64,000 nucleotides of DNA, from positions 3,763,001 through 3,827,000 of the forward strand of contig NZ_CP118225.1 of the NCBI RefSeq assembly GCF_028768465.1, given 5' to 3'. The notes beneath the pieces are model-generated. The model saw only the letters and a list, made by a program, of their open reading frames with translations, did no database searches and was not told where the DNA came from. Below are positions 1 to 64,000 of the stretch, in pieces (within the stretch, counting starts at the first letter, position 1; the number at the start of each line of letters is the position of its first letter). This stretch comes from Rhodopirellula sp. P2. GTDB lineage: Bacteria > Planctomycetota > Planctomycetia > Pirellulales > Pirellulaceae. Made by a program: the position numbers and the translations under genes.

Positions 1-723
1 CTCGTCCAGCGCGGTGTGGTGGGCGGCGATCAAGTGGCGTGTCGCCTGCTGGGGAACAAACGTGGCGTTGCCGGACGCATCGGTCTTGAACTCGTAGTTG
101 GGATCCATCTCACCCTGCAGCGTTTCTCCTTCCGGGATGAAACTGACGATGGCGTCTTGGAGTGGCTTGCCGTGATGCAAGACCGTGACCGTGATCGATC
201 GCCCGACGCAAACCTCGCCGAGTGGGCACGTGTCGAGGACCATTTCGAATGGCAAACCGACCGCCGTCTCATGGGCATGACCACCGATCTTGGGTGCGTC
301 CAATGAGTCGCTGGCAAGCACATAGCTTTTCGCGGTTCGGATGCTGCGGATCGATTTGCCATGGTTCATGATTCGATCGAGCTTTTGAACGAACTGGTGG
401 ACTCCGGGTTGAGTCAGCGTGACGGGCGTCGTCCAGTAGCCTTGCTTTTCAGCCGACGCGGAGGTGAAGAGGTTGGGCTTCAAATCAGAACGTGTTCCAT
501 CCGGTCGAATTTGATCCAGCGAAGTCCAGTCCAGTGTCAGTAAACCCGCCAGCTTGAAATCGCGATGTTGGTTGCCGTGGTTCCCAAGTCGCAGGTCGAC
601 GTGCACGACCTCACCGGTTCGAACGACCGGTGAGTTGGTTTGGATCCAGGTGTCGTGGGCGGAGGCCACTGCGGGAAGAAGGAGAGCCAATGCGAAGGTC
701 AGGTTTCGATAAGTTGTGTTCAT
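1..723 (-). CDS. DUF4198-type exported protein (3' end outside window)
   Basis: An open frame runs on the minus strand from ATG at 721-723 to the window edge with no stop, so at least 241 residues are present and the C-terminus is missing. The N-terminus (MNTTYRNLTFALALLLPAVA followed by SAH-D) is a clear signal peptide, so the mature protein begins near His-Asp-Thr-Trp. The body alternates a beta-rich domain (residues ~25-110) with a second Ig-like part containing 'SITVTVLHHGKPLQDA' and 'DASGNATFVPQQATRHLIAA', the pattern of DUF4198 proteins, periplasmic proteins that often accompany metal uptake systems. The stop of this gene cannot be seen. It lies 49 bases downstream of the cytochrome-like gene and is probably the fourth gene of that operon. 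The family assignment rests on the mature N-terminal 'HDTWI' and the late glycine/alanine-rich repeat; metal binding is not shown. Confidence 0.72.
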   Translation of the reverse strand, partial: MNTTYRNLTFALALLLPAVASAHDTWIQTNSPVVRTGEVVHVDLRLGNHGNQHRDFKLAGLLTLDWTSLDQIRPDGTRSDLKPNLFTSASAEKQGYWTTPVTLTQPGVHQFVQKLDRIMNHGKSIRSIRTAKSYVLASDSLDAPKIGGHAHETAVGLPFEMVLDTCPLGEVCVGRSITVTVLHHGKPLQDAIVSFIPEGETLQGEMDPNYEFKTDASGNATFVPQQATRHLIAAHHTALDE

Positions 724-772
724 GAATCGGTTGCAAGGGGAAAGAGGATGTTGGGTTGTCACAAGGACGGTT

Positions 773-2038
773 TCAATGACTTGTCGGGGAAGTTGAGAGC
801 AGCCTCTCGGGCGATTCGTATCGCTCGGTGAGCCAGGCGGGGCCGATCTCGCGAAGGGTTGCCGTGAAGGCTTGATCGTTCGCGAAGCGATGCCAAATTT
901 GTCTGGCGAGTTCGTCGAGCAATGTTTCAGGCAATTCGGCAAACGTTTGGCTTGTGACCAGATAGCTCAGCGGTGATTCAAAGAGCCGTGTTTGCAGGTT
1001 GAGTTTGCGGAGCGATCGACCTTGAGAGTCAGTCACGCCACGAGTTTCAAATTCGTTGGCGAAGTCACCGGCACCAAGCACGGGAGCCTGGATCGCGAAT
1101 TCGTCATCGAAGCACAAGCAGGCGACGAGCGGTTGGGTGGCTTTTGAGATTCGCTGGCGATGAGAGTCGCTGACCGGATCTTCGCCCGCCTGCCATTCGG
1201 CATGCTGGGCGACAAAGTTGGCTTGGGTCAGCAGGTTGTAGGCTTCGATCTGGTGTTCCATCACCATCAGTGCGGTGATGTCACTGGTGCCGGTCAGGTA
1301 TCGCTGCGCGTCCACGTTTGCCGGCAGCGACGTTTGGTTCTCGCCGCTCACGTTGTCGATGATTTCTGGTCGACGTTTTCCTGCGAGGATGAATCCGCCC
1401 AGGTGATGTTGGTCACCATGCGTGCCGGTGACGTACCATCCGCCCCAGCGTTCAGCGAGTGGGCTGCGTTGGTTGGTCAGGTGGCTGCCGGCGCGGATGA
1501 CGGGAACGCCTTTGGTGTTGGGGTACACCGAACGCACTTGGAATCCCGGGACGCCACCGGTTCGCGAACCACCGTGGCAACTCAAGCATCGATTGGCTTG
1601 CCGTTGCAATGTTGGTGGCTGATCGAAGGCGAATTCCGTGGTGTAAAACACGGTCCCCAGATCGGGATCTGCCGCCGCGATTTCGATCTCGCCGCCTTGG
1701 ACATAACCGACGAAGACCTCGTCATTGAAATAGATCGCCCGAGGTGTCTCCGGTGTGATGTGCGGTTTCTGCAGACTGGTTTTTGAAAACACCAGCGTTT
1801 GCGATGAGACAGGAACGTTCAGCTGATCCAGCAATGATCGCAGGCGAGACAATTCGTCTTCGCCGGAGAGTTCTCGTCGACCCGATTCCAAGTCGGCCTG
1901 CAGTTTCGCAACGCAGTTGCGAGTTGCTTCCGAATCGCTGTAGTGAATCGGTGCCGCTTCCCAGTTGACCGCTTGGGCTGGTAGCGAAGTGCCCAACGGA
2001 AGCAGCACCCAAAAAACACACGCACGGAATCCGCTCAT
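773..2038 (-). CDS. Exported protein with one c-type haem motif
   Basis: This 421-residue protein starts with a signal peptide (residues 1-23, ending PAQA). A single haem-attachment motif C-L-S-C-H lies at C151, C154 and H155, followed by a glycine-rich loop. The rest (for example 'GGWYVTGTHGDQHHLGG' near residue 200) is not a classical cytochrome c fold that I recognise; the size is about four times that of a simple cytochrome c. It probably carries covalent haem in the periplasm, but its partner and reaction are unknown. Its ATG at 2036-2038 overlaps the TGA of the upstream PQQ-type gene (ATGA, 4 bases), so the two are almost certainly translated together and may form a redox pair. The gene could also act as a haem-containing peroxidase-like or sensor protein; nothing in the sequence decides this. 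Confidence 0.8.
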   Translation of the reverse strand: MSGFRACVFWVLLPLGTSLPAQAVNWEAAPIHYSDSEATRNCVAKLQADLESGRRELSGEDELSRLRSLLDQLNVPVSSQTLVFSKTSLQKPHITPETPRAIYFNDEVFVGYVQGGEIEIAAADPDLGTVFYTTEFAFDQPPTLQRQANRCLSCHGGSRTGGVPGFQVRSVYPNTKGVPVIRAGSHLTNQRSPLAERWGGWYVTGTHGDQHHLGGFILAGKRRPEIIDNVSGENQTSLPANVDAQRYLTGTSDITALMVMEHQIEAYNLLTQANFVAQHAEWQAGEDPVSDSHRQRISKATQPLVACLCFDDEFAIQAPVLGAGDFANEFETRGVTDSQGRSLRKLNLQTRLFESPLSYLVTSQTFAELPETLLDELARQIWHRFANDQAFTATLREIGPAWLTERYESPERLLSTSPTSH

Positions 2039-3612
2039 GGCGAGACCTCCTCGTCCGCCGGGATGGCTTCGCTGTTGGCGATGCAGTGCAGTTCGCTGCC
2101 GGTGCGAATCAGGATGGCGTCCTGAGTGAACGCGACTCCGTACTGAACCGGATCGGCGAATTGGTTCTCGCCCCGTTGGCGTGCGGCCTCGATCGCGTCG
2201 TCGTCCATCGGTTTCCGGGCCGCGGAATCTTCCGGCTTTGGTTCGCCTTCAGCATTCTTGGTGACGGATGGTTGAGCGTTGGCGGATTCGGTTGGCCGGG
2301 AGCCACCACCTTTCCTCGAGTCAGGTCTGCCGCCCTTCCCTGAGCGAGGGCCAGCGAATTGGCCTGAACTCGTTGCGGGGATGGAATCGATGTCCCAGAG
2401 TTCATTTTCTGCGAGGACGTTGAATTCAGGTCCCGCGGCAATGACCGTCGTCTCACCGCCTTTGCCGAACAGGTAGATGCGATCGCCGATTCCGACCGGC
2501 GTGACCCAGCACTGTTCACCGGCGCGTTTGCGGTAAACCAGTTCGCCTGATTCCAAGTCAAAGCAATACAGAACCCCAGCGGTGGTGATCCAGTACGCGA
2601 GTCCTTGGTGCGCGATGGGCGAAGCGAAGGTGGTCGTCGCCTTGGTTGTTTTCCAAGCGACCTCGGGTTGGAACTGTTTTCCGTCGCCGTCGATTCGCAA
2701 ACAAAGATTCGATTCGCGAGCTTCGACCGCGCGAGCATCCTGCATTCCGTTGGACGCACCCACCAACACCATGTTTTCGAGCACAGCCGGCGGCGTGTTG
2801 GAGGTGTTGGCACCGATGTCCTCGAACGTCCAAAGTTGCTCGCCCGTTTCGGGGGAGTAGCCGTCGACCGAACCATCGCTGCTGCAAACGATTTGTGCTT
2901 TGCTGCCGATCTGGAGGATGGCGGGGGAAGCGTAGCTTTTGCGACTGAAGCGTTCCGTTTTCCAAGCGGTTTCTCCGCTGCCTTTGTTGACCGCCATCAA
3001 GTATGAGTCTCCCTCGTGATCGATCAAAACAAACGCGTTGGATCCGTGTTGTGCTAGCGAGCTTGCCAACCCGATGTCGGACTGGAAGACGCCGGTTTCG
3101 TCGGGCAAGGATCGTTCCCAGAGAAGCTCGCCGGAGTTGCGATCGATCCCGACCAGGTTGCCGGTTTCGAAAAAGGCGACCACATGCTTCTCGTCGACGA
3201 CCGGAGTGGGGGCCGATCGACTTTGGAAGTAGTTGGATCGCACTGGTGTGGCCGACTCGATTTGGCGGGTCCATTTGACTTGACCATCGGCCAGTGCAAT
3301 CGCCATCACCACGCAGGTTTCTTTCATCTCACCTTGGATGCTGGTGACGTAGACTGTGTCGCCCCAAACCACGGGGCTGGATTGACCTTTGCCGAGGATG
3401 GCTTGTTTCCAGCGAACGTTTTCACCGGGGGACCAGTTCAGTGGAAGCTTCTCGGCCTGGAATGTTTCGCTGCTTCCCTGGCCAAGGAACGCGGGCCAGA
3501 CGGCTTGTCCGAAGGCCGCTTGCCACGGCGTGCAAAGAGAGCTTGCCAACGTTGCGATGGCGAAGAAGGTTTTCAGTGACGAATTTGGGTTGAGCAATGG
3601 TTGCGTTTTCAT
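2035..3612 (-). CDS. PQQ-like beta-propeller repeat protein
   Basis: The chosen start is the ATG at 3610-3612 (MKTQPLLNPNSSL), giving 525 residues. A longer frame exists upstream but would run through the preceding gene, whereas this start lies 1 base after that gene's stop and is followed by a signal peptide ending near 'PWQAAFGQ'. Tryptophan-containing blades recur, such as 'NRWKQAI', 'GQVKWTRQI', 'GELLWERSL', 'GETAWKTERF', 'GEQLWTFEDI' and 'GELVYRKRAG', each followed by 'G-D/N-x-hydrophobic-Y-V', typical of PQQ or BamB-like propellers. Residues ~430-480 form a low-complexity Gly/Ser/Arg/Lys/Pro linker. I see no clear quinoprotein active-site set, so it may be a scaffold, not a dehydrogenase. 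It sits between the DUF1559 gene and the haem protein, and the neighbourhood suggests an exported redox or surface complex. Confidence 0.85.
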   Translation of the reverse strand: MKTQPLLNPNSSLKTFFAIATLASSLCTPWQAAFGQAVWPAFLGQGSSETFQAEKLPLNWSPGENVRWKQAILGKGQSSPVVWGDTVYVTSIQGEMKETCVVMAIALADGQVKWTRQIESATPVRSNYFQSRSAPTPVVDEKHVVAFFETGNLVGIDRNSGELLWERSLPDETGVFQSDIGLASSLAQHGSNAFVLIDHEGDSYLMAVNKGSGETAWKTERFSRKSYASPAILQIGSKAQIVCSSDGSVDGYSPETGEQLWTFEDIGANTSNTPPAVLENMVLVGASNGMQDARAVEARESNLCLRIDGDGKQFQPEVAWKTTKATTTFASPIAHQGLAYWITTAGVLYCFDLESGELVYRKRAGEQCWVTPVGIGDRIYLFGKGGETTVIAAGPEFNVLAENELWDIDSIPATSSGQFAGPRSGKGGRPDSRKGGGSRPTESANAQPSVTKNAEGEPKPEDSAARKPMDDDAIEAARQRGENQFADPVQYGVAFTQDAILIRTGSELHCIANSEAIPADEEVSP

Positions 3613-3613
3613 T

Positions 3614-4693
3614 TCAGAATGCCTCCAAGACTTCGTGGCCGTTGCGGGTGCCGAGGGCACGCCATGTCTCCAGGTCAATGCTTTCGGTGACAAAGCCAAC
3701 GCTGCCGTCACAGCGAGCGACATGGACACCGCCGGGATGGTTGCTTCGTGTTCCAAAAACGCCCCAGCCACAACTGCCCATGTCGGGGATCAAGCTTTGG
3801 GGTGGGTGATAGTGCGAGTAGCCGGTCCAGTATTCTCGACCGTTGATCCACCCCGCGCCGCGATGGCCAGCCCAGCCGCGGTGCAGTCCGCTGCCGCGAA
3901 CGTAGGCTTCCATCTCGTTCGGGTTTTCTGGCAGAAAGAATCCTGCGAATCCTGGCGTGGTGGGAGGCATCGAACGGCTGATGAAGGCACAGGTCACATT
4001 CATCATCACTCGCTTTCGCAGATGCGGTTCGGTGGGCTCGGCGGGATCTTGTTCCGACATGCCCAGCAAGTGTTCTGCGAAAGCCGCCGTGTTGCTCAAT
4101 CCGTCCAGGATCGATTCGAAACCGACTTTGGAGTTGATCCACAGGATGCCATCGGTGGTGGTGCGAGAGTCGTACAGCGTTCCGACTCCCGTGCCAAAGT
4201 TCATGCCGTAGTTGGTGGCGGAGTAAGCCTGAGTCGGGCCGCTTCCTGAGAGCGTGGTGACATAGTAGGTCCGATCATGATCTTCGCTGGGGCAGGTCAA
4301 CATCGGCATCGCTGTTTTCGCGGCGTCGTCATGGGGAGTGACGAGCTGGCCTGGGCAGCAACCAACATGCAACGGGCGGTCGAAGTGAATCATGTCGAGC
4401 ATGTTCCCTTGCTCGTAAAACGGAGCCATCTGGGCGAAGACTGAAAAGTTGCCGGATGTTCCGGAGCCGGTCGTGTAGTTGGACGGGAGCTTTCGGTGTG
4501 CGCTTTCGTAGTTGTGCATCGCCAGCGTGATCTGTTTCAGGTTGTTGCTGCACTGCATGCGTCGGGCGGCCTCGCGAGCGGCTTGGACCGCGGGAAGCAG
4601 CAGCCCCACCAGGACGCCGATGATCGCGATCACCACCAGCAGTTCCACCAAGGTGAAGCCGCGTTGCGGGGCATTGGGTCGAGAGAGTTTCAT
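3614..4693 (-). CDS. DUF1559 prepilin-like protein
   Basis: This 359-residue protein opens with a type IV prepilin-type N-terminus: a short basic leader, then G12-F-T-L-V-E17 and a hydrophobic helix ending in '[15 protein letters not shown]'. A prepilin peptidase would cut after G12, leaving Phe as the N-terminus and Glu at position 5. The remainder, beginning '[21 protein letters not shown]', is the DUF1559 domain, greatly expanded in planctomycetes, whose function is unknown but which is thought to be pseudopilin-like. The C-terminal '[20 protein letters not shown]' region is the usual DUF1559 end. It is the first gene of a minus-strand run (DUF1559, propeller, haem protein, DUF4198), with a 1-base gap to the next start. 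No strong ribosome-binding site precedes the ATG, as is common in this phylum. Confidence 0.95.
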
Positions 4694-5110
4694 GGGAATT
4701 GAAATGGTTTGTTGTGCGGTTGAGTCGTTGTTGGGTGGATGGTTCGGTGGGTGCCTGCAGGTTCAGCCTGCTGAGTGCGCGCACCTTCTCCGTGGAAGCG
4801 AACCCAGCCCTTTTCAAGCTCAGCTCGTTCGACAAATGAGTTGCGTTCGAAAGTCCATTCGAATCGGTGCAATCCGACGTTGGGTCAACCATCCTCGGCA
4901 ATGCGAGGACGCTCCCGCGTCAGCGACGAAGACCACACTGGTGTGAGGAGCGAGCCTTCAACCACCAACGCGGCAGCGGTGATTTCTGCGTCCGCACCTT
5001 CACTCGATGAGCAACGATGCCGTGAGCGCAGCAACAAACCGGATTGCAATGCGTGAAGAGATCGCGCGCGGACATCCCTACGGGATTCACGAGCGAGCGA
5101 GGGACGCTGG
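4694..5110. other. Intergenic region upstream of the DUF1559 operon
   Basis: This 417-base stretch separates the cysteine-rich gene from the DUF1559 operon, both on the minus strand, and so should hold the operon's promoter. I found no convincing -35/-10 pair, tRNA or short gene. The right end (about 5080-5105) has a GAGCGAGCGAGGGAC string that partly matches, in reverse, a string near 20485-20510, perhaps a trace of a dispersed repeat. Confidence 0.4.
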
Positions 5111-5836
5111 CTAAGGAACCGGCGGCTCGGGGCAGAGGCTCATTGCGTCCGCGTGATCGTCTTGAAGACTCAAGCGAAACAGCAAAGGCGGAGGAGAGAC
5201 CTTCCATTCGAACGCTTGGAAATCAACGACGACGCTGGAGAACAGGCTCCAGACCATCTCGATGCCATGACATTTCGCGGCGTCTTGCAGGCGAACCCAG
5301 CGGACGGGTTCGGAGGTCGAGGGGGAGGCCGGTTCGTCACCGCAAGCATCGCCACAGCAGGATGCTGTTTCGGTTTTTGCCAGCGAGCCAGTGGACGCCT
5401 CGGCGGATCGCCCAGTCACGGAGTGGCACGTCAAGGAACGCTGGCGCATCTTGGCCGCGAATCCGGGGGGCGGACCAGGTGAATCGGGGCCACAGCAGCT
5501 GCCGGATGCGCAGGTTGACGGCGTTTCTTGCGAAGTTCCGTCAGCGATCTCGCCGAGTGAAAGGTCAACTCGAGCGACCAGGAACGCCGGCGGGGTGACG
5601 TTGTTTTCGGCTGCCCATTGCAGTTTTTCGAAGTCACTGTGGCAGCAGCACTTGTCCCAGCAGTAATCGGCGGAGGAGCAGCCGCAAGGGCAGGCTTCGC
5701 AGGGGAACCGGCCAACTTTCTCGGGCCGAGGAGCGGTGAGGGGCAGTCCGATCATGCCACACCCAAGCACCAACAACAGCGTCACACAGACGCCGCGTCG
5801 TAGCAGGGAAGATCGGAACTGTCGAAAGAAAAACAA
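5111..5836 (-). CDS. Cysteine-rich exported protein of unknown function
   Basis: This 241-residue protein starts with a basic region and a hydrophobic stretch (residues ~15-35), a signal peptide or membrane anchor that includes a cysteine near residue 26 (LVLGC-G), so a lipoprotein is possible. A dense cysteine cluster follows at about residues 45-66 (C-E-A-C-P-C-G-C, then C-W-D-K-C-C-C-H), a composition that suggests metal binding or disulfide bonding. A second cysteine group lies near residues 105-115 and a third near 155-165. The C-terminus is rich in proline and acidic residues. I do not recognise a named family. The gene stands alone between the repeat cluster and the DUF1559 operon, on the same strand as both neighbouring operons. 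It could be a copper or zinc buffer, but that is only a guess from composition. Confidence 0.75.
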   Translation of the reverse strand: MFFFRQFRSSLLRRGVCVTLLLVLGCGMIGLPLTAPRPEKVGRFPCEACPCGCSSADYCWDKCCCHSDFEKLQWAAENNVTPPAFLVARVDLSLGEIADGTSQETPSTCASGSCCGPDSPGPPPGFAAKMRQRSLTCHSVTGRSAEASTGSLAKTETASCCGDACGDEPASPSTSEPVRWVRLQDAAKCHGIEMVWSLFSSVVVDFQAFEWKVSPPPLLFRLSLQDDHADAMSLCPEPPVP

Positions 5837-6017
5837 AACGGGCTCAATGCCTGACTGCGTGCCAAATCTGGCTCGCTCCTCACGAACAAAATCCTAAACA
5901 AGCCCTGGCTTCGAGGCAATCACCAACGCCACGAATCCGATGCGGCGACCTGCCGCATGGCGGAATTCCAAGCGGTCATGTCACGAGTGATTTTGCAACG
6001 ATCGAGGCGTTTGAAAT

Positions 6018-7090
6018 ACGCCGGCCCCGTCCGGGGCGTTGGATGTTGGGTTTGTGTTCACGTTCCTCGGGGCTTCCACCCCGAGCTAACGACGACGGCC
6101 CCATCCGGGGCGAGATCGTGCATGACTCCGGAGGAGTCCGCGTTGGTAGCTCGGGGTGTGAACCCCGAGACCGTTGCCGGCCAACACGAACATCGCCCCG
6201 GACGGGGCCGTCGTCGGTTGCCTGCGATTCGTGTCGGTTTGGAATTCGCAACGACACGCCGGCCCCGTCCGGGGCGTTGGATGTTGGGTTTGTGTTCACG
6301 TTTCTCGGGGCTTCCACCCCGAGCTAACGATGACGGCCCCGTCCGGGGCGAGATCGTGCATGACTCCGGAGGAGTCCGCGTTGGTAGCTCGGGGTGTGAA
6401 CCCCGAGACCGTTGCCGGCCACCACGAACATCGCCCCGGACGGGGCCGTCGTCGGTTGCCTGCGATTCGTGTCGGTTTGGAACTCGCAACGGCACGACGG
6501 CCCCTCCGGGGCGTTTGGTGTGTTGCGTTTGTGTTCATGTTCCTCGGGGCTTCCACCCCGAGCTAACGATGACGGCCCCGTCCGGGGCGGATTCGTGCAT
6601 GAGGCGGGATGAGTCCATATCTCAAGCTGGACGCCCCAAGTTTGATGACGGCCCCGTCCGGGGCGAGATCGTGCATGACTCCGGAGGAGTCCGCGTTGGT
6701 AGCTCGGGGTGTGAACCCCGAGACCGTTGCCGTCCAACATGAACATCGCCCCGGATGGGGCCGTCGTCGGTTGCCCGCGATTCGTTTCGGTTTGGAATTC
6801 GCAACGACACGCCGGCCCCGTCCGGGGCGTTTGGATGTTGCGTTTGTGTTCACGTTCCTCGGGGCTTCCACCCCGAGCTAACCACGCCGGCCCCGTCCGG
6901 GGCGTTGGATGTTGGGTTTGTGTTCACGTTTCTCGGGGCTTCCACCCCGAGCTAACGATGACGGCCCCATCCGGGGCGGATTTGTGCATGACTCCGGAGG
7001 AGTCCGCGTTGGTAGCTCGGGGTGTGAACCCCGAGACCGTTGCCGGCCACCATGAACATCGCCCCGGATGGGGCCGACGTTGATTGCCTG
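6018..7090. repeat. Tandem palindrome-rich repeat cluster A (~238-bp units)
   Basis: A unit beginning CCGGCCCCGTCCGGGGC recurs at 6021 and 6259 and, degenerate, at about 6497 (period 238), then in shortened or rearranged form near 6813 and 6887, ending near 7090. Each full unit holds five self-complementary blocks: GCCCCGTCCGGGGC, CTCGGGGCTTCCACCCCGAG, ACTCCGGAGGAGT, CTCGGGGTGTGAACCCCGAG and GCCCCGGACGGGGC. The third unit carries an extra ~90-base insertion with a further copy of the core. Few stop codons occur, so open frames appear on both strands, but none has a plausible protein. The cluster fills the space between the cysteine-rich gene and the end of the helicase gene. The 5837-6017 stretch just before it should hold the promoter of the cysteine-rich gene. 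Confidence 0.9.
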
Positions 7091-7150
7091 ATGCAACGCC
7101 CCCATTCGGGACCTCTGAATTTCATGTTCCGAGGACGCGATTGTCTTCGA

Positions 7151-9925
7151 TCATACGAACGACAATCGTCGAATCGGCACGTCTTCCTGTTCGCTTTTGG
7201 TCTCATCCACCGATTGGTCGTCTGAATCGCCGAACCAAGTCGCGTCGCCGCTCTCGAACAACACCTCGCCTTCGGCGGTTGGATCGGCTTCGCACTTCCA
7301 AGCGTGATACAGCAACGATGCGGCGGTTTTGTTGTTGAAGTCCTTTTTGCCGGCGGGCGGAATCACCAAGTACAAACCTTGCCGCGCCCGCGTCATGGCC
7401 ACGTACAACAAGCACATCGCTTCGGTCAATCGAGCGGCAACGGAACCGCCAAACACGGCTTGCCAACGTTTGGGGAGGAAGTGCCACTGGGCTTCGCCAA
7501 CCGAACGACTGAGCCCGCGTGCGGGTTGGCCAATCTCTGGGATGTCGGCCAAGCATTGCGGTGATTGGCCGAGCAACGCTTTGTGGATTTCGGGCAAAAA
7601 GACGGCGTCGAATTCCAACCCTTTGGATTGGTGGACGGTCATCACCCGCACGACCGCGGCACGCGGACGCTGGACTCGTTTTTCATGAACCAGTTCGACG
7701 AAATCACGCAGGCGACTGTCGGCGGTGTGTTGGTACAACGTCGCCAGTTCGATCAATTGCTCCAAACGCACGTTCTCACGAATGTCGCAGTGAGGCATCA
7801 ACGCTTTCGCCAGGAACAGAATCGTTTTGGCGAGACCCTGGTCCTCGATTCTCGCGCGAAGCTGATCGGCGGCTTCGCCTTTGCTGTCGCTGTCCGAAAG
7901 CGGCAAAACAAACTTGAGCGGGCTGTTGGCGATGTGCAATCGCCAGCGACCGTCGCCGGGATGTTCGCACATCATCAACGCCGACAGGATCCAACGCACC
8001 GCGACGGAATCGACCAAGGGGTTGCCGCCCTCGGCACTGACGTCGACATCGAGGTGTTCCAATCGATTGATCAACCCACCGACGGTGCTGTTCGTGCGAG
8101 TCAGCACGCCAATCGTCAGGTGCGGCGACTGGTGGTGCAATTCGGCAATTTGTTTTGCAACGTCGTCCAGCAAGCCTTTTTGAATGTCTGCGGCAGAGGG
8201 CTTGCTCTTTGTCTTTTCCCCGGAGTCCGCTGGCGGTTTCAGGTTCAGTTCCGCGGTTCGAAATTGAACGAAACCGGGCAGTTTCTTCGCCGCTGTGTGG
8301 GGAGGGAATCGCTTGGCGAATCGCTTGAGTGCCTTGGCTTCGTAGTGAGCCTTGTCAGCGGGGTTGGGCGGATCGGTTCGCTCGGCCATGGGGTGGCGAG
8401 GCAAATGCTGGAACGCGTCGGTGACCGCGTCGAGCACCACGCTGCTGCTGCGATAGCTCTCGTCTTGTTGCTTGGAAATGATCCCGGGAATTTGCTTGTC
8501 GACCGCATCGAAGATCTCCGCCACGCCACCACGCCAACCGTAGATGGCTTGTTTGGTGTCGCCGACGCAGAAGAATGACTTGGAGCGTTTGGGATCGAGG
8601 ACATTGGAGGCGGCATCGGTCGACTGACCGGTGACCGACTCCGCCAGCAAACGCAGGACCTGCCACTGCACTGGGGAGGTGTCCTGGAATTCGTCCAGCA
8701 GCAGGTGATCGATCGAGGCGTCGAGTCGGTCTTGCAGGGTGTGATTGTCAAGCTGCGTGAACACGCCGGCCAAGCGGACTGCGATGTCATCAAACGCCAG
8801 TGCCCGTTGGGCTTGCTTGACCAATTGAATCAACGTGTCGTAGTGGTCGACCAGCGTGCCGGTGGCTTGGTTCTGAGCCCGCAGCAAGGACAGGGACTCG
8901 TGCCGGGCGACTTCGTAGATCAAGTCGAACTCAGGATCCAAACCCGGCGGGAACTTGCTGCGTCCAAATTTGACTTCTTCGCCATGCAACCGCGCTTTCG
9001 CGATGTTCTTTGTCAGCGTGGCTTCGACAAGCGGTCCGAATTCGCGAATTTCGAGGCTGTCGGCGGCGGATTCGAGTGCTTTGACCAACGACTTTTGTGG
9101 CACTTCGGCGGACCGGAGCATGCCCGCTGACCGGGTGATGTCGGCTGACTCAGGCAGTTCGGGAACTTTCAATTGGTCCCAGCGTTCCACGTCGGCTTGG
9201 CGGGCCAAGTTGTACGTGTTCTCGACCACATCGATCAGTTCACGAGCGATGTTGCGTTTGACATCCCCGCGGCTGAGCATCGAGATCAGCGTTTCCGTTT
9301 CGGCGGGCTGCAGGGACTCGATCAAGTTTCCGATCGCGACCTGTCGCAACCAGATTTCCTCGACCTCGTCTGTCAAACGCCAACCCGGCGGCAGGTCCAA
9401 TTCGAACGGCAGTGCCCGCGCGAGTTGCGAGAACAAACTGTCCAGTGTGCAAATGCGAAGCCGGTGAATGTTGCGCAGCAAGCGATGGAAGAGTTGTCCA
9501 CAGACGTGACGCGGCAAGCCTTCGATGCCGACTTGTTGTCGCAGTTCTGCGATCGCTTTCTCACTCGGGTCGATCGCGGCTTTGCCAAGCGTGATCAAGA
9601 CTCGTTCGAGAATCTCGCCCGCGGCTTTGCGAGTGAACGTGGTCGCAAGGATCGTTTCCGGGGGCGCACCGGTCAGCAGAATCTTCAGCAACCGAGCGGT
9701 CAGTTGATAGGTCTTGCCCGTGCCGGCGGAAGCCCGCACCAGCGTCGGCTCAAAGGCTTCTCGCAGCGTGGTCGGTGACTCGACAACAAAGTCCAGTTCG
9801 TCGGGAAGCGAGTCGTCCTCGGGAAGTTGATTGTCTTCGTGAAGCATCTCGGCTTCCGAAGGCTGGGCTTCCTCGTCGAAGAACGGGTTGTCGTCAAACA
9901 AGGGGTGTTCGGATGGGTTGCTCAT
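7151..9925 (-). CDS. AddA-like UvrD-family DNA helicase without nuclease domain
   Basis: From ATG at 9923-9925 (MSNPSEHPLF) the product has 924 residues; this start overlaps the stop of the upstream nuclease gene by 4 bases and follows an acidic N-terminal tail. Superfamily 1 helicase motifs are clear: Walker A 'ASAGTGKT' (about residues 66-72), Walker B 'LLLDEFQDTS' (~410), 'GDTKQAIYGWRGG' (~450), 'VMTVHQSKGLEFD' (~760) and 'LYVAMTRARQGLYLVI' (~845). It is expected to unwind double-strand ends during recombinational repair with the AddB-like partner. Full AddA proteins are about 1,200 residues and end in a RecB-type nuclease; here the protein stops soon after motif VI in an acidic tail, so no nuclease domain is visible. 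The enzyme would depend on its partner for cutting. Confidence 0.93.
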   Translation of the reverse strand: MSNPSEHPLFDDNPFFDEEAQPSEAEMLHEDNQLPEDDSLPDELDFVVESPTTLREAFEPTLVRASAGTGKTYQLTARLLKILLTGAPPETILATTFTRKAAGEILERVLITLGKAAIDPSEKAIAELRQQVGIEGLPRHVCGQLFHRLLRNIHRLRICTLDSLFSQLARALPFELDLPPGWRLTDEVEEIWLRQVAIGNLIESLQPAETETLISMLSRGDVKRNIARELIDVVENTYNLARQADVERWDQLKVPELPESADITRSAGMLRSAEVPQKSLVKALESAADSLEIREFGPLVEATLTKNIAKARLHGEEVKFGRSKFPPGLDPEFDLIYEVARHESLSLLRAQNQATGTLVDHYDTLIQLVKQAQRALAFDDIAVRLAGVFTQLDNHTLQDRLDASIDHLLLDEFQDTSPVQWQVLRLLAESVTGQSTDAASNVLDPKRSKSFFCVGDTKQAIYGWRGGVAEIFDAVDKQIPGIISKQQDESYRSSSVVLDAVTDAFQHLPRHPMAERTDPPNPADKAHYEAKALKRFAKRFPPHTAAKKLPGFVQFRTAELNLKPPADSGEKTKSKPSAADIQKGLLDDVAKQIAELHHQSPHLTIGVLTRTNSTVGGLINRLEHLDVDVSAEGGNPLVDSVAVRWILSALMMCEHPGDGRWRLHIANSPLKFVLPLSDSDSKGEAADQLRARIEDQGLAKTILFLAKALMPHCDIRENVRLEQLIELATLYQHTADSRLRDFVELVHEKRVQRPRAAVVRVMTVHQSKGLEFDAVFLPEIHKALLGQSPQCLADIPEIGQPARGLSRSVGEAQWHFLPKRWQAVFGGSVAARLTEAMCLLYVAMTRARQGLYLVIPPAGKKDFNNKTAASLLYHAWKCEADPTAEGEVLFESGDATWFGDSDDQSVDETKSEQEDVPIRRLSFV

Positions 9926-12834
9926 TCGAAGGCCTCCGTCTCGTCGTCCATGGGAATGAACACGCTTTCGTTCATCAGCATTTCGTAGTCGTCGAATTCG
10001 ACGCCGTTGGGATTCGGCTCGAAGTGGCACGCACGGATTTCGCGAACGCAGTGGTGAATCAGTTCGTCCGCCGCGGCAAATTGTGCCGCAGTGAACTCGG
10101 CCAGATTGATTTGCGTTTCGGTGTCCTTTTCGGCAACGTTGAAGTATCCCAGTTCAACGTCCACCGGGTCCGCATCGATCCCAAGGTCGGGAATGAACCG
10201 ACGGTACAGCGGCAACTGCAAGTCCACCCACTGAGTGGAGCCATCGGGCAACTTCTTCAAGTGTTTCTTTTCCGGTTTGTGACCATGTGTCTTGTAGTCC
10301 AAGATTGCCCAGCGTCCCGTTTCGGGATGAAAATCGATGCGGTCAAAGCGTCCGCGAAGTCCCGTGAATTCTCCGTCCAGAACGATGCCGGTTGGTTTCT
10401 TCGGTTTGCCGGTGATGGGATGGATCTCTTTCTCATCGACGGCATCTTCCACCGCGTGAATGAGCCACCCGGCGGCTGCTCGTTCGGCTTGTCGAAGGGC
10501 GACGGTTTTCAAACGCCGTTGGGCTTGGCGAACTTGCAGCTTCACCGTCGTGGATGTGTTGTCGCCAAAGTGTTTGGCCGCGTATCGATGCAGCTCTTCA
10601 ATCAAGGCTTCTTCGATGCGTTTCGGATCGGTTTCGTTTTTGTAGTCGCTGTCGCCGAACTCTTCGAGCGCGCCGTGGACCAGGTCACCAAATTGATTGG
10701 CGGCCAATTCCAAGGGGGAATCATCCAGTGGACGGAGCCTCAAAACATGCCGTAGGTAAAACCGGTAAGGGCAGGCGAGGTAGGCCGAAAACGCGGTGAC
10801 GCTGAGCGTCTGAATCGTTCGGCCAGGTTCCGGCGGAGGAGGCGCGAAGAAGGCCTTCGAATCGACGCTGACCACAGGCGGTGGCTGGATCGGTTGAATC
10901 TCGACCTTGGGACGCGGAATCGTCAGCAAATCACAAACCCGCTTGGCCGCTTCTTCCGGTGTTGCTGCGGCGAGCAAACGTGATGGCGGTGTGGGGGACC
11001 CGTCGGCGGAATGGGAACCGACCAGGAAGCGGACCGTTTCGCGAGAGGTCAGCAATTGCTGCATCGCATGCACGTCACGAGCGTAGCGACGATCGTTGGC
11101 GGATTGGTGCAGAGTCGATCGCAGTGACTGCGGCAAGAACGGGTCGCCCGATTGAGCTTCGGGAACGAACGGATGATTCAATCCACAAACAACGAGAGCC
11201 GGCGAATCATCGAGAGCAAGGTCCAACCAACCCAGCAATTCAATTTCGGTGGGCGAGGGATCCTCGACCCAACGCACTTCGCTCATCCGAGAGGACAGCA
11301 TCTCGATCGCGACGGCACCATCCACCGGTTCGTCGAGCGAGGGGCTGAGGTCGGTGAACCGGTCCAGCAACCGGAAGACAGCCCGGATGGCTTGTTCGGT
11401 TCGCGAGAGCGACGTTTCGTCCTTCCTTTCAGCTTCTTCGTCTCCAGGGGCGTTGTCCGCGGGCAACAGCGATTGAGCGACTTCTCCATACAGTTCGATC
11501 AAGATCGCCTGCAGCACTTCGCTCCATTGTCGAATCGGTTGTTGCGCCGAGTCTTCGATCAATGGCGACAACCACTGATCCAGCACCTCGCGAATTTGAT
11601 TGGCGGTTTGGGACTGTTGGACTTTTTCGGGCAGCGGTTCATCGACCGACCGGGGAAACGTGGACGAGAGAAGCTGATCCAGCTCTCGCAACCATTTTTC
11701 TGAGTCGGGATGGTCGGGGCACCGCGCGCTGACGTACCGAGTCACGTCGGCGTGACGGACGAGCGCCGCTAACGATCGCCAGGTGCGTCGTTGCAGGTAC
11801 GTGACGACCAGGTGCATCAAGCGACCAACCGCGGTTTGTCCGACGCGGTGGCCCAAGTGTCGATGCGTGGCGACGCCCAGCAAATCGCAGCGGTTCTCGA
11901 TCGGTTCGACTTGCGATTCGTCGGTGACGCCAATCGTGATTTGATCGACGCGGTACTTCTGGCCAAACTCAGCGAGCGTTTCCATCACCGCGGCGGTTTG
12001 ATCCGAGATTTCTCCGGCGGGAATCAGTTGGCCGTCTTGCAAGGGCAAACAGTGCGATTGCCAGCGACTGGCGTTCAAGTTTCCAAACGAGTCGAACCGG
12101 TTTGAGTGACTTGCTGGAGCCGCAACCAAAGCTGTGATCGCGGCGGACTGCTTGGACGATTCGACTTGGCCGAGCATCGAAACCAAGAGTTTGGAAATGT
12201 CGGTGGTTCCGATCAGCACCATGGGCCGAGTCGCGCGGCACGCGTTCTGACGGATCGCATCGAGTTGAGCTTCGTTGGGATCGGCTTTCCCCGCGGCTGC
12301 CAACTCCGCCAAGTAGGCCTTCATCAAGTCGACAAAAAATTGCCAACGACGACGCTCACCGGTCGAGTCGCACATCTCCAGCACATCGGCGTAGGTCAAA
12401 CCTTCGGCGGCGATGGAATTGTGCAGCCGCCGCATCGTGCCGCCCAGTTCCAACCAAGCGTCGGCGGCATCAGGAGCCGGCGGGCTGGAAATCAGCACGC
12501 TCAAGTCATCTTGGTTCGCTGCGGCGAGGACGCGGGCCCAGGCCAGCGTTTGTTCGAAGTCCAGTGCCGCGGCGTCCGATTCGTACAACCGCGATGGCAG
12601 GTCGCCCACCGTCAGCATTCGAGGGGGACGCAGAGTTTGTTCCGCCGCGTTGGCTTCCGCGAGCAGGAGTTCCCTCATGCGATCGATCGCGCGGCGGGAC
12701 GGGAACACCAAATCCAAGTGCGACAAATCCCAGTCGCCTTTGGTTGGGGGCTTCGGCCCGTTGGTTTCTTTCAGCCACTGCAAGCTCGAGACCAGCAGCG
12801 GTTGGTTCCATCCCAGAAAGATTGTTTGCGTCAT
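9922..12834 (-). CDS. AddB-like PD-(D/E)XK exonuclease subunit
   Basis: This 970-residue protein carries an N-terminal region resembling an inactivated helicase ('HLDLVFPSRRAIDRMRELLL', then 'PPRMLTVGDLPSRLYE'), with no Walker A motif that I can find. A C-terminal nuclease domain follows from about residue 680: 'LSVTAFSAYLACPYRFYLRH', 'FGDLVHGALEEFG', 'GRFDRIDF' and 'WAILDYKTHG', giving the D...D-x-K active site of PD-(D/E)XK nucleases near residue 840. In AddB, a cysteine cluster after this domain holds an iron-sulfur centre; here only the early Cys of 'ACPYR' and two late ones in 'HCVREIRAC' are seen, so the cluster looks incomplete. The gene shares an ATGA overlap with the helicase gene and is 72 bases downstream of the Rieske gene. 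The pair probably processes DNA double-strand breaks. Confidence 0.9.
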   Translation of the reverse strand: MTQTIFLGWNQPLLVSSLQWLKETNGPKPPTKGDWDLSHLDLVFPSRRAIDRMRELLLAEANAAEQTLRPPRMLTVGDLPSRLYESDAAALDFEQTLAWARVLAAANQDDLSVLISSPPAPDAADAWLELGGTMRRLHNSIAAEGLTYADVLEMCDSTGERRRWQFFVDLMKAYLAELAAAGKADPNEAQLDAIRQNACRATRPMVLIGTTDISKLLVSMLGQVESSKQSAAITALVAAPASHSNRFDSFGNLNASRWQSHCLPLQDGQLIPAGEISDQTAAVMETLAEFGQKYRVDQITIGVTDESQVEPIENRCDLLGVATHRHLGHRVGQTAVGRLMHLVVTYLQRRTWRSLAALVRHADVTRYVSARCPDHPDSEKWLRELDQLLSSTFPRSVDEPLPEKVQQSQTANQIREVLDQWLSPLIEDSAQQPIRQWSEVLQAILIELYGEVAQSLLPADNAPGDEEAERKDETSLSRTEQAIRAVFRLLDRFTDLSPSLDEPVDGAVAIEMLSSRMSEVRWVEDPSPTEIELLGWLDLALDDSPALVVCGLNHPFVPEAQSGDPFLPQSLRSTLHQSANDRRYARDVHAMQQLLTSRETVRFLVGSHSADGSPTPPSRLLAAATPEEAAKRVCDLLTIPRPKVEIQPIQPPPVVSVDSKAFFAPPPPEPGRTIQTLSVTAFSAYLACPYRFYLRHVLRLRPLDDSPLELAANQFGDLVHGALEEFGDSDYKNETDPKRIEEALIEELHRYAAKHFGDNTSTTVKLQVRQAQRRLKTVALRQAERAAAGWLIHAVEDAVDEKEIHPITGKPKKPTGIVLDGEFTGLRGRFDRIDFHPETGRWAILDYKTHGHKPEKKHLKKLPDGSTQWVDLQLPLYRRFIPDLGIDADPVDVELGYFNVAEKDTETQINLAEFTAAQFAAADELIHHCVREIRACHFEPNPNGVEFDDYEMLMNESVFIPMDDETEAFE

Positions 12835-12906
12835 TCGGTTTGAATTGGGGATTCGCGGTGGGTGGCGAGCGGGGAACGCAGTGTCGAATGCGGCGGAAAC
12901 GCGGTT

Positions 12907-13227
12907 CTATTCCGCGTCAGGCTTTTCTCGCACCCAAACCTCGTCGTTCTCAATTTTGATGTCAAAGCAATCGACCTTGGTTCGCGGGTTGTCTTCCCAG
13001 GTGCCGTCTTTGATGCAGAATCGCCAGGCGTGCCAAGGGCAAGTCACCGTGTTTTCCTCGACGTGACCTTCGGCCAGCGACGCACCCATGTGGGGGCAAA
13101 GATCGTCAATCGCGTACCATTCGTCGCCCTTGCGGAAAACCGCGACCATTCGGCCGTCGACAGGGACCGCTTTGCCCACGTTGTCTTCAAAATCGGAAAC
13201 CTTCCCGACGCTTTCGTATTCGCTCAT
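12907..13227 (-). CDS. Small Rieske [2Fe-2S] protein
   Basis: Starting at ATG 13225-13227 the product has 106 residues; a longer frame upstream lacks conservation and is rejected. The Rieske motif is complete: C44-P-H46 ('DLCPHMGASLAEG') and C63-P-W-H66 ('TCPWHAWRF'), the two cysteines and two histidines that bind a [2Fe-2S] centre. Length and lack of a signal peptide fit the soluble NirD-like or ferredoxin-like Rieske group that passes electrons to a cytoplasmic reductase or oxygenase. No such partner is next to it: the following gene, 72 bases downstream on the same strand, is the AddB-like nuclease, and the divergent neighbour is a radical SAM protein. It may be transcribed with the repair genes, but the electron acceptor is unknown. 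Confidence 0.93.
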   Translation of the reverse strand: MSEYESVGKVSDFEDNVGKAVPVDGRMVAVFRKGDEWYAIDDLCPHMGASLAEGHVEENTVTCPWHAWRFCIKDGTWEDNPRTKVDCFDIKIENDEVWVREKPDAE

Positions 13228-13406
13228 GTCTTGATTCTCTGTTTGGTGTGGACTGCGTTCTCGCCGCTCAGCGTTCTGATCCTCCGTTTTATCGCACCCC
13301 AGCCGATTCCCCAATGAGGCTGAGGATGACTCGGGCGGCCAGATTCGCTTTAATGGACATCTGGTCGTCGCTTGACCACTCGATCCGTCTTTGGTGCCAG
13401 TTTTTT

Positions 13407-15245
13407 ATGATTCATCACGAACTCCGACGAAAACTCGAATCACGCGTTTTGCCGCACGTGCAAACGCCGGCTCAGTACGTCGGCGGGGAACGCAACATCG
13501 TCGTCAAAGACCATCGCAAACTACGCGGGAAAATCGCCGTTGGGTTCCCCGATGCGTACACGATCGGGATGAGCCACCACGGGTTGCAAGTCCTGTATTC
13601 GATGATCAATCGGCGGGACGATTGGTGTGCTGAGCGAGTCTTCATGCCTTGGCCGGACATGGAAGCCAAGCTGCGTGAACACAACTTGCCGCTTTACACG
13701 CTGGAAACGTTCACGCCGCTCAGCGAATTTGATGTGATCGGGTTGTCGCTGCAGTACGAAATCAGTTCGCCCAACGTGTTGACGATGGTCGATCTGGGCG
13801 GCCTGCCGCTGGATGCGGTCGACCGGACGATGGCGGATCCTTTGTTGGTCGCGGGCGGACCATGTGTCCAAAACCCGGAACCGATGGCCGACGTCTTCGA
13901 TGTGATGGTGACCGGCGACGGTGAACCGGCGCTGCCTGAAATCTGCGATTTGTGGCTGAGTCTTCGCGAAGAGGTCCGCTTGCCTGATGGAACCTATGCG
14001 ACCGGCGAAGAGGGCCTGAAGCAACGTGAAGAAGCCTTGGCACGCGTCGCACAGCAATTGCCGTATGCTTATGTGCCTCGGTTCTACGAGCCTCAGTATT
14101 CCGACAACAACCGAATCGGATCGATCGTTCGAACTCGTGACGATGTGCCAGAAACAATCGCACCCAGCGTGATCAGTGACTTGGATGGCATGCCGTTGCC
14201 GACCGAGCCCATTGTTCCGTACGTCAACTGCGTGCACGACCGAATCGCGATCGAGATCATGCGCGGTTGCCCACACCTGTGCCGATTCTGTCAGAGCACG
14301 GTCATCAAACGTCCTCTGCGAATTCGCGAGGTTGACACGATTGTTGACGCGGCCCTGAAAAGCTATCGCAGCACGGGCTTCAACGAGATCAGCATTCTGT
14401 CGCTTTCCAGCAGTGACTACCCGCACTTCGCGGAGCTGGTGAAGCGGTTGCATGAAGTCTTCGTGCCGCTGGATGTGAACATCAGTGTGCCGAGTTTGCG
14501 AGTCAACGACCAATTGCGAACGCTGCCGGAATTGCTGGGAAGCACGCGGCGGAAATCATTGACGTTGGCCCCCGAGGTGGCTCGCGATGACATGCGGCAA
14601 CAGATCCGCAAGAAGATCAAGAACAGCGATTTGATCGAGGGGTGCCGGGCGGCATTCCAAAACGGTTTCGAAAGCGTGAAGTTGTATTTCATGTGCGGTC
14701 TGCCGGGCGAACGTCCGGTGGATTTGGACGGCATCGTGGACTTGGCAGAAACGATTTCAACGGTCGGCAAAGAAGTCAACGGTCGGTACGCCCGAGTCAC
14801 GGCCAGCGTTTCGAACTTCGTCCCCAAATCGCACACGCCATATCAATGGAACGGGATGCAGTCTCGCGAATATTTCCAGTGGGCGCACAGTTACCTTTGG
14901 AAGCGTCGCAAAATTCGCAGCGTGAACATCAAGTGCCACGACATTGAAACGAGTTTGCTGGAAGGCGTGATCAGCCGCGGCGACCGGCGGACCGGAAAGG
15001 CGATTCGGCTCGCTTGGGAACGCGGGGCTCGCATGGACGGTTGGACGGAACACCTCGATGCAGAACGTTGGTGGCAATCGATCCAGGACGCTGGCATTGA
15101 TATTGATCAACAGGTCCATCAGAAGTACGAGATGATGGACAAACTCCCCTGGGATCACGTCAACGTGAAGTTCGGGCGTGCTTACCTCGAAAAAGAACAG
15201 TCTCGTGCAACCATCCAATTGACCGACATGGCCAACGCGATATGA
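13407..15245 (+). CDS. TIGR03960-type B12-binding-domain radical SAM protein
   Basis: The ATG at 13407 (MIHHELRRKLE) is chosen because homologues begin just before the 'PAQYVGGERN' segment; this gives 612 residues. The N-terminal third resembles a cobalamin-binding fold, but the usual D-x-H-x-x-G is D-A-Y-T-I-G here, so base-off B12 binding is doubtful. The radical SAM cluster motif is C288-x3-C292-x2-C295 ('RGCPHLCRFCQS'), followed by 'NEISILSLSSSDY' and 'GFESVKLYFMCGLPGE', typical of the family. Many relatives carry an added DUF2344 domain, which I do not see. The chemistry is unknown; the protein should be cytoplasmic and use S-adenosylmethionine with a [4Fe-4S] centre. Its TGA overlaps the ATG of the metallophosphoesterase gene by 4 bases, so the two are translationally coupled. 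Confidence 0.9.
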   Translation: MIHHELRRKLESRVLPHVQTPAQYVGGERNIVVKDHRKLRGKIAVGFPDAYTIGMSHHGLQVLYSMINRRDDWCAERVFMPWPDMEAKLREHNLPLYTLETFTPLSEFDVIGLSLQYEISSPNVLTMVDLGGLPLDAVDRTMADPLLVAGGPCVQNPEPMADVFDVMVTGDGEPALPEICDLWLSLREEVRLPDGTYATGEEGLKQREEALARVAQQLPYAYVPRFYEPQYSDNNRIGSIVRTRDDVPETIAPSVISDLDGMPLPTEPIVPYVNCVHDRIAIEIMRGCPHLCRFCQSTVIKRPLRIREVDTIVDAALKSYRSTGFNEISILSLSSSDYPHFAELVKRLHEVFVPLDVNISVPSLRVNDQLRTLPELLGSTRRKSLTLAPEVARDDMRQQIRKKIKNSDLIEGCRAAFQNGFESVKLYFMCGLPGERPVDLDGIVDLAETISTVGKEVNGRYARVTASVSNFVPKSHTPYQWNGMQSREYFQWAHSYLWKRRKIRSVNIKCHDIETSLLEGVISRGDRRTGKAIRLAWERGARMDGWTEHLDAERWWQSIQDAGIDIDQQVHQKYEMMDKLPWDHVNVKFGRAYLEKEQSRATIQLTDMANAI

Positions 15246-15877
15246 CCATCCGAATTCTTTGCTTCAGTGACCTGCATCGGGACCAAGAGGCCGCCAAGCG
15301 ATTGGTGGAACTTGCCGATCAAGCGGACTTGGTTCTTGGTGCCGGCGACTTTGCCAACCGTCACGAAGGTCTGGCTGACACGCTGCATCTTCTGCAAGCG
15401 ATCACGCGGCCCACGGTGCTCGTTCCCGGCAACGGGGAGACGGTCGAAGAGTTGCGGGCGGCGACCGTGAATTGGAAGTCCGCGATGGTTTTGCACGGGG
15501 AAGGATGTGAGATCGAGCTGCATGGTGGTGCCGTCCCGGTGTGGGGCGTTGGCGGCGGGATTCCCGTGACTCCGTTTGGTGACTGGAGCTACGACTTCGA
15601 TGAAGAGCAAGCCACCGAGATGCTGGCGGGATGTCCCGAAGGAGCGATCTTGATCACGCACTCGCCCGCGCTGGACACCGTTGACCACGACACTGCGGGA
15701 CGTGTCCGTGGCAGCCAGAGCATTCGCGATGCGATCCTGGCGAAAAAGCCTCGTTTCGCTGTCTGCGGGCACATTCACAGCGATTGGGAACGCCAGGTGA
15801 CGCTGGGTGCGACACCGATTTTGAATGCGGGGCCACGCGGGGTTTTTGTCGACGTCTGCTCAACCGGGGAGCGGTGA
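15242..15877 (+). CDS. Metallophosphoesterase (calcineurin-like)
   Basis: This 211-residue soluble protein shows the metallophosphoesterase motifs in order: D10-L-H12 ('FSDLHRD'), 'GAGDFANRHE', 'VPGNGET' (G-N-H-E position with Gly for His), 'ITHSPALDT' and 'CGHIHSDWE', which together hold a two-metal centre. It should hydrolyse phosphoesters in the cytoplasm; the substrate is unknown. It starts inside the stop codon of the radical SAM gene (ATGA), suggesting a shared function. The C-terminal residues S-T-G-E-R and the TGA stop (15875-15877) are written by the first unit of the repeat cluster that follows, since CTCAACCG-GGAGCGGTGACAG there matches the later repeat copies. The original end of the gene has probably been replaced or trimmed. 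Confidence 0.9.
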   Translation: MTIRILCFSDLHRDQEAAKRLVELADQADLVLGAGDFANRHEGLADTLHLLQAITRPTVLVPGNGETVEELRAATVNWKSAMVLHGEGCEIELHGGAVPVWGVGGGIPVTPFGDWSYDFDEEQATEMLAGCPEGAILITHSPALDTVDHDTAGRVRGSQSIRDAILAKKPRFAVCGHIHSDWERQVTLGATPILNAGPRGVFVDVCSTGER

Positions 15878-17354
15878 CAGTGGATCGCCTCGGGTTTCAA
15901 CCCGAGATTTCGAGCGGCAACACCGAACCGCACAAGCCGCGAAGCGGCGGCAGGTGTTTGCGATTCGGGGCCGGCTGTCGTCGCTCTGCGACTGGGGCGT
16001 GTTGGGGGCGTTGGTGACCTTGGGTTGAAACCCAAGGCTGACGGCTTCCGTCGCTCCGCGACTCTGTCGGGATGGTTCGAGAGCTCAACCGCGGAGCGGT
16101 GACAGTGGATCGCCTCGGGTTTCAACCCGAGGTTTCGAGCGGCAACACCGAACCAGACAAGCCGCGAAGCGGCGACAGGTGTTTTCGATTCGGGGCCGGC
16201 TGTCGTCGCTCTGCGACTGGGGGCGTGTTGGGGGGCGTTGGTGACCTTGGGTTGAAACCCAAGGCTGACCGCTTCCGTCGCTCCGCGACTTTGTCGGGAT
16301 GGTTCGAGAGCTCAACCGCGGAGCGGTGACAGTGGATCGCCTCGGGTTTCAACCCGAGGTTTCGAGCGGCAACACCGAACCGGACAAGCCGCGGAGCGGC
16401 GACAGGTGTTTGCGATTCGGGGCCGGCTGTCGTCGCTCTGCGACTGGGGGCGTGTTGGGGGCGTTGGTGACCTTGGGTTGAAACCCAAGGCTGACGGTTT
16501 CCGTCGCTCCGCGACTTTGTCGGGATGGTTCGAGAGCTCAACCGCGGAGCGGTGACAGTGGATACCCTCGGGTTTCAACCCGAGGTTTCGAGCGGCAACA
16601 CCGAACCGGACAAGCCGCGAAGCGGCGACAGGTGTTTGCGATTCGGGGCCGCCTGTCGTCGCTCCGCGACTGGGGGCGTGTTGGGGGGCGTTGGTGACCT
16701 TGGGTTGAAACCCAAGGCTGACGGCTTCCGTCGCTCCGCGACTTTGTCGGGATGGTTCGAGAGCTCAACCGCGGAGCGGTGGCAGTGGATAGCCTCGGGT
16801 TTCAACCCGAGGTTTCGAGCGGCAACACCGAACCGGACAAGCCGCGAAGCGGCGTCAGGTGTTTTCGATTCGGGGCCGGCTGTCGTCGCTCGGCGACTGG
16901 GGGCGTGTTGGGGGGCGTTGGTGACCTTGGGTTGAAACCCAAGGCTGATGGCTTCCGTCGCTCCGCGACTTTATCGGGATGGTTCGAGAGCTCAACCGCG
17001 GAGCGGTGGCAGTGGATAGCCTCGGGTTTCAACCCGAGGTTTCGAGCGGCAACACCGAACCGGACAAGCCGCGAAGCGGCGACAGGTGTTATCGATTCGG
17101 GGCCGGCTGTCGTCGCTCCGCGACTTTGTCGGGATGGTTCGAGAGCTCAACCGCGGAGCGGTGGCAGTGGATAGCCTCGGGTTTCAACCCGAGGTTTCGA
17201 GCGGCAACACCGAACCGCACAAGCCGCGAAGCGGCGACAGGTGTTTTCGATTCGGGGCCGGCTGTCGTCGCTCTGCGACTGAGGGCGTGTTGGGGGGCGT
17301 TGGTGACCTTGGGTTGAAACCCAAGGCTGACGGCTTCCGTCGCTCTGCGACTGG
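15859..17354. repeat. Tandem palindrome-rich repeat cluster B (~227-bp units)
   Basis: The string GCGGTGACAG (later GCGGTGGCAG) recurs at 15871, 16096, 16323, 16549, 16776, 17003 and 17158, so the period is 225-227 bases, with one shortened unit of 155 bases near the end. Units contain CTCGGGTTTCAACCCGAG, CCTTGGGTTGAAACCCAAGG, GCCGCGAAGCGGC and GTCGCTCCGCGAC, all self-complementary. There are no unique spacers, which rules out a CRISPR array. The cluster occupies the whole gap between the convergent metallophosphoesterase and SGNH hydrolase genes and overlaps the end of the former. Open frames run through it on both strands but show no protein family; I treat them as by-products of the palindromes. 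Confidence 0.93.
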
Positions 17355-17365
17355 TTTGCATGCTC

Positions 17366-18328
17366 TCACTGCTGGAGAAGCTTGAGAAGCATGTCTTGCT
17401 GCTTCGCAGCCAGTGCTTCGGTGTCACCGAGCGGTTGTGGCGGGTAGGTCTTTTCTCGCGTGTAGCCGATGTGGTTCATCCAGGCTTTCCAGCGTAGGTT
17501 GCGGATCGCATCGATCGACGCGAACACGGGATCCGCTTTCACTTCCGCCAGCGTCTTGGTTGTCTCGCTGACACCCAATCCCGAAGCGATGGTTTGTGCC
17601 ATCAGCCAATGGCCCTCCTCGTTCGGGTGCACTTTGTCTTTTGAGAACGGTTGGTCGCGTTCTTTCCTGGCTTCACGCATTGCGGTGTGCAAGTCGATGA
17701 CTTTGACACCGGGGATTTCCAATTCCGTTTCCCAACGTGCGTAGGCGTTGAGCACGGTGTCGTAGTGGAAAGAGTCGCCGGCAGGCTCGTCGTCGTAGAT
17801 CGGTGGTGTGACCAAATAGATCTTCTTCACGCCTGCCTGCTGGGCTTGATCGATCATGTTCCGGATTCCGTTTTGGAACGCTGCGAAACGGCTTTCTTCC
17901 AGCGGTTGGTAGATCCCATCGTTCATTCCGTAGCAAGCGATCAGGACATCTGGTTGGACCTTCGTCAGCAAACGGTCGAATCGCTCGAAGAGACAAGGAC
18001 GCGGGAATTTGCCTCCGGCGTGCCCTTGTTCGCTCAGGCCGGAAACGGTTTCACTGGACAATCCCAGGGGATAGACGTCGAAGGTTTGGTTGGGGGACTG
18101 CGTCTGCAACTGATACGACAAAAACGAGACGTAGTGTCCGGCTTGCGTGATGCTGTCACCGACAACCGCGATGCGGGAATTTGCCAGCAAATCAATGTTC
18201 GATTCGTCGGCAAAGATTGGCTTGGAGAAAAGGCTGATCAGAAGCACGCAAGCCGTGATCGAGGCACCGAACCGGGGGAGTTGTTTGCGGTTGGGCGGGT
18301 TGGGGGTGGCTGACCTGCGACGGGACAT
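17366..18328 (-). CDS. Exported SGNH/GDSL-family hydrolase
   Basis: The start at ATG 18326-18328 (MSRRRSATPN) gives 320 residues with a signal peptide ending near 'KPIFADES'. SGNH blocks are visible: 'VVGDSITQAG' with catalytic S59, a conserved glycine in 'GLSSETVSGL', 'ACYGMNDGIY' (block III, G-x-N-D) and 'DKVHPNEEGH' (block V, D-x-x-H). The family deacetylates or de-esterifies carbohydrates and other esters outside the cytoplasm. It is the last gene of the minus-strand run starting with the pectin genes, 56 bases after the TIM-barrel isomerase gene. A role as a pectin or hemicellulose acetylesterase is possible but is only suggested by position. Its stop lies about a dozen bases from the repeat cluster. 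Confidence 0.9.
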   Translation of the reverse strand: MSRRRSATPNPPNRKQLPRFGASITACVLLISLFSKPIFADESNIDLLANSRIAVVGDSITQAGHYVSFLSYQLQTQSPNQTFDVYPLGLSSETVSGLSEQGHAGGKFPRPCLFERFDRLLTKVQPDVLIACYGMNDGIYQPLEESRFAAFQNGIRNMIDQAQQAGVKKIYLVTPPIYDDEPAGDSFHYDTVLNAYARWETELEIPGVKVIDLHTAMREARKERDQPFSKDKVHPNEEGHWLMAQTIASGLGVSETTKTLAEVKADPVFASIDAIRNLRWKAWMNHIGYTREKTYPPQPLGDTEALAAKQQDMLLKLLQQ

Positions 18329-18384
18329 GAGTGGCGTTCTTTCGGGGTGGGACAAGGGATGAATGACAGGGGGATTCAGTCGAA

Positions 18385-19269
18385 TCAATTCCAGTGTTCG
18401 GCAATTTTGCCGCGTAGGAAATCGGCGCTGCGGCGAAGTTGGTCGATGCCATCGACTCCGTCTTCGATGCTGATCCAGGAATCAAACCCTTTGGATTTTA
18501 GTTCGCGGAAGATGGCATCATAGTCGTTCAGGCCCTTGCCGATTTCGCCATGCCGAAGTCGTTGAGCGTAGCCGACCGATCCGCCTTCTTCAGCCCGCAG
18601 GTCCTCGAGGGTGCCTTCGATCAGGAAACGATCGCTGGCGTGCATGGTGACGACGCGGTGCGACACGCGGCGAAGCAATTCCAGGGGATCGTCCCCCGCT
18701 AGAAAGGCATTGCTGGGGTCATAGTTGACGCCGAAGTTCGGATGATCGATGGCATTCACCAGGTCACAGAAAACGCCCATGGATTGGGCAAACTCGGGGT
18801 ACTCCCAGAAGTCATCCTTGTAGTGGTTTTCGAGAATCAACGTGATGCCTCGATCGGCGGCATAGGGAAGGCACTGAGTGATGCTGTCGGCGGCCAGGCG
18901 AACGCCTTCCTCGGTGCTCAATTCGGGACGTCGTTGTCCGCTGAGCACCCGGCAGTAGCTGCCACCAAGCGTGTCGGTCATCTCAATCCAACGCATTTGC
19001 TGTTGGATCTGAGCGTCGCGGAAGGCTTGGTCAGGGTGGGTGAAATCGGGCGAGCAGCACAGCATGGGGATGACCATCCCAAGGTCTTCGACTTGTTGGC
19101 GAAGCCCGGGCCAGTTGCTTGGGGCTTCCAGTTCGAGGAAGCCGGCGTAGAACTCCAGTCCTTGCACGTCGAGGGTGGAGGCCAGTGCAAACCACTCGGC
19201 CAGCTTCATCGAGCCGTCTTTGCACAACGCGGTCATGTAGGCTTTGGGAAACGCGGCCAGTTGGGGCAT
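18385..19269 (-). CDS. Sugar phosphate isomerase/epimerase-like TIM barrel protein
   Basis: The product has 294 residues from ATG at 19267-19269 (MPQLAAFPKAYM); the longer frame upstream runs through a palindromic repeat and is rejected. Likely metal-binding positions of the AP-endonuclease-2/xylose-isomerase-like barrel are seen: E in 'TLILENHYKDD', D in 'GVNYDPSNAF', H in 'VVTMHASDRF' and E in 'WISIEDGVDG'. The enzyme probably isomerises or epimerises a sugar, keto-sugar or inositol derivative in the cytoplasm. Next to it upstream is a dehydrogenase gene and further upstream an aldolase-like gene, so it may belong to a short sugar catabolic path fed by the pectin genes. The intergenic gap contains a perfect 24-bp hairpin. 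Substrate is unknown. Confidence 0.87.
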   Translation of the reverse strand: MPQLAAFPKAYMTALCKDGSMKLAEWFALASTLDVQGLEFYAGFLELEAPSNWPGLRQQVEDLGMVIPMLCCSPDFTHPDQAFRDAQIQQQMRWIEMTDTLGGSYCRVLSGQRRPELSTEEGVRLAADSITQCLPYAADRGITLILENHYKDDFWEYPEFAQSMGVFCDLVNAIDHPNFGVNYDPSNAFLAGDDPLELLRRVSHRVVTMHASDRFLIEGTLEDLRAEEGGSVGYAQRLRHGEIGKGLNDYDAIFRELKSKGFDSWISIEDGVDGIDQLRRSADFLRGKIAEHWN

Positions 19270-19295
19270 GGTTGGGACTGCTGTTTGGTAAGGAC

Positions 19296-19351
19296 AGTGG
19301 CATCGGCTTCCAGCCTGTGAGAAAAAACACAGGCTGGAAGCCGATGCCACT
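19296..19351. repeat. Perfect 24-bp inverted repeat (dispersed palindrome, copy 1)
   Basis: Arms at 19296-19319 and 19328-19351 are perfectly complementary over 24 bases (left arm begins AGTGGCATCGGCTTCCAGCC), with an 8-base AGAAAAAA loop. A near copy occurs at 63331-63387. On the minus strand it lies between the dehydrogenase stop (19369) and the isomerase start (19269), so it could affect the mRNA between the two genes. No U-tract follows, so it is not a classical terminator. Confidence 0.93.
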
Positions 19352-19368
19352 TTGGGTTGGATGGATTG

Positions 19369-20397
19369 TCAGATGGGTTGGAGGACGGCTTTGACGACTT
19401 CGCCACGGTGCATTTTGTCAAAGGCGGTTTGCCATTGGTCGATTGGCCAGATCCCGCCGATGATCGGGGCAACGTTCAGTTGTCCGCTGGTGAGCAATGC
19501 CAGCACGCGTTCCCAGATCGGCCAGTTGTGGCTGAAGCTTCCTTGCAGAGTCACGTTTTTTTGCACCAGTGGATCCAAGTTATAGCCAAGCGGTTGGGGA
19601 CCCCAACCGACTTTGCTGATCCATCCCGCAGGACGGACAACTTGCATGGCAATTTCAAGCGTGGCACTGGATCCGGCCGCATCGATCACGCCGTCGCATC
19701 CCAGCCCGTCGCGTTGGTTGGCCCATTCGGTTGGATCACCGACGATGCCTTGGCAGCCGTAGTTTTCTTCCGCGATGTTCAAACGATGACGATCGGACTC
19801 CAGTCCCACCAAAGCCACCTCGGCACCGCAAAGGCGAGCCATGGCGGCGCACAAGATGCCGATTGTCCCCGGCCCCATCACGATCACTCGATCACCCGGT
19901 TCAATGCGTGCATTACGAACGACGGCGTTGTAAGCGACGCAGCAGGGTTCGGTCAGGCACGCGTGTTCGAATGCAAGTGAGTCGGGGACTTCATGAAGAA
20001 TTCGCGACGGAACGCGAACGTGGCGGGTCATTGCGCCGTCCACTCCATACCCAAACCCTTTGCGTGTGGGGTCCAGGTTGTAGAGGCCTCGCCGTGACAT
20101 CGGATTGTTGGAATCGATGATCGCGGCGGTTTCGCTGACCACGCGGTCTCCCTCTTTCCAACCCTCCACGTCGTTTCCGATCTCCACGATGTGGCCGCCA
20201 AATTCGTGGCCCAAAACGACGGGGTAGTTCACGGGCCAAGAATGATGGGCGGTCCACTGATGGAGATCGCTGCCGCAGACGCCCACGTGGGAGACTTCCA
20301 GCAAGACATCTTGTGAGCCGATCTCCGGGCGATCGACTTCGCGAATTTCAACGGAGTTCGGTTCGGGAGCGTAGTTCACTACCGCGGCGGATTGCAT
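19369..20397 (-). CDS. Medium-chain zinc-type dehydrogenase
   Basis: From ATG at 20395-20397 (MQSAAVVNYAPEPN) the product has 342 residues, near the family's usual length. Catalytic zinc ligands fit C41 ('GVCGSDLH'), H64 and E65 ('LGHEFGG') and E150 ('CLTEPCC'); the NAD(P)-binding loop is 'GPGTIG' at 175-180. The segment that normally holds four structural-zinc cysteines (residues ~90-115) is here 'NNPMSRRGLYNLDPTRKG' and has none, so the second zinc is missing. The enzyme should oxidise an alcohol or polyol, probably a sugar. It stands between the isomerase-like and aldolase-like genes on the minus strand, with an upstream gap of 249 bases holding a dispersed repeat. A sorbitol or threonine-dehydrogenase-like role is equally possible. 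Confidence 0.88.
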   Translation of the reverse strand: MQSAAVVNYAPEPNSVEIREVDRPEIGSQDVLLEVSHVGVCGSDLHQWTAHHSWPVNYPVVLGHEFGGHIVEIGNDVEGWKEGDRVVSETAAIIDSNNPMSRRGLYNLDPTRKGFGYGVDGAMTRHVRVPSRILHEVPDSLAFEHACLTEPCCVAYNAVVRNARIEPGDRVIVMGPGTIGILCAAMARLCGAEVALVGLESDRHRLNIAEENYGCQGIVGDPTEWANQRDGLGCDGVIDAAGSSATLEIAMQVVRPAGWISKVGWGPQPLGYNLDPLVQKNVTLQGSFSHNWPIWERVLALLTSGQLNVAPIIGGIWPIDQWQTAFDKMHRGEVVKAVLQPI

Positions 20398-20530
20398 CTT
20401 TTTGCCTGTTGATTGTCGAAGTGAAAAAGAGTCGGAACGTCTGATAATCCGAGAGCAGTCGCGAGGAGTTCGGGGCAACTCCGTCCCTCGCTCACGCTGC
20501 GGGTTATGACAGAGAGCTTGTTGACGCTGT

Positions 20531-20646
20531 GAAGCAGGAATGATTGGGGTTCACCCTGTGAGCCGTTTGGGCGTTGACCCCGGTTGCGAGTGAAAACCGT
20601 GGCTAACGCCAACGGCTCACATACCCGATGACACCTGCGTACCTGC
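20531..20646. repeat. Dispersed inverted repeat (family with copies near 28636 and 61195)
   Basis: GTGAGCCGTTTGGGCGTT at 20558-20575 pairs with AACGCCAACGGCTCAC at 20605-20620 (2-base bulge), with a 29-base loop; weaker pairing extends outward, for example GCAGGAATGATT to a diverged CACCTGCG on the right. The right half ends GCGTACCTGCTTA just before the aldolase-like gene's stop (minus strand). Half-copies occur at 28636-28710 and at 61195-61432. Confidence 0.8.
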
Positions 20647-21339
20647 TTAGGCGACGTCTTGAGCGTGCACGGCATCGCAGATCATTCGCAGCGACGCTTC
20701 CAGGTCACCATCGGCGGTGCGAAACGCATCGGCATCGATGGTCAGTGGCGCGCCCAGGACCACCAAAGGGGCACCGTACTTGGGACACTCGATGGCTTGT
20801 TCGATCGACAAACCTCCAACCGCTTGAACGGGAACCTTCACCGCTTGCACGACTTCACGCAATTGATCCAGCGGACTCGGCATTCGATCGCCACGAGCCG
20901 CGATGCCTCGGCGTTCGTCGTACCCGATGTGGTGGATGACGAAACCGCACCCCAGATCTTCCAGTCGTTTGGCACCGGCGACCATGTCTTCGCTGACCAT
21001 GTTGTCGCCCATGACTTGGCAACCAAAGTCGGCTCCCGCTTTGACGACGCAGCGGATGGTTTCTTCGTGAGCTCGGGCCATGACAACAACGTGGGTCGCG
21101 CCGGCATTGGCCATCATCTCGGCTTCCAAGTACCCGCCGTCCATGGTTTTGAGGTCGGCAACAATCGGCGTCTTGGGGAACGCAGCACGAAGTTCTCGGA
21201 CGCCGTGCAAGCCTTCGGCCAAGATCAGCGGGGTGCCTGCTTCCAGCCAATCCACCCCCGCTCGCATCGCCAATTCGGCGGTTTCAAGGGCTTCATCAAT
21301 GTTGGTCAGGTCCAACGAAATCTGGACGATCGGACGCAT
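20647..21339 (-). CDS. 3-hexulose-6-phosphate synthase-like aldolase/decarboxylase
   Basis: This 230-residue protein belongs to the orotidine-monophosphate-decarboxylase superfamily subgroup that contains 3-hexulose-6-phosphate synthase (HxlA-like) and 3-keto-L-gulonate-6-phosphate decarboxylase. Key positions are present: D10 ('ISLDLTN'), E33 ('DWLEAGTP'), D62-x-K64-x-x-D67 ('ADLKTMD') and H136 ('IHHIGYDER'); 'AVGGLSIEQ' and 'VVLGAPLT' form the phosphate pocket. The 'DLKTMDGGYLEAEMMANAGA' pattern fits the synthase branch, which joins formaldehyde to ribulose 5-phosphate, better than the decarboxylase branch. Planctomycetes are known to hold C1-transfer genes, so formaldehyde fixation is possible; placement just after the pectin genes equally allows sugar-acid breakdown. 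Specificity is not settled by the sequence. Confidence 0.85.
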   Translation of the reverse strand: MRPIVQISLDLTNIDEALETAELAMRAGVDWLEAGTPLILAEGLHGVRELRAAFPKTPIVADLKTMDGGYLEAEMMANAGATHVVVMARAHEETIRCVVKAGADFGCQVMGDNMVSEDMVAGAKRLEDLGCGFVIHHIGYDERRGIAARGDRMPSPLDQLREVVQAVKVPVQAVGGLSIEQAIECPKYGAPLVVLGAPLTIDADAFRTADGDLEASLRMICDAVHAQDVA

Positions 21340-21452
21340 GGCGCGGCCTCGTGAGGTGGGAAGGAAGGTGGGGTTCAGGCGGGAGGCCCGGATTGTATCG
21401 CATTCCGATGTGCCCGAGGTCTTCCACGCGAGAATTCACTCTCATCCATTCG

Positions 21453-22448
21453 TCACTGTCGCGACGCTGTTCTCCCGATGTGTTCTTGGGGGCCCGCGTT
21501 GGATTGGACAATCTCCGGTACACGGGCCACGTCATCCATCTTGGATTCGTATTCGTAAAATTCTTTCGCGGGAAAGCTCTTTCCCTCGTCGTCCTGTGCT
21601 CCCCTGCAGTTCTGGAAGATGTTCCCCACCGACTCGCAGAAACCATGGTGAATGTCCGTTGGATCGGGGCGATACATCTGTTTGATCGGATGCTTCACTT
21701 GATCAAAGTGATTGCGTTGGGCGAGTACCAAGCACTGTGAGTGCAATCCGATTCCGTAATCATTTTTTGAGTAAAGGCAGTTGAACACGTGAACCTTGCC
21801 GTAACCCACCCGAGGGTTGCGGGTGTCGGAACCATCGAACCAGCAATGATGGATGGTGGTGTTGAGGTAACCTGAATCTTCCGGTTGGCTGGTGCCGCTG
21901 TTGATCAGCATCGTCTTGTGATGCTTTGAGAATCGAGTCCAGGAAACGGTCACGAAGTCGGATTGGTTGGTGATGTCGAGCAAGCCGTCGCCGCATTCCG
22001 AGAGGTTACAGTGATCGATCCACGCATGGTGGGTTCGACGCAGCGCGATCGCATCGCGAGCGTCCGAGATGTGGAGGTTGCGAATGATGATGTTCGAAAC
22101 ACCGCTCATGTTCAGTTCGATGTTTTTGAGCGATGTGGATGCTCCCAAACCAAGCAGTGTTTTGTTGGACGCGATCTTGATTTGACCGTCTCCGGTGATC
22201 GCTCCTTCGATCAAAATTGTCAGTGGTTCGGGGCGGGACGCGTACTCGGCCAACTCCTCTGCGGTGCGGGCTGTCACGACATCACCGTTTCTCCCACCAG
22301 TGGTCGTTTCGACTCCACGGCCACTGACCGAGGCCCATCCGATAGGAGCGTCGCTTTCCTCGGCGGACGCGAGCGACGTCCACACGAAGGCGGCGAAGAA
22401 AAGCGATAGAAGTCCGGCAAGTCGCGGATTGGACGGATGATCATTCAT
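21453..22448 (-). CDS. Pectate lyase (polysaccharide lyase family 1)
   Basis: The ATG at 22446-22448 gives 331 residues with a good signal peptide (MNDHPSNPRLAGLLSLFFAA, cut near 'SLASAEE'); an ATG five codons earlier is also possible. The right-handed beta-helix shows the PL1 signature: 'ISDARDAIALRRTHHAWIDH' with calcium-ligand Asp residues, 'DGLLDITNQSDFVTVSW', 'HHKTMLINSG' and 'DTRNPRVGYGKVHVFN', holding the catalytic Arg. It cuts homogalacturonan by beta-elimination, releasing unsaturated oligogalacturonides outside the cell or in the periplasm. It is the fourth gene of the pectin run on the minus strand, 47 bases after the GH127 gene. The family is certain; exact subgroup is not. Confidence 0.93.
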   Translation of the reverse strand: MNDHPSNPRLAGLLSLFFAAFVWTSLASAEESDAPIGWASVSGRGVETTTGGRNGDVVTARTAEELAEYASRPEPLTILIEGAITGDGQIKIASNKTLLGLGASTSLKNIELNMSGVSNIIIRNLHISDARDAIALRRTHHAWIDHCNLSECGDGLLDITNQSDFVTVSWTRFSKHHKTMLINSGTSQPEDSGYLNTTIHHCWFDGSDTRNPRVGYGKVHVFNCLYSKNDYGIGLHSQCLVLAQRNHFDQVKHPIKQMYRPDPTDIHHGFCESVGNIFQNCRGAQDDEGKSFPAKEFYEYESKMDDVARVPEIVQSNAGPQEHIGRTASRQ

Positions 22449-22495
22449 GCTGAGGTTCGCCATCGAGTGATAGGAATTGGAGGATCTGGGCAGCT

Positions 22496-24511
22496 TCAAT
22501 CGAGCGGTAGCCACACCGACATTTCAGACTTCCCACGGTTGGCCCAAGCGAAATAGGGAATGAGCTGGACTGCAACGGGGGTAGACGGTGTCGGATTGAA
22601 TTCGCGGTAAAGTTGGTTTCGCCAAGGGCCGCTCTGCTTCAAACTCAGCTCCGCGTCGAGAACCGTGACTCCGTCGAGGAGTTCAGGCTCAAAACGTGGG
22701 ATCAGTTCCGCGTTTTTCGGGACGCGAAGTTCTGCGAGCGAGGTGTCATCTGGAAGGTCGACCGATTCCAGGCAGTAAATGATGGGGCCACGTTTGACCG
22801 CCACGTGGTTGCGAGTCTCTTCCACGAGCGGATGCGACTCGATGAGGCGTGCGGGCATCGCGAAGTCCAGTTCGATGACTGTGCCCGGGCTCCAGACGCG
22901 TTCCAATGAAACGTAGCTGCCCGGTGTGAGGGGGGCTTCGGTTGGGACACCATCGATTTCGAGCGTGGCCGTGGTGGTCCAAGCGGGGATTCGTAGCTTC
23001 AAACTCAGCGGTTGGTTCTGGCACTCTGCGACGGTGATTTGAATGCGACCGTTCCATGGGTAGTCGGTGGTTTGTTCAATGCGAACGTGACCGCTGTTGG
23101 TGAGGTGGGTGTCCAGCGTGTTGCTGCCATACAAGTTGACCCAGACCGTGTCGTCTGATTTGCCGTAGGCGTATTGGCCAACACCAGCAATCGTCCGGGC
23201 CAGGTTGGGTGGACAACAGAACGATGTCACGAACGGCTTTCGGCCGCCGGCCCAACGCAAGGCGACCGGCGCCGTGTCAGATTGCCGAAGTGGATTGGTG
23301 TAGAAGAAGTTTGTGCCGTCGAGGTCGACACCCGACAGAACGGAGTTGTAGAGTGCAAGTTCCAAGACATCGATGTGTTTCGGATCGCCACTGGCGAGAA
23401 ACATCCGCCAATTCCAAAGCACGTTGCCGATGTTTGCACAGGTTTCGTTGTGTGCCGTTGTGTTGGGGAGTTGGTAGTTGCGGCCGAAGGCTTGATGGAC
23501 GCGAGTGATTTCGCGTTGGTTTTTGGATCCATCGGGAGAAGCACCATCATGCAGGGCACCACAACCACCGGTGATGTACATCTTTTGGTGGACGACGTTC
23601 TGCCAGATCTTTTCTAGAGACGACCACAAGGCATCGTCGCCGGTTTCCGCATACAGGTCGGCGATTCCCGCGTAGAGATAGGTGGCTCGCACCGCGTGGC
23701 CGACCGCTTCGGTTTGTTGCGTGAATGGCATGCGGTCTTGATTGTCGTCTCCCCCGTCGACGGTCAGGTCACGCATTTTGACCAGTCGCTTCGCGAGATC
23801 CAAGTATCGGGCTTCTCCGGTGGTGCGATACAGATCGAGCAATCCCATGTAGTGGGATGGGCAGATCGCGTGCCCCGCTTGTTCAGGCGTTGGATTGCGA
23901 TAGGCGTCGTCGAGAAAGTCGGCGGCTCGTTGTGCGATGCGGAGCAAGCTGTTCTTGCCGGTCACTTGATGATGGACACACGCCGCCGTCATCAGGTGTC
24001 CCATGTTGTACATCTCGAAGTTGAAGCGATCGCCAAATGGCTGGACACTGTCATCGCCGTTTCGGTTGGCAATCAGAACGGGGGTGTGGATGTATCCGTC
24101 GTTTCGTTGTGCTTTGCCAATGATTGTGATGATCTCGTCGAGTCGTCGCTCCCAATTGTGGTCGTTGTCAACAGCTTGCAGCGAGCAGACCGCCTCCATC
24201 CACTTGTAGAAGTCACCGTCATTGAACGACGCCCCGCGGTACCTGCCTTCAGCCAACCCGGCTGCGATGCGGAAATGTTCCAGGTAGGGCTTGTACTGGG
24301 TGCCACGCATGATCTCCCACATCGCTGGGATCGTCTTTTCACGACAAGTCTGCAGGCGTTGGGCCCAGAAACCGTCGGTCCAGTTCACTTCCCCCACCAC
24401 GATTGGCTCGACCGAACGGAGACCTGGTGGCGCCGTCGGTTGAGCGGAGGCTGTGAATGCAAGCGACCAGATGCCAACATAGAGTGCAAGGATTTTGCAA
24501 GCGATTCGCAT
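22496..24511 (-). CDS. GH127-type beta-L-arabinofuranosidase, exported
   Basis: The start at ATG 24509-24511 (MRIACKILALYVGIWSLAFT) gives 671 residues and a signal peptide ending near 'ASAQP'. The body is the (alpha/alpha)6 barrel formerly called DUF1680. The zinc-cysteine site of the characterised enzyme HypBA1 is matched by E356-T-C358 ('AHNETCANIG') and C432-C433 ('SFCCPPNLAR'), the latter including the catalytic cysteine nucleophile. It removes beta-L-arabinofuranose from plant glycans such as arabinan side chains of pectin or extensin. It lies between two pectate lyase genes on the minus strand (gaps of 47 and 72 bases), supporting a pectin side-chain role. Other GH127 activities cannot be excluded. 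Confidence 0.93.
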   Translation of the reverse strand: MRIACKILALYVGIWSLAFTASAQPTAPPGLRSVEPIVVGEVNWTDGFWAQRLQTCREKTIPAMWEIMRGTQYKPYLEHFRIAAGLAEGRYRGASFNDGDFYKWMEAVCSLQAVDNDHNWERRLDEIITIIGKAQRNDGYIHTPVLIANRNGDDSVQPFGDRFNFEMYNMGHLMTAACVHHQVTGKNSLLRIAQRAADFLDDAYRNPTPEQAGHAICPSHYMGLLDLYRTTGEARYLDLAKRLVKMRDLTVDGGDDNQDRMPFTQQTEAVGHAVRATYLYAGIADLYAETGDDALWSSLEKIWQNVVHQKMYITGGCGALHDGASPDGSKNQREITRVHQAFGRNYQLPNTTAHNETCANIGNVLWNWRMFLASGDPKHIDVLELALYNSVLSGVDLDGTNFFYTNPLRQSDTAPVALRWAGGRKPFVTSFCCPPNLARTIAGVGQYAYGKSDDTVWVNLYGSNTLDTHLTNSGHVRIEQTTDYPWNGRIQITVAECQNQPLSLKLRIPAWTTTATLEIDGVPTEAPLTPGSYVSLERVWSPGTVIELDFAMPARLIESHPLVEETRNHVAVKRGPIIYCLESVDLPDDTSLAELRVPKNAELIPRFEPELLDGVTVLDAELSLKQSGPWRNQLYREFNPTPSTPVAVQLIPYFAWANRGKSEMSVWLPLD

Positions 24512-24583
24512 GGTGCGTCGTCCGTTGCCAACGGTGATGTCGTGTTGAAGTGAATGCATCAGGGGCGTGTTGATTGGAAACGC

Positions 24584-25951
24584 CTATTGGATGCTGGCGA
24601 TGTATTGTTCGAGCATGGTGTAGCCGGCGGGATTGAGTTGGTTCCCATCCTGAGCATCATTCGGATCCAATTCATGCTCTGCTTCCCATGCATCCGGGAT
24701 GCCATCGTGGTCCGTGTCGGGAGCCGCGGTTGCGTTTTTGAGTTCAGGCCAGCCACCGACGTCCTGTTGCGAATCAATGATGCCAGTGATTTGAGTGTCA
24801 CTGCTCACGCGTTTCTTGGTTTTGTAAACGCCTTCGTAGGTTGCCGAGCCATCGCGGACTTCTTGGATGATACGTGAATCGATCGAATCCCGTTTGGGCC
24901 AGGACGCTCCTGCATGCTGGAGAACGGCCTCGAATGCTTCTTCAGCGGTTTGTTGATTGATTGGCATCGCTACCCAGGGTTGGTCAAGTTGGATGAAGTT
25001 GTTGCCGCGAACACCGCTCCAGTTGTCCGCTGAGACCGAGGGGCTGCCCTCGATGACATTGTCGGCGACATACCAATGCCCCTTGTCGTCGGCGCCTCGG
25101 GACGATGGTTCAGCGAGCTCGGCAATCCGGGCGGGGTCCGTTGCGGGGCCGGGTTTGTAGTAGTTGGCGACCATGTTGATGTTGGTGAAGTTGAACTTGT
25201 CGTTCTGTCTCTTTTCGCCTCCATAGCAGCTTCGATAGCCCCAGTTGTACACCACGTTGTTGCGATAATCCGTGTTGCCGCATCCGGATGCGAATCGAGG
25301 GTTGCGACTGGAATGATGTGCGATCAGGTTGTGGTGGTAAGTGCTGTGGTTGGATCCCCAGATGCCGCCGAAACCGTGGTTGCTTTTGGAGTGGTTGGAG
25401 TCGAACAAACTTTCTGTGATCATGCACCACTGAACTGTGACGTTTTCACAGTGGTAGATGGACACTGTTTCATCGACGCTCCAGCTTGCCGACACATGAT
25501 CCAGGATCAGGTTCTTGACGTATCTGGCGGAGATGGCGTCGGCGTCCTTCCCGGATTCATCCCCGAAGCGGACGCGGAGATATCGAATGATCACTTCATC
25601 GGCACTGATCATGAGTGGATAACCCCGGAGGCAAATTCCGTCTCCGGGTGCCGTTTGGCCAGCGATGGTGATGTTTGGGTTTCTGATTCGGAGGTCGCTG
25701 TTCAGCTTGATGGTTCCGGAGACTCGGAAGACGACTGTTCGCGGCCCCTTGGCCTCCACTGCCGCACGCAGGCTGCCATCGCCAGAGTCATTGAGGTTGG
25801 TCACTTCGAAGACCTTGCCGCCGCGACCGCCCACCGTGTGTTTTCCGTAACCTTCGGCGCTCGGAAATGCCAGCGGACTTTGTGCGGACGCGTCCGCCGC
25901 AATGAACAAAATGCCAACCATGGCGATGGCGTTGATGGATGGAAGAGGCAT
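24584..25951 (-). CDS. Pectate lyase-like beta-helix protein with C-terminal calcium-type repeat
   Basis: This 455-residue exported protein starts with a signal peptide (MPLPSINAIAMVGILFIAAD, cut near 'ASAQSP'). The beta-helix contains 'NITIAGQTAPGDGICLRG', 'LILDHVSASWSVDETVSIYH' and 'AHHSSRNPRFASGC', the last with the R-N-P-R motif of pectate lyase catalysis. The C-terminal ~45 residues hold 'DTDHDGIPDAWE', a thrombospondin-type-3-like calcium motif often found before a cell-surface sorting or dockerin-like end. It probably cleaves polygalacturonate or a related pectin backbone outside the cell. It is the second gene of the pectin run, 90 bases downstream of the pectinesterase fusion and 72 upstream of the GH127 gene. 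Family is firm at the beta-helix level; exact substrate is inferred. Confidence 0.9.
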   Translation of the reverse strand: MPLPSINAIAMVGILFIAADASAQSPLAFPSAEGYGKHTVGGRGGKVFEVTNLNDSGDGSLRAAVEAKGPRTVVFRVSGTIKLNSDLRIRNPNITIAGQTAPGDGICLRGYPLMISADEVIIRYLRVRFGDESGKDADAISARYVKNLILDHVSASWSVDETVSIYHCENVTVQWCMITESLFDSNHSKSNHGFGGIWGSNHSTYHHNLIAHHSSRNPRFASGCGNTDYRNNVVYNWGYRSCYGGEKRQNDKFNFTNINMVANYYKPGPATDPARIAELAEPSSRGADDKGHWYVADNVIEGSPSVSADNWSGVRGNNFIQLDQPWVAMPINQQTAEEAFEAVLQHAGASWPKRDSIDSRIIQEVRDGSATYEGVYKTKKRVSSDTQITGIIDSQQDVGGWPELKNATAAPDTDHDGIPDAWEAEHELDPNDAQDGNQLNPAGYTMLEQYIASIQ

Positions 25952-26041
25952 GGATGGATTCTTGGAAAAGAGTGGAGAAGGTGACGGTCTTCGGTGTCAA
26001 ACGTTTTGGCAGTTCGTCGCTGTTGGCTGGCGGCTGTTTCA

Positions 26042-28498
26042 TCATTCGATTTGGATGACGACTCGTTGGTAGCGGGTCAATGCCGGGGTGCCATTGTCGG
26101 TCACTTCGCAGACGACATGAATGGTTTCGCCTCGGTGGGCGGACTCGAGAACGGTGAACGAGGCGTCCTGTTCTGCGGAATCGTGGATTTGGATGGTTTC
26201 GTGGAAGGAGCCCGCTTCTCGGTAATGCCACCAGCGGTAGCTCAGTTCATCCCCGTCGGGGTCGCTTGTTCCCCTTGCACTCAGGACCACTTTCTCGCCC
26301 GGTTGCACCTGCTGATCGAGTGGCGTCGCGAGCTTGACCACAGGCGGGTGGTTGGCTTCGGCGAAAGACTTGACGCACCAATCTGCGCGGGAGGCAAAGT
26401 CATTTTGCATCGCTTCCGTCCATCGCCAAATTGGTTTCACGTACTGCGTCAGCTCGGGATCGTTCGTTCTGTTCTCACGAAGCCGCGAGCGTCCCCAGGC
26501 AGAGTTTCCGTACCAGCGCCCCTCGGGATAGCTGTAGTTCGGATCCGCGACAGGATCCAGCCAGGTGTTCTCGCGGACCTTGACGTACCGGCCGCCCCAA
26601 CCGCCCCAGCCCGGTGATTCCATGCTGCGCAGTCCGACTGGGATCGTATGCAGGAAGGCGGGGGAGTCACCCTCGGATCGAAAATCGCCTGCGTCGAACC
26701 CTTTGTTGTCGCCCGTGTGAGCCGGGTAGAGTGCGCACAAGGGCCCGTGGTCTTCCAAGACATGGGGCTTCATCCATGCGCCGGTCAGGTAGGATTGCTG
26801 CTCCGCAGGAAGGTATTTCTTCCAGCGGTAAAAGATCGCGATGAACTGATCCGAGATGATCGTCGGAATGTTGTGCTGGCCCCAGTGAGGTCGAATGTAG
26901 GACTGGTACGTGGAGTCCTGTTCCCAGATGAAAAAGAACCGAATCTTGTTGGCCACCGATTCCATCTTTTCTGGATGTTCCGACTCGATCGTCTTCAGGG
27001 CGCGAGCGATCGTGTTTGTTCCGCCCCAGGCTTGAATCCAGATTGGGCGGTTGTCGGTTTCATCTAACAGAACCTTCACGATGTGTTGCGATCCGGGCGT
27101 GATTTCATCCATCTCGCCTTCGGTCCGGACGTTGCCAAGGAGGGTGCGGGACTGAAGGAACTCCGCGGTTGGGTACTCCGGGTCATGTTGGATGAGGTTC
27201 GGGTAGACCTTTGAATAGGCCGCCAAGAATGGTTGAATCCAGTCATCGCCGGGCCACCTGTGATCGTGGGCGTGATACTGGGAACTCGACGTGATGATTC
27301 CCTCGATCTCCCATTCATTGGCGTACAACAGAAAGCGCACCAACGAACATTGATCATCGATTTCGCCGTCACTGGTGACCAACACGCGTGGTTTTGGTTT
27401 CGCGGTCGGAGTGTCGGCTGAAGTGCGGTTGGCTATGGAGGTTTGGGCATTGTCGGCTGGTGGCTGAATCGCTGAGGACAGTGTCGCGATGTCTGGGACC
27501 CAGTCCCCTTCCAGCTTCACGGCGGTGGTGCTGCTCGCCTTGAAGATGTTTTCGGGAGTGTACAAGGCACTTTCGGTCGCTGTCAGTTGCCGAGTCCATG
27601 GCAAGCGTTGGTCGGGTTGGTTGCCCGGACCGCGGTTGTTGTATTCCGCATAGTACGCGGTTTGGTGATTGGTTCTCCCTCGCCATTCCGACCACCCTTC
27701 CGCGCGAAGATGGGACCCCAGTTCACAATTCAAGTAGACGACACGAGCCGCGTTGCCCCAGGGCCGTCCCAGGGACGCTTTGGAAACCTGTTCGTCGGGG
27801 TGTTTCTTGATCACACAGTTTTGAAACACATATCCAAATTGGTTGACGTGCTTGGCGTCCTTCAGCTTCTGGCTGTGAGCCGTGATGTGCGAATTGCGAC
27901 GATTGACAATCGTGCAGTCTTCAAACAAAGCGATTCCGTCGCCATAGATGAAGTCCGTCGTGCCTTCGATGAGACAATCCTTGTGATAGGATCGCTTGTT
28001 CCGGCCGGTGTAGTAGGTGTCCTGGAAACCCATGATCCGGCAGCGATAAAAGGCCGCTCGATCGCCGTCAACTCGCAACGCCGCCGCTTGGCCGCCACGG
28101 ACACCGGAACGGCTGTCGATGGTGTTCTGAAACGTCAGGTTGGCGGCAAAGAAGTCGTCCGCCAAGATCCGAGTGCTGGCGTAGTCGGACGACTTTCCGG
28201 CGTAGTCGTCAAACGTGAGGATCGTGGTCTCGGGTGATTCGCCGATCAGGGTCAAGCGTTGCCGGTCTGAAGGAACTCGAATCTTCTCTTGGTAGACACC
28301 GGGACGGACGAAGATCACTGTGCGTTTGGGGTGGTCCGTTGGTGTCGCCTCGATCGCTTCTTGCACGGTCCGGAAATCCCCGCTGCCATCCAAGGCAACC
28401 ACAAAATCGGCTGTGTGCGCTGGGAGGTGATCGACCAATCCGATCAATAGCAAAGCCGTGAGGCAAACGAAGGCTGTTTTTCGAGATGTTTGAATCAT
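26042..28498 (-). CDS. Pectinesterase (CE8) fused to Sde182-like (DUF1593) region
   Basis: The ATG at 28496-28498 (MIQTSRKTAFVC) gives 818 residues and a signal peptide ending near 'LPAHTADF'. Residues ~30-355 are a pectin methylesterase: catalytic D160 ('GFQDTYYTG'), D182 ('TTDFIYGDG') and R245 ('LGRPWGNA') are all present. After a short linker, residues ~370-680 match the DUF1593/Sde182 nucleoside-hydrolase-like region ('RVLVTSDGEIDDQCSLVRFL', 'PIWIQAWGGTNTIARAL'), and residues ~715-818 are an Ig-like end ('ARGTSDPDGDELSYRWWHY') usual for Sde182. It should remove methyl groups from pectin so the two lyases can act; the second part may bind or cut another glycan. It is the first gene of the pectin run, divergent from an AraC regulator. 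I know both halves as separate proteins; the fusion is unusual. Confidence 0.92.
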   Translation of the reverse strand: MIQTSRKTAFVCLTALLLIGLVDHLPAHTADFVVALDGSGDFRTVQEAIEATPTDHPKRTVIFVRPGVYQEKIRVPSDRQRLTLIGESPETTILTFDDYAGKSSDYASTRILADDFFAANLTFQNTIDSRSGVRGGQAAALRVDGDRAAFYRCRIMGFQDTYYTGRNKRSYHKDCLIEGTTDFIYGDGIALFEDCTIVNRRNSHITAHSQKLKDAKHVNQFGYVFQNCVIKKHPDEQVSKASLGRPWGNAARVVYLNCELGSHLRAEGWSEWRGRTNHQTAYYAEYNNRGPGNQPDQRLPWTRQLTATESALYTPENIFKASSTTAVKLEGDWVPDIATLSSAIQPPADNAQTSIANRTSADTPTAKPKPRVLVTSDGEIDDQCSLVRFLLYANEWEIEGIITSSSQYHAHDHRWPGDDWIQPFLAAYSKVYPNLIQHDPEYPTAEFLQSRTLLGNVRTEGEMDEITPGSQHIVKVLLDETDNRPIWIQAWGGTNTIARALKTIESEHPEKMESVANKIRFFFIWEQDSTYQSYIRPHWGQHNIPTIISDQFIAIFYRWKKYLPAEQQSYLTGAWMKPHVLEDHGPLCALYPAHTGDNKGFDAGDFRSEGDSPAFLHTIPVGLRSMESPGWGGWGGRYVKVRENTWLDPVADPNYSYPEGRWYGNSAWGRSRLRENRTNDPELTQYVKPIWRWTEAMQNDFASRADWCVKSFAEANHPPVVKLATPLDQQVQPGEKVVLSARGTSDPDGDELSYRWWHYREAGSFHETIQIHDSAEQDASFTVLESAHRGETIHVVCEVTDNGTPALTRYQRVVIQIE

Positions 28499-28864
28499 GT
28501 GGGCATTCAAATAGGAGTTTGTTGTTTGCGGTGACGCGATCGGGCGCGAGCGATCTGGTGATTCAATGCGTGGCTGGCTCCCAATTGCTCGCGAAGCAGG
28601 TGTCATCGGGGATGAAGCTGTTTGACGATGGACACAGTTCCCACGCGCAACCGGGGCGAACGCCCAAACGGCTCACGAGATGAAACCCAATCATTCCTGC
28701 GTACCTGCTAAACAAGTTTGTTGAGCAACGAAGTTGTTCCGGCCGGACTTGCAATTTGACAGTCCGTTCGTACCGCTTTGTTGCACCTGATGGGATTAGA
28801 CTAAGCTTCGTTCTCCCGGGAGTCTCCTTGTTTGGGGCCGATAAGTAACGGAATTCTAAGGTCG
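28499..28864. promoter_or_regulatory. Divergent control region between pectin run and AraC gene
   Basis: This 366-base region separates the pectinesterase start (minus) and the AraC regulator start (plus), so it should contain both promoters and any AraC operator. A TTGACA at 28756-28761 is a candidate -35 but has no good -10 at the right distance. CTCCCGGGAG at 28813-28822 is a perfect 10-base palindrome 43 bases before the AraC ATG. A dispersed repeat half-copy lies at 28636-28710. Binding sites are not proved. Confidence 0.5.
28636..28710. repeat. Half-copy of the dispersed inverted repeat family
   Basis: The stretch CAACCGGGGCGAACGCCC, then AAACGGCTCAC and ATCATTCCTGCGTACCTGCT, matches the arms at 20558-20646 and 61379-61432. 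Only one arm is present, so it is a truncated copy, placed in the control region of the pectin locus. Confidence 0.8.
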
Positions 28865-29689
28865 ATGAAGCAGTTCGATACGACTCGCCCCGAGTTTGCC
28901 CCCTATGGCTTCACCTGTGAAAGGTGGCTGCCTGTCGCGATGCCGCGTGCCGATCGGCACAGCGAAATCGAGCTGAATTTCTTAGCGTCCGGGTCGCTGA
29001 CGTACTTGGTGGGCGGACACAGAGACACGATCCACGCCGGGCAGATGGGGCTCTTTTGGGCCGCCATTCCTCATCAAATTGTTGAGTTTGATGGGGGCGA
29101 GCCCTATTTCGTGGTGACGTTGCCGCTGAATGAATTCATGCGATCTGGGATCGACCCCGACATTGTGAACCGAACCCTCCAAGGCGAGGTGTTGATCAGT
29201 TCAGATCATGACGAGAGAGACTTCGCGTCTTTCCGGCGATGGGAGTCTGACTTGGCAAGTCAGGATCTCGCGCTGTCTCGTGCCGCACAACTCGAGATTC
29301 AAGCTCGTCTGCTTCGCTTCGCTCGTGACAAGTCGATTGGTGGGACCGGGGAGCCGGCAGGGGATCTCTCGAGTGCCGATCAGTTGGCTTGCTACATCGC
29401 TCGCCATTTTCACCAGGCGTTGACGTCCAAGGCGATCGCGGAGGCGGTCGGATTGCATCCGAACTATGCCATGAATCTGTTTCGAAAGACGTTTGGCATC
29501 TCGATCACCAGTTTCATCACTCAGCATCGCTTGTCGGAGGCCCAACGATTGCTTGTGACGACCAATCAATCGGTGCTCGATATCAGTTTGGCGTCAGGGT
29601 TTCAAAGTCTCAGCCGCTTCAACGAAGTGTTTCGAAAGACGTGCGGGTGTTCCCCCAGAAAGTTTCGAGCGAACCACCGCGATCCGTGA
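28865..29689 (+). CDS. AraC-family transcriptional regulator
   Basis: The ATG at 28865 is preferred to an in-frame TTG 33 bases upstream; AAGG lies just before it. The 274 residues hold an N-terminal cupin-like sensing part ('GSLTYLVGGHRDTIHAGQMG') and a C-terminal double helix-turn-helix ('LTSKAIAEAVGLHPNYAMNL', then 'VLDISLASGFQSLSRFNEVF' and 'CGCSPRKFR'), the AraC/XylS signature. It should bind a sugar ligand and control nearby genes. It is divergent from the pectinesterase-led run, which makes it the probable regulator of pectin use, with galacturonate, arabinose or an oligosaccharide as candidate signals. The ligand is not known. Confidence 0.93.
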   Translation: MKQFDTTRPEFAPYGFTCERWLPVAMPRADRHSEIELNFLASGSLTYLVGGHRDTIHAGQMGLFWAAIPHQIVEFDGGEPYFVVTLPLNEFMRSGIDPDIVNRTLQGEVLISSDHDERDFASFRRWESDLASQDLALSRAAQLEIQARLLRFARDKSIGGTGEPAGDLSSADQLACYIARHFHQALTSKAIAEAVGLHPNYAMNLFRKTFGISITSFITQHRLSEAQRLLVTTNQSVLDISLASGFQSLSRFNEVFRKTCGCSPRKFRANHRDP

Positions 29690-29768
29690 TGTCGTTCTTT
29701 CGGAGGTCACTTTGGTGAACGTTCCGGGACGATTGATTTGTCATCGAAACAGCAAATGCATCGGCAGC

Positions 29769-31145
29769 TCACTGTGTGATCGGTTGCCCAGTGGCATCCA
29801 GCAGCGGTGGTTCGTCGACCCCTGACATCGCATCGGCAATCCGCTGCCGAAGTTGTTTGATCGCGGCTTTGTCTTCGGCGGTGGTCTGGTCCCGGTCGAT
29901 GGCGATCTCTTCCAGTGGCCGATCTGTGAGACGGAATAAGCGGCCATCGCGGAAGTACTTGTGCGTGCGATTGAGTGCAAACACTTCCCGAGTGAATTGC
30001 GATTTGTCTTCGCCTGGACGAGGGTCGTACCAAAAGAACAAGGACTCTTTGTGCGGGCCGTCTTTGCCGAACAATTCTGGCGCGAAACTGATGCCGTCCA
30101 TCGTTGGGTCTTCCGCCACTTTGCCGCCTGCCAGTTCAACCAACGTCGGATAAAAATCGGATGCGTCGATCAGCTTGTCACTCACACGGGGCTGGATATG
30201 CCCAGGCCACGACACGATCAAAGGGACGTGGATGCCGGTCTGTTTGGTCAGCCCTTTGCCTCCTTGGATTGACCGTCCATCGGAAAGCTTGGAAACCACT
30301 TTCAGGTGCGTTCCGTTGTCACCGTAAAAGATGACGACCGTGTTCTCTCGCAAACCATTGGACTGCAGCCCCTGAATCAAGTTCCCAACCGCAACGTCCA
30401 TGTACTCGACCATGTCCTTGAAGTACCTCAGTTGCTCCACGACTGGTTGGGATGGATCCCAGTCGTCGCTGATTGGCGTTGGGACAAATGGCCAGTGCGG
30501 CAGAGCCATGGGGTAATAGACGAACGCCGGCTCATTGCGATCTTGCTTGAGGAAGTCGATTGTCTTTTTCACCCAGACATCTTCGCCAAATTGGCCGGGA
30601 TAGGTTTTCAGCTCACCGCCCTGCCCTGCTTCGCCTTCCAGCATGGTTGGGTTGGCGTAGCGTGAGCCTTTGTCTTCGGTGTGCAAGGCGTGGTACAGAG
30701 CGTATCGGTCAAAGCCCGCGTCTTGGGGATGCATTCCGGTTCCGCGGCGTTCTTCTGACCCGGGGTATCCGGGCGGGTCGTAGGATTGCAATTGCCACTT
30801 GCCAAAGATCGCCGTGGCGTAACCTTCCTCCTTCATACGGTGACCAAAGGTTTTCACGTTTGGATCGAGGATTCCAAATGTCTTCCAGTTGCGATGGTTG
30901 TACTTGCCCGACATCAATTGAACACGAGTCGGGGTGCACAGCGGTTGCGAATACGCGTGTGTGAACCGGACTCCATCGCTGGCCAACTGATCCAGGGCTG
31001 GCGTGTCGTAGGAGACTCCGCCGTAACACCCCAGTCCTTCCATGCCGATGTCGTCGGCCATGATCAGCACGATGTTGGGCCGCGAATCGTCGGCGGACGA
31101 AATGGTCAGCGGAAGGCAACCAAGAAGGATCAGGAGAAAACGCAT
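29769..31145 (-). CDS. Exported sulfatase (type I, formylglycine-dependent)
   Basis: This 458-residue protein has a signal peptide (MRFLLILLGCLPLTISSADD). The sulfatase start 'PNIVLIMADDIGMEGLGCYG' holds the metal-binding Asp pair, and C70-T-P-T-R ('PLCTPTRVQLMSGKYNHR') is the formylglycine motif modified by sulfatase-maturing enzymes. 'FGKWQLQSYD' and 'IFYGDNGTHL' supply further active-site residues. It should hydrolyse sulfate esters in the periplasm, probably from a sulfated polysaccharide. It converges with the AraC regulator gene (79-base gap) and its upstream neighbour on the same strand is the SYLF gene, so it may be separate from the pectin run. Substrate is unknown; the family has hundreds of specificities. 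Confidence 0.95.
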   Translation of the reverse strand: MRFLLILLGCLPLTISSADDSRPNIVLIMADDIGMEGLGCYGGVSYDTPALDQLASDGVRFTHAYSQPLCTPTRVQLMSGKYNHRNWKTFGILDPNVKTFGHRMKEEGYATAIFGKWQLQSYDPPGYPGSEERRGTGMHPQDAGFDRYALYHALHTEDKGSRYANPTMLEGEAGQGGELKTYPGQFGEDVWVKKTIDFLKQDRNEPAFVYYPMALPHWPFVPTPISDDWDPSQPVVEQLRYFKDMVEYMDVAVGNLIQGLQSNGLRENTVVIFYGDNGTHLKVVSKLSDGRSIQGGKGLTKQTGIHVPLIVSWPGHIQPRVSDKLIDASDFYPTLVELAGGKVAEDPTMDGISFAPELFGKDGPHKESLFFWYDPRPGEDKSQFTREVFALNRTHKYFRDGRLFRLTDRPLEEIAIDRDQTTAEDKAAIKQLRQRIADAMSGVDEPPLLDATGQPITQ

Positions 31146-31203
31146 TCGACAATTCGCTCAGGGATGCAGGCTTGGGGAAGGAGCGGGACAGCTCCCAGGA
31201 TAA

Positions 31204-32256
31204 TCAACGATTCTCCGGCGGAGGTGGCAGCTGGATCGTTTGCGCGTTGGGGGTCAGTGCGTGCTGGTAGTACTTGAGCAGACTGTAGACGGATTGGAAT
31301 TCCGGGCGTGCCGCCAAGGAGGCATATTGCGGGTCGTTGGCGACTTGGTCGTAGCGTGCAACCGTGGCCGCCAAGGCTTGGGGATCAGGGGCTTGGTTGG
31401 GATTGGCGGACAGCGGCAGTGCCAAGTGCGCTGTCCATTGGGGATCCAGCAGTTTGAACAACTCGGGAGCGATTTGCAGCAATTGGTCCTGCAGTACCGC
31501 GGGCCGATCGCTTCGGTATTGTTGAGCGAACTGCGATTGGGGTTCGGGAGGCGTGACCTGGGCTTGTTGACCAGCGTAACGGGCAACGGCCTGCGTCAAT
31601 TGGGCTGCCGAGGTGGGGATGACCACCGGTTGTCCAGGGGCGGGGCTTTGGTAGTACATGCCGGTTGCGACTTGATCGACCCGCACGACGGTTCCATCAA
31701 TCGAGACGCCGGCGAACAGGCCACGGCTTCGAGAGTAGGTGTAGATTTCCGCTTGCAGTTGACCGTCGGTGGCCACGGCGGCTTGACGTCCGACCGGGCC
31801 CGCTGCTGCGGATGCGTCACCACCCAGCGTGAGTTTGCCGGACAAGATGCCTTGCACGCTGCGCGCCGTTTTGAAGACCAGGATGATGTCCGAGGCTTGC
31901 ACGCCGACTTGCCAACCGACATTGCCACCCGTCAAGGTGATGAACACAGGGGCGTGCCAGGTGCCATCGGGATCACGGATGAAGAGCAGTCCTTTTCCAT
32001 GTCGAGCTCCGACGATGAAGCTGCCTTTGATCACGTTGGGGACGATCGCGACCCCGTGGCAATCTTGCAGCATCTGAGCCGGGATTTGGCTCAGGGGCGA
32101 GGACATGGTTTCATTCAGGACGGCGGTCGCGGATTGGACCGTTTGTTCCTCGACCACCTGGGCTGAGACGGGCTGCGTCCATCCGACCAGGATGATAGCC
32201 GCCGCCATCGCAATGCGCCGAGAGAAGCAAATTCGCGGTTGGGGAGAGGACTCCAT
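31204..32256 (-). CDS. Exported SYLF-domain lipid-binding protein
   Basis: The ATG at 32254-32256 is chosen because AAGGA lies 9 bases before it; an ATG three codons earlier overlaps that ribosome site. The 350 residues begin with a signal peptide ending near 'PVSAQVV'. Residues ~30-190 are a SYLF (Ysc84) domain: 'DCHGVAIVPNVIKGSFIVGA', 'HAPVFITLTGGNVGWQVGVQ' and 'IILVFKTARSVQGIL'. SYLF proteins bind phosphoinositides or other lipids; in bacteria the role is unclear but the protein is exported. The C-terminal half is rich in Gln, Pro and Ala. It lies 58 bases upstream of the sulfatase gene on the same strand. A perfect 9-4-9 palindrome sits in its 5' region at 32278-32299. Confidence 0.92.
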   Translation of the reverse strand: MESSPQPRICFSRRIAMAAAIILVGWTQPVSAQVVEEQTVQSATAVLNETMSSPLSQIPAQMLQDCHGVAIVPNVIKGSFIVGARHGKGLLFIRDPDGTWHAPVFITLTGGNVGWQVGVQASDIILVFKTARSVQGILSGKLTLGGDASAAAGPVGRQAAVATDGQLQAEIYTYSRSRGLFAGVSIDGTVVRVDQVATGMYYQSPAPGQPVVIPTSAAQLTQAVARYAGQQAQVTPPEPQSQFAQQYRSDRPAVLQDQLLQIAPELFKLLDPQWTAHLALPLSANPNQAPDPQALAATVARYDQVANDPQYASLAARPEFQSVYSLLKYYQHALTPNAQTIQLPPPPENR

Positions 32257-32277
32257 CGTGCACATTCCTTGGGTAAA

Positions 32278-32299
32278 AGCGTTCTCATTCGAGAACGCT
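32278..32299. promoter_or_regulatory. Perfect palindrome upstream of SYLF gene
   Basis: AGCGTTCTC-ATTC-GAGAACGCT is a perfect 9-base inverted repeat with a 4-base centre, 22 bases upstream of the SYLF start. Its spacing and symmetry fit an operator for a dimeric regulator or a 5' UTR hairpin. No regulator is encoded next to it. Confidence 0.5.
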
Positions 32300-32657
32300 C
32301 GTTCGGGTGACCGGTTGGGGCCGCCGGAGGCGATCAAATCGTCGCGGTGGCGGCGTCGATTCCCCTGCCATTGTGGGGCCGGAGGGCCGTGGAGGCTACT
32401 CCATCTGCCTTCCCCTGCCCCGCGATTGGGAAAGAATGTGAAGCGTCGGCAAGGGAGAACGTTTTGTTGGCAACGACGACACCTTGTTGGGAAATTGCTT
32501 CACGCGTTTTCGAAACGGTGCTTTGGTCGGTTGGATAGACGCTCACAAAGTGCGAAGATGCGGTTCGAAGCCGCCAAAAAACGCCGGATGCCACGTTGGC
32601 ATGGTCAGCTTGTTTCAGTGCGTTGGCGAGCGATGTTCACGACAAAGGAAATGAAAG
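32300..32657. other. Intergenic region between SYLF and HdeD-like genes
   Basis: This 358-base region separates divergent genes and should contain both promoters. Just before the plus-strand gene, ACAAAGGAAATGAAAG offers a purine-rich ribosome site. I see no RNA gene or further repeat. The GGGGCCGGAGGGCC string near 32376 could form a small hairpin but has no clear role. Confidence 0.4.
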
Positions 32658-33251
32658 ATGTCTGATTCGGAACCGAAGGATCCCCTGCGGAACGTGCTCG
32701 TTGATGTGGCGTCACTCTGGTGGTTGCCGCTGATCCGAGGTTTGTTGTTGTTGGTGTTGGGGATCTACGCCTTGTTTCAACCCGGGATGACCTTGGCAAC
32801 GTTCGCCCAGGTCGCAGGATTCTTCTTGGCCTTCGATGGGGTCATGGCCATCATTGCGGGAGCGGTCGGCGACACCCCGTCCCGGATGGGGACAATCGTC
32901 CGGGGTGTGATCGAAGTCTTGGCGGGGGTGTTTGTGTTCGCCAACCCAATGCTGGTCGCAGGGTTGACGGCAACGATCGTGATCAGCGTGATTGGCGCGA
33001 TGGTGATTGTCTCGGGCGTGGTCGAAATTGCGGCCGCGATTCAAGATCGCCGGCACATCCAAGGCGAAGGTTGGTTGATCTTGGCCGGGATTCTTTCCGT
33101 GTTGATCGGCATTGCTCTGTTGGTCGCACCGATGGGATTTGGGCTGACGTTGGTGCGGGTTCTGGGAGCGTTGGCGATTGTCTCCAGCATTGCGATGATC
33201 GCGTTCGCGTTCCGATTGAGATCGTTGGGAAGCCGGATCTCTCAGGGCTAA
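32658..33251 (+). CDS. HdeD-like (DUF308) six-helix membrane protein
   Basis: This 197-residue protein is a string of six hydrophobic segments at about residues 20-42, 48-70, 79-97, 101-123, 136-157 and 162-183. The pattern 'PLIRGLLLLVLGIYALFQPG' then 'FFLAFDGVMAIIAG' repeats as three two-helix units, the HdeD/DUF308 family layout. HdeD is linked to acid resistance in enterobacteria, but many bacteria hold the family without that role. It sits in the inner membrane. The start follows an AAGGAAA ribosome site about 10 bases upstream. It is divergent from the SYLF gene and is followed by a weak hairpin and a downstream SGNH hydrolase gene on the same strand. Confidence 0.93.
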   Translation: MSDSEPKDPLRNVLVDVASLWWLPLIRGLLLLVLGIYALFQPGMTLATFAQVAGFFLAFDGVMAIIAGAVGDTPSRMGTIVRGVIEVLAGVFVFANPMLVAGLTATIVISVIGAMVIVSGVVEIAAAIQDRRHIQGEGWLILAGILSVLIGIALLVAPMGFGLTLVRVLGALAIVSSIAMIAFAFRLRSLGSRISQG

Positions 33252-33342
33252 ACGCCCTGTGCGATGAAGGGAACAGGCTTGCTGAGACGATCCACCCTGC
33301 CCTGCCCCACACTGAGCGAGCCTGGGCGACTATGTTGGTCAG

Positions 33343-33367
33343 CCGCTTCTTGCTTGCAAAGAAGCGG
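33343..33367 (+). terminator. Candidate terminator hairpin after HdeD-like gene
   Basis: CCGCTTCTT (33343-33351) pairs perfectly with AAGAAGCGG (33359-33367) around a 7-base loop, 92 bases after the HdeD stop. It is followed by GATTGATTCT, not a U-tract, and then by a second 7-bp palindrome (GATTCTCAAGAGAATC), so intrinsic termination is only possible. Confidence 0.35.
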
Positions 33368-33435
33368 GATTGATTCTCAAGAGAATCGGTCTCCCTCCCC
33401 TCCCCTCCCCTGCCCCGTATGAAAAGTGGTTCCAA

Positions 33436-34584
33436 ATGAAGACTCGTTGGTTCATCCTCGTCGCTGTGCTGCCTTGGTTTGTCGTTCCAGTCAAGGCTCA
33501 AGAAAAAGTCGTCGACTCGATCGGCAATCTGGATCCGGAGATGGCAGCCGGCCGAACCGTCGAAGACGGCGTCGCTTGGTATGACGTAGAGGAGCAGAAC
33601 ATCGAAGGACGAATCCTGCCCGATCAAGAACGGGCGCGATGGTTCGATCGCTTTCCTGTTTCTGCCAATGGTTCGGTGACTTCAAACGTTTGGAACCTGA
33701 GTCGTCATTCGGCGGGCATGATGGTTCGCTTCAAAACGGATTCCACTGCCCTTCATGCTCACTACAAACTGCTCAACAGCAGTTTGGCGATGCCGCATAT
33801 GCCCGCAACCGGAGTCAGCGGGGTGGACTTTTATGCTCGCGACGGGGAAGGCAATTGGCGATGGGTGCAGGTCACTCGCCCGACATCGCAAGAGGTCAAG
33901 GCAAAGGTCATCGATTCATTGGCACCGGGGATGCGTGAGTACGCCGCCTACCTGCCTCTGTACAACGGTGTCGAGTCTTTGAAGATCGGGGTCTCGCCGG
34001 ACAGCAAGTTTGAGCAGTTGCCGCCCCGCGAAAAGCCAATTGTGTTTTACGGGACCAGCATCACGCATGGAGCCTGTGCGAGTCGTCCGGGAATGGTGCA
34101 CACCGGGATCCTGGGACGCCGTTTTGATCGTCCAGTCGTGAACCTCGGGTTCTCTGGCAACGGAAAGATGGACGCGGAGGTGGGCGACTACTTGGTTCAG
34201 ATTGACGCCGCGGTCTACGTCATCGATTGCTTGCCCAACATGAATGCGGCGATGGTGTCAGAAAAATGTGTTCCGTTGGTCAAGCAAATCCGCAAAGCGA
34301 AACCCAACACACCGATCGTTCTGGTGGAAGATCGCCGGAACACGAACAGTTGGATCTTGCCCGCACGGGATGCTCATCACACCGCGAATCACCAGGCCTT
34401 GCAGGCCGCGTACAAGTCACTGCTGGCCGACGGCGTGACTGGGCTGCACTACATCGCCGGCGATGAGCTGTATGGAACCGATGGCGAGGGCGCAACCGAT
34501 GGCTCTCACGCCAGCGACCTTGGCTTTATGCGTCAGGCCGACGTTTTTGATCCCGTGCTTCGAAAAGCAATGGGTGGGGAGTGA
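33436..34584 (+). CDS. Exported SGNH-family esterase
   Basis: The ATG at 33436 (MKTRWFILVAVLPWFVVPVK) gives 382 residues with a signal peptide ending near 'AQEKV'. The N-terminal ~170 residues form a beta-rich part ('WFDRFPVSANGSVTSNVWNL', 'ATGVSGVDFYARDGEG'), followed by the SGNH catalytic part: 'YGTSITHGACAS' (catalytic Ser), 'LGFSGNGKMD', 'IDCLPNMNA' and 'DGSHASDLGF' with the Asp/His pair. The two-part layout resembles carbohydrate esterases that remove acetyl groups from glycans. It stands between the HdeD-like gene and the converging outer-membrane protein gene. It has no partner gene close by; the substrate is unknown. Confidence 0.92.
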   Translation: MKTRWFILVAVLPWFVVPVKAQEKVVDSIGNLDPEMAAGRTVEDGVAWYDVEEQNIEGRILPDQERARWFDRFPVSANGSVTSNVWNLSRHSAGMMVRFKTDSTALHAHYKLLNSSLAMPHMPATGVSGVDFYARDGEGNWRWVQVTRPTSQEVKAKVIDSLAPGMREYAAYLPLYNGVESLKIGVSPDSKFEQLPPREKPIVFYGTSITHGACASRPGMVHTGILGRRFDRPVVNLGFSGNGKMDAEVGDYLVQIDAAVYVIDCLPNMNAAMVSEKCVPLVKQIRKAKPNTPIVLVEDRRNTNSWILPARDAHHTANHQALQAAYKSLLADGVTGLHYIAGDELYGTDGEGATDGSHASDLGFMRQADVFDPVLRKAMGGE

Positions 34585-34633
34585 GTTCCGAAGCGGTTCC
34601 GGCTCCCAAATCGCTGTCTACCCAATCCGTTGT

Positions 34634-35866
34634 CTACCAAACCAACTGAGATCCCACGGTCAAACCAAGGAATCCAAGGTTGTCGTCCATCGGCGAGTCT
34701 CCGTTGAGGCCGCCGTCGGGGCCAGTGAACACGCCCGTTGGGTTGGGTCCGCCGACGCCGTTGTAGTGCATGGCTTCCATCGCAACGGTCATTGAGAAGT
34801 GATCCGTCATCACGATCCGAAGCCCCATTTGCATCTCGGCGTTGGCAACCAAGGAGTCCGCCGAGTCGTCGCCGGGCCGCAAGTCAATGTCGCCGATGGT
34901 TTGGCGAACGTTGCCCAGCGGCGTGAGGCTGTCCGTGGCAGAGAACTTGCGGGCCCCGTAGAGCATTGAGCCGCGAAGGTTCGCGAAGAGTTGCAGGTTT
35001 TCAACAGGCAGGACATGGTTGATATGCAATGCCATTGTCGGCCCCATCCCACGGAATTGCGAGTGGCCTTGAATGGTGCCCTCGTCGGTGGAGGCGAAGT
35101 AACCTTGAGCGACTTTGGCGTACCGAATGCCGGCGTAGAAATCCACGGGGTTGGCAATTCGGCGTTGGAGTTCCCAGTCGATCACGTCGGTGCGCACAGT
35201 GCTTTGAAATTCGCCTTCGTTGATGAAGGCGAGTCCGGTCAGGATGTCACCGTTTTCGATGAAGTAGCCTGCCGTGCCTTCGTTGCCGGTTGGGATCAAT
35301 CCATTGGCATCATTGGCGATCAAGCCGTCGGAGTGACGGAATTCCCAGAATCGAACTCGCCAACCAAGCGTGTCGTTCGCGGCGTCGCGGCCAAATTGAA
35401 CGCGGGGACTGTGCTCGACTTGCCAGGGGAACCCGATGTGTGAGAACCCGTCATCGGTTTGCACGATGATCGCGGTGCTGTTGCTCTGAGTGGGTTGGAC
35501 GAGAACGCTTTCAAAGCTGGCAAACAGGCGTCCTTCTTCCGGTCTTGATTGAAGCCCCAATTTCGCTCGTTGCAGCGTGTTGCGACCCGAGAATCGATCG
35601 GATTCCAACTCTTGGATTCGCATTTGCATCTCTGCGAATTGGGATTCCAGATCGATCGGTTGAATCTCGCTGAAACCAACCGGTGCTGCTTCGCTTTGGA
35701 AATCGTTTGTACCGGAACCCTGGATGTCCGACAGGGTGAGCACAGGATCGTCGTCGGCACGGAGAGGACTTGTCCATCCAAACGCAATCAGAATCAGGCA
35801 CAGTTGCGAGCACAACAAGGCCCGTTTCAAGTTGCGAAAATCACGCGGTGGTTCAAGGCGGTGCAC
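34634..35866 (-). CDS. Outer-membrane beta-barrel protein (Lpg1974-like)
   Basis: This 410-residue protein has a GTG start (35864-35866) and a signal region ending near 'PLRADDD'. A short coiled-coil-like segment ('DLESQFAEMQMRIQELESDR') precedes a barrel with many alternating aromatic/polar strands ('RVRFWEFRHSDG', 'DVIDWELQRRIANPVDFYAG', 'NFGFLGLTVGSQLVW'), ending in W, the usual C-terminal residue for barrel insertion. This pattern matches the Lpg1974-type major outer-membrane family common in planctomycetes. It should form a pore in the outer membrane. It is divergent from the giant RTX-type gene, with a 308-base gap, so shared control is possible. Porin selectivity is unknown. Confidence 0.78.
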   Translation of the reverse strand: MHRLEPPRDFRNLKRALLCSQLCLILIAFGWTSPLRADDDPVLTLSDIQGSGTNDFQSEAAPVGFSEIQPIDLESQFAEMQMRIQELESDRFSGRNTLQRAKLGLQSRPEEGRLFASFESVLVQPTQSNSTAIIVQTDDGFSHIGFPWQVEHSPRVQFGRDAANDTLGWRVRFWEFRHSDGLIANDANGLIPTGNEGTAGYFIENGDILTGLAFINEGEFQSTVRTDVIDWELQRRIANPVDFYAGIRYAKVAQGYFASTDEGTIQGHSQFRGMGPTMALHINHVLPVENLQLFANLRGSMLYGARKFSATDSLTPLGNVRQTIGDIDLRPGDDSADSLVANAEMQMGLRIVMTDHFSMTVAMEAMHYNGVGGPNPTGVFTGPDGGLNGDSPMDDNLGFLGLTVGSQLVW

Positions 35867-36174
35867 GTCAAGATCGCTTTCGTTTTGAGCGAGCGGCGAA
35901 CGTTCGCGGTCACGAAGGCGTTCGTTGGAGGTGAATCAGGTTGTCGTAAGGTCTTCTCATAGCAGGCTTTGGCATCGCAGTGAAAGGTCGATGTCAATTT
36001 GACTCAAATTGGCGTGAAACGCGCGAAACTGGGTGGAAACCGACTGGCGCTGCCACTAAATCTAGTCTTGTTGAGAATCGCTGAGAAAGAGCGGTTTTGA
36101 TTCAAGCCAATGGATTGGCTTGATCGTCCCCCGTGCATTGCTCGGGGCAAACCGAATGGATTTGGAGAGCAGCA
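35867..36174. promoter_or_regulatory. Divergent control region of barrel protein and giant gene
   Basis: This region should hold promoters for both divergent genes. A purine-rich GGAGAG at 36164-36169 precedes the TTG start of the giant gene. An alternative GTG start for that gene lies at 36133. I see no tRNA, hairpin or convincing -35/-10 pair. Confidence 0.45.
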
Positions 36175-39100
36175 TTGAATATCGAACACCTTCTGAAACA
36201 ACTCCGTCAACGATCCAGCCGAGCTTCCAAGATGGGGGCCGGCAGCAATGAACGCAGCATCCGTTCGCGACGCGCCCTGAACCGACGCCGCCGGGCTCGC
36301 TTGGAATCCTTGGAAGACCGCCGATTGCTTGCCGGTGATGTTGCACTGTCTGGAAACACGTTGGTTGTGACGGGAGATGACGCTGAATCCAACCAATATC
36401 AGATTCAGGTAATCGATTCAGCGGGGACCGATTCGTTTCAAATCACGAGCAATTTTGATGTCAGTGAATCCGATGCTGGGCTGACCGATACAAGTGGCGA
36501 CATGAAGGAAGTTGTCGTGGAGGTTGGTTCCATCTCAGGGGTGGAAGTTCGTGGTGGAACGCAAAACAACCAGTTCACCGTGGGAAATCTTTCGGGGCAT
36601 CCGATCCAACTCTTTGGCGAGGCCGGATCGGATGGTTATGTCTTGCAAGATCACTTTGGAACCGTCGCGGTGAATGACACCGGTGGTGCCATTGATTTGA
36701 CTCAGTTGACATCGTCGTGGACGACCAGCCTGTCAGGCAACACAGCGACGATCGGTGCCGATGGAGGTGCAAGCACCGCGACAGTCACCAATGCCGATGC
36801 CTATGTGTTGACACCGAACTCGCTGACGCTCTCCAACACGACCGCGGTGATCATCGACGGTTTGCAGGAGCTCGCGAGTCTCGGTGATGAACTGGTCACG
36901 CAGGATCGTTTGGCTGAAAACCAGGTCGTGTTGGATGATCAATCGGTTGGCAGTTTCTTGCCGATCGGTTACATCCTCCGCGCGAAGGTTTTGGATCCAG
37001 TTGCAGGATATTTTTCGACCGGTTCTCCCGAAGTCAACATCTTGGGATTGTTGCATTATCTGGAGTCATTGTCCGGAACCAGTTCGCTTGACGACGCATC
37101 GCTGTCATGGGACATCGAAGCCCATGCAGTGAATACAGCTGAAGGGGCGACATTGGAATTGGAGATGAACGCGACTCTCACTCACTCGGATGTATCGCTT
37201 GCGCTTCCAGACTCTTTGTTGAGCTTGGATGGGGCGTTGGACAAGAACCTGGGTGCGTCGAAGCTAACAGGCGACCTGACAACGGGCTTCACATGGGATC
37301 TGACGATTGGTTGGGATCGATCGCCTGCCGCGTATTTCTTCGTTGACTTCAGCGATGACATTCACGTCTACGCAACCGTTCACGACACCAACGCTGAATT
37401 CGAACTCAACGCCGGTTTATTGGGGTTGGATGTTGGACAGCATGGGCCCGCATCCGCATCGAGCTCATTGCAGTTTGACTTTGACGCAGTGGTTCATGTG
37501 AGCGATCTGTCGTCGTTGGACGGGAGGAACGGAGGGGCCAGCGATGGAGTCATTCGGACGTTGGAATTGCAAAGTTCCGACCGAATGGACTTGCTAACAG
37601 ATGATGTGAATCCATCGGCTCAATTGGACGTCAGTTTGTATGCCGTCGCGACGGGGATCAACGGAATCTCCGAGGCCGAAGCGGTCCACATTCAGTGGAG
37701 TGACGATCTTTCCAGCGAAGCCGATCCCATCTTGTCGGAAGATTTGACGACTTCGGAGTTTGAGCCGTTCTTCCAATCCGATGCGACCACTCTGCTGCAG
37801 ATGGCCGAGCAGTTTTCGGTTTTTCTGGATACGCTTGCGGCAAAAACACTCGACTCGAACGTCGTGCCGCTGACCGAGAGTCTCACGGTGGCGGACTTGG
37901 TCGATGTGTCAGGCGTCTACGAGAATTTGGTTGTTGAACCCACCCGACTTCCGCAGCACACATCGGCGACTTCGATTTTAGCGGTCAACGGTGGGGACCC
38001 GCTCGGAACGAGTGGGGACGGCGATTCCGACCTCGTTTTGCAACTTCGAAATGGCGACACGTATCCCATCGATTTGGACTTTGGGAATCCGACGACGCTG
38101 GGGGCGGTGGTTCAGTTAATCGTTCATGCCGTCAACGATTCAAGCAAGTTGGTCGTGGTTCAAGATCCGAAGCGAGGACTGACGCTTGCCGACCTCACGT
38201 CAGGAGATAACAAGTTTGAGTTCTCTGCTGAAACGGATTCCGAGGGTGAAGACTACGCGGTGGTCGGGAACCTCGGTTTGGACGCGGCTGCGGTCGAGCG
38301 AGACGTCACCGGGGACGCGAGCGATGAGTGGGTGATCGACGTTGCACCGGTCAACGGTCCCGCTTTTACATCGATTCAATCGTTTGCGAAACTTGCGAAT
38401 GATCTGACGGCGGGCGTTGTGACTGGACTCGCGTACGATGCGGATGCGAGCGGTGGCCCGACGCTTTCTTTTGAAGTCGTGATCGATCAATCGATTGCAG
38501 ATCAAAATGGAAACGCCATGTCGTTGATCGACCTGGGAAAACTGAAACAGATCGATCTGTCAACGGGAACGATTGACGTCTCGAATGCTCGAGTCCAAAT
38601 GCAGTTCCCATTTGATTTGCTTTTGACGGAAGTCGGAAGCGACGTGGAACGGACAACTCCGTTGGCGGAACTCAATGGCGGAAGAGGCGTGTCGGTCAGC
38701 CAGGATATCGATGGTTTTCTTGCCGATTTGGACATTCGTGTGGGCGACGGCACAACATTTTCTGTCGACTTGGATCTGGGACTTGGGATTCGTTCCCTTT
38801 CCGACTTTGGGATCGTTGACGGCAGCGGGAGCGACCTGAGTGTCGTCCTGAACGATGGCAGCCGTTTTGAAGTGGATCTGGCTGAAACGGTGAATTCCAC
38901 CGGGAATGTTGCGGGGACATTGGCGGAGTTGTTCGAACTGATCAACGCATCGGCATTGGACGCTGGCGTGACGAGCGAGCAGTTCACAGCAACGATTGAT
39001 GCTGCTCGGTCAAGCCTGCGATTGCTGGATAAGACAACCGGCGCATCGTCCTTTGCAGTGAGTGGGCGGGTCGCAGATGCTTTGGTCTTCGGAACATCCG

Positions 39101-42100
39101 TTTCGATCGAAGTGGACGGCAAGGATGCCATGCTGTTTGAAAAAACGGTGGGGACACTCGGTGACTTGGTGAGCAGGATCACCGACGCGGCTGAGACCGC
39201 GGGACTGACACTGCCCGATCCCGACAACGCCGGCGCCAGTTGGAAATTCGACGTTCGATTGGTCGGCACTGGAATTGAAATCGTGGATCAAACCACGATC
39301 GGAAGTGAGATCACGGGAAACGCCGAAACGAACTCGACCGAAGATCAGCTTCACGCGACAGGCATGTTCACCGGTCAAACGCTGTCGTTCCGAACAGTCA
39401 CGATCACGGGTGGGGCGGGCGAAGGGCAAACACGCACGATCCAGTCCAACACCAATGATGCGCTGACACTGACCGAAAAATGGGACGTCCAGCCGGATGC
39501 GACGTCGATCTTTCAAGTCAACAATGGGTTGTTCGTCAACGCGGCGAATCGATCGGCCGCGGCGTTTGGCCTTGGTCTGACCAATGACCAACGCGTTGAT
39601 GGTTCCGAGCGGACGGTCGGTGGGGCTCCGCTGCATGGGGATACGCCCAGCCGACGATTGCAGTTGAGCCAAACGTCAGAACCGCACATCCAAGTTTCGA
39701 TGGAACTTGACGAAGGCACGCAGGGTGTGGGCACGGGAATCTACGGCCCATTGGAAGTGGTTGTGTCTGGGGCAACCGTCGATTCGGCGGCGTTCCAAAC
39801 CGAACTCACTCTTCGTGAGAAGACGCTGGACCGTTTGAACGCAGGATTGGAAGATCCGTTCACAATGCTGCTCAAGGATGGCGAAGTCTTGTCGTCGTCT
39901 GCGTTTGATTTGTCGTTGCAGGTTGGGGCCGATCCCAGCGTCGTGATTGATGGTGCGACAGGGAACACTCCGTTTGATGTGACCGTCGGGAACATTTTCG
40001 ACGTCCAGTCGGGCGACGAAGTGTTGACTCCGACGATGAGCAGTGACGACGGTGTTCGTGCTCTGCTGGAATCGTTGGCGTCCGTCACCATGGAAGACTT
40101 TCTGAGCACTCTTGATTCGGTGAGTGAGTATCTCTTCGAGTTGCAAACGCAGTCGAAACTCGGGAAGTCCCTGCCTGGTCTTCCAGAGTCCGTCGGTTCG
40201 ATGTTGGGTTTTGGTGAGAACTTCGAAAAGCGATTGGAAGAGGTTCGTGATTTGCCCATCTCAACGTTGCAGCAACTGCACGCGGCACTGAATGACACCT
40301 CTCAGAAGACAATGAACGGGCTGGCCGGAACGTTGGCGACTTCCTTGAGTTTTGAAAAGGCAACGTCGCAGCTGCTGTTTGATTTGCATTACTTGCTCGC
40401 TGAAATCACTCCCTCGCTCCCGTTGACTCTCAACCTCACTTCGTTGGGTGACGATCTGAATGCGGCTGGCGATGATCTGCAGTCTTTGGGGCTCCGGCAG
40501 GTCGCTGCCATCGTTGATTCATCCGGAACCAGCCTGTTGGATGTGGTCGCAGATGGTGAGTTGCATGTGGTGGTCGGCATGGATTTGACCGATTCGGACG
40601 ACCCTGCAACGGTGTTGGTTTCGGATCCCGATGCTGATGAGGGAACTCGAGCCGAGTTCCATGTCAAAGCGTCATCGGCCGAGTCCATGAACTTCCCCGC
40701 CGTGCTCGGAAGCATGGCGGTCGGAGTCATTGGTGGTCAATTTGCGTTGAATCTGGACGGTGTTGTGGGCACGTCTGATTCCGCGACCTATGAAGTGAAG
40801 TTGCAAAGCGATGTCGACGCAGCGACGGCGTTGGATGGTGCCGCTCTGCCAAACACCACGACAATTGGTGTCTCGGGAGAAGCAACAGCGAGTTTCGAAC
40901 TCGTGCTTCCGGAATCTGTGATCCCGCAAGACGCTCCTACTCATTTGACTCCCAACATCACGGTCGAGGTCACCAATCTAAACGACATCGCTGCTGCCAA
41001 TCCGAGCCGAAGTTCGACCCTGACGACGAACATGTCCGGGAATCCAGGCGAATGGCCGACCTTTGAAACGCTGACTCAGAACTTTTCGCTGACCGATTCG
41101 ATGGAAGGGTTCAAGCTTGGTGTCCAGCGGTTGTTCCGCGGATTGGACGACGTGTTTGAGACGGCGTTGTTAGGGCAAGACTTGCCGCTGGTGGGCAAGC
41201 AATTGGCGGATGCAGCGAACTTCCTTGACCAAATCGGTGAGTCGGTTTACGCGAACCTTGATTTGCTTCCGACCTCGGGAATCACGATGGACTCCGTCCA
41301 CGTGGCGCTCTTTGATGCGTTTGGACCGGGCGGGTTTGGATGGCTGCAAGACAGTGCCCTGCCCTCCAATCCGGACACGTTCGTCAACATCGACGATGTG
41401 GCGGTGACTCGGGAAACCATTGTGACCGCCAGTGGGCGTGAATTGGTGACCGGTGTCGAGTATCGAATGGATTTGGAAATGACTCCGGAGAGTCTGCCGT
41501 TCCCGATCGATTTGGATTTGTTGTTGCCTGGTTTGGGGCTGACGACCGAAGCCCTCGCGGATGTGAAGTTTGGTTTCAAAATGCCGCTGATCGTCGGCGT
41601 GAGTGTTCTGGATGGTGTCTACCTCGACGTCGCCTCTGACAACGAGGTGGAAATCAGTCTGGACATATCCTTGCCCAGTCACGTGGCGAGTTTGTCCGGT
41701 GAACCCTCGCTGTCATTCTTCAACACCGATTCGACCCAGCCCAAAATTTCGAGGGACCAAGGCAGTTGGATCATTGATGGATTCAAGGTCGGTCAAATCA
41801 TCGAAGTCGAAGGCACCGCCAACGCCGCTGACAACGACGGCAGGTTCGTGATCACAGCGATCAATGCGTTGGGCACTGAACTGACGCTCGCGGCCACGGA
41901 TGAGGCCCTGAATGCTTCCGACATGACATCGGATCGTGTTGTCCCAGAAGGCCCCACGACGGGGATTCAGGTGCAGGTGTCGACGGTCTCCATGACCGGG
42001 CCGAACACGGTGGATTTCAGTGCAACTCAACACACCATCTCGCGTGGTGCGGGCAGTTGGTTGGAGGATGGCTTTCGTGTCGGTGACACGATCCGCGTCG

Positions 42101-45100
42101 ACAATGCAGGTGTGAACAATGGATCGTGGATCATTTCGGCGATGGATGCTGTTGGTCGGACCATGTCTTTGGAAGGCGGCCCGGTTTCCAATGTGAGTGG
42201 TGCGGCCAGTGTTCGGATCCGCTCCAGTCAGCGACATGGTTTTGATGCCCAAATGGGTGTGCTCCCCTATCGGATCTGGGATGCGACCCCCGACCAGTCG
42301 GAGTTCACCGGCACGTTTGTTTTCGATTTGCATGATCCCAACGAGATTGCGAGCCAGCAACGTTTGTCAGTCAACGACTTGGATTCGGAGCCATCGTTCC
42401 CCATCGCTCCTCGAAACGGATTCACAACGGCTCCGTTGTCGGGACTTCTCACGCTGACGGAGGGCACTGGCGTTGGGCAAGAGATCGTTCTCAACGACAT
42501 TTCGCTTCAGTTGGAAACCAATTTGCCACGCACGGCGGCATTCCCACCCTTCCGAGCTCAACTGGATGTGACCCATTGGGATTGGGGACTGACCGATTCG
42601 CTGTTGACCAAAGGAACTCCCGACGAGATTGCCTTCAACGACGTTCAGTTTGAATTGGTTGGCTTCGTGCGAGATTTTCTCGGTCCCTCTTTGACGCGTT
42701 TTCGGGCCGCATTGGAGCCCATGGACGGAGTCATCGATTTCCTGACGAGTGAAGCGATGCCGATTTTGTCTGCCTTGTTCGGCAGCACATCCTATGCGTC
42801 GGCGCCTGGCGTGTTTGGTGGTCGAAGTGAGGCGGGCGATTTCGCAGGTGCCGCTGATGTGATTCGAAAGTTGGTCGATGGCGGCACACCGTCACACACG
42901 GGATTCACAAAATACTTGGACCGGATCGGTCTCGCTGATTCAAAGAGAACACTGACAGCGATCAGTGAATTGACGGGCCAGCATTGGATCGACATGGGGC
43001 GTTTTGAAGTGGTCGTCGCGGAGGCGATGAACCGGAACGCCACCGTCGAGACCATTTACGACGAGTCCAACAACGCAGAGCGATTGAAAGGTGACTTCGG
43101 AGACGCTCCGTTTCGATTGAGCGGAAGCCCCGAGATCGCCTTCTCCATGAGTGAAAACTCGATCGAGCGTCGAAACCTTGTGTTGACTGGTCAGACTGTT
43201 AGTTGGGGGTACTCTGCGGTCACTGGATCAACACTGACTAGCAGCGTGCCTTGGTCGACCTATGGTGTAGAAGAAGGATTCACTCTCACGATCCAAAATC
43301 TGACCGGGGCCAATGCCGTCTTCAACGGCAGTTACACGGTAGGGCTTGTCTCCGGGACGACGGTTCAGATTTCGCGAGATGGATTCAATCTGGTCGGGAC
43401 ATCGATCTCCGTTCCACGATTGGTGATCAACGCGTCGACGTGGATCCGTGATGGATTTCAAGCTGGACAAACCATTCGAATCGATGGTGGCACCAACGTT
43501 GGAACGTACACTGTTTCTTCAGTTTCCGAGACTGAGTTGACCGTGAGTTCGTCGTTCGTGGCGGAAGAGACGGTCCCATCGTCAGCAAACCCCAATGTTC
43601 GTGTGCAGAACGCGGTGGGAGACTACTCAGGAACCATCAAGGGCCAGATCAACGCGGTCCTCAACGATCCGCTTGCGTCTGCTCAGCAGGCTGCGGCCAG
43701 CTTCCTGATGACGCAGACGTTACCAGGTCGCGGAATTGGATACGGTTTTGACTTGCTAGGCGGCGTGACTCGAGAGATCTTCTCCCCAATCGATAGTACT
43801 TTGAAGGGATTTGACCCGATCGAGCTGCCCATCTTGAGTGAAGCGTTTGGGTTGTTGATCGGTGACACAACGTTCGGTGATAAGTCGGCGGCGGAGAGTC
43901 ATCTTCTGAACTACAGCACGCCTGAACTGCAGTTCACGCTCTATCAAGATTTCCCGCTGGACAAGAAAACGTTCTTCTGTGAAGTGCCGTTTGGTTCTGC
44001 GTTTGCCAGTTCCGGAATCTGTGACGTTGTGAGCAGCGGATCTCCCACCCCGTTTGTGTCGGTCTCGTTTGAAGCACGCATGGACTACGGCGTTGCGTTT
44101 GATACGACGGGCCTGGAACTTTATCGGGATTCAGGAAACCCGGATGCGATCATCGAAGGTTTCTACTTCGACGACACCGACGGTGTGGATCTGAATCCGG
44201 CTCTCATTGGTGGCAATGAAAGCGGGCCTGTTGGGACCAGTTATGGACTGACCGATGTTCCGCAATCACGGATCCTTGGCGGGATTGGCGTGGGCGTCTT
44301 CCGTAAATTTGGAACCGGACTCGGGAATCTCAAAGTCGGTGTGGAGTTGTCATTTCATACCGGACAAGATCTCAATTTTCATGACCCCAATGGGGATGGA
44401 CGAATCCGAGCCAGCGAATTCGATGTCTTGACCGAATCCGCCGTGGATGAAAACGGTCTGCTGACATTTGCGAATTCTGAGAATGCGTTTGACAAGAGCA
44501 TTCGAATCGAAGTCCGCGGGGACGCCTTCATAAAAATCAAGGCTTTGTTCGTGACGATCATCAATGTTCGTGTGAACATCTTCACGATTGGATTCAACAT
44601 CCCACTGGAGAGTAAATCGTTTGCGTCGCCTAATTTGGCGACCCTGTCGGGTGGAACCTTGCGGCTGCATGTGGGCGAATCCGATGCGGCGACGCGTGGG
44701 TATCGAACTGGCAATGTGAACGAAGCAATTTATGTCGGTTACAACCCCTGGACCAATGAGATTGTCGTCTCTGGATTTGGTTCGCAATCCGAACGATTCC
44801 ATGCGTCCAGCGTCTCTCTGATTGAAGCCTCCGCTGGCACGGGAAATGACCTGCTTTTCGTTCGTCCCGAAGTGACTCGTCAGGTGTCCTTCGATGGTGG
44901 AGAAGGCGACGATGTGATGTTCGGCGGCAGTGGTCCGGATGAGCTGGTCGGTGGATTGGGAAATGATTCCATCGATGGACGTCTCGGCGATGATTCGATC
45001 TGGGGTGATCTGAAAGTTGGCGTCACTGGAGGTTTGGATTGGTTGTTTGGTGGTGACGGAAGAGACACGATCTATGGCGGTCCCGGGATCGATGTCATTC

Positions 45101-48100
45101 GTGGCTGGCGTGACGACGATGATTTGCATGGCGGCGATGGCGATGACTTGATCGATGGCGGACAGGGCAATGACACACTGCACGGCGACGATGGAATCGA
45201 TTTTCTATTGGGGAACATCGGACACGACATCATTGTCGGCGGTGCCAAAGATGACCGACTGGAAGGCGGCCCCGGAAGAGATGCCCTGTATGGTGAGGCT
45301 GGGGAAGACGTCTTGTTCGGTGGGCTGGGCAATGACGCCTTGGACGGTGGAGCGGGTGACGATTCGCTGTACGGCCAGCATCACAATGACTCGCTGCAAG
45401 GTGGTTCTGAAGACGACTTGTTGGACGGTGGCCAAGGCAGTGACCAAGTCTTCGGCGGCGACGGCGACGATCTCGTCTACTCACGCGATGGAAACGACCA
45501 TCTCGATGGGCAGGAAGGCGATGACACCTTCAAGGTCTATTTCGCTCGTGGGAAAGTGAACTCGCTGCTTTCGATTTTGGACACAGGCACGTCGGGAGTG
45601 GACGTGTTTGATGCCAATGGAACCATTGATTCGGATCAATTTTTGTTGCGGGCGAGTGTCAGCGGGACGAACGCGTTTGTGGCCGTTCTGACGGATCCCG
45701 ATCATTCGTCGGATGAACCCGGGTACAACCCCTCGGTCCAGCGAGTCAACTATCTAGGTGTCGAACGGATCCTTGTTCAGGGCGGAATGGGCGACGATCA
45801 ATTCGCAGTCGATGACACGGCGGCGGAAGTCACGATCGACGGTGGCGATGGTGACGATGCATTTCAAGTCGGGCAATTGTTTCGTTCGCAACGCACCGAA
45901 GTGGATGCCAACGTTTCGGTGGATGACGTGTTTGCGACGATCGAGACCACGCGTGGGTTCCTGTCCAACGGAATCAGCCAACCGATGACGATCAGTGGTG
46001 GGTTAGGTAACGATCACTTTGTCGTGTTCCACAATTTGGCTGTTCTGACCCTGAATGGAAACGAGGGCGATGACGGCTTTGAAGTCCGCGCATTCGCGTT
46101 GGTAGGATCACGGGAACCGGAACGTGCCCGAACGGACATCACCGGCGGTGCGGGAGCCGACTTGGTTCAGTATGCCGTCAACGCTCCAGTCAACATCGAC
46201 GGCGGCGATGGTTTTGACACCCTGACGGTCATCGGGACCGAATTCGGGGACGACTTTGTGATCACCGAAGACGGTGTTTACGGTGCGGGATTGACGATTG
46301 ACTTCACCAACATTGAATCGTTGCGAGTCGATGCGGCGGAAGGCAACGACCGCTTCTACGTCAAAAGCACCAGCGAAAAGTTTCTGACGGAATTGTTTGG
46401 TGGTCTGGGTGATGACACCTTCAACCTGTCCGGCGACACACCCCCGGTCGTCAGCAACGATCTGAAGGGGCACAGCGGCATTGTCACCAACAACATGGCG
46501 TACAGCAGTGACCTTCGTTACGAGGACCTGAAACTTCACGGCGTTTCATCCAACGTCGCAGACAACGAAGAACCCTTTGTGGTCATTCGAACGTCGGATG
46601 GATCCACGATTGTGGGCGAAACGGGTTCCGTGGATGCAAGCGTGGTGGACTTCTATGAGGTGGTGCTGACTCAGGCTCCGATGAGCGGTTTTGATGTCGT
46701 GGTCCAGGCTCTCGCCCCGCTTCCAAGTACCTCGCGGCGTGAACTGGGGGCCTTGGCATTCCGCCTCAGCAGTGTTGCGCCAGGTTCCACCAAGAAGGCG
46801 GACGGATCGGCTGTCACGCTGACGTTCACGTCTGAGAACTGGTTCATCCCGCAACGCGTGGACATTCTCGCGGATGATGAAGCTCAATTGGATACCGGGC
46901 GATTGTTCACTCGCGATGAGTTGTCTGAGTCGGACACGTTCTCTTATGACGACGCTGCCTACGAAGGCAAGCAGTCGGCGGTCATCAATCACATCGTGTC
47001 GTCCACCGCGACAACGATCGTGGGGACTCCGCTTGCTCTCAGCGATTCCCCAACCATTACGATCGAGACCAATCTGCCGTTTTATGAATTTGTTGGGGAA
47101 ACCATCACGGTCACATCGTCGGATGCTTTGACCACGCAGACACGTCGGATCACCGATGCTCGATTGGTTGGCGGAAAGATGCAATTGACTGTCGACCGGT
47201 CTTGGTTGGCCGGATCGTATTTGCCGGACTCATCCAGCCTGTATGCGATTGTTTTGTCTGACTCAACTGAAACGGGGCATCCGACCGAGGTACGCAACAC
47301 CACCTTCACGGTGAATGATCCCAGCGATCCGACGAACCCATTCATCGAACAGCCCAGAGACTTCCTGGGGCGCCAGATCACGATCATCGATGGGGCAGGT
47401 GTGGGACAGAGTCGATTCATCACTGGTGCCGACCAAGTCGTCACGTTTGCGTCCAGTGCGGTTGAGATTGATCGACTGAATCCGAAAACGTTTGCTTTGC
47501 AATTGACCACCGGTGGGGAATCGGTGACACCGACCACCGGTGGTGTGCTGAACCTGCGCTTCGTTGCTGATTTGGATTATTTCACCGAGACCATCGAAGT
47601 GACGTTGGATGGATCGCCATTGGAGGTCTTGTTCGACGACTATTCCGGTCGCCAATACAGTTTCGTTCAAGCCTCGATTCCTCTCTCTCAGTCGCAGTTG
47701 CAATCGGCACTCACAGACGGCCGTTTGGAACTCGGTCTGAATCCGTCGGACGCCGTCAACAACCTGGACGCTTACTATGATTTCAAGTCCAGAGTTTCAT
47801 TCGATTTGCAGTTCCACATCGATGTTTCGAATGCCAGTTTGGTGGCTGGCATGGGCGGTGATGTCCAATTCACATTGGACCGTGGATGGAGTCTGACGGA
47901 TCCGCCGGCATTGGAGAGTCGCTACCAAATCCGCATCGATGATTCATTGGTCGGACGGGTCTCTGGCTTCGATGAGTCGCCGGTTGGATTGCCGACTGAT
48001 TCAGCCTTCCCTGCGGAGTTGGACACGCGAACAACGTTCGCTGACAGCGATGCCGATTTCACGTCGGCCGATTTTGGTGCAGAAGGACTCCGCGGAGCGA

Positions 48101-51100
48101 CACTGCAAATCGTGGGCGGTCCGGGCGCAGGCCAACGTCGATTGATCTTGGATGCGATCGACTCAAACACATTGATTTTGAATGGCGATTGGCGGACGGA
48201 TCCCGTTGCGGGAGAGAGCGTGTATCGAATCGCTCGTTTTGACGGTTTGGCCGTTTCCAGTGTCAGCGTCGAAATCAACGACAACGACGAAGCCGGCATC
48301 GTCGTTGATGAAACGCATGGCTTGGATCTCTCCGAATCCGCAATTGGCATTCTGGGTGAGAACACGGTGACCGCCGTGATCGAAGGCGGTGACGGCGACC
48401 AACTTGGCGAGCGTGACGTGCTGCGTTTGAAGTTGACTCGTGAACCCACCGCCCATGTGACGATGCGGTTGGTCTACGACGACGTTCAACTGAGTTTGCA
48501 GACCACCGACGGCAATCCGATCCCTTCCAATGCCTTGACTTTCACGCCCGGCAATTGGAATGATGTTCAGGAAGTGATGATCGTCGGTTTGGTGGACCAG
48601 ATTCGCGAAGGATTCCATGTCAGCCAGATCAAGTTGGAACTGGATTCCGGGGACGTGGATCAAGAGTTGGTGAAAGTGGACCAATTCGATATCCCCGACA
48701 CCGCAGCGGTGGAATGGGTTGGTTTGAGCGAACGTCCAACGCGAATCACCAGCGTTCAGTACAAGGGGCAAACACTCCAGTCGAAGGACGACGACAATCC
48801 ACAGGGAACGGCGTCGAAACCGGTCTACGCGGTTGTGAGCAACAAAATTGTCTTCTTCGCTGGAGACGAAGTCACCAAGGTTTCAGGCAGTGACCTGACA
48901 ATCACTTATGCCTATGTGAATCCGGGATTTGACGCGGCCTTCACCCACCCCGTCTTGGTGCGAATCAGCGATGCTGACGCGCCCACCGTTCTGGTGCGAG
49001 AAACCGGCGGTTCGACGGATGTGGTGGAGGGAGCCGTGACTTTCATGGTGCTTGAGCTGGATGGGGTTGAAATCCCAACCAGTGACGTGGTGGGCGAAAC
49101 GGTCACTGTGAGTGACGGAACGGGCGTGGGACAAACCGCCACGATCGTCGCCAACGAAGGCAATCAGATCACCTTGGACACGATCTGGGCGATCGTTCCA
49201 GACGAAACGAGCGAATTGACGTTGGTCGTGTCCGGAAATTCCGAGCAGCGAATGGTCCTCGGCAATGAAGCGCTCACCTGGGGTGAGGACCGTTATGAGT
49301 TGGTGCTGACATCACCGCCGGTGGATGATGTTGCCGCTGGTCGTCGCGTCGTGGAAGTCGTGGTCACTCCGGAGGACACCAAGACGAGTCGCACCGGCGG
49401 AGTCGTGACGAAGGCTCGTCAAGTCCAGATTTACAACCTGGATGGGTTGGATATTACTCGAGTCCGAGTGGATCCTGATGACGCCAACAACCTGATTGTC
49501 ATGTTCGATGAAACGAACTGGGACGTGCCGGTCCGGATTGGCGTCCGAGTCATCGACGATTTGAAGGTCGACGGTGGCGACACCAAAGTGTTCGCTCCAG
49601 GACCGAACACGCTCAGCGGAATCCTGGGCCCTGTGGTCGTCAACGGTGCTGGTGGTGACGGATCGTTGGCTGGTTTGGGCAACCCGGAAATCTTGCCTCA
49701 AGAAACCAACGTGAAGGCGGAAACTGGCGAAGTCGAATCGATCATCGGCAACACGGTGACATTCAAGACTTTAACCAGTGAAGCGTTGTTCTCTGTCGGT
49801 TTGGAATCGAACTTGAGCAACGTTCAAACGCTGATCGGCAAAACGTTTGAAGTCGTCGCCACCAACCCAACCGCAGATTGGTTGCAGGTCTTCCCATCGG
49901 CAACCGTCGGGAGTCCTCGCGATCCAGTGGTTGGACAATTCCGTCTGATCACCGATGCGATGGTGCAGGATGACCAAGTTGTGGTGACGCTCAACGAGCG
50001 ATTTGGTGTCGGCGGCGCGTTGACCTCAGTGGATGCGACCGTTGTCACATCCAGCGTGGACCTGCGACTGTCTCGGCAAGAGCAATTGCAGCTTGGGATT
50101 GGGAGTGTGGGCGATCTGCACGGACGGACCATCGAATTGAGCGATGCGGATGGTCAGGCTCTTTCCTCCGCTGTGATCACTTCGGCCGTGGCTGATTCGG
50201 ATGGATTGATCACGATCGAAGTGCAGTCGGATTGGACATCGATCGCAGCGGATGCCAAGTCGTTCTTCCTTCAGTCAGACGATCTGATCCAAAAGTTTGC
50301 GATCACTTCAGAGAGTTTGAATTTCTTTGTCAATGAGCAGACTTCCGTTGACTACATGTTCGTGCACGACGAAGACAGTCCCGCGGACAGCACCGGGTAT
50401 TTGACGGCGGAGCGATTGTGGGGACTCAACATGGGGCCCGACGTCACCGTGGGCGGACGCCTGCAACCCGGCGGGGTTCAGTACGGGAATCTCGAGGTGC
50501 TGCAGATCGACTTGGGACGCGGCAACAATGACTTTTACGTGTCGGGCACGCACAAACGCGCCGATGATCCGACGACCGCAGAGGATGAAACGTTCCAGAC
50601 CTGGACCATCATCAACGGTGGGGACGATGTCTACTGGCCGGACCATGGCCTCGAAGACGATTGGTCCTGTAGCGGTGGAAATGTCGACCACGTGCCGGGA
50701 ACTGGCCGCGAAGGCGATCGGTTCTGTATCGATGTGAATGCAGAGAGCGTCACCGACGTGGTGACGGGATCGGTCTCTTCGGCCAGCAATGCAGTGGAGA
50801 CGGCGCTTGCCAGTTTGGTGGATGCTTCAGCCCCGTTTGGCGTGGACGATGGGCTGGTCGGAATGGAATTGACGATGACCAGCGGAGCTGGAAAAGACCA
50901 CTCCTACACCATCATTCGAAACACGGAAGACACCATCTATCTGCGAGGAGACTGGATTGATCTTCCTAGCGCGGGAGACACTTACACGATCACGGATCTG
51001 GCCGACGGTCCGATCGCGATCAACGCTCAAGGTGGTCACGACCGTGTTGATGCGTCGGCTTCGACGCTTGGCGTCGTGGCGTTTGGTGGGCTGGGGCGTG

Positions 51101-54100
51101 ACACCTTGATTGGCGGTTTAGGAGACGACATTTTGTTCGGTGACCGCGGGCGGGTGGACTATTCCACGGCAGCGGATGGGGATGGCCAATCCACCATCGT
51201 GACTCGTTTGGGGCACGCACCCCAGCCAATTTCAGGTCATGCAACTGGTGGGTTTGATGAGGCGGGAAATCTTGTCGATGTGAATGCGACGTTCCCCGTG
51301 GCTGATGGATTCGACATTGGGCTGGTTGGATTGATGGTGGATATCAACAACGGCACCGGGTTCTTGCAGACACCACGATTGATCACTGCAAACGACGAAA
51401 ACACTCTGTCAATCTCGCCGGACTTCACCGAGACGTTGGATGCGACCAGTGAGTACCGAATCTCGACTTACCCAGAAGATCAGACCGATGGGATTGTTCG
51501 CGGGCCAACCCGACTGATCACGGTCGATGACTTGGAAGGCGACGTCGACACCATCAACGGTGGGGCGGGGGCGGACCAGATCTTTGGCGGTGCCGGAGAT
51601 GACGACGTCTTTGGGGAAGCCGGCGACGATGTCATTTTGGGCGACACGGGGGTGATTGAACGAACTCCCCTCGCTGCCAATGCGACGGGGACGGTGATTG
51701 CCAGTGCGATTGATTTGGTTCAGACCAAATCACCCGATGCTGGTGGCAAAGATTTGATCTCGGGCGGCGATGACAACGACATCATTTTTGGTGGCTTCGA
51801 AACGGACTACATCAACTATGATCGATCCAAAGTCGCTGGTATGGGTGAATCTGGCAACGACATCATCGTTGGCGACGGTGGTCTGGCCGATTTTGATGTT
51901 GCCTCCGGTTCTGCAATTCTGATCGAGGTCTCCACCAAAGAGCCAACGTTCGGCAGCGATGACTGGATCACCGCGGGTGCCGGTGAGAAGATCTTGTTTG
52001 GTGGTGCAGGCAACGATCAGTTGCTCGCCGGCAGTGACAACCTGCCGGATATCATCATCGGCGACGAAGGAACAGCGACGTTCGATGCCCTCACGGGGCT
52101 TCGAGTTCGCATCGCGACGAAGACCTCTGACATCGGCGGGGACGATACGATCACCGCCGGCGACGCACTGAATATCTTGTTGGGAGGGAGCGGTGCCGAC
52201 TCGATCACAGGTGGTGATTCGCAGGACGTGATCTTTGGCGACAACGGAGAGATTCTGTTCGATGCCAGCGGGATTCGCGAGCGTTTGATCACAACGGACC
52301 CCACCTTTGGCGGAGTGGATACCATCCAGGGGCAAGGTGGCAATGACATCGTGATTGGCGGTGCCGACGGCGATGTGATTCACGGTGGTTCAGAACACGA
52401 CGTGATCTTGGGTGACCACGGTGAAGTCGACTTCACACGCCCCGCTGATCGCAACGTGATCAGCCGCTTCATCGAACTGGCCGATGGTGGTGGGAATGAC
52501 ACGATTGATGGTGACGATGGTGACGACTTCATCTGGGGCGGACAGTCCGGTGATGTCATTCGCGGTGGCGCCGGACAGGATGATCTCGTCGGCGGTCACA
52601 ACGTTCCCTTCGGAAGCGACGGCAACGACACCATCGAAGGTGGCGACGGCGAAGACGCATTGCTCGGCGACAATGGCATCATCACTCGGGAGTTGATCGG
52701 AACCGAACTTGGTACCTGGACAACTTACTTGGCTCCCTTTGATCACGTTGTCGTGCGTGAGTTGCAGCCGTTTGACGATCTGGATCTGGTTGGCGGCAAC
52801 GACGATCTGTCAGGCGACGCCGGAATCGATGTGATTCTTGGGCAACGTGGCAATGACGTGATTCAGGGCGGAGCAGGCGATGACGAATTGATTGGTGGTT
52901 TGGGTGGTGACAACATCGATGGTGATGGTGGGCACGACTTCATTCTGGCGGATGCCGGACAGATTTTGCGAGATGTCGATGAGGATGGCAAACCGCAACT
53001 GAACTCTGACCTTGTTTGGCATCGTGACATCGTGACCGAGCGAATTGCTCGGGTGGTCGACATCATTCCGCTCGGGCCAACCGGTCTGATCAACGCGCCG
53101 GCCGATTTGATCGACCGGTTGTTGGATGCTGATCAATTTGTCTTGGCCAGCATGCACCTGCCGTCGGGCCAATTGCACACGAATTCGGACGGGATCAGCC
53201 AGACGGTCGCGTTGCTGCTGGATCTCGTCGATGCGGACGATGACATGGTGGACGGCGGCGATGGCAATGACATCGTTCTCGGGCAACGTGGCGATGACAA
53301 TCTTCGTGGTGGGATCGGCGACGACCTGTTGATCGGTGATCACGGTATCAATGTCGCTCCCTACGAAACCGACCTGCCCCAAATGATCGACGCCACGCGT
53401 TTGATCGCAGCGGTGCCCGGCTACGATTCGCTATCAGGGATCGAGTTGGACTTGCCAGGGTTGGGGCATTTGATGGTTCCTGATTTTGTGGCGGAACCCG
53501 GTGCTTTGGTGGCGGAACGTCCTCGCTGGGACCGTGTGACGGACATCAACGCTGTGCTTTCCAATCTGGCAAACGACGATCGCATTTCGACCACGGACAA
53601 TTTGCGTTTGTCCGCGTCTGTGATGATCACACCTGATTTCCTCGGTCACACTGATGTGCTGAGTGGAAACGACACCATTAACGGGGACGATGTCGCGGGT
53701 CTAGGCAATGGCGACGATTGGATAGTGGGCGACCAATGGATCGTCAACAGCGACCTGCAGTCCGGAATCGCACCGGTTGATGAAGCCATCGAACGCGTCC
53801 GAGCAACCATCGCGGGCATCATGCATGCCCTGGAGTCAGCCTCCTTGGATCGTGGTGTGGTTCAACATTCGATCAACGCTCAGCCGGTGGTTGAACGTGA
53901 TATCTCCATTGCGAGCGATTCGCTGCATGGTGGCGACGGTGCTGACACCATCATTGGTGACAATGTGGTGGTGGAACTGCCTTCGACGCAAACCATTCCT
54001 GGTTCCGGAACGGTTGCCGAGAACGCGGCGGAGTTGTTGCGGCGACTGGATGTTTACCGGACCCTTTCGGACGATGCGATTCAATTGGTCTCTCGCGGGC

Positions 54101-56256
54101 ATCTCGACTTGATTGATCAATTGCTCGACGACGCGGAAGCAACGCGACCGGCGTTGCCCGTCGTTGCAGGCGACGATGTTCATTACGTCCAGCACCATCA
54201 ATTGAATTTCGGCAATGACAGTCTCCTTGGTGAATCGGGAAGCGACACGATGGTTGGCGGCGATGCACTGATGATCGCTCCTTTTGTCACCGGCGCAGCC
54301 AGCGACTTCCCTGATTCGCAAGGTGCAGTCGGACTTGACGCTGATTCACTGCGAGCCCTGGAACAGAACCTGTTCGAACAACTTCGATTGCAACAGGTCG
54401 ACCTCGACCAACGTCATCAGTCTCGATTGATCAACGTCGCACAAGAACTGACGCGACGTCCGTCGCTGGATCGGATCGCCTACGTTCCGACGTTGGATCG
54501 TTCGATCGACAACGACACCATCAAAGGTGGGCACGACAACGATTTCATCGGTGGTGACTTTGGCATTTTGGTCTCGCCGCTGCTCCGTGACACACCCGTC
54601 GATGAGGATGCACTGCGTGACTTGGACCAGCATGTCGAAGCCATGTTGGACCAAATTGCCAATCTGGATCGGCTGAATCATGCGACCAGTTTTGACCGTA
54701 GCGTCGGACGCGAGGCTCAAGCCGCCTCGACGACCGATGCGATGGCTCCCGAATCGCGTCACGCTCAAATTGGCGGCCAATGGACCTTGGGGCAAGACAC
54801 GCTCCAAGGCGATGGTGGCAGCGACGTCATTCTGGGAGATCATGCCTCGATGGTTTCTGCGATCACGGTTGACGATCCCGCTGCATTCACCTCCCTGAGA
54901 CGTTCGAATTACCATCTGGAATTCATCGATGATTCGATGCGTACTTTTCTGGAATCATCCCGCCTGGATGGAGTGACCGTCTCACTGCAGGGCGATCACA
55001 TTCGTGGTGGCGATGACAATGACATGTTGATGGGCGCGGTCGGTGCCGACGACATCGATGGTGAACAAGGCGACGACACGATCCTGGGTGGCAACGGTTT
55101 CGATACGCTCAGTGATGGTTTGGGGAACAACTGGATCCGCAACGATGGTGGCAACTACCCGCGATTGGATCCACAAGAGGAGTTGGGAGCATTCCGATTC
55201 GATCACATGACCTCCGTGAACAAACAGTTGTTCTTGGATGCAGCTGCGGGAGCGACTGCACCGGTGGGTTGGCAAGTTGATTCGGATGGAAACGAAAATG
55301 ATCCGGGGAATGGCGACCCCGATGCTCCTGCGACACCGACCGAACGGACGGTCCACATCAATGGCGATGATATCGCTGTCACCGGCCAACCCGTCGCCTA
55401 CGCAGCGACGTTCGAGTCCTTTCCGGATGGTGCAGTCGCGAGCTATCTCTGGGAGATCAAGGATTCTTCCGGAGAATTGGTGCAGACTGGTGCTGGTCAG
55501 GCGGTTGTATTCACCTTGCACGTGGCGGGGGACTACACCGTGGAAGTGAAAACGGTGGACACGGAAAACGGCGCCGGAACAGAAACTCATGCGTTGACTG
55601 TGCAGAGCAGTCGGTTGATCTCTGACGCAAACGCGCCCGGGCAGTTCATTCTGATCGTCGGTGGAACCGCCGGGGACAATGACATTCGCTTGAAGGACGT
55701 CCGCCGCGAACCCAACTCGGTCGAAATTCGAACCCGAGTTGGACGGAGCACTTGGACGCGAGAGGTTTTCTCTGACATCAGTCGTGTTGAGGTCTACGGT
55801 GGCGATGGGAATGACGATGTCTCCGCCGATCGGACTTTGACCATTCCGGTTCGGTTGCACGGCGGAGCCGGCGACGATGAGCTTCGAGGTGGTGCCGGCA
55901 ACGACTTCCTCGATGGTGGAGTCGGCGACGATCGACTTCACGGTCAGTCAGGCAATGACGTGGTCATCGGTGGATTGGGTGCCGACCGGATTGACGGAGG
56001 CTTTGAGGATGACTTGTTGATCGCTGATGCCATCGACGAAATTTCTGCGGATCGATTGCTGGCGGATTGGTCCAACTCGTCACTGACACCCGCCGACCGA
56101 ATGGCGAGCTTGGTCACGGATCTGTTGGCTGCCAAGATTGCCGACGGCGCCGTGGATGATTCCGATGGTGATCGAGGTACCGATTGGGTCTTCGGTCAGT
56201 CCATCGACACAACCCACGCGCGGCGTGGTGATGAGGACCTGCAGACAATCTATTGA
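36175..56256 (+). CDS. Giant LEPR-XLL/RTX-type surface protein (~6,690 residues)
   Basis: One uninterrupted frame of about 20 kb encodes about 6,693 residues. I prefer TTG at 36175, with GGAGAG 5 bases upstream; GTG at 36133 or ATG at 36232 are possible. Residues ~35-56 are an LEPR-XLL motif ('RRARLESLEDRRLLAGDV'), a planctomycete N-terminal mark of surface giants. Residues 2737-2748 are a perfect EF-hand loop (D-P-N-G-D-G-R-I-R-A-S-E). RTX-type calcium repeats (G-G-x-G-x-D) occur at ~2905-3119, 3203-3423 and 4943-6616. Three 'F-T-x-x-N-W' beta units lie at ~46.8, 48.5 and 49.5 kb. About eight copies of a G-x-G-x-G-Q module occur between 39.3 and 51.5 kb, and a PKD-like domain at ~6397-6477. 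There is no usual signal peptide. A surface or adhesion role is inferred, and secretion is unexplained. Several shorter antisense frames lie inside. Confidence 0.9.
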   Translation: MNIEHLLKQLRQRSSRASKMGAGSNERSIRSRRALNRRRRARLESLEDRRLLAGDVALSGNTLVVTGDDAESNQYQIQVIDSAGTDSFQITSNFDVSESDAGLTDTSGDMKEVVVEVGSISGVEVRGGTQNNQFTVGNLSGHPIQLFGEAGSDGYVLQDHFGTVAVNDTGGAIDLTQLTSSWTTSLSGNTATIGADGGASTATVTNADAYVLTPNSLTLSNTTAVIIDGLQELASLGDELVTQDRLAENQVVLDDQSVGSFLPIGYILRAKVLDPVAGYFSTGSPEVNILGLLHYLESLSGTSSLDDASLSWDIEAHAVNTAEGATLELEMNATLTHSDVSLALPDSLLSLDGALDKNLGASKLTGDLTTGFTWDLTIGWDRSPAAYFFVDFSDDIHVYATVHDTNAEFELNAGLLGLDVGQHGPASASSSLQFDFDAVVHVSDLSSLDGRNGGASDGVIRTLELQSSDRMDLLTDDVNPSAQLDVSLYAVATGINGISEAEAVHIQWSDDLSSEADPILSEDLTTSEFEPFFQSDATTLLQMAEQFSVFLDTLAAKTLDSNVVPLTESLTVADLVDVSGVYENLVVEPTRLPQHTSATSILAVNGGDPLGTSGDGDSDLVLQLRNGDTYPIDLDFGNPTTLGAVVQLIVHAVNDSSKLVVVQDPKRGLTLADLTSGDNKFEFSAETDSEGEDYAVVGNLGLDAAAVERDVTGDASDEWVIDVAPVNGPAFTSIQSFAKLANDLTAGVVTGLAYDADASGGPTLSFEVVIDQSIADQNGNAMSLIDLGKLKQIDLSTGTIDVSNARVQMQFPFDLLLTEVGSDVERTTPLAELNGGRGVSVSQDIDGFLADLDIRVGDGTTFSVDLDLGLGIRSLSDFGIVDGSGSDLSVVLNDGSRFEVDLAETVNSTGNVAGTLAELFELINASALDAGVTSEQFTATIDAARSSLRLLDKTTGASSFAVSGRVADALVFGTSVSIEVDGKDAMLFEKTVGTLGDLVSRITDAAETAGLTLPDPDNAGASWKFDVRLVGTGIEIVDQTTIGSEITGNAETNSTEDQLHATGMFTGQTLSFRTVTITGGAGEGQTRTIQSNTNDALTLTEKWDVQPDATSIFQVNNGLFVNAANRSAAAFGLGLTNDQRVDGSERTVGGAPLHGDTPSRRLQLSQTSEPHIQVSMELDEGTQGVGTGIYGPLEVVVSGATVDSAAFQTELTLREKTLDRLNAGLEDPFTMLLKDGEVLSSSAFDLSLQVGADPSVVIDGATGNTPFDVTVGNIFDVQSGDEVLTPTMSSDDGVRALLESLASVTMEDFLSTLDSVSEYLFELQTQSKLGKSLPGLPESVGSMLGFGENFEKRLEEVRDLPISTLQQLHAALNDTSQKTMNGLAGTLATSLSFEKATSQLLFDLHYLLAEITPSLPLTLNLTSLGDDLNAAGDDLQSLGLRQVAAIVDSSGTSLLDVVADGELHVVVGMDLTDSDDPATVLVSDPDADEGTRAEFHVKASSAESMNFPAVLGSMAVGVIGGQFALNLDGVVGTSDSATYEVKLQSDVDAATALDGAALPNTTTIGVSGEATASFELVLPESVIPQDAPTHLTPNITVEVTNLNDIAAANPSRSSTLTTNMSGNPGEWPTFETLTQNFSLTDSMEGFKLGVQRLFRGLDDVFETALLGQDLPLVGKQLADAANFLDQIGESVYANLDLLPTSGITMDSVHVALFDAFGPGGFGWLQDSALPSNPDTFVNIDDVAVTRETIVTASGRELVTGVEYRMDLEMTPESLPFPIDLDLLLPGLGLTTEALADVKFGFKMPLIVGVSVLDGVYLDVASDNEVEISLDISLPSHVASLSGEPSLSFFNTDSTQPKISRDQGSWIIDGFKVGQIIEVEGTANAADNDGRFVITAINALGTELTLAATDEALNASDMTSDRVVPEGPTTGIQVQVSTVSMTGPNTVDFSATQHTISRGAGSWLEDGFRVGDTIRVDNAGVNNGSWIISAMDAVGRTMSLEGGPVSNVSGAASVRIRSSQRHGFDAQMGVLPYRIWDATPDQSEFTGTFVFDLHDPNEIASQQRLSVNDLDSEPSFPIAPRNGFTTAPLSGLLTLTEGTGVGQEIVLNDISLQLETNLPRTAAFPPFRAQLDVTHWDWGLTDSLLTKGTPDEIAFNDVQFELVGFVRDFLGPSLTRFRAALEPMDGVIDFLTSEAMPILSALFGSTSYASAPGVFGGRSEAGDFAGAADVIRKLVDGGTPSHTGFTKYLDRIGLADSKRTLTAISELTGQHWIDMGRFEVVVAEAMNRNATVETIYDESNNAERLKGDFGDAPFRLSGSPEIAFSMSENSIERRNLVLTGQTVSWGYSAVTGSTLTSSVPWSTYGVEEGFTLTIQNLTGANAVFNGSYTVGLVSGTTVQISRDGFNLVGTSISVPRLVINASTWIRDGFQAGQTIRIDGGTNVGTYTVSSVSETELTVSSSFVAEETVPSSANPNVRVQNAVGDYSGTIKGQINAVLNDPLASAQQAAASFLMTQTLPGRGIGYGFDLLGGVTREIFSPIDSTLKGFDPIELPILSEAFGLLIGDTTFGDKSAAESHLLNYSTPELQFTLYQDFPLDKKTFFCEVPFGSAFASSGICDVVSSGSPTPFVSVSFEARMDYGVAFDTTGLELYRDSGNPDAIIEGFYFDDTDGVDLNPALIGGNESGPVGTSYGLTDVPQSRILGGIGVGVFRKFGTGLGNLKVGVELSFHTGQDLNFHDPNGDGRIRASEFDVLTESAVDENGLLTFANSENAFDKSIRIEVRGDAFIKIKALFVTIINVRVNIFTIGFNIPLESKSFASPNLATLSGGTLRLHVGESDAATRGYRTGNVNEAIYVGYNPWTNEIVVSGFGSQSERFHASSVSLIEASAGTGNDLLFVRPEVTRQVSFDGGEGDDVMFGGSGPDELVGGLGNDSIDGRLGDDSIWGDLKVGVTGGLDWLFGGDGRDTIYGGPGIDVIRGWRDDDDLHGGDGDDLIDGGQGNDTLHGDDGIDFLLGNIGHDIIVGGAKDDRLEGGPGRDALYGEAGEDVLFGGLGNDALDGGAGDDSLYGQHHNDSLQGGSEDDLLDGGQGSDQVFGGDGDDLVYSRDGNDHLDGQEGDDTFKVYFARGKVNSLLSILDTGTSGVDVFDANGTIDSDQFLLRASVSGTNAFVAVLTDPDHSSDEPGYNPSVQRVNYLGVERILVQGGMGDDQFAVDDTAAEVTIDGGDGDDAFQVGQLFRSQRTEVDANVSVDDVFATIETTRGFLSNGISQPMTISGGLGNDHFVVFHNLAVLTLNGNEGDDGFEVRAFALVGSREPERARTDITGGAGADLVQYAVNAPVNIDGGDGFDTLTVIGTEFGDDFVITEDGVYGAGLTIDFTNIESLRVDAAEGNDRFYVKSTSEKFLTELFGGLGDDTFNLSGDTPPVVSNDLKGHSGIVTNNMAYSSDLRYEDLKLHGVSSNVADNEEPFVVIRTSDGSTIVGETGSVDASVVDFYEVVLTQAPMSGFDVVVQALAPLPSTSRRELGALAFRLSSVAPGSTKKADGSAVTLTFTSENWFIPQRVDILADDEAQLDTGRLFTRDELSESDTFSYDDAAYEGKQSAVINHIVSSTATTIVGTPLALSDSPTITIETNLPFYEFVGETITVTSSDALTTQTRRITDARLVGGKMQLTVDRSWLAGSYLPDSSSLYAIVLSDSTETGHPTEVRNTTFTVNDPSDPTNPFIEQPRDFLGRQITIIDGAGVGQSRFITGADQVVTFASSAVEIDRLNPKTFALQLTTGGESVTPTTGGVLNLRFVADLDYFTETIEVTLDGSPLEVLFDDYSGRQYSFVQASIPLSQSQLQSALTDGRLELGLNPSDAVNNLDAYYDFKSRVSFDLQFHIDVSNASLVAGMGGDVQFTLDRGWSLTDPPALESRYQIRIDDSLVGRVSGFDESPVGLPTDSAFPAELDTRTTFADSDADFTSADFGAEGLRGATLQIVGGPGAGQRRLILDAIDSNTLILNGDWRTDPVAGESVYRIARFDGLAVSSVSVEINDNDEAGIVVDETHGLDLSESAIGILGENTVTAVIEGGDGDQLGERDVLRLKLTREPTAHVTMRLVYDDVQLSLQTTDGNPIPSNALTFTPGNWNDVQEVMIVGLVDQIREGFHVSQIKLELDSGDVDQELVKVDQFDIPDTAAVEWVGLSERPTRITSVQYKGQTLQSKDDDNPQGTASKPVYAVVSNKIVFFAGDEVTKVSGSDLTITYAYVNPGFDAAFTHPVLVRISDADAPTVLVRETGGSTDVVEGAVTFMVLELDGVEIPTSDVVGETVTVSDGTGVGQTATIVANEGNQITLDTIWAIVPDETSELTLVVSGNSEQRMVLGNEALTWGEDRYELVLTSPPVDDVAAGRRVVEVVVTPEDTKTSRTGGVVTKARQVQIYNLDGLDITRVRVDPDDANNLIVMFDETNWDVPVRIGVRVIDDLKVDGGDTKVFAPGPNTLSGILGPVVVNGAGGDGSLAGLGNPEILPQETNVKAETGEVESIIGNTVTFKTLTSEALFSVGLESNLSNVQTLIGKTFEVVATNPTADWLQVFPSATVGSPRDPVVGQFRLITDAMVQDDQVVVTLNERFGVGGALTSVDATVVTSSVDLRLSRQEQLQLGIGSVGDLHGRTIELSDADGQALSSAVITSAVADSDGLITIEVQSDWTSIAADAKSFFLQSDDLIQKFAITSESLNFFVNEQTSVDYMFVHDEDSPADSTGYLTAERLWGLNMGPDVTVGGRLQPGGVQYGNLEVLQIDLGRGNNDFYVSGTHKRADDPTTAEDETFQTWTIINGGDDVYWPDHGLEDDWSCSGGNVDHVPGTGREGDRFCIDVNAESVTDVVTGSVSSASNAVETALASLVDASAPFGVDDGLVGMELTMTSGAGKDHSYTIIRNTEDTIYLRGDWIDLPSAGDTYTITDLADGPIAINAQGGHDRVDASASTLGVVAFGGLGRDTLIGGLGDDILFGDRGRVDYSTAADGDGQSTIVTRLGHAPQPISGHATGGFDEAGNLVDVNATFPVADGFDIGLVGLMVDINNGTGFLQTPRLITANDENTLSISPDFTETLDATSEYRISTYPEDQTDGIVRGPTRLITVDDLEGDVDTINGGAGADQIFGGAGDDDVFGEAGDDVILGDTGVIERTPLAANATGTVIASAIDLVQTKSPDAGGKDLISGGDDNDIIFGGFETDYINYDRSKVAGMGESGNDIIVGDGGLADFDVASGSAILIEVSTKEPTFGSDDWITAGAGEKILFGGAGNDQLLAGSDNLPDIIIGDEGTATFDALTGLRVRIATKTSDIGGDDTITAGDALNILLGGSGADSITGGDSQDVIFGDNGEILFDASGIRERLITTDPTFGGVDTIQGQGGNDIVIGGADGDVIHGGSEHDVILGDHGEVDFTRPADRNVISRFIELADGGGNDTIDGDDGDDFIWGGQSGDVIRGGAGQDDLVGGHNVPFGSDGNDTIEGGDGEDALLGDNGIITRELIGTELGTWTTYLAPFDHVVVRELQPFDDLDLVGGNDDLSGDAGIDVILGQRGNDVIQGGAGDDELIGGLGGDNIDGDGGHDFILADAGQILRDVDEDGKPQLNSDLVWHRDIVTERIARVVDIIPLGPTGLINAPADLIDRLLDADQFVLASMHLPSGQLHTNSDGISQTVALLLDLVDADDDMVDGGDGNDIVLGQRGDDNLRGGIGDDLLIGDHGINVAPYETDLPQMIDATRLIAAVPGYDSLSGIELDLPGLGHLMVPDFVAEPGALVAERPRWDRVTDINAVLSNLANDDRISTTDNLRLSASVMITPDFLGHTDVLSGNDTINGDDVAGLGNGDDWIVGDQWIVNSDLQSGIAPVDEAIERVRATIAGIMHALESASLDRGVVQHSINAQPVVERDISIASDSLHGGDGADTIIGDNVVVELPSTQTIPGSGTVAENAAELLRRLDVYRTLSDDAIQLVSRGHLDLIDQLLDDAEATRPALPVVAGDDVHYVQHHQLNFGNDSLLGESGSDTMVGGDALMIAPFVTGAASDFPDSQGAVGLDADSLRALEQNLFEQLRLQQVDLDQRHQSRLINVAQELTRRPSLDRIAYVPTLDRSIDNDTIKGGHDNDFIGGDFGILVSPLLRDTPVDEDALRDLDQHVEAMLDQIANLDRLNHATSFDRSVGREAQAASTTDAMAPESRHAQIGGQWTLGQDTLQGDGGSDVILGDHASMVSAITVDDPAAFTSLRRSNYHLEFIDDSMRTFLESSRLDGVTVSLQGDHIRGGDDNDMLMGAVGADDIDGEQGDDTILGGNGFDTLSDGLGNNWIRNDGGNYPRLDPQEELGAFRFDHMTSVNKQLFLDAAAGATAPVGWQVDSDGNENDPGNGDPDAPATPTERTVHINGDDIAVTGQPVAYAATFESFPDGAVASYLWEIKDSSGELVQTGAGQAVVFTLHVAGDYTVEVKTVDTENGAGTETHALTVQSSRLISDANAPGQFILIVGGTAGDNDIRLKDVRREPNSVEIRTRVGRSTWTREVFSDISRVEVYGGDGNDDVSADRTLTIPVRLHGGAGDDELRGGAGNDFLDGGVGDDRLHGQSGNDVVIGGLGADRIDGGFEDDLLIADAIDEISADRLLADWSNSSLTPADRMASLVTDLLAAKIADGAVDDSDGDRGTDWVFGQSIDTTHARRGDEDLQTIY
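44887..45530 (+). repeat. RTX-type calcium-binding repeat block 1 within giant gene
   Basis: About 20 consecutive nine-residue units of the form G-G-x-G-x-D-x-hydrophobic-x are encoded here, for example 'GGLGNDSIDGRLGDDSIWG' and 'GGDGDDLIDGGQGNDTLHG'. This folds as a parallel beta-roll with calcium between turns. It sits just after an N-terminal EF-hand region and before the beta-sandwich domains. Confidence 0.95.
45781..46440 (+). repeat. RTX-like repeat block 2 within giant gene
   Basis: Looser G-G-x-G-x-D units ('GGMGDDQFAVDDTAAE', 'GGDGDDAFQVGQ', 'GNEGDDGFEVRAF', 'GGAGADLVQYAVN', 'GGLGDDTFNLSG') are spaced by 20-40 residues here, unlike the tight block 1. Confidence 0.85.
53290..55100 (+). 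repeat. Array of RTX pieces with long helical inserts within giant gene
   Basis: About five to six units of ~95-110 residues combine RTX strands ending in G-D, a short 'x-V/I-x-P/A-P' turn and an insert with helix-like text, such as 'DEDALRDLDQHVEAMLDQIA' and 'DADSLRALEQNLFEQLRLQQ', often followed by an 'S-L/F-D-R' signature. Examples begin near 53,330, 53,690, 53,930, 54,230, 54,520 and 54,800. Confidence 0.75.
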
Positions 56257-56589
56257 GGTGGCACGGCAACGGAATGCGAACGAGATTGTGTGCATGGAAG
56301 GGATCGATCTTTGCTGGGGGATGGCATGCGGGCATCAGCTTGGCGGCCGCTAGATCTATACGTTTTGAACCGTCGAAAACTTGTTTTCGCGGCACATGAA
56401 CCGGCGCCAGAATCGTCGACTCGGTGTAGACTGGCAGCCCGTTGAAGGCTCGGTGATCGACAGCTGGAAGCTCCCAAGGGTGTGGTGAACGCCCCTGGGG
56501 TGAATCGCATCGACTCGAGGCCTCGCCGTTGATGTTCGTGTTCTTTCGAGTGTGCGAACGTTTGCCCGCCTCTGTTCCGCTGGATTCTC
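56257..56589. other. Intergenic region after the giant gene
   Basis: This 333-base gap separates the giant gene from the following sulfatase on the same strand. I see no terminator hairpin with a U-tract, RNA gene or repeat. A promoter for the sulfatase run is expected here but is not clear. Confidence 0.4.
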
Positions 56590-58071
56590 GTGCACCGATT
56601 CTTTGTTGCTCTGCTTGTTTGTTGCATCACCTCGTCCGTGGTGGCTCAGTCCCCTCCCAACCTTGTTCTGATCATCGCGGATGACATGAACTGGGATGAT
56701 TGCGGGGCCTATGGGCACCCGGCCATCCGCACGCCCAACATTGATCGATTGGCGGCGGAGGGCATGCGTTTTGAACACGCCTACCTGACCACCAACTCAT
56801 GCAGCCCGTCCCGGGCCAGCATCATCACGGGCAAGTACCCACACAACACGGGGGCCGAGCAATTGCATTGGCCGTTGCCCGAAAATAGTGACACGTTTGT
56901 CGAGCGTTTGCAGGCTTCCGGTTACTACACCGCCGCGGCAGGCAAGTGGCACATGGGTGACGCCGTTCGTGATCATTTTGACAAAATCTACGAAGCCTCC
57001 ACGGCTGGTTTTGTGTTGCCGTCCGGCAAAGACGGCCAGCCCGCGAAAATGATCGCGGCGCAGCCCAGCGGCTGCGAAGATTGGGAGCGAGCCTGTGAGG
57101 AACGTCCCAAAGATCAACCCTTTTTCCTGTGGTTGGCGGCTCTGGACCCGCACCGCGAATACAACGACGGGGCGTTGGATCCACCCCACACTCATGACGA
57201 TGTCATTGTTCCGGCTCACCTTCCGGATGTGGCTGATGTTCGCGAAGACCTGCGGCTTTACTATGACGAGATTGGTCGCTTGGACCTTTATGTCGGCAAG
57301 GTCATGCAGAAGCTGAAGGAACAGGGCGTTGATGACAGCACGGTGGTGCTTTTCATCAGCGACAATGGGCGTCCGTTTCCTCGGGACAAGACGTCTCTCT
57401 ACGACGGAGGGATTCGCACTCCGTGGATCGTTCGCTATCCCGATCAAGTCCAGGCGGGCCAGACGACGAAGGCCCTGGTCAGTGCGGTCGACATTGGTGC
57501 CACATTCCTGGAATTGGCTGGAGTAGAAGGCGGTGAAACGTTCTCCGCATCCAGTCAAAGTTTTGTTCCGGTTTTGAAAGACAGCACTCAACCGCATCGC
57601 GAATTCGCCTTTGCGGAAGATCACTGGCACGATTACGAGGATCACGCTCGCGCCGTTGCGACGCAGCAATACAAATTGATTCGCAACGACTATGTCGATC
57701 TGCCTCCGACGCCATCCGCTGACGCGGGACGAGGCCTGACTTGGCAAGCCATGCTGCGTCTGCATGACGCGGGAGAACTCACGCCGGAGCAGGAGGCTTG
57801 TTTCAGCTCGCCTCGCGCGAAATGGGAACTCTATGACCTGCAGCGTGATCCGGGGGAACTGCAAAACCGATTGGATGATCCCGCCTATCAATCTGTGCGT
57901 GCTCAATTGCAGTCGGCACTCGCCGATTGGACCGAGCGAACCGGCGACTACCTGCCGAGTCGCCGAACGCCTGATGAGTTTGACCGTGTAACGGGCGAGC
58001 CGGACCACTCCGTTCGCGTCCGCCCGCGTCCCTCTAAGAAGGAAATGTTCGGAACGAACGGGGCCTATTGA
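56590..58071 (+). CDS. Exported sulfatase with canonical C-S-P-S-R motif
   Basis: The start is GTG at 56590, giving a signal peptide (MHRFFVALLVCCITSSVVAQ) and 493 residues. 'PNLVLIIADDMNWDDCGAYG' holds the metal-binding Asp pair and C71-S-P-S-R ('NSCSPSRASIITGKYPHNTG') is the formylglycine site. 'AAGKWHMGD', 'PHREYND' and 'LFISDNGRPF' complete the active site. It should hydrolyse a sulfate ester on a glycan in the periplasm. It leads the run of sulfatases, oxidoreductase and DUF1080 genes; the next sulfatase starts 57 bases after its stop. The C-terminus is basic (RVRPRPSKKEMFGTNGAY). Exact substrate is unknown. Confidence 0.94.
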   Translation: MHRFFVALLVCCITSSVVAQSPPNLVLIIADDMNWDDCGAYGHPAIRTPNIDRLAAEGMRFEHAYLTTNSCSPSRASIITGKYPHNTGAEQLHWPLPENSDTFVERLQASGYYTAAAGKWHMGDAVRDHFDKIYEASTAGFVLPSGKDGQPAKMIAAQPSGCEDWERACEERPKDQPFFLWLAALDPHREYNDGALDPPHTHDDVIVPAHLPDVADVREDLRLYYDEIGRLDLYVGKVMQKLKEQGVDDSTVVLFISDNGRPFPRDKTSLYDGGIRTPWIVRYPDQVQAGQTTKALVSAVDIGATFLELAGVEGGETFSASSQSFVPVLKDSTQPHREFAFAEDHWHDYEDHARAVATQQYKLIRNDYVDLPPTPSADAGRGLTWQAMLRLHDAGELTPEQEACFSSPRAKWELYDLQRDPGELQNRLDDPAYQSVRAQLQSALADWTERTGDYLPSRRTPDEFDRVTGEPDHSVRVRPRPSKKEMFGTNGAY

Positions 58072-58128
58072 GCCCACTTGATCGACGGACCTTTTCATTC
58101 ACCATCCCCACCCAATTTCAGTTTCCCC

Positions 58129-59679
58129 ATGAAATACATCCTTCCTGCTCTTTTGGTTTTCGCCATCGGTGCCGTGGACGCGGTTTCCACGTTCGCGGAT
58201 GACCGCCCCAACGTCCTTTGGATCACCATCGAAGATTGGTCGGCAGACCTGTCTTGTTACGGCACGAAAGGCATTCACACCCCCAACGTGGACAAACTGG
58301 CTTCCGAAGGAATCCGCTACGAACGTGCTTTCACGACTTCTCCGGTTTGTTCGACCTCGCGTTCAGCGATGATGACGGGGTTCCATCAGAACTACATCGG
58401 TGCCAATCAACACCGCGAATATGACAAACAACCGTTGCCGCATGGCGTCCGTCCGATCCCGCATCTGTTTGCCGATGCGGGCTACTTCACCGCTTTGATG
58501 AGCTACAAAACCGACTGCAATTTCGTGCCCCATCGGAAGGACGAGTTGTTCGAGGGCACCGATTGGAAACAAAGAGCTGACGGACAACCCTTCTTTGCTC
58601 GGATCACGTTCGGTGGCACTCACCGGCAATGGAAGCGTGACCCGCAACGGCCGATCACAATTGAAGATGTTGAGTTGCCGCCTTACTATCCCGACACGCC
58701 ATTTGTCAGACGGGATTGGGCGAATGGTTTGGAACAGATGCAATTGGTCGACCGCGAGGTGGGGCAGCTGCTGCAGCGTTTGAGCGAGGAAGGCCTTGCT
58801 GACAACACGATCGTCTTCTTCATCGGCGATCATGGTCGATGTCACATTCGCGGCAAGCAATTTCTTTACGACGGTGGGATTCGTATTCCCATGATCATGC
58901 GTTGGCCTGGCAAAGTCACTCCGGGCGACGTCAGCGATGAGATGGTGATGTCGATTGACATTTGCGCCACGATCTTGGAAGCCGCCGGAATCGAAGCTCC
59001 CGTGCCATTGCATGGCAAAAATCTGTTGAGCGAAGAGGTTCGGAATCGTCAGTACGTCTTCGCAGCCCGCGACAAAATGGACGAAACGCACGATGCGATG
59101 CGAGCGATCCGTTCTGCTGATTTCAAGCTGATCCATAACTTGATGCCCGAGCGAGCCTACTGCCAATACAACCAGTACAAGGAAGGGGCCTACCCGGTGC
59201 TGGCCGAAATGAACGTCATGCACATGCGTGGTGAACTCACCCCCGAACAAGCGGCATTTTTCGCCGCGTCCAAACCAGAGTTGGAACTGTACGACTTGCG
59301 AACCGATCCGCACGAAGTTCACAACGTCGCCGAGGATCCCAAGTACGCCAGTGTTCGCGAGGAAATGCTTCAGGAACTCAACCGCTGGCGAAATGAGGTG
59401 ATCCTTGATCAAGGCGTCAGCGACGACTTTCGTGCCTTGGATGTCTTCCCCGAATCGCTGCCTGCCGGTTCGGTGGACGAATGGGCTCACGCGAATGCGG
59501 ACAAGTACGACTACGAAAAATTCGGATGGCCGAGTTGGTACCCGACCCGCACACTAGCGCAATGGGAACTCGCTCGCAAAGCTTGGGAGCCCTGGGTTTT
59601 CCGCGATGTGAATTCGAAAATGCAACGACCAGGCGTGACGATTCGCGAACAGCAACGAAATCAAAAGAAAAAGAAGTGA
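58129..59679 (+). CDS. Exported sulfatase with variant C-S-T-S-R motif
   Basis: The ATG at 58129 (MKYILPALLVFAIGAVDAVS) gives 516 residues with a signal peptide; an upstream TTG is unlikely. 'PNVLWITIEDWSADLSCYG' has E-D where most sulfatases have D-D. The modification site is C74-S-T-S-R ('SPVCSTSRSAMMTGFHQN'), with Thr in place of the usual Pro or Ala, yet the rest ('TFGGTHRQW', 'FFIGDHGRCHIRGKQFLYDG') is intact. It resembles the N-sulfatase-like branch. It should be active if the maturing enzyme accepts the variant. It lies 57 bases after the preceding sulfatase and 94 before the oxidoreductase gene, so they are likely co-transcribed. The tail ends in repeated lysines. Confidence 0.93.
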   Translation: MKYILPALLVFAIGAVDAVSTFADDRPNVLWITIEDWSADLSCYGTKGIHTPNVDKLASEGIRYERAFTTSPVCSTSRSAMMTGFHQNYIGANQHREYDKQPLPHGVRPIPHLFADAGYFTALMSYKTDCNFVPHRKDELFEGTDWKQRADGQPFFARITFGGTHRQWKRDPQRPITIEDVELPPYYPDTPFVRRDWANGLEQMQLVDREVGQLLQRLSEEGLADNTIVFFIGDHGRCHIRGKQFLYDGGIRIPMIMRWPGKVTPGDVSDEMVMSIDICATILEAAGIEAPVPLHGKNLLSEEVRNRQYVFAARDKMDETHDAMRAIRSADFKLIHNLMPERAYCQYNQYKEGAYPVLAEMNVMHMRGELTPEQAAFFAASKPELELYDLRTDPHEVHNVAEDPKYASVREEMLQELNRWRNEVILDQGVSDDFRALDVFPESLPAGSVDEWAHANADKYDYEKFGWPSWYPTRTLAQWELARKAWEPWVFRDVNSKMQRPGVTIREQQRNQKKKK

Positions 59680-59773
59680 CGCTTGTGTTGGTCAGGACAT
59701 TTCTTGACTGACAATCGTCGATGGACGACGCTTCCCGAACCCTCAATCTAAAGCCGCAGCAACCGAGTTTTTC

Positions 59774-61147
59774 ATGAACATTGCTCAAGCCTCGAAGTCT
59801 CGTCGTGATTTTCTGAAGACCGCTGGTGTTGCTTCTGCGGCGACCCTGACTCCATGGGCATTGCCCGCTCGGCAATCTCTCGCGAAATCACCGAATGAAC
59901 GCAAGCGATTTGCGTTGATCGGGGTAGGAGGGAACGGGACACGAACCGCTCCGGTGGGCAAAGAATTCGCGGACTTGGTCGCGCTGTGCGATGTGGACCA
60001 AGAGCATCTGAAATACGGCAATGAGTTGCTGTGTGATGGCAAAGCAGAATTGTTTCGCGACTATCGCGAGGTGCTTTCCCGTGATGACATCGACTTGGTT
60101 CAGATCTCAACGCCAGATCACTGGCACGCGAAAATTTTGATTGAGGCGATGTTGGCGGGCAAAGATGCCTACTGCGAAAAGCCGCTGACCTTGACGATCG
60201 ACGAAGGCAAACTGGTTCGGAAAGTCCAGCAGCAGACCGGACGTGTTGTGCAAGTTGGAACGCAGCAGCGCAGCAGTTTTGACAAGTTCAATCATGCTCT
60301 GGCGATCATCGCGGAAGGACGACTCGGCAAACTCAAACGCCTGGTCGTCGGAATTGATGCGGGGGGATGGAGTCCGGAGATTCCGGTGGCAGAGGTGCCC
60401 GAGGGATTGGATTGGGATCGTTGGTTGGGCCCGGGCCCTGAAATGGAATATCGCTACGCGTTAGACGCCAAGCGGTCGGATAAGAATTACACCAACGGGC
60501 ACACCCATTTTCGTTGGTGGTACGAACATTCCGGTGGCAAACTAACCGACTGGGGCGCCCACCACGTCGACATCGCCATGTTGGGGATCGCGGCAGCAGG
60601 ACAGAGCAACGATCCCGTGTCGGTCGATGGGACCGCCCAACACGACGTTGAATTTCGCGATGGGATGCCGCTGCAAAACAATCGCTACAACACCGCGCGA
60701 ACGTTTGATCTGAAGGTGGCGTTTGCGGATGGTGATGTCGAGATGAACATTCGCCACGACGTCGACAACGGGATCTTGTTTGAAGGCGAACGCGGCCGAA
60801 TCTTCGTCAATCGTGGCAAGCTGGTTGGCAAACCCGTCGAGGATTTGAAGACGAACCCGCTGGCCGAAGACGCGATTGCCAAAATCTATCGCGGGATGCC
60901 GATGGAAGGAAATGATCGTCCAGCACACTGGGCCAACTTCATGCACGCGATCGACAATCGTGTGCTGCCGATTTCCGACGTGCATTCTCACATGAAAATG
61001 CTCAACGTGTGCCACTTGGCCGGTATCTGTTGTCGGTTGGGACGCAAGGTCGAGTGGGATCAAGCAACCGAAAGTGTCGTGGGGGATGAGCAGGCCGCTG
61101 CGATGATGAAACGACCGTACCGGGCCGGCTACGAAATCGACATGTGA
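59774..61147 (+). CDS. Tat-exported Gfo/Idh/MocA oxidoreductase
   Basis: This 457-residue protein begins with a twin-arginine signal (S-R-R-D-F-L-K, residues 9-15, then a hydrophobic stretch), so it is folded before export. The NAD(P)-binding loop is 'ALIGVGGNGTRTA' (residues 47-59) and the catalytic 'CEKPLT' lies at 134-139, followed by 'FRWWYEHSGGKLTDWGAHHV', typical of the family. It probably oxidises or isomerises a sugar or its keto form outside the cytoplasm, with a bound cofactor. It is flanked by two sulfatases upstream and a DUF1080 protein downstream, which suggests work on desulfated sugars. The gene ends 361 bases before the next start, across repeats. Confidence 0.94.
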   Translation: MNIAQASKSRRDFLKTAGVASAATLTPWALPARQSLAKSPNERKRFALIGVGGNGTRTAPVGKEFADLVALCDVDQEHLKYGNELLCDGKAELFRDYREVLSRDDIDLVQISTPDHWHAKILIEAMLAGKDAYCEKPLTLTIDEGKLVRKVQQQTGRVVQVGTQQRSSFDKFNHALAIIAEGRLGKLKRLVVGIDAGGWSPEIPVAEVPEGLDWDRWLGPGPEMEYRYALDAKRSDKNYTNGHTHFRWWYEHSGGKLTDWGAHHVDIAMLGIAAAGQSNDPVSVDGTAQHDVEFRDGMPLQNNRYNTARTFDLKVAFADGDVEMNIRHDVDNGILFEGERGRIFVNRGKLVGKPVEDLKTNPLAEDAIAKIYRGMPMEGNDRPAHWANFMHAIDNRVLPISDVHSHMKMLNVCHLAGICCRLGRKVEWDQATESVVGDEQAAAMMKRPYRAGYEIDM

Positions 61148-61194
61148 TTCCTAAACAGGTCGGCAGGAGTCTTTCGGCATTTGAACAGTCATGG

Positions 61195-61432
61195 CAAACA
61201 CCACTGTTCCCACGTTCAACCGGGGCTAACGCCGAATGGCACTTACTTTACAAATTCACCCTCCCCCTGGGAGGGTCGAGCGAAGCGAGGGGAGGGCTAC
61301 ACACCGGGTTTTAGGTTCACCCTCCCCGGCCCGAAGCGGGCCGACCCTCCCAGAGGGAGGGTGAAGTAAGTGCCATTCGGCGAACGCCCAAACGGCTCAG
61401 ATGGCTATGCCCGATCATTCCTGCCCACGTGC
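61195..61432. repeat. Composite repeat: dispersed family copy split by a palindromic element
   Basis: The left part (61195-61233) ends CAACCGGGGCTAACGCC and the right part (61379-61432) begins GGCGAACGCCCAAACGGCTC and ends ATCATTCCTGCCCACGTGCT, together matching the single copy at 28636-28710. Between them sits a 145-base element at 61234-61378. The region otherwise fills the gap between the oxidoreductase and DUF1080 genes. Confidence 0.8.
61234..61378. repeat. Palindromic element with inverted ends, nested in another repeat
   Basis: The ends GAATGGCACTTACTT (61234-61248) and its complement AAGTAAGTGCCATTC (61364-61378) are perfectly inverted; pairing may extend to 19 bases if flanks are counted. 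Inside are hairpins CCCTCCCCCTGGGAGGG and GGCCCGAAGCGGGCC. The flanks GGCTAACGCC (61224-61233) and GGCGAACGCC (61379-61388) differ by one base, as a target duplication would. It has no coding capacity, so it is MITE-like if mobile. Confidence 0.65.
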
Positions 61433-61508
61433 TTCGAGCCGTTGCGTTCTTGCCGAGTCAATGTCATTCGACCGAATCTCCATCACTCCAGTTGTCACGC
61501 CCATGCCC

Positions 61509-62516
61509 ATGAATCGTTGTCTGCCATTGATCGTCCGTCGCCTTGTTGTCGCTTGGATTGTTTGCTGTTCGGGAATGGCAGTGATGGCGGAGGACACCAG
61601 TTCCAAACCCAAGCCACGAATTCAACCGTACCCGAACGCAGCTGTCTGGACGGACGCTGCCAAGGCCTCAAAGGAATGGGATGGTTTTGAGTTTGTGGGT
61701 GAGTTTGTCCAAGACGATCAGGCGATGCAGGTCACGCCATCCGAAGGTCGCTTCTACGTTTCCATTTACGATGGTGGGTTCCCCGGCACCGGTTGGAATG
61801 GCAAACCGATTGTGCATGAGTGGTTGGATCGCGAGGGGATCCAGTCGCGTGTCGCGGGCTGGCAAAAGGTCGATCGCAGTGCAGCAGTCGTTGGAAAGAA
61901 GCCACCGGCCAATGCGATTGTGTTGTTCGATGGCAGCAACACTCAAGCGTGGCAGAATGGCAAGATTGAGGATGGCGTTCTCAAAGCCGGGGCGCGAACC
62001 AAGGACACGTTCCGGGACTTTCGGCTCTACCTCGAGTTCATGATCCCTTTGAAACCCGAACCACCGATCAGCCATCCGCATCGCGGGAACAGTGGCGTCT
62101 TTGCGGTGGGGGCTTATGAAGTCCAAATATCGGACAACTTCGGTTTGGATCCCAATCCTCGGGCCTGGCAAGACATGGACATGTTGAAACCCGTCAACAC
62201 TTGGTGCGGAAGCATCTACGGAATTCGCGAAGCCGATTGGAATGTCTGCTTGCCACCGCTGGCGTGGCAGAGCATGGAAATTGATTTCACCGCGGCGAGA
62301 TTTGAGAACGGAAAGAAAGTCACGCCCGCGGTCATCTCGGTGACCCAAAATGGGGTCTTGCTTCACGATCAAGTCGAATTGCCCAGGGGAACCGGCGGCG
62401 GTCCGGCGGGGCCGCGACCCGAGGTGGGCGAAGGACCGATCTACCTTCAAAACCACGGCAATCCCAATCGGTTCCGCAACATTTGGATCGTTCCACGATC
62501 GCCAACGGACCAGTAG
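61509..62516 (+). CDS. Exported DUF1080 (3-keto-disaccharide hydrolase-type) protein
   Basis: The ATG at 61509 (MNRCLPLIVRRLVVAWIVCC) gives 335 residues with a signal peptide ending near 'GMAVMAED'; an ATG two codons earlier is equally possible. Residues ~130-330 are a concanavalin-like DUF1080 domain: 'AIVLFDGSNTQAWQNGKIED', 'HPHRGNSGVFAVGAYEVQIS', 'GPIYLQNHGNPNRFRNIWIV'. Some DUF1080 proteins hydrolyse 3-keto-glycosides made by a Gfo/Idh-type oxidase, which fits the upstream oxidoreductase. It follows that gene by 361 bases across the repeats, so it may have its own promoter. The next gene starts 79 bases after its stop. Confidence 0.93.
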   Translation: MNRCLPLIVRRLVVAWIVCCSGMAVMAEDTSSKPKPRIQPYPNAAVWTDAAKASKEWDGFEFVGEFVQDDQAMQVTPSEGRFYVSIYDGGFPGTGWNGKPIVHEWLDREGIQSRVAGWQKVDRSAAVVGKKPPANAIVLFDGSNTQAWQNGKIEDGVLKAGARTKDTFRDFRLYLEFMIPLKPEPPISHPHRGNSGVFAVGAYEVQISDNFGLDPNPRAWQDMDMLKPVNTWCGSIYGIREADWNVCLPPLAWQSMEIDFTAARFENGKKVTPAVISVTQNGVLLHDQVELPRGTGGGPAGPRPEVGEGPIYLQNHGNPNRFRNIWIVPRSPTDQ

Positions 62517-62595
62517 CGAATTCAGCGAAGTGCCGACCTCTCCACCATTGTCCTTCCATCACTCTCTCCTCCTCTCTTCCCAAACGCCCAACCCT

Positions 62596-63315
62596 ATGTC
62601 TCGATCTGTCCTCGTGGTCGCGTTTGCGACGATCGCTTTCGCGACACTCTCAACGCTTGTCGCTGACGACGCGTCCTCGGTAACGCCCGAAACAAAAGTC
62701 CTATTCGAGGATGACTTCGAAGGTCGTTCGGAATTGGGCGAAGGATACCGGACCGGACGTGGGATGGAGGCCGGATGGAACATTCGCGACGGGGTTTTGT
62801 TTGGCGAACAAGTTCGGGACGACCATGGTTCCACCATGCGAAAGCAAATGGAGTTTGGTGATCTTCATGTGTCGTTTGACTTCCGGTTTAGTGGTGGAAG
62901 TCGTTTCAACTTCGTGATCGATGACAACAATGAAAAGTCCGTGCACGCGGGACACGTCGCGCGTGCATCTGTATCGCCCAAACGGATCTCGATTAGCGAT
63001 GACAAACTGGGATCCATGAACCTGGAAGTTCGTGAGAAACGCAAGCAGAAGTCATTGCCGGCGGAAGAACAAAAGGCGTTGGATTCGCTGTTGGCTCGCA
63101 CGCAGGCATCCGCCGAAATCAGTGCGAAGCAAGGAGAATGGCATCATTTGGAAGTGATCATTCGCGGAACCGTGATGACCGTGCATTTGGATGGCAAACA
63201 AGTTGTCACGTTGGACTCGCCCGGATTCGCTCACCCGACCAAGACCCAATTTGGGATGACGGTGAATGGAACCACCATTGATTTTGACAACCTGAAAGTT
63301 TTCGCGACGGAGTGA
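62596..63315 (+). CDS. Small exported protein, concanavalin-like (possible DUF1080 relative)
   Basis: The start is ATG at 62596 (MSRSVLVVAFATIAFATLST), giving 239 residues; an upstream extension of the frame overlaps the DUF1080 gene and lacks a signal. The mature part contains 'FEDDFEGRSELGEGYRTGRG', 'DLHVSFDFRFSGGSRFNFVI' and 'EWHHLEVIIRGTVMTVHLDG', a jelly-roll pattern like laminin-G or DUF1080 folds. A charged helix ('EVREKRKQKSLPAEEQKALD') is inserted. It probably binds or trims glycans outside the cytoplasm. It is close downstream of the DUF1080 gene and upstream of a sulfatase, so it belongs to the same run. Function is inferred only from fold and place. Confidence 0.85.
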   Translation: MSRSVLVVAFATIAFATLSTLVADDASSVTPETKVLFEDDFEGRSELGEGYRTGRGMEAGWNIRDGVLFGEQVRDDHGSTMRKQMEFGDLHVSFDFRFSGGSRFNFVIDDNNEKSVHAGHVARASVSPKRISISDDKLGSMNLEVREKRKQKSLPAEEQKALDSLLARTQASAEISAKQGEWHHLEVIIRGTVMTVHLDGKQVVTLDSPGFAHPTKTQFGMTVNGTTIDFDNLKVFATE

Positions 63316-63330
63316 GATTCGATTGATAGT

Positions 63331-63387
63331 GTGGCATAGGCTTCCAGCCTGTGTTCCGCGCAATCACAGGCTGGAAGCCTATGCCGC
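63331..63387. repeat. Dispersed palindrome, copy 2
   Basis: Left arm GTGGCATAGGCTTCCAGCCT-GTG at 63331-63353 pairs with 63365-63387 with one G-U, with an 11-base loop. Most of the arm equals copy 1 at 19296-19351. It lies 16 bases after a stop codon, before the next sulfatase. Confidence 0.92.
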
Positions 63388-63450
63388 TTGTTTTCCGCTC
63401 AGTCCCTGTCTGCTTCGATCCACTTCCCTGCCCTCTTCTAATATGAATCC

Positions 63451-64000
63451 ATGAGAAAACAATCTCCATTCATTCTCACGCCTTTGTGTTTGATATTCGC
63501 CGCGATCTTTTCATCGAACGCGGTGGGTGCCGATTCGCGGCCTAATTTTCTGTTTGTTCTGACGGATGATCAGTCTTACGGCATGATGGGATGCGATGGC
63601 AACGAGTTGACTCGAACGCCCAATATTGACCAATTGGCTCGCGAAGGGATCTTCTTTGATCGAGCGTATGTGACCAGCGCGATCTGCACTCCGAGTCGGA
63701 TCTCGATCTTTCTCAGCCAGTACGAACGCAAGCACGGCGTGAACTTCAACTCCGGAACCAGCGTCGCACCGGAAGCCTGGGCCAAGTCTTGTCCGGTGGT
63801 CATGCGAGACAACGGGTACTACACCGGCTATGTCGGCAAGAACCACGCGCCGATCGGGAAAGGCGGTTACAACAGCGGATTGATGGAAGAGTCGTTTGAT
63901 TACTTCTACGCGGGACACGGACACATTCGTTTCTATCCCAAAGACGTCCATGAGATCTTCGAAGGAGCGGCGTACGACACTCAGGTCGAAATCGTCAATG
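63451..64000 (+). CDS. Exported sulfatase (3' end outside window)
   Basis: From ATG at 63451 the frame runs to the window edge (183 residues), so the C-terminus is missing. A signal peptide (MRKQSPFILTPLCLIFAAIF, cut near 'GADSRP') is followed by 'PNFLFVLTDDQSYGMMGCDG' with the metal-binding Asp pair and C79-T-P-S-R ('AICTPSRISIFLSQYERKHG'), a canonical formylglycine motif. 'YVGKNHAPIG' follows, as expected. It should hydrolyse a glycan sulfate ester. It lies downstream of the small secreted protein and the palindrome, and makes a fourth sulfatase in the window. Another ATG at 63443 is followed by an early stop and is rejected. Confidence 0.92.
   Translation, partial: MRKQSPFILTPLCLIFAAIFSSNAVGADSRPNFLFVLTDDQSYGMMGCDGNELTRTPNIDQLAREGIFFDRAYVTSAICTPSRISIFLSQYERKHGVNFNSGTSVAPEAWAKSCPVVMRDNGYYTGYVGKNHAPIGKGGYNSGLMEESFDYFYAGHGHIRFYPKDVHEIFEGAAYDTQVEIVN

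Follow-up and report, generated by a model that had tools for sequence, protein, structure and literature searches.

A recurrent module of about 70 residues in a planctomycete giant protein, read as a small beta-barrel and probably akin to a phage hub domain

What is the Gly-rich unit that recurs through a 6707-residue protein of Rhodopirellula sp. P2, and is it special to proteins of this kind? The window analyzed here, the whole 64,000-nucleotide stretch of contig NZ_CP118225.1 (positions 3,763,001 to 3,827,000), contains a giant open reading frame (36133..56256; plus strand, as are all features below; the listed start is GTG and the true start is uncertain), in which the initial annotation had marked similar pieces with a G-x-G-x-G-Q motif at eight places. 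The only matches above the Pfam cut-off in this protein are the planctomycete export motif PF07595 (amino acids 51–70), RTX calcium-binding repeats and a PKD domain. The giant is probably secreted (we infer both export and display) and probably binds calcium. Planctomycete giants are poorly annotated, and a named recurrent module would offer a handle on such proteins.

To score the repeat independently of the window, we used a window-free profile of 43 rows, 39 from viral contigs and four from Bacteroidales, Phycisphaerales and archaeal contigs, and compared it with 200 block-shuffled copies and one reversed copy of the giant (n = 201), among which the highest score was 5.4 bits. This profile of relatives aligns with and finds again six copies in the giant, at 16.8 to 40.4 bits and all above the controls, at the places marked near 39370, 47361, 48085, 49087, 50854 and 51319. 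They are copy A1 (39325..39528; amino acids 1065–1132, matched over exactly these residues at 40.4 bits), copy A3, which is split and is described below (16.8 bits over amino acids 3740–3781), copy A4 (48022..48243; amino acids 3964–4037, 25.7 bits over 3972–4038), copy A5 (49039..49233; amino acids 4303–4367, 28.5 bits over 4299–4368), copy A7 (50800..51000; amino acids 4890–4956, 17.0 bits over 4889–4958) and copy A8 (51259..51471; amino acids 5043–5113, 16.9 bits over 5061–5115). The other two marked places fared less well. Copy A2 near 47086 (47029..47265; amino acids 3633–3711) is divergent and weakly supported, because it scores 3.5 bits, inside the control range, and 2.2 bits with profile A5 (a score without a shuffle reference), and because only one of the five orthologous A2 copies listed reaches 11.7 bits with that profile (that of G011; the remaining four, 0.6–4.8 bits). 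The place near 49831 (49780..50052; amino acids ~4550–4640) is matched by no profile used and was dropped as unsupported. A possible extra divergent copy (50074..50268; amino acids 4648–4712) scores 7.1 bits against 10.8 bits for the best shuffle and thus does not rise above the controls. The repeat is real, with about seven copies in the giant, interspersed with other beta-rich stretches and RTX repeats.

The borders first assigned to the copies were about right, except that the division of the copy near 47361 by ~135 residues had been missed. The N-terminal half of copy A3 (47296..47481; amino acids 3722–3783) is separated from a C-terminal half (47842..47943; amino acids 3904–3937) that was placed by alignment with the unbroken copy of G018 and that alone scores 4.4 bits against 4.8 bits for the best shuffle. 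The extra residues (47449..47853; amino acids ~3773–3907, borders approximate) give no Pfam match and are present in seven of eight aligned giants, G018 being the one without them; in G036, they come after the Trp instead. If the model of copy A4 is a guide, the insertion would sit in the β3–β4 turn. Copies from orthologous giants group by position in sequence clustering, and the array is, on this clustering, therefore old.

The module spans ~65 to 75 residues and follows the pattern TLxD....F.......G....I..GTG.GQ.R.I..N....LT....W.T.PD.TS.Y.I. In an alignment of 91 copies, many rows of which are close orthologues, the central motif is conserved as G (85/89), G (89/89), G (69/89) and Q (81/91), and the C-terminal part as W (67/86), P (69/86), D (54/86), S (71/87) and Y (68/87), in keeping with the initial description of copies that mostly end with W and a P-D-x-x-S segment. 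A structural role could account for the conservation of G, Q, W, P and Y; the window copies are without Cys. Literature searches for the strings GAGQTRTI, GTGAGQTR and SGTGAGQ returned nothing, and nothing on this module was found in the literature searched on planctomycete giants, including the accessible part of PMC5177795.

Does the module belong to a catalogued family? Searched as a whole at E ≤ 1, the giant has no Pfam, NCBIfam or PHROGs family over the copies, which bears out the initial impression that the module was unrecognized as a named domain. Searched singly, the copies find PF09356 (Phage_BR0599) as the nearest Pfam family (best E 0.0095, 16.7 bits, short of the 22.9-bit cut-off), nearly equaled by AAA_19 (E 0.015) and DUF6799 (E 0.023), so that the PF09356 match of a window copy is weak; their best PHROGs match has an E of 0.045, and a search for PF09356 across the organism's own genome gave nothing at E ≤ 1. 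A cadherin or flagellin match, named at the outset as what would undo the claim of novelty, did not turn up when the copies were scanned against Pfam, and the known-repeat reading was rejected, as no family exceeds the Pfam or NCBIfam cut-off (copies against Pfam and PHROGs; whole protein also against NCBIfam). Four profiles searched against PDB sequences found no relative, returning nothing or chance-like matches (glycerol kinase, copper chaperone, S11). Judged from sequence, the module is uncatalogued, that is, named by no database searched.

The fold prediction proposed with the initial annotation gives five strands. AlphaFold2 models copy A4 with a pLDDT of 83.1 and a pTM of 0.70 (strands at residues 6–10, 29–35, 42–50, 53–57 and 70–75) and a phage copy with a pLDDT of 90.7 and a pTM of 0.77, also with five strands. 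We read this as a predicted small beta-barrel, such that each copy would be a self-contained unit of ~65 to 75 residues in which the Gly-x-Gly-x-Gly-Gln stretch forms the β2–β3 turn and the W...PDxxSxY stretch runs into the last strand. Searches of BFVD return Caudovirales-type proteins in the top rows (probability 1.00, TMq up to 0.68, best E 2.7e-3) and one DUF2163 protein at probability 0.98. Taken singly, no Foldseek match in the PDB reaches significance (best E 0.37 and 1.3). For the window copy, the gene transfer agent (GTA) hub 6tba_7A ranks first; for the phage copy, that hub ranks 21st (E 4.4), and 12 of the 50 listed chains, as a raw count, are phage or GTA tail structures. The phage-copy rows include the P560, KP34p57 and LKA1 depolymerases and the phi297 tailspike, the JBD30 baseplate, Chi hub, GTA hub, Mystique tail tube and lambda tail tip, and the K1F and NF endosialidases. 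Across the Foldseek rows of the two copies, many places are taken by other barrels (KOW proteins, F1-ATPase, pyruvate kinase).

Relatives of the module are found well beyond planctomycetes. Among 128 pattern-matched stretches of viral contigs, 87 encode module relatives, and the central motif is present in 37 viral stretches; by tblastn, a window copy finds a single phage record, at E 5, and none better. The proteins that carry relatives include phage tail-nozzle and further phage tail proteins; relatives are also present in beta-helix-like (sugar-enzyme-like) proteins, in FlgK and a flagellin-like protein (between the terminal domains and outside the Pfam-matched domains), and in a Bacteroidales MAG and the archaeon Candidatus Methanoperedens. 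A module peculiar to planctomycete giants, as initially suggested, is ruled out by the viral, Bacteroidales and archaeal relatives, and the occurrence in phage tail, sugar-enzyme-like and flagellar proteins makes it look like a widespread surface module rather than a specialty of the giants. The tail tubular protein B of phage MEP301 is without the 77-residue stretch that holds the module in L130-type nozzles, and on this comparison the module is a discrete unit in one phage protein. That there is no domain here, and that Gly-rich beta turns merely look alike by chance or composition, is scarcely credible: RTX repeats of the same protein also show G-x-G-x patterns, but the window-free profile parts six copies from 201 controls, the models are confident, and a phage protein is known with and without the stretch.

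The reading that we favor, at a probability of roughly 55%, is that of a small barrel, mobile and exposed, with a distant kinship to a phage hub domain, that serves as a spacer and probably as a glycan-contact module. It would be an accessory unit that has been inserted on many occasions, into tail, enzyme-like and flagellar proteins as well as secreted surface proteins; in the giant, old and position-conserved units amid beta-rich segments and RTX stretches would most likely protrude as spacers and as putative contacts to extracellular or cell-surface glycans or to a neighboring protein. Quite possible, if somewhat doubtful, is a purely structural spacer, in which rigid beads fix distances between the domains of a long fiber and bind nothing. 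The best-conserved residues are such as occur in turns and cores, copy positions are conserved across orthologues, RTX repeats and further beta-rich stretches surround the modules, and one copy withstands a ~135-residue insertion, all of which fit such beads; however, the relatives in FlgK, flagellin-like, beta-helix-like and phage tail proteins suggest contact roles, and related solved barrels are described as oligosaccharide-binding or as part of an active cleft. A broader reading, tentative and with rather low odds, is that one barrel family has repeatedly passed, as a glycan-contact unit, between the tail machines of phages and proteins of the cell surface, among them flagellin, FlgK and the secreted giants as well as beta-helix lyases and archaeal proteins, and that some planctomycete giants are partly built from tail-type barrels (the present module, module A, and perhaps module B). 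Compared with module A by hhalign, module B scores 16.9 (probability 6%; one of 100 permuted controls higher), profile A5 gives 13.3, 13.3 and 11.6 bits on the module B copies of three giants, and none of 23 viral-contig stretches was confirmed as a module B relative. If one domain is shared by the nozzles of phages, by flagellar proteins and by secreted giants, this would amount to clear phage–cell surface domain traffic. Naming the module would link the giants to structurally characterized phage tail proteins and provide a 70-residue unit that is expressible for binding tests.

How does the module compare with known barrels? The module is probably homologous, at a distance, to the hub domain PF09356, the C-terminal part of DUF2163 tail hub proteins (structures: RcGTA hub 6TBA, Chi 8VJH, JBD30 8RK3 and R4C 8GTC; Foldseek rows 6tba_7A and 8vjh_D). 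The module profile can be aligned with PF09356 in register over a GxxVxI...RxI...LxL core, with an hhalign score of 23.7 and a probability of 27% (100 column-permuted controls, ≤12.6); across alignments, the probability for the hub family ranges from 12 to 49%. PF09356 (25.7 bits, above cut-off) and module profile A4 (27.3 bits) both match one sequence (G113:C33, near 28076), and the module-bearing phage protein L091 matches PF09356 at E 2.3e-4, below cut-off, and, over its first module, the "tail assembly protein" family phrog_778 at E 5.2e-8. The latter family is weak on five of 19 module sequences (best E 0.06) and matches one window copy at E 0.11. Unlike PF09356, the window copies fall below the family cut-off and the module has GxGxGQ and W..PDxxSxY; the conserved Cys of hub C termini are missing from the window copies, and the whole giant gives no DUF2163 match in Pfam at E ≤ 1.

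KOW barrels (uL24, SPT5) are intracellular nucleic acid binders. The module could instead be an unrelated SH3/KOW-type barrel that has come to resemble the barrels of phage hubs and depolymerases by converging on the same simple fold, which we consider unlikely. These small barrels do appear in the Foldseek rows, where no PDB match is significant alone, and uL24m shows a weak sequence match (E 0.59). Arguing against it, there are matches in sequence to PF09356 and phrog_778, the profile comparison scores higher than its permuted controls, and no KOW family came up when the copies were scanned against Pfam.

The preferred glycan-contacting barrel would share its structural type with the "oligosaccharide-binding" barrel of phage and GTA hubs and the insertion domains of tailspike depolymerases. 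Residues 168 to 249 of the RcGTA hub were named oligosaccharide-binding for their likeness to the LKA1 gp49 insertion domain (PMC7296036). The tailspike insertion barrels (LKA1 gp49 residues 283–370, 4RU4; KP34gp57, 8BKE) appear as Foldseek rows 4ru4 (TMq 0.54, E 3.9), 8bke and 4ru5. Six strands and a position lining the catalytic cleft are reported for these barrels, whereas our models have five strands, and the whole giant gives no beta-helix match in Pfam, so that no interrupted right-handed beta-helix was found there. As in these tailspikes, the module is read as a small barrel set into another domain, and two relatives (L049 and L056) lie between beta-helix-like stretches, three of the four such stretches being below the Pfam cut-off.

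The module, an uncatalogued repeat of ≈65 to 75 residues carrying GxGxGQ and W..PDxxSxY motifs, lies in a giant open reading frame (36133–56256, + strand, 6707 aa), in which a Pfam scan of the whole protein finds the planctomycete export motif PF07595 (aa 51–70), RTX calcium-binding repeats (PF00353), and, close to the C terminus, a PKD domain. The same scan returned no match at E ≤ 1 in the stretches listed in the initial annotation, which did not recognize the module as a named domain. The further NCBIfam matches are all RTX-type and stay below cut-off, and the PHROGs match in the giant (aa 2439–2476) falls in a stretch other than the module. Where the giant really begins is unsure (36133–36230); a stretch like LNIEHLLKQLRQRS ahead of the export motif is common to this giant and those of genomes G004, G009, and G011. 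A second repeat, module B (SWxxDGFxxGxxIxVxGxxNNGxYxIxxV), occupies aa 1863–2492, with four copies (41719–41943, 42007–42225, 43201–43425, and 43390–43608) scoring 30 to 70 bits against a profile built from other genomes and shuffled controls reaching ≤2.7 bits; the last of the four has a match to phrog_1236, "head protein" (E = 2.7e-8).

We searched the giant with a profile free of window sequence. Of its 43 rows, viral contigs supplied 39; the other four come from three contigs, one each of Bacteroidales, Phycisphaerales, and an archaeon. This profile recovers six copies at 16.8 to 40.4 bits, with a maximum of 5.4 bits among 200 block-shuffled sequences and one reversed sequence. Of eight places originally proposed by eye, those at 39370, 47361, 48085, 49087, 50854, and 51319 are thus recovered, that at 47086 is weak, and that at 49831 is lost, matching none of the profiles used; an adjoining stretch (aa 4648–4712) scores 7.1 bits against a best shuffle of 10.8. 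The copy at 47086 may be a genuine member and is weakly supported, because its score with the window-free profile (3.5 bits) lies inside the control range and profile A5, used here without shuffled controls, gives only 2.2 bits, with orthologues at 11.7 (G011), 4.8, 2.3, 1.4, and 0.6. In an alignment of 91 copies (48 taken from giants, with many close orthologues among these, and 43 from elsewhere), the motif glycines are conserved in 85/89, 89/89, and 69/89 and the Gln in 81/91, followed by Trp (67/86), Pro (69/86), Asp (54/86), Ser (71/87), and Tyr (68/87).

Profile A2, built from five window copies, finds the giant as the sole match in its own genome at E ≤ 0.1 and matches 11 of 60 genomes, this one included, at E ≤ 1e-3. 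In eight further genomes, the module lies in frames 5.3 to 9.1 thousand residues long; those of G023 and G036 are covered in part. In a tree of 51 rows (48 module copies and three of module B), which rests on only 67 columns and has eight open forks and some long branches, copies cluster by position rather than by genome, with the A4 (eight rows, support 99/97), A8 (eight rows, 100/99), A7 (six rows, 97/84), and A5 (six rows, 97/94) positions each forming a group. Judged from this clustering, the array therefore predates the split of the genera that carry the giants.

In the window giant, copy A3 (at 47361) is split; in G018 it is unbroken (aa 3777–3839). Seven of eight aligned giants, the window's included, hold 124 to 135 residues beyond G018 between the same anchors. 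In six of the seven, the added residues come after the GxGxGQ..R.I strand and before the LTLDRGW strand; their border differs in G036, since there they come after the Trp. The G023 giant was missed by the anchor search yet gives a weak match (8.5 bits) with no break. In the window, the piece spans roughly 47449–47853 (≈135 residues), is absent in G018, and has no Pfam match; the detached C-terminal half of A3 by itself does not rise above controls.

Profile A4 matches 18 of 294 sampled Planctomycetota genomes (own included) at E ≤ 1e-4, and profile A5 matches two of 148 genomes in each of the phyla of a Bacteroidales MAG and of the archaeon Candidatus Methanoperedens, one of the two being the entry genome in each case; the profiles differ and both include window copies, so these frequencies are not strictly comparable. 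A one-query scan of genome contigs confirmed three of 156 stretches, from Bacteroidales, Phycisphaerales, and Candidatus Methanoperedens. Among viral contigs, which are IMG/VR predictions, 37 stretches contain the motif pattern, and a relative is encoded in 87 of 128 pattern-matched stretches (80 kept). The module is rare in named phages: one query and the L091 phage frame both returned the same single record, Pseudanabaena phage Pam2, another query returned two jumbo-phage records, and a window copy found nothing better than E = 5. One plasmid, from Methylocapsa, carries it inside a GH28-related protein. A script search of the fetched loci gave 281 matches, many redundant, in 171 of 7004 frames.

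Ten module-bearing phage frames were scanned for families. The tail protein L130 (phrog_376, E = 6.6e-128) is homologous to the solved tail nozzle 8ck1 (E = 4e-44). The N termini of L081 and L158 match tail-protein families, and L158 has a pectate-lyase match as well; L106 has a match to a virion structural family, and L091 to phrog_778 (E = 5.2e-8). Among the other five, two have no PHROGs match and three hit nothing but families of unknown function. In one phage protein the module shows as a discrete unit: tail tubular protein B of Methylophilales phage MEP301 (MW452941, L206; 660 aa) can be aligned to four L130-type nozzles before and after a 77-residue stretch that holds the module in the nozzles and is missing from the MEP301 protein. 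The two form a natural with/without pair of this podophage protein; judged by eye, the sequence around the module site itself resembles a barrel.

Nineteen bacterial frames, many cut at the ends of fetched loci, were scanned likewise. Seven have beta-helix or pectate-lyase matches (L056, L060, L062, and L066 above cut-off; L049, L054, and L055 below); Ig-like domains are present in L052, L119, and L061, PAD-middle in L053, cadherin in L118, and subthreshold T2SSK in L058 and L072; L067 and L070 have no family match. L056 additionally contains malectin, and in L056 and L049 the module is flanked by two beta-helix-like stretches, only the first in L056 being above cut-off. In the planctomycete frame L065, the module (aa 494–559) occurs together with matches to the hydrazine synthase alpha (HZS-alpha) middle domain and cytochrome c. 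L059 is FlgK, with FlgK_D1 at 96–319, the module at 351–420, and the C-terminal rod domain at 613–652; L057 is flagellin-like (N 2–73, module 496–561, C 718–796), both flagellin matches being below cut-off (E ≈ 4e-4). In both proteins, terminal domains flank the module.

AlphaFold2 predicts five strands for window copy A4 (48-row alignment; pLDDT 83.1, pTM 0.70), strands two and three flanking the motif, and five for a phage copy (29 rows; pLDDT 90.7, pTM 0.77). Strand order and structural neighbors point to a predicted barrel. Taken one row at a time, the Foldseek matches are weak: against the PDB, no single match is significant for A4 among 816 rows (best E = 0.37, the GTA hub 6tba_7A) or for the phage copy among 163 (best E = 1.3). 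Among the best 50 of those 163, 12 are phage or GTA tail structures (a raw count with no base rate), including the P560, KP34p57, and LKA1 depolymerases, phi297 tailspike, JBD30 baseplate, and Chi hub. The GTA hub (TMq 0.59) is among the 12 in 21st place, and many of the remaining rows are KOW ribosomal and SPT5 domains. When predicted viral proteins are searched, the top matches have probability 1.00, TMq up to 0.68, and E = 2.7e-3, none reaching E = 0.001; a DUF2163 protein is also listed (probability 0.98).

Exposed barrels on a secreted giant might, by analogy with the barrels of phage hubs and depolymerases, make glycan contacts or act as spacers, and we infer export and display of the giant and binding by the module. 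Residues 168–249 of the GTA hub are termed oligosaccharide-binding in a passage of PMC7296036, because they resemble the LKA1 gp49 insertion domain, said there to have shown sugar binding. The LKA1 paper is, in the part cited here, more careful: a six-stranded barrel breaks the beta-helix and may join in substrate binding, its role being unclear (PMC5701251). A like barrel in KP34gp57 is described as helping to shape the catalytic cavity, with changes in it reducing activity (PMC10653864, in part).

Finally, the module can be placed beside the phage hub domain PF09356 (Phage_BR0599), found in DUF2163 tail hub proteins of phages and GTA. PF09356 matches one window copy below cut-off (E = 0.0095), nearly equaled by the plainly accidental AAA_19 (0.015) and DUF6799 (0.023), and is below cut-off also on L091 (2.3e-4) and L089 (6.1e-4), the match in L089 (128–176) lying outside the module-profile copy (236–303). 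A planctomycete stretch, G113:C33:28076–28204 (L204, L077), matches both PF09356 above cut-off (25.7 bits) and profile A4 (27.3 bits), and is a bridge between the two. Aligned with hhalign to 11 hub C termini, the module scores 23.7 (probability 27%), against 12.6 for the best of 100 column-permuted controls. The module and the PF09356 hub domain are thus probably distant homologues rather than members of one family; solved structures exist for hub-family members (8vjh, 8rk3, 8gtc, and 6tba).
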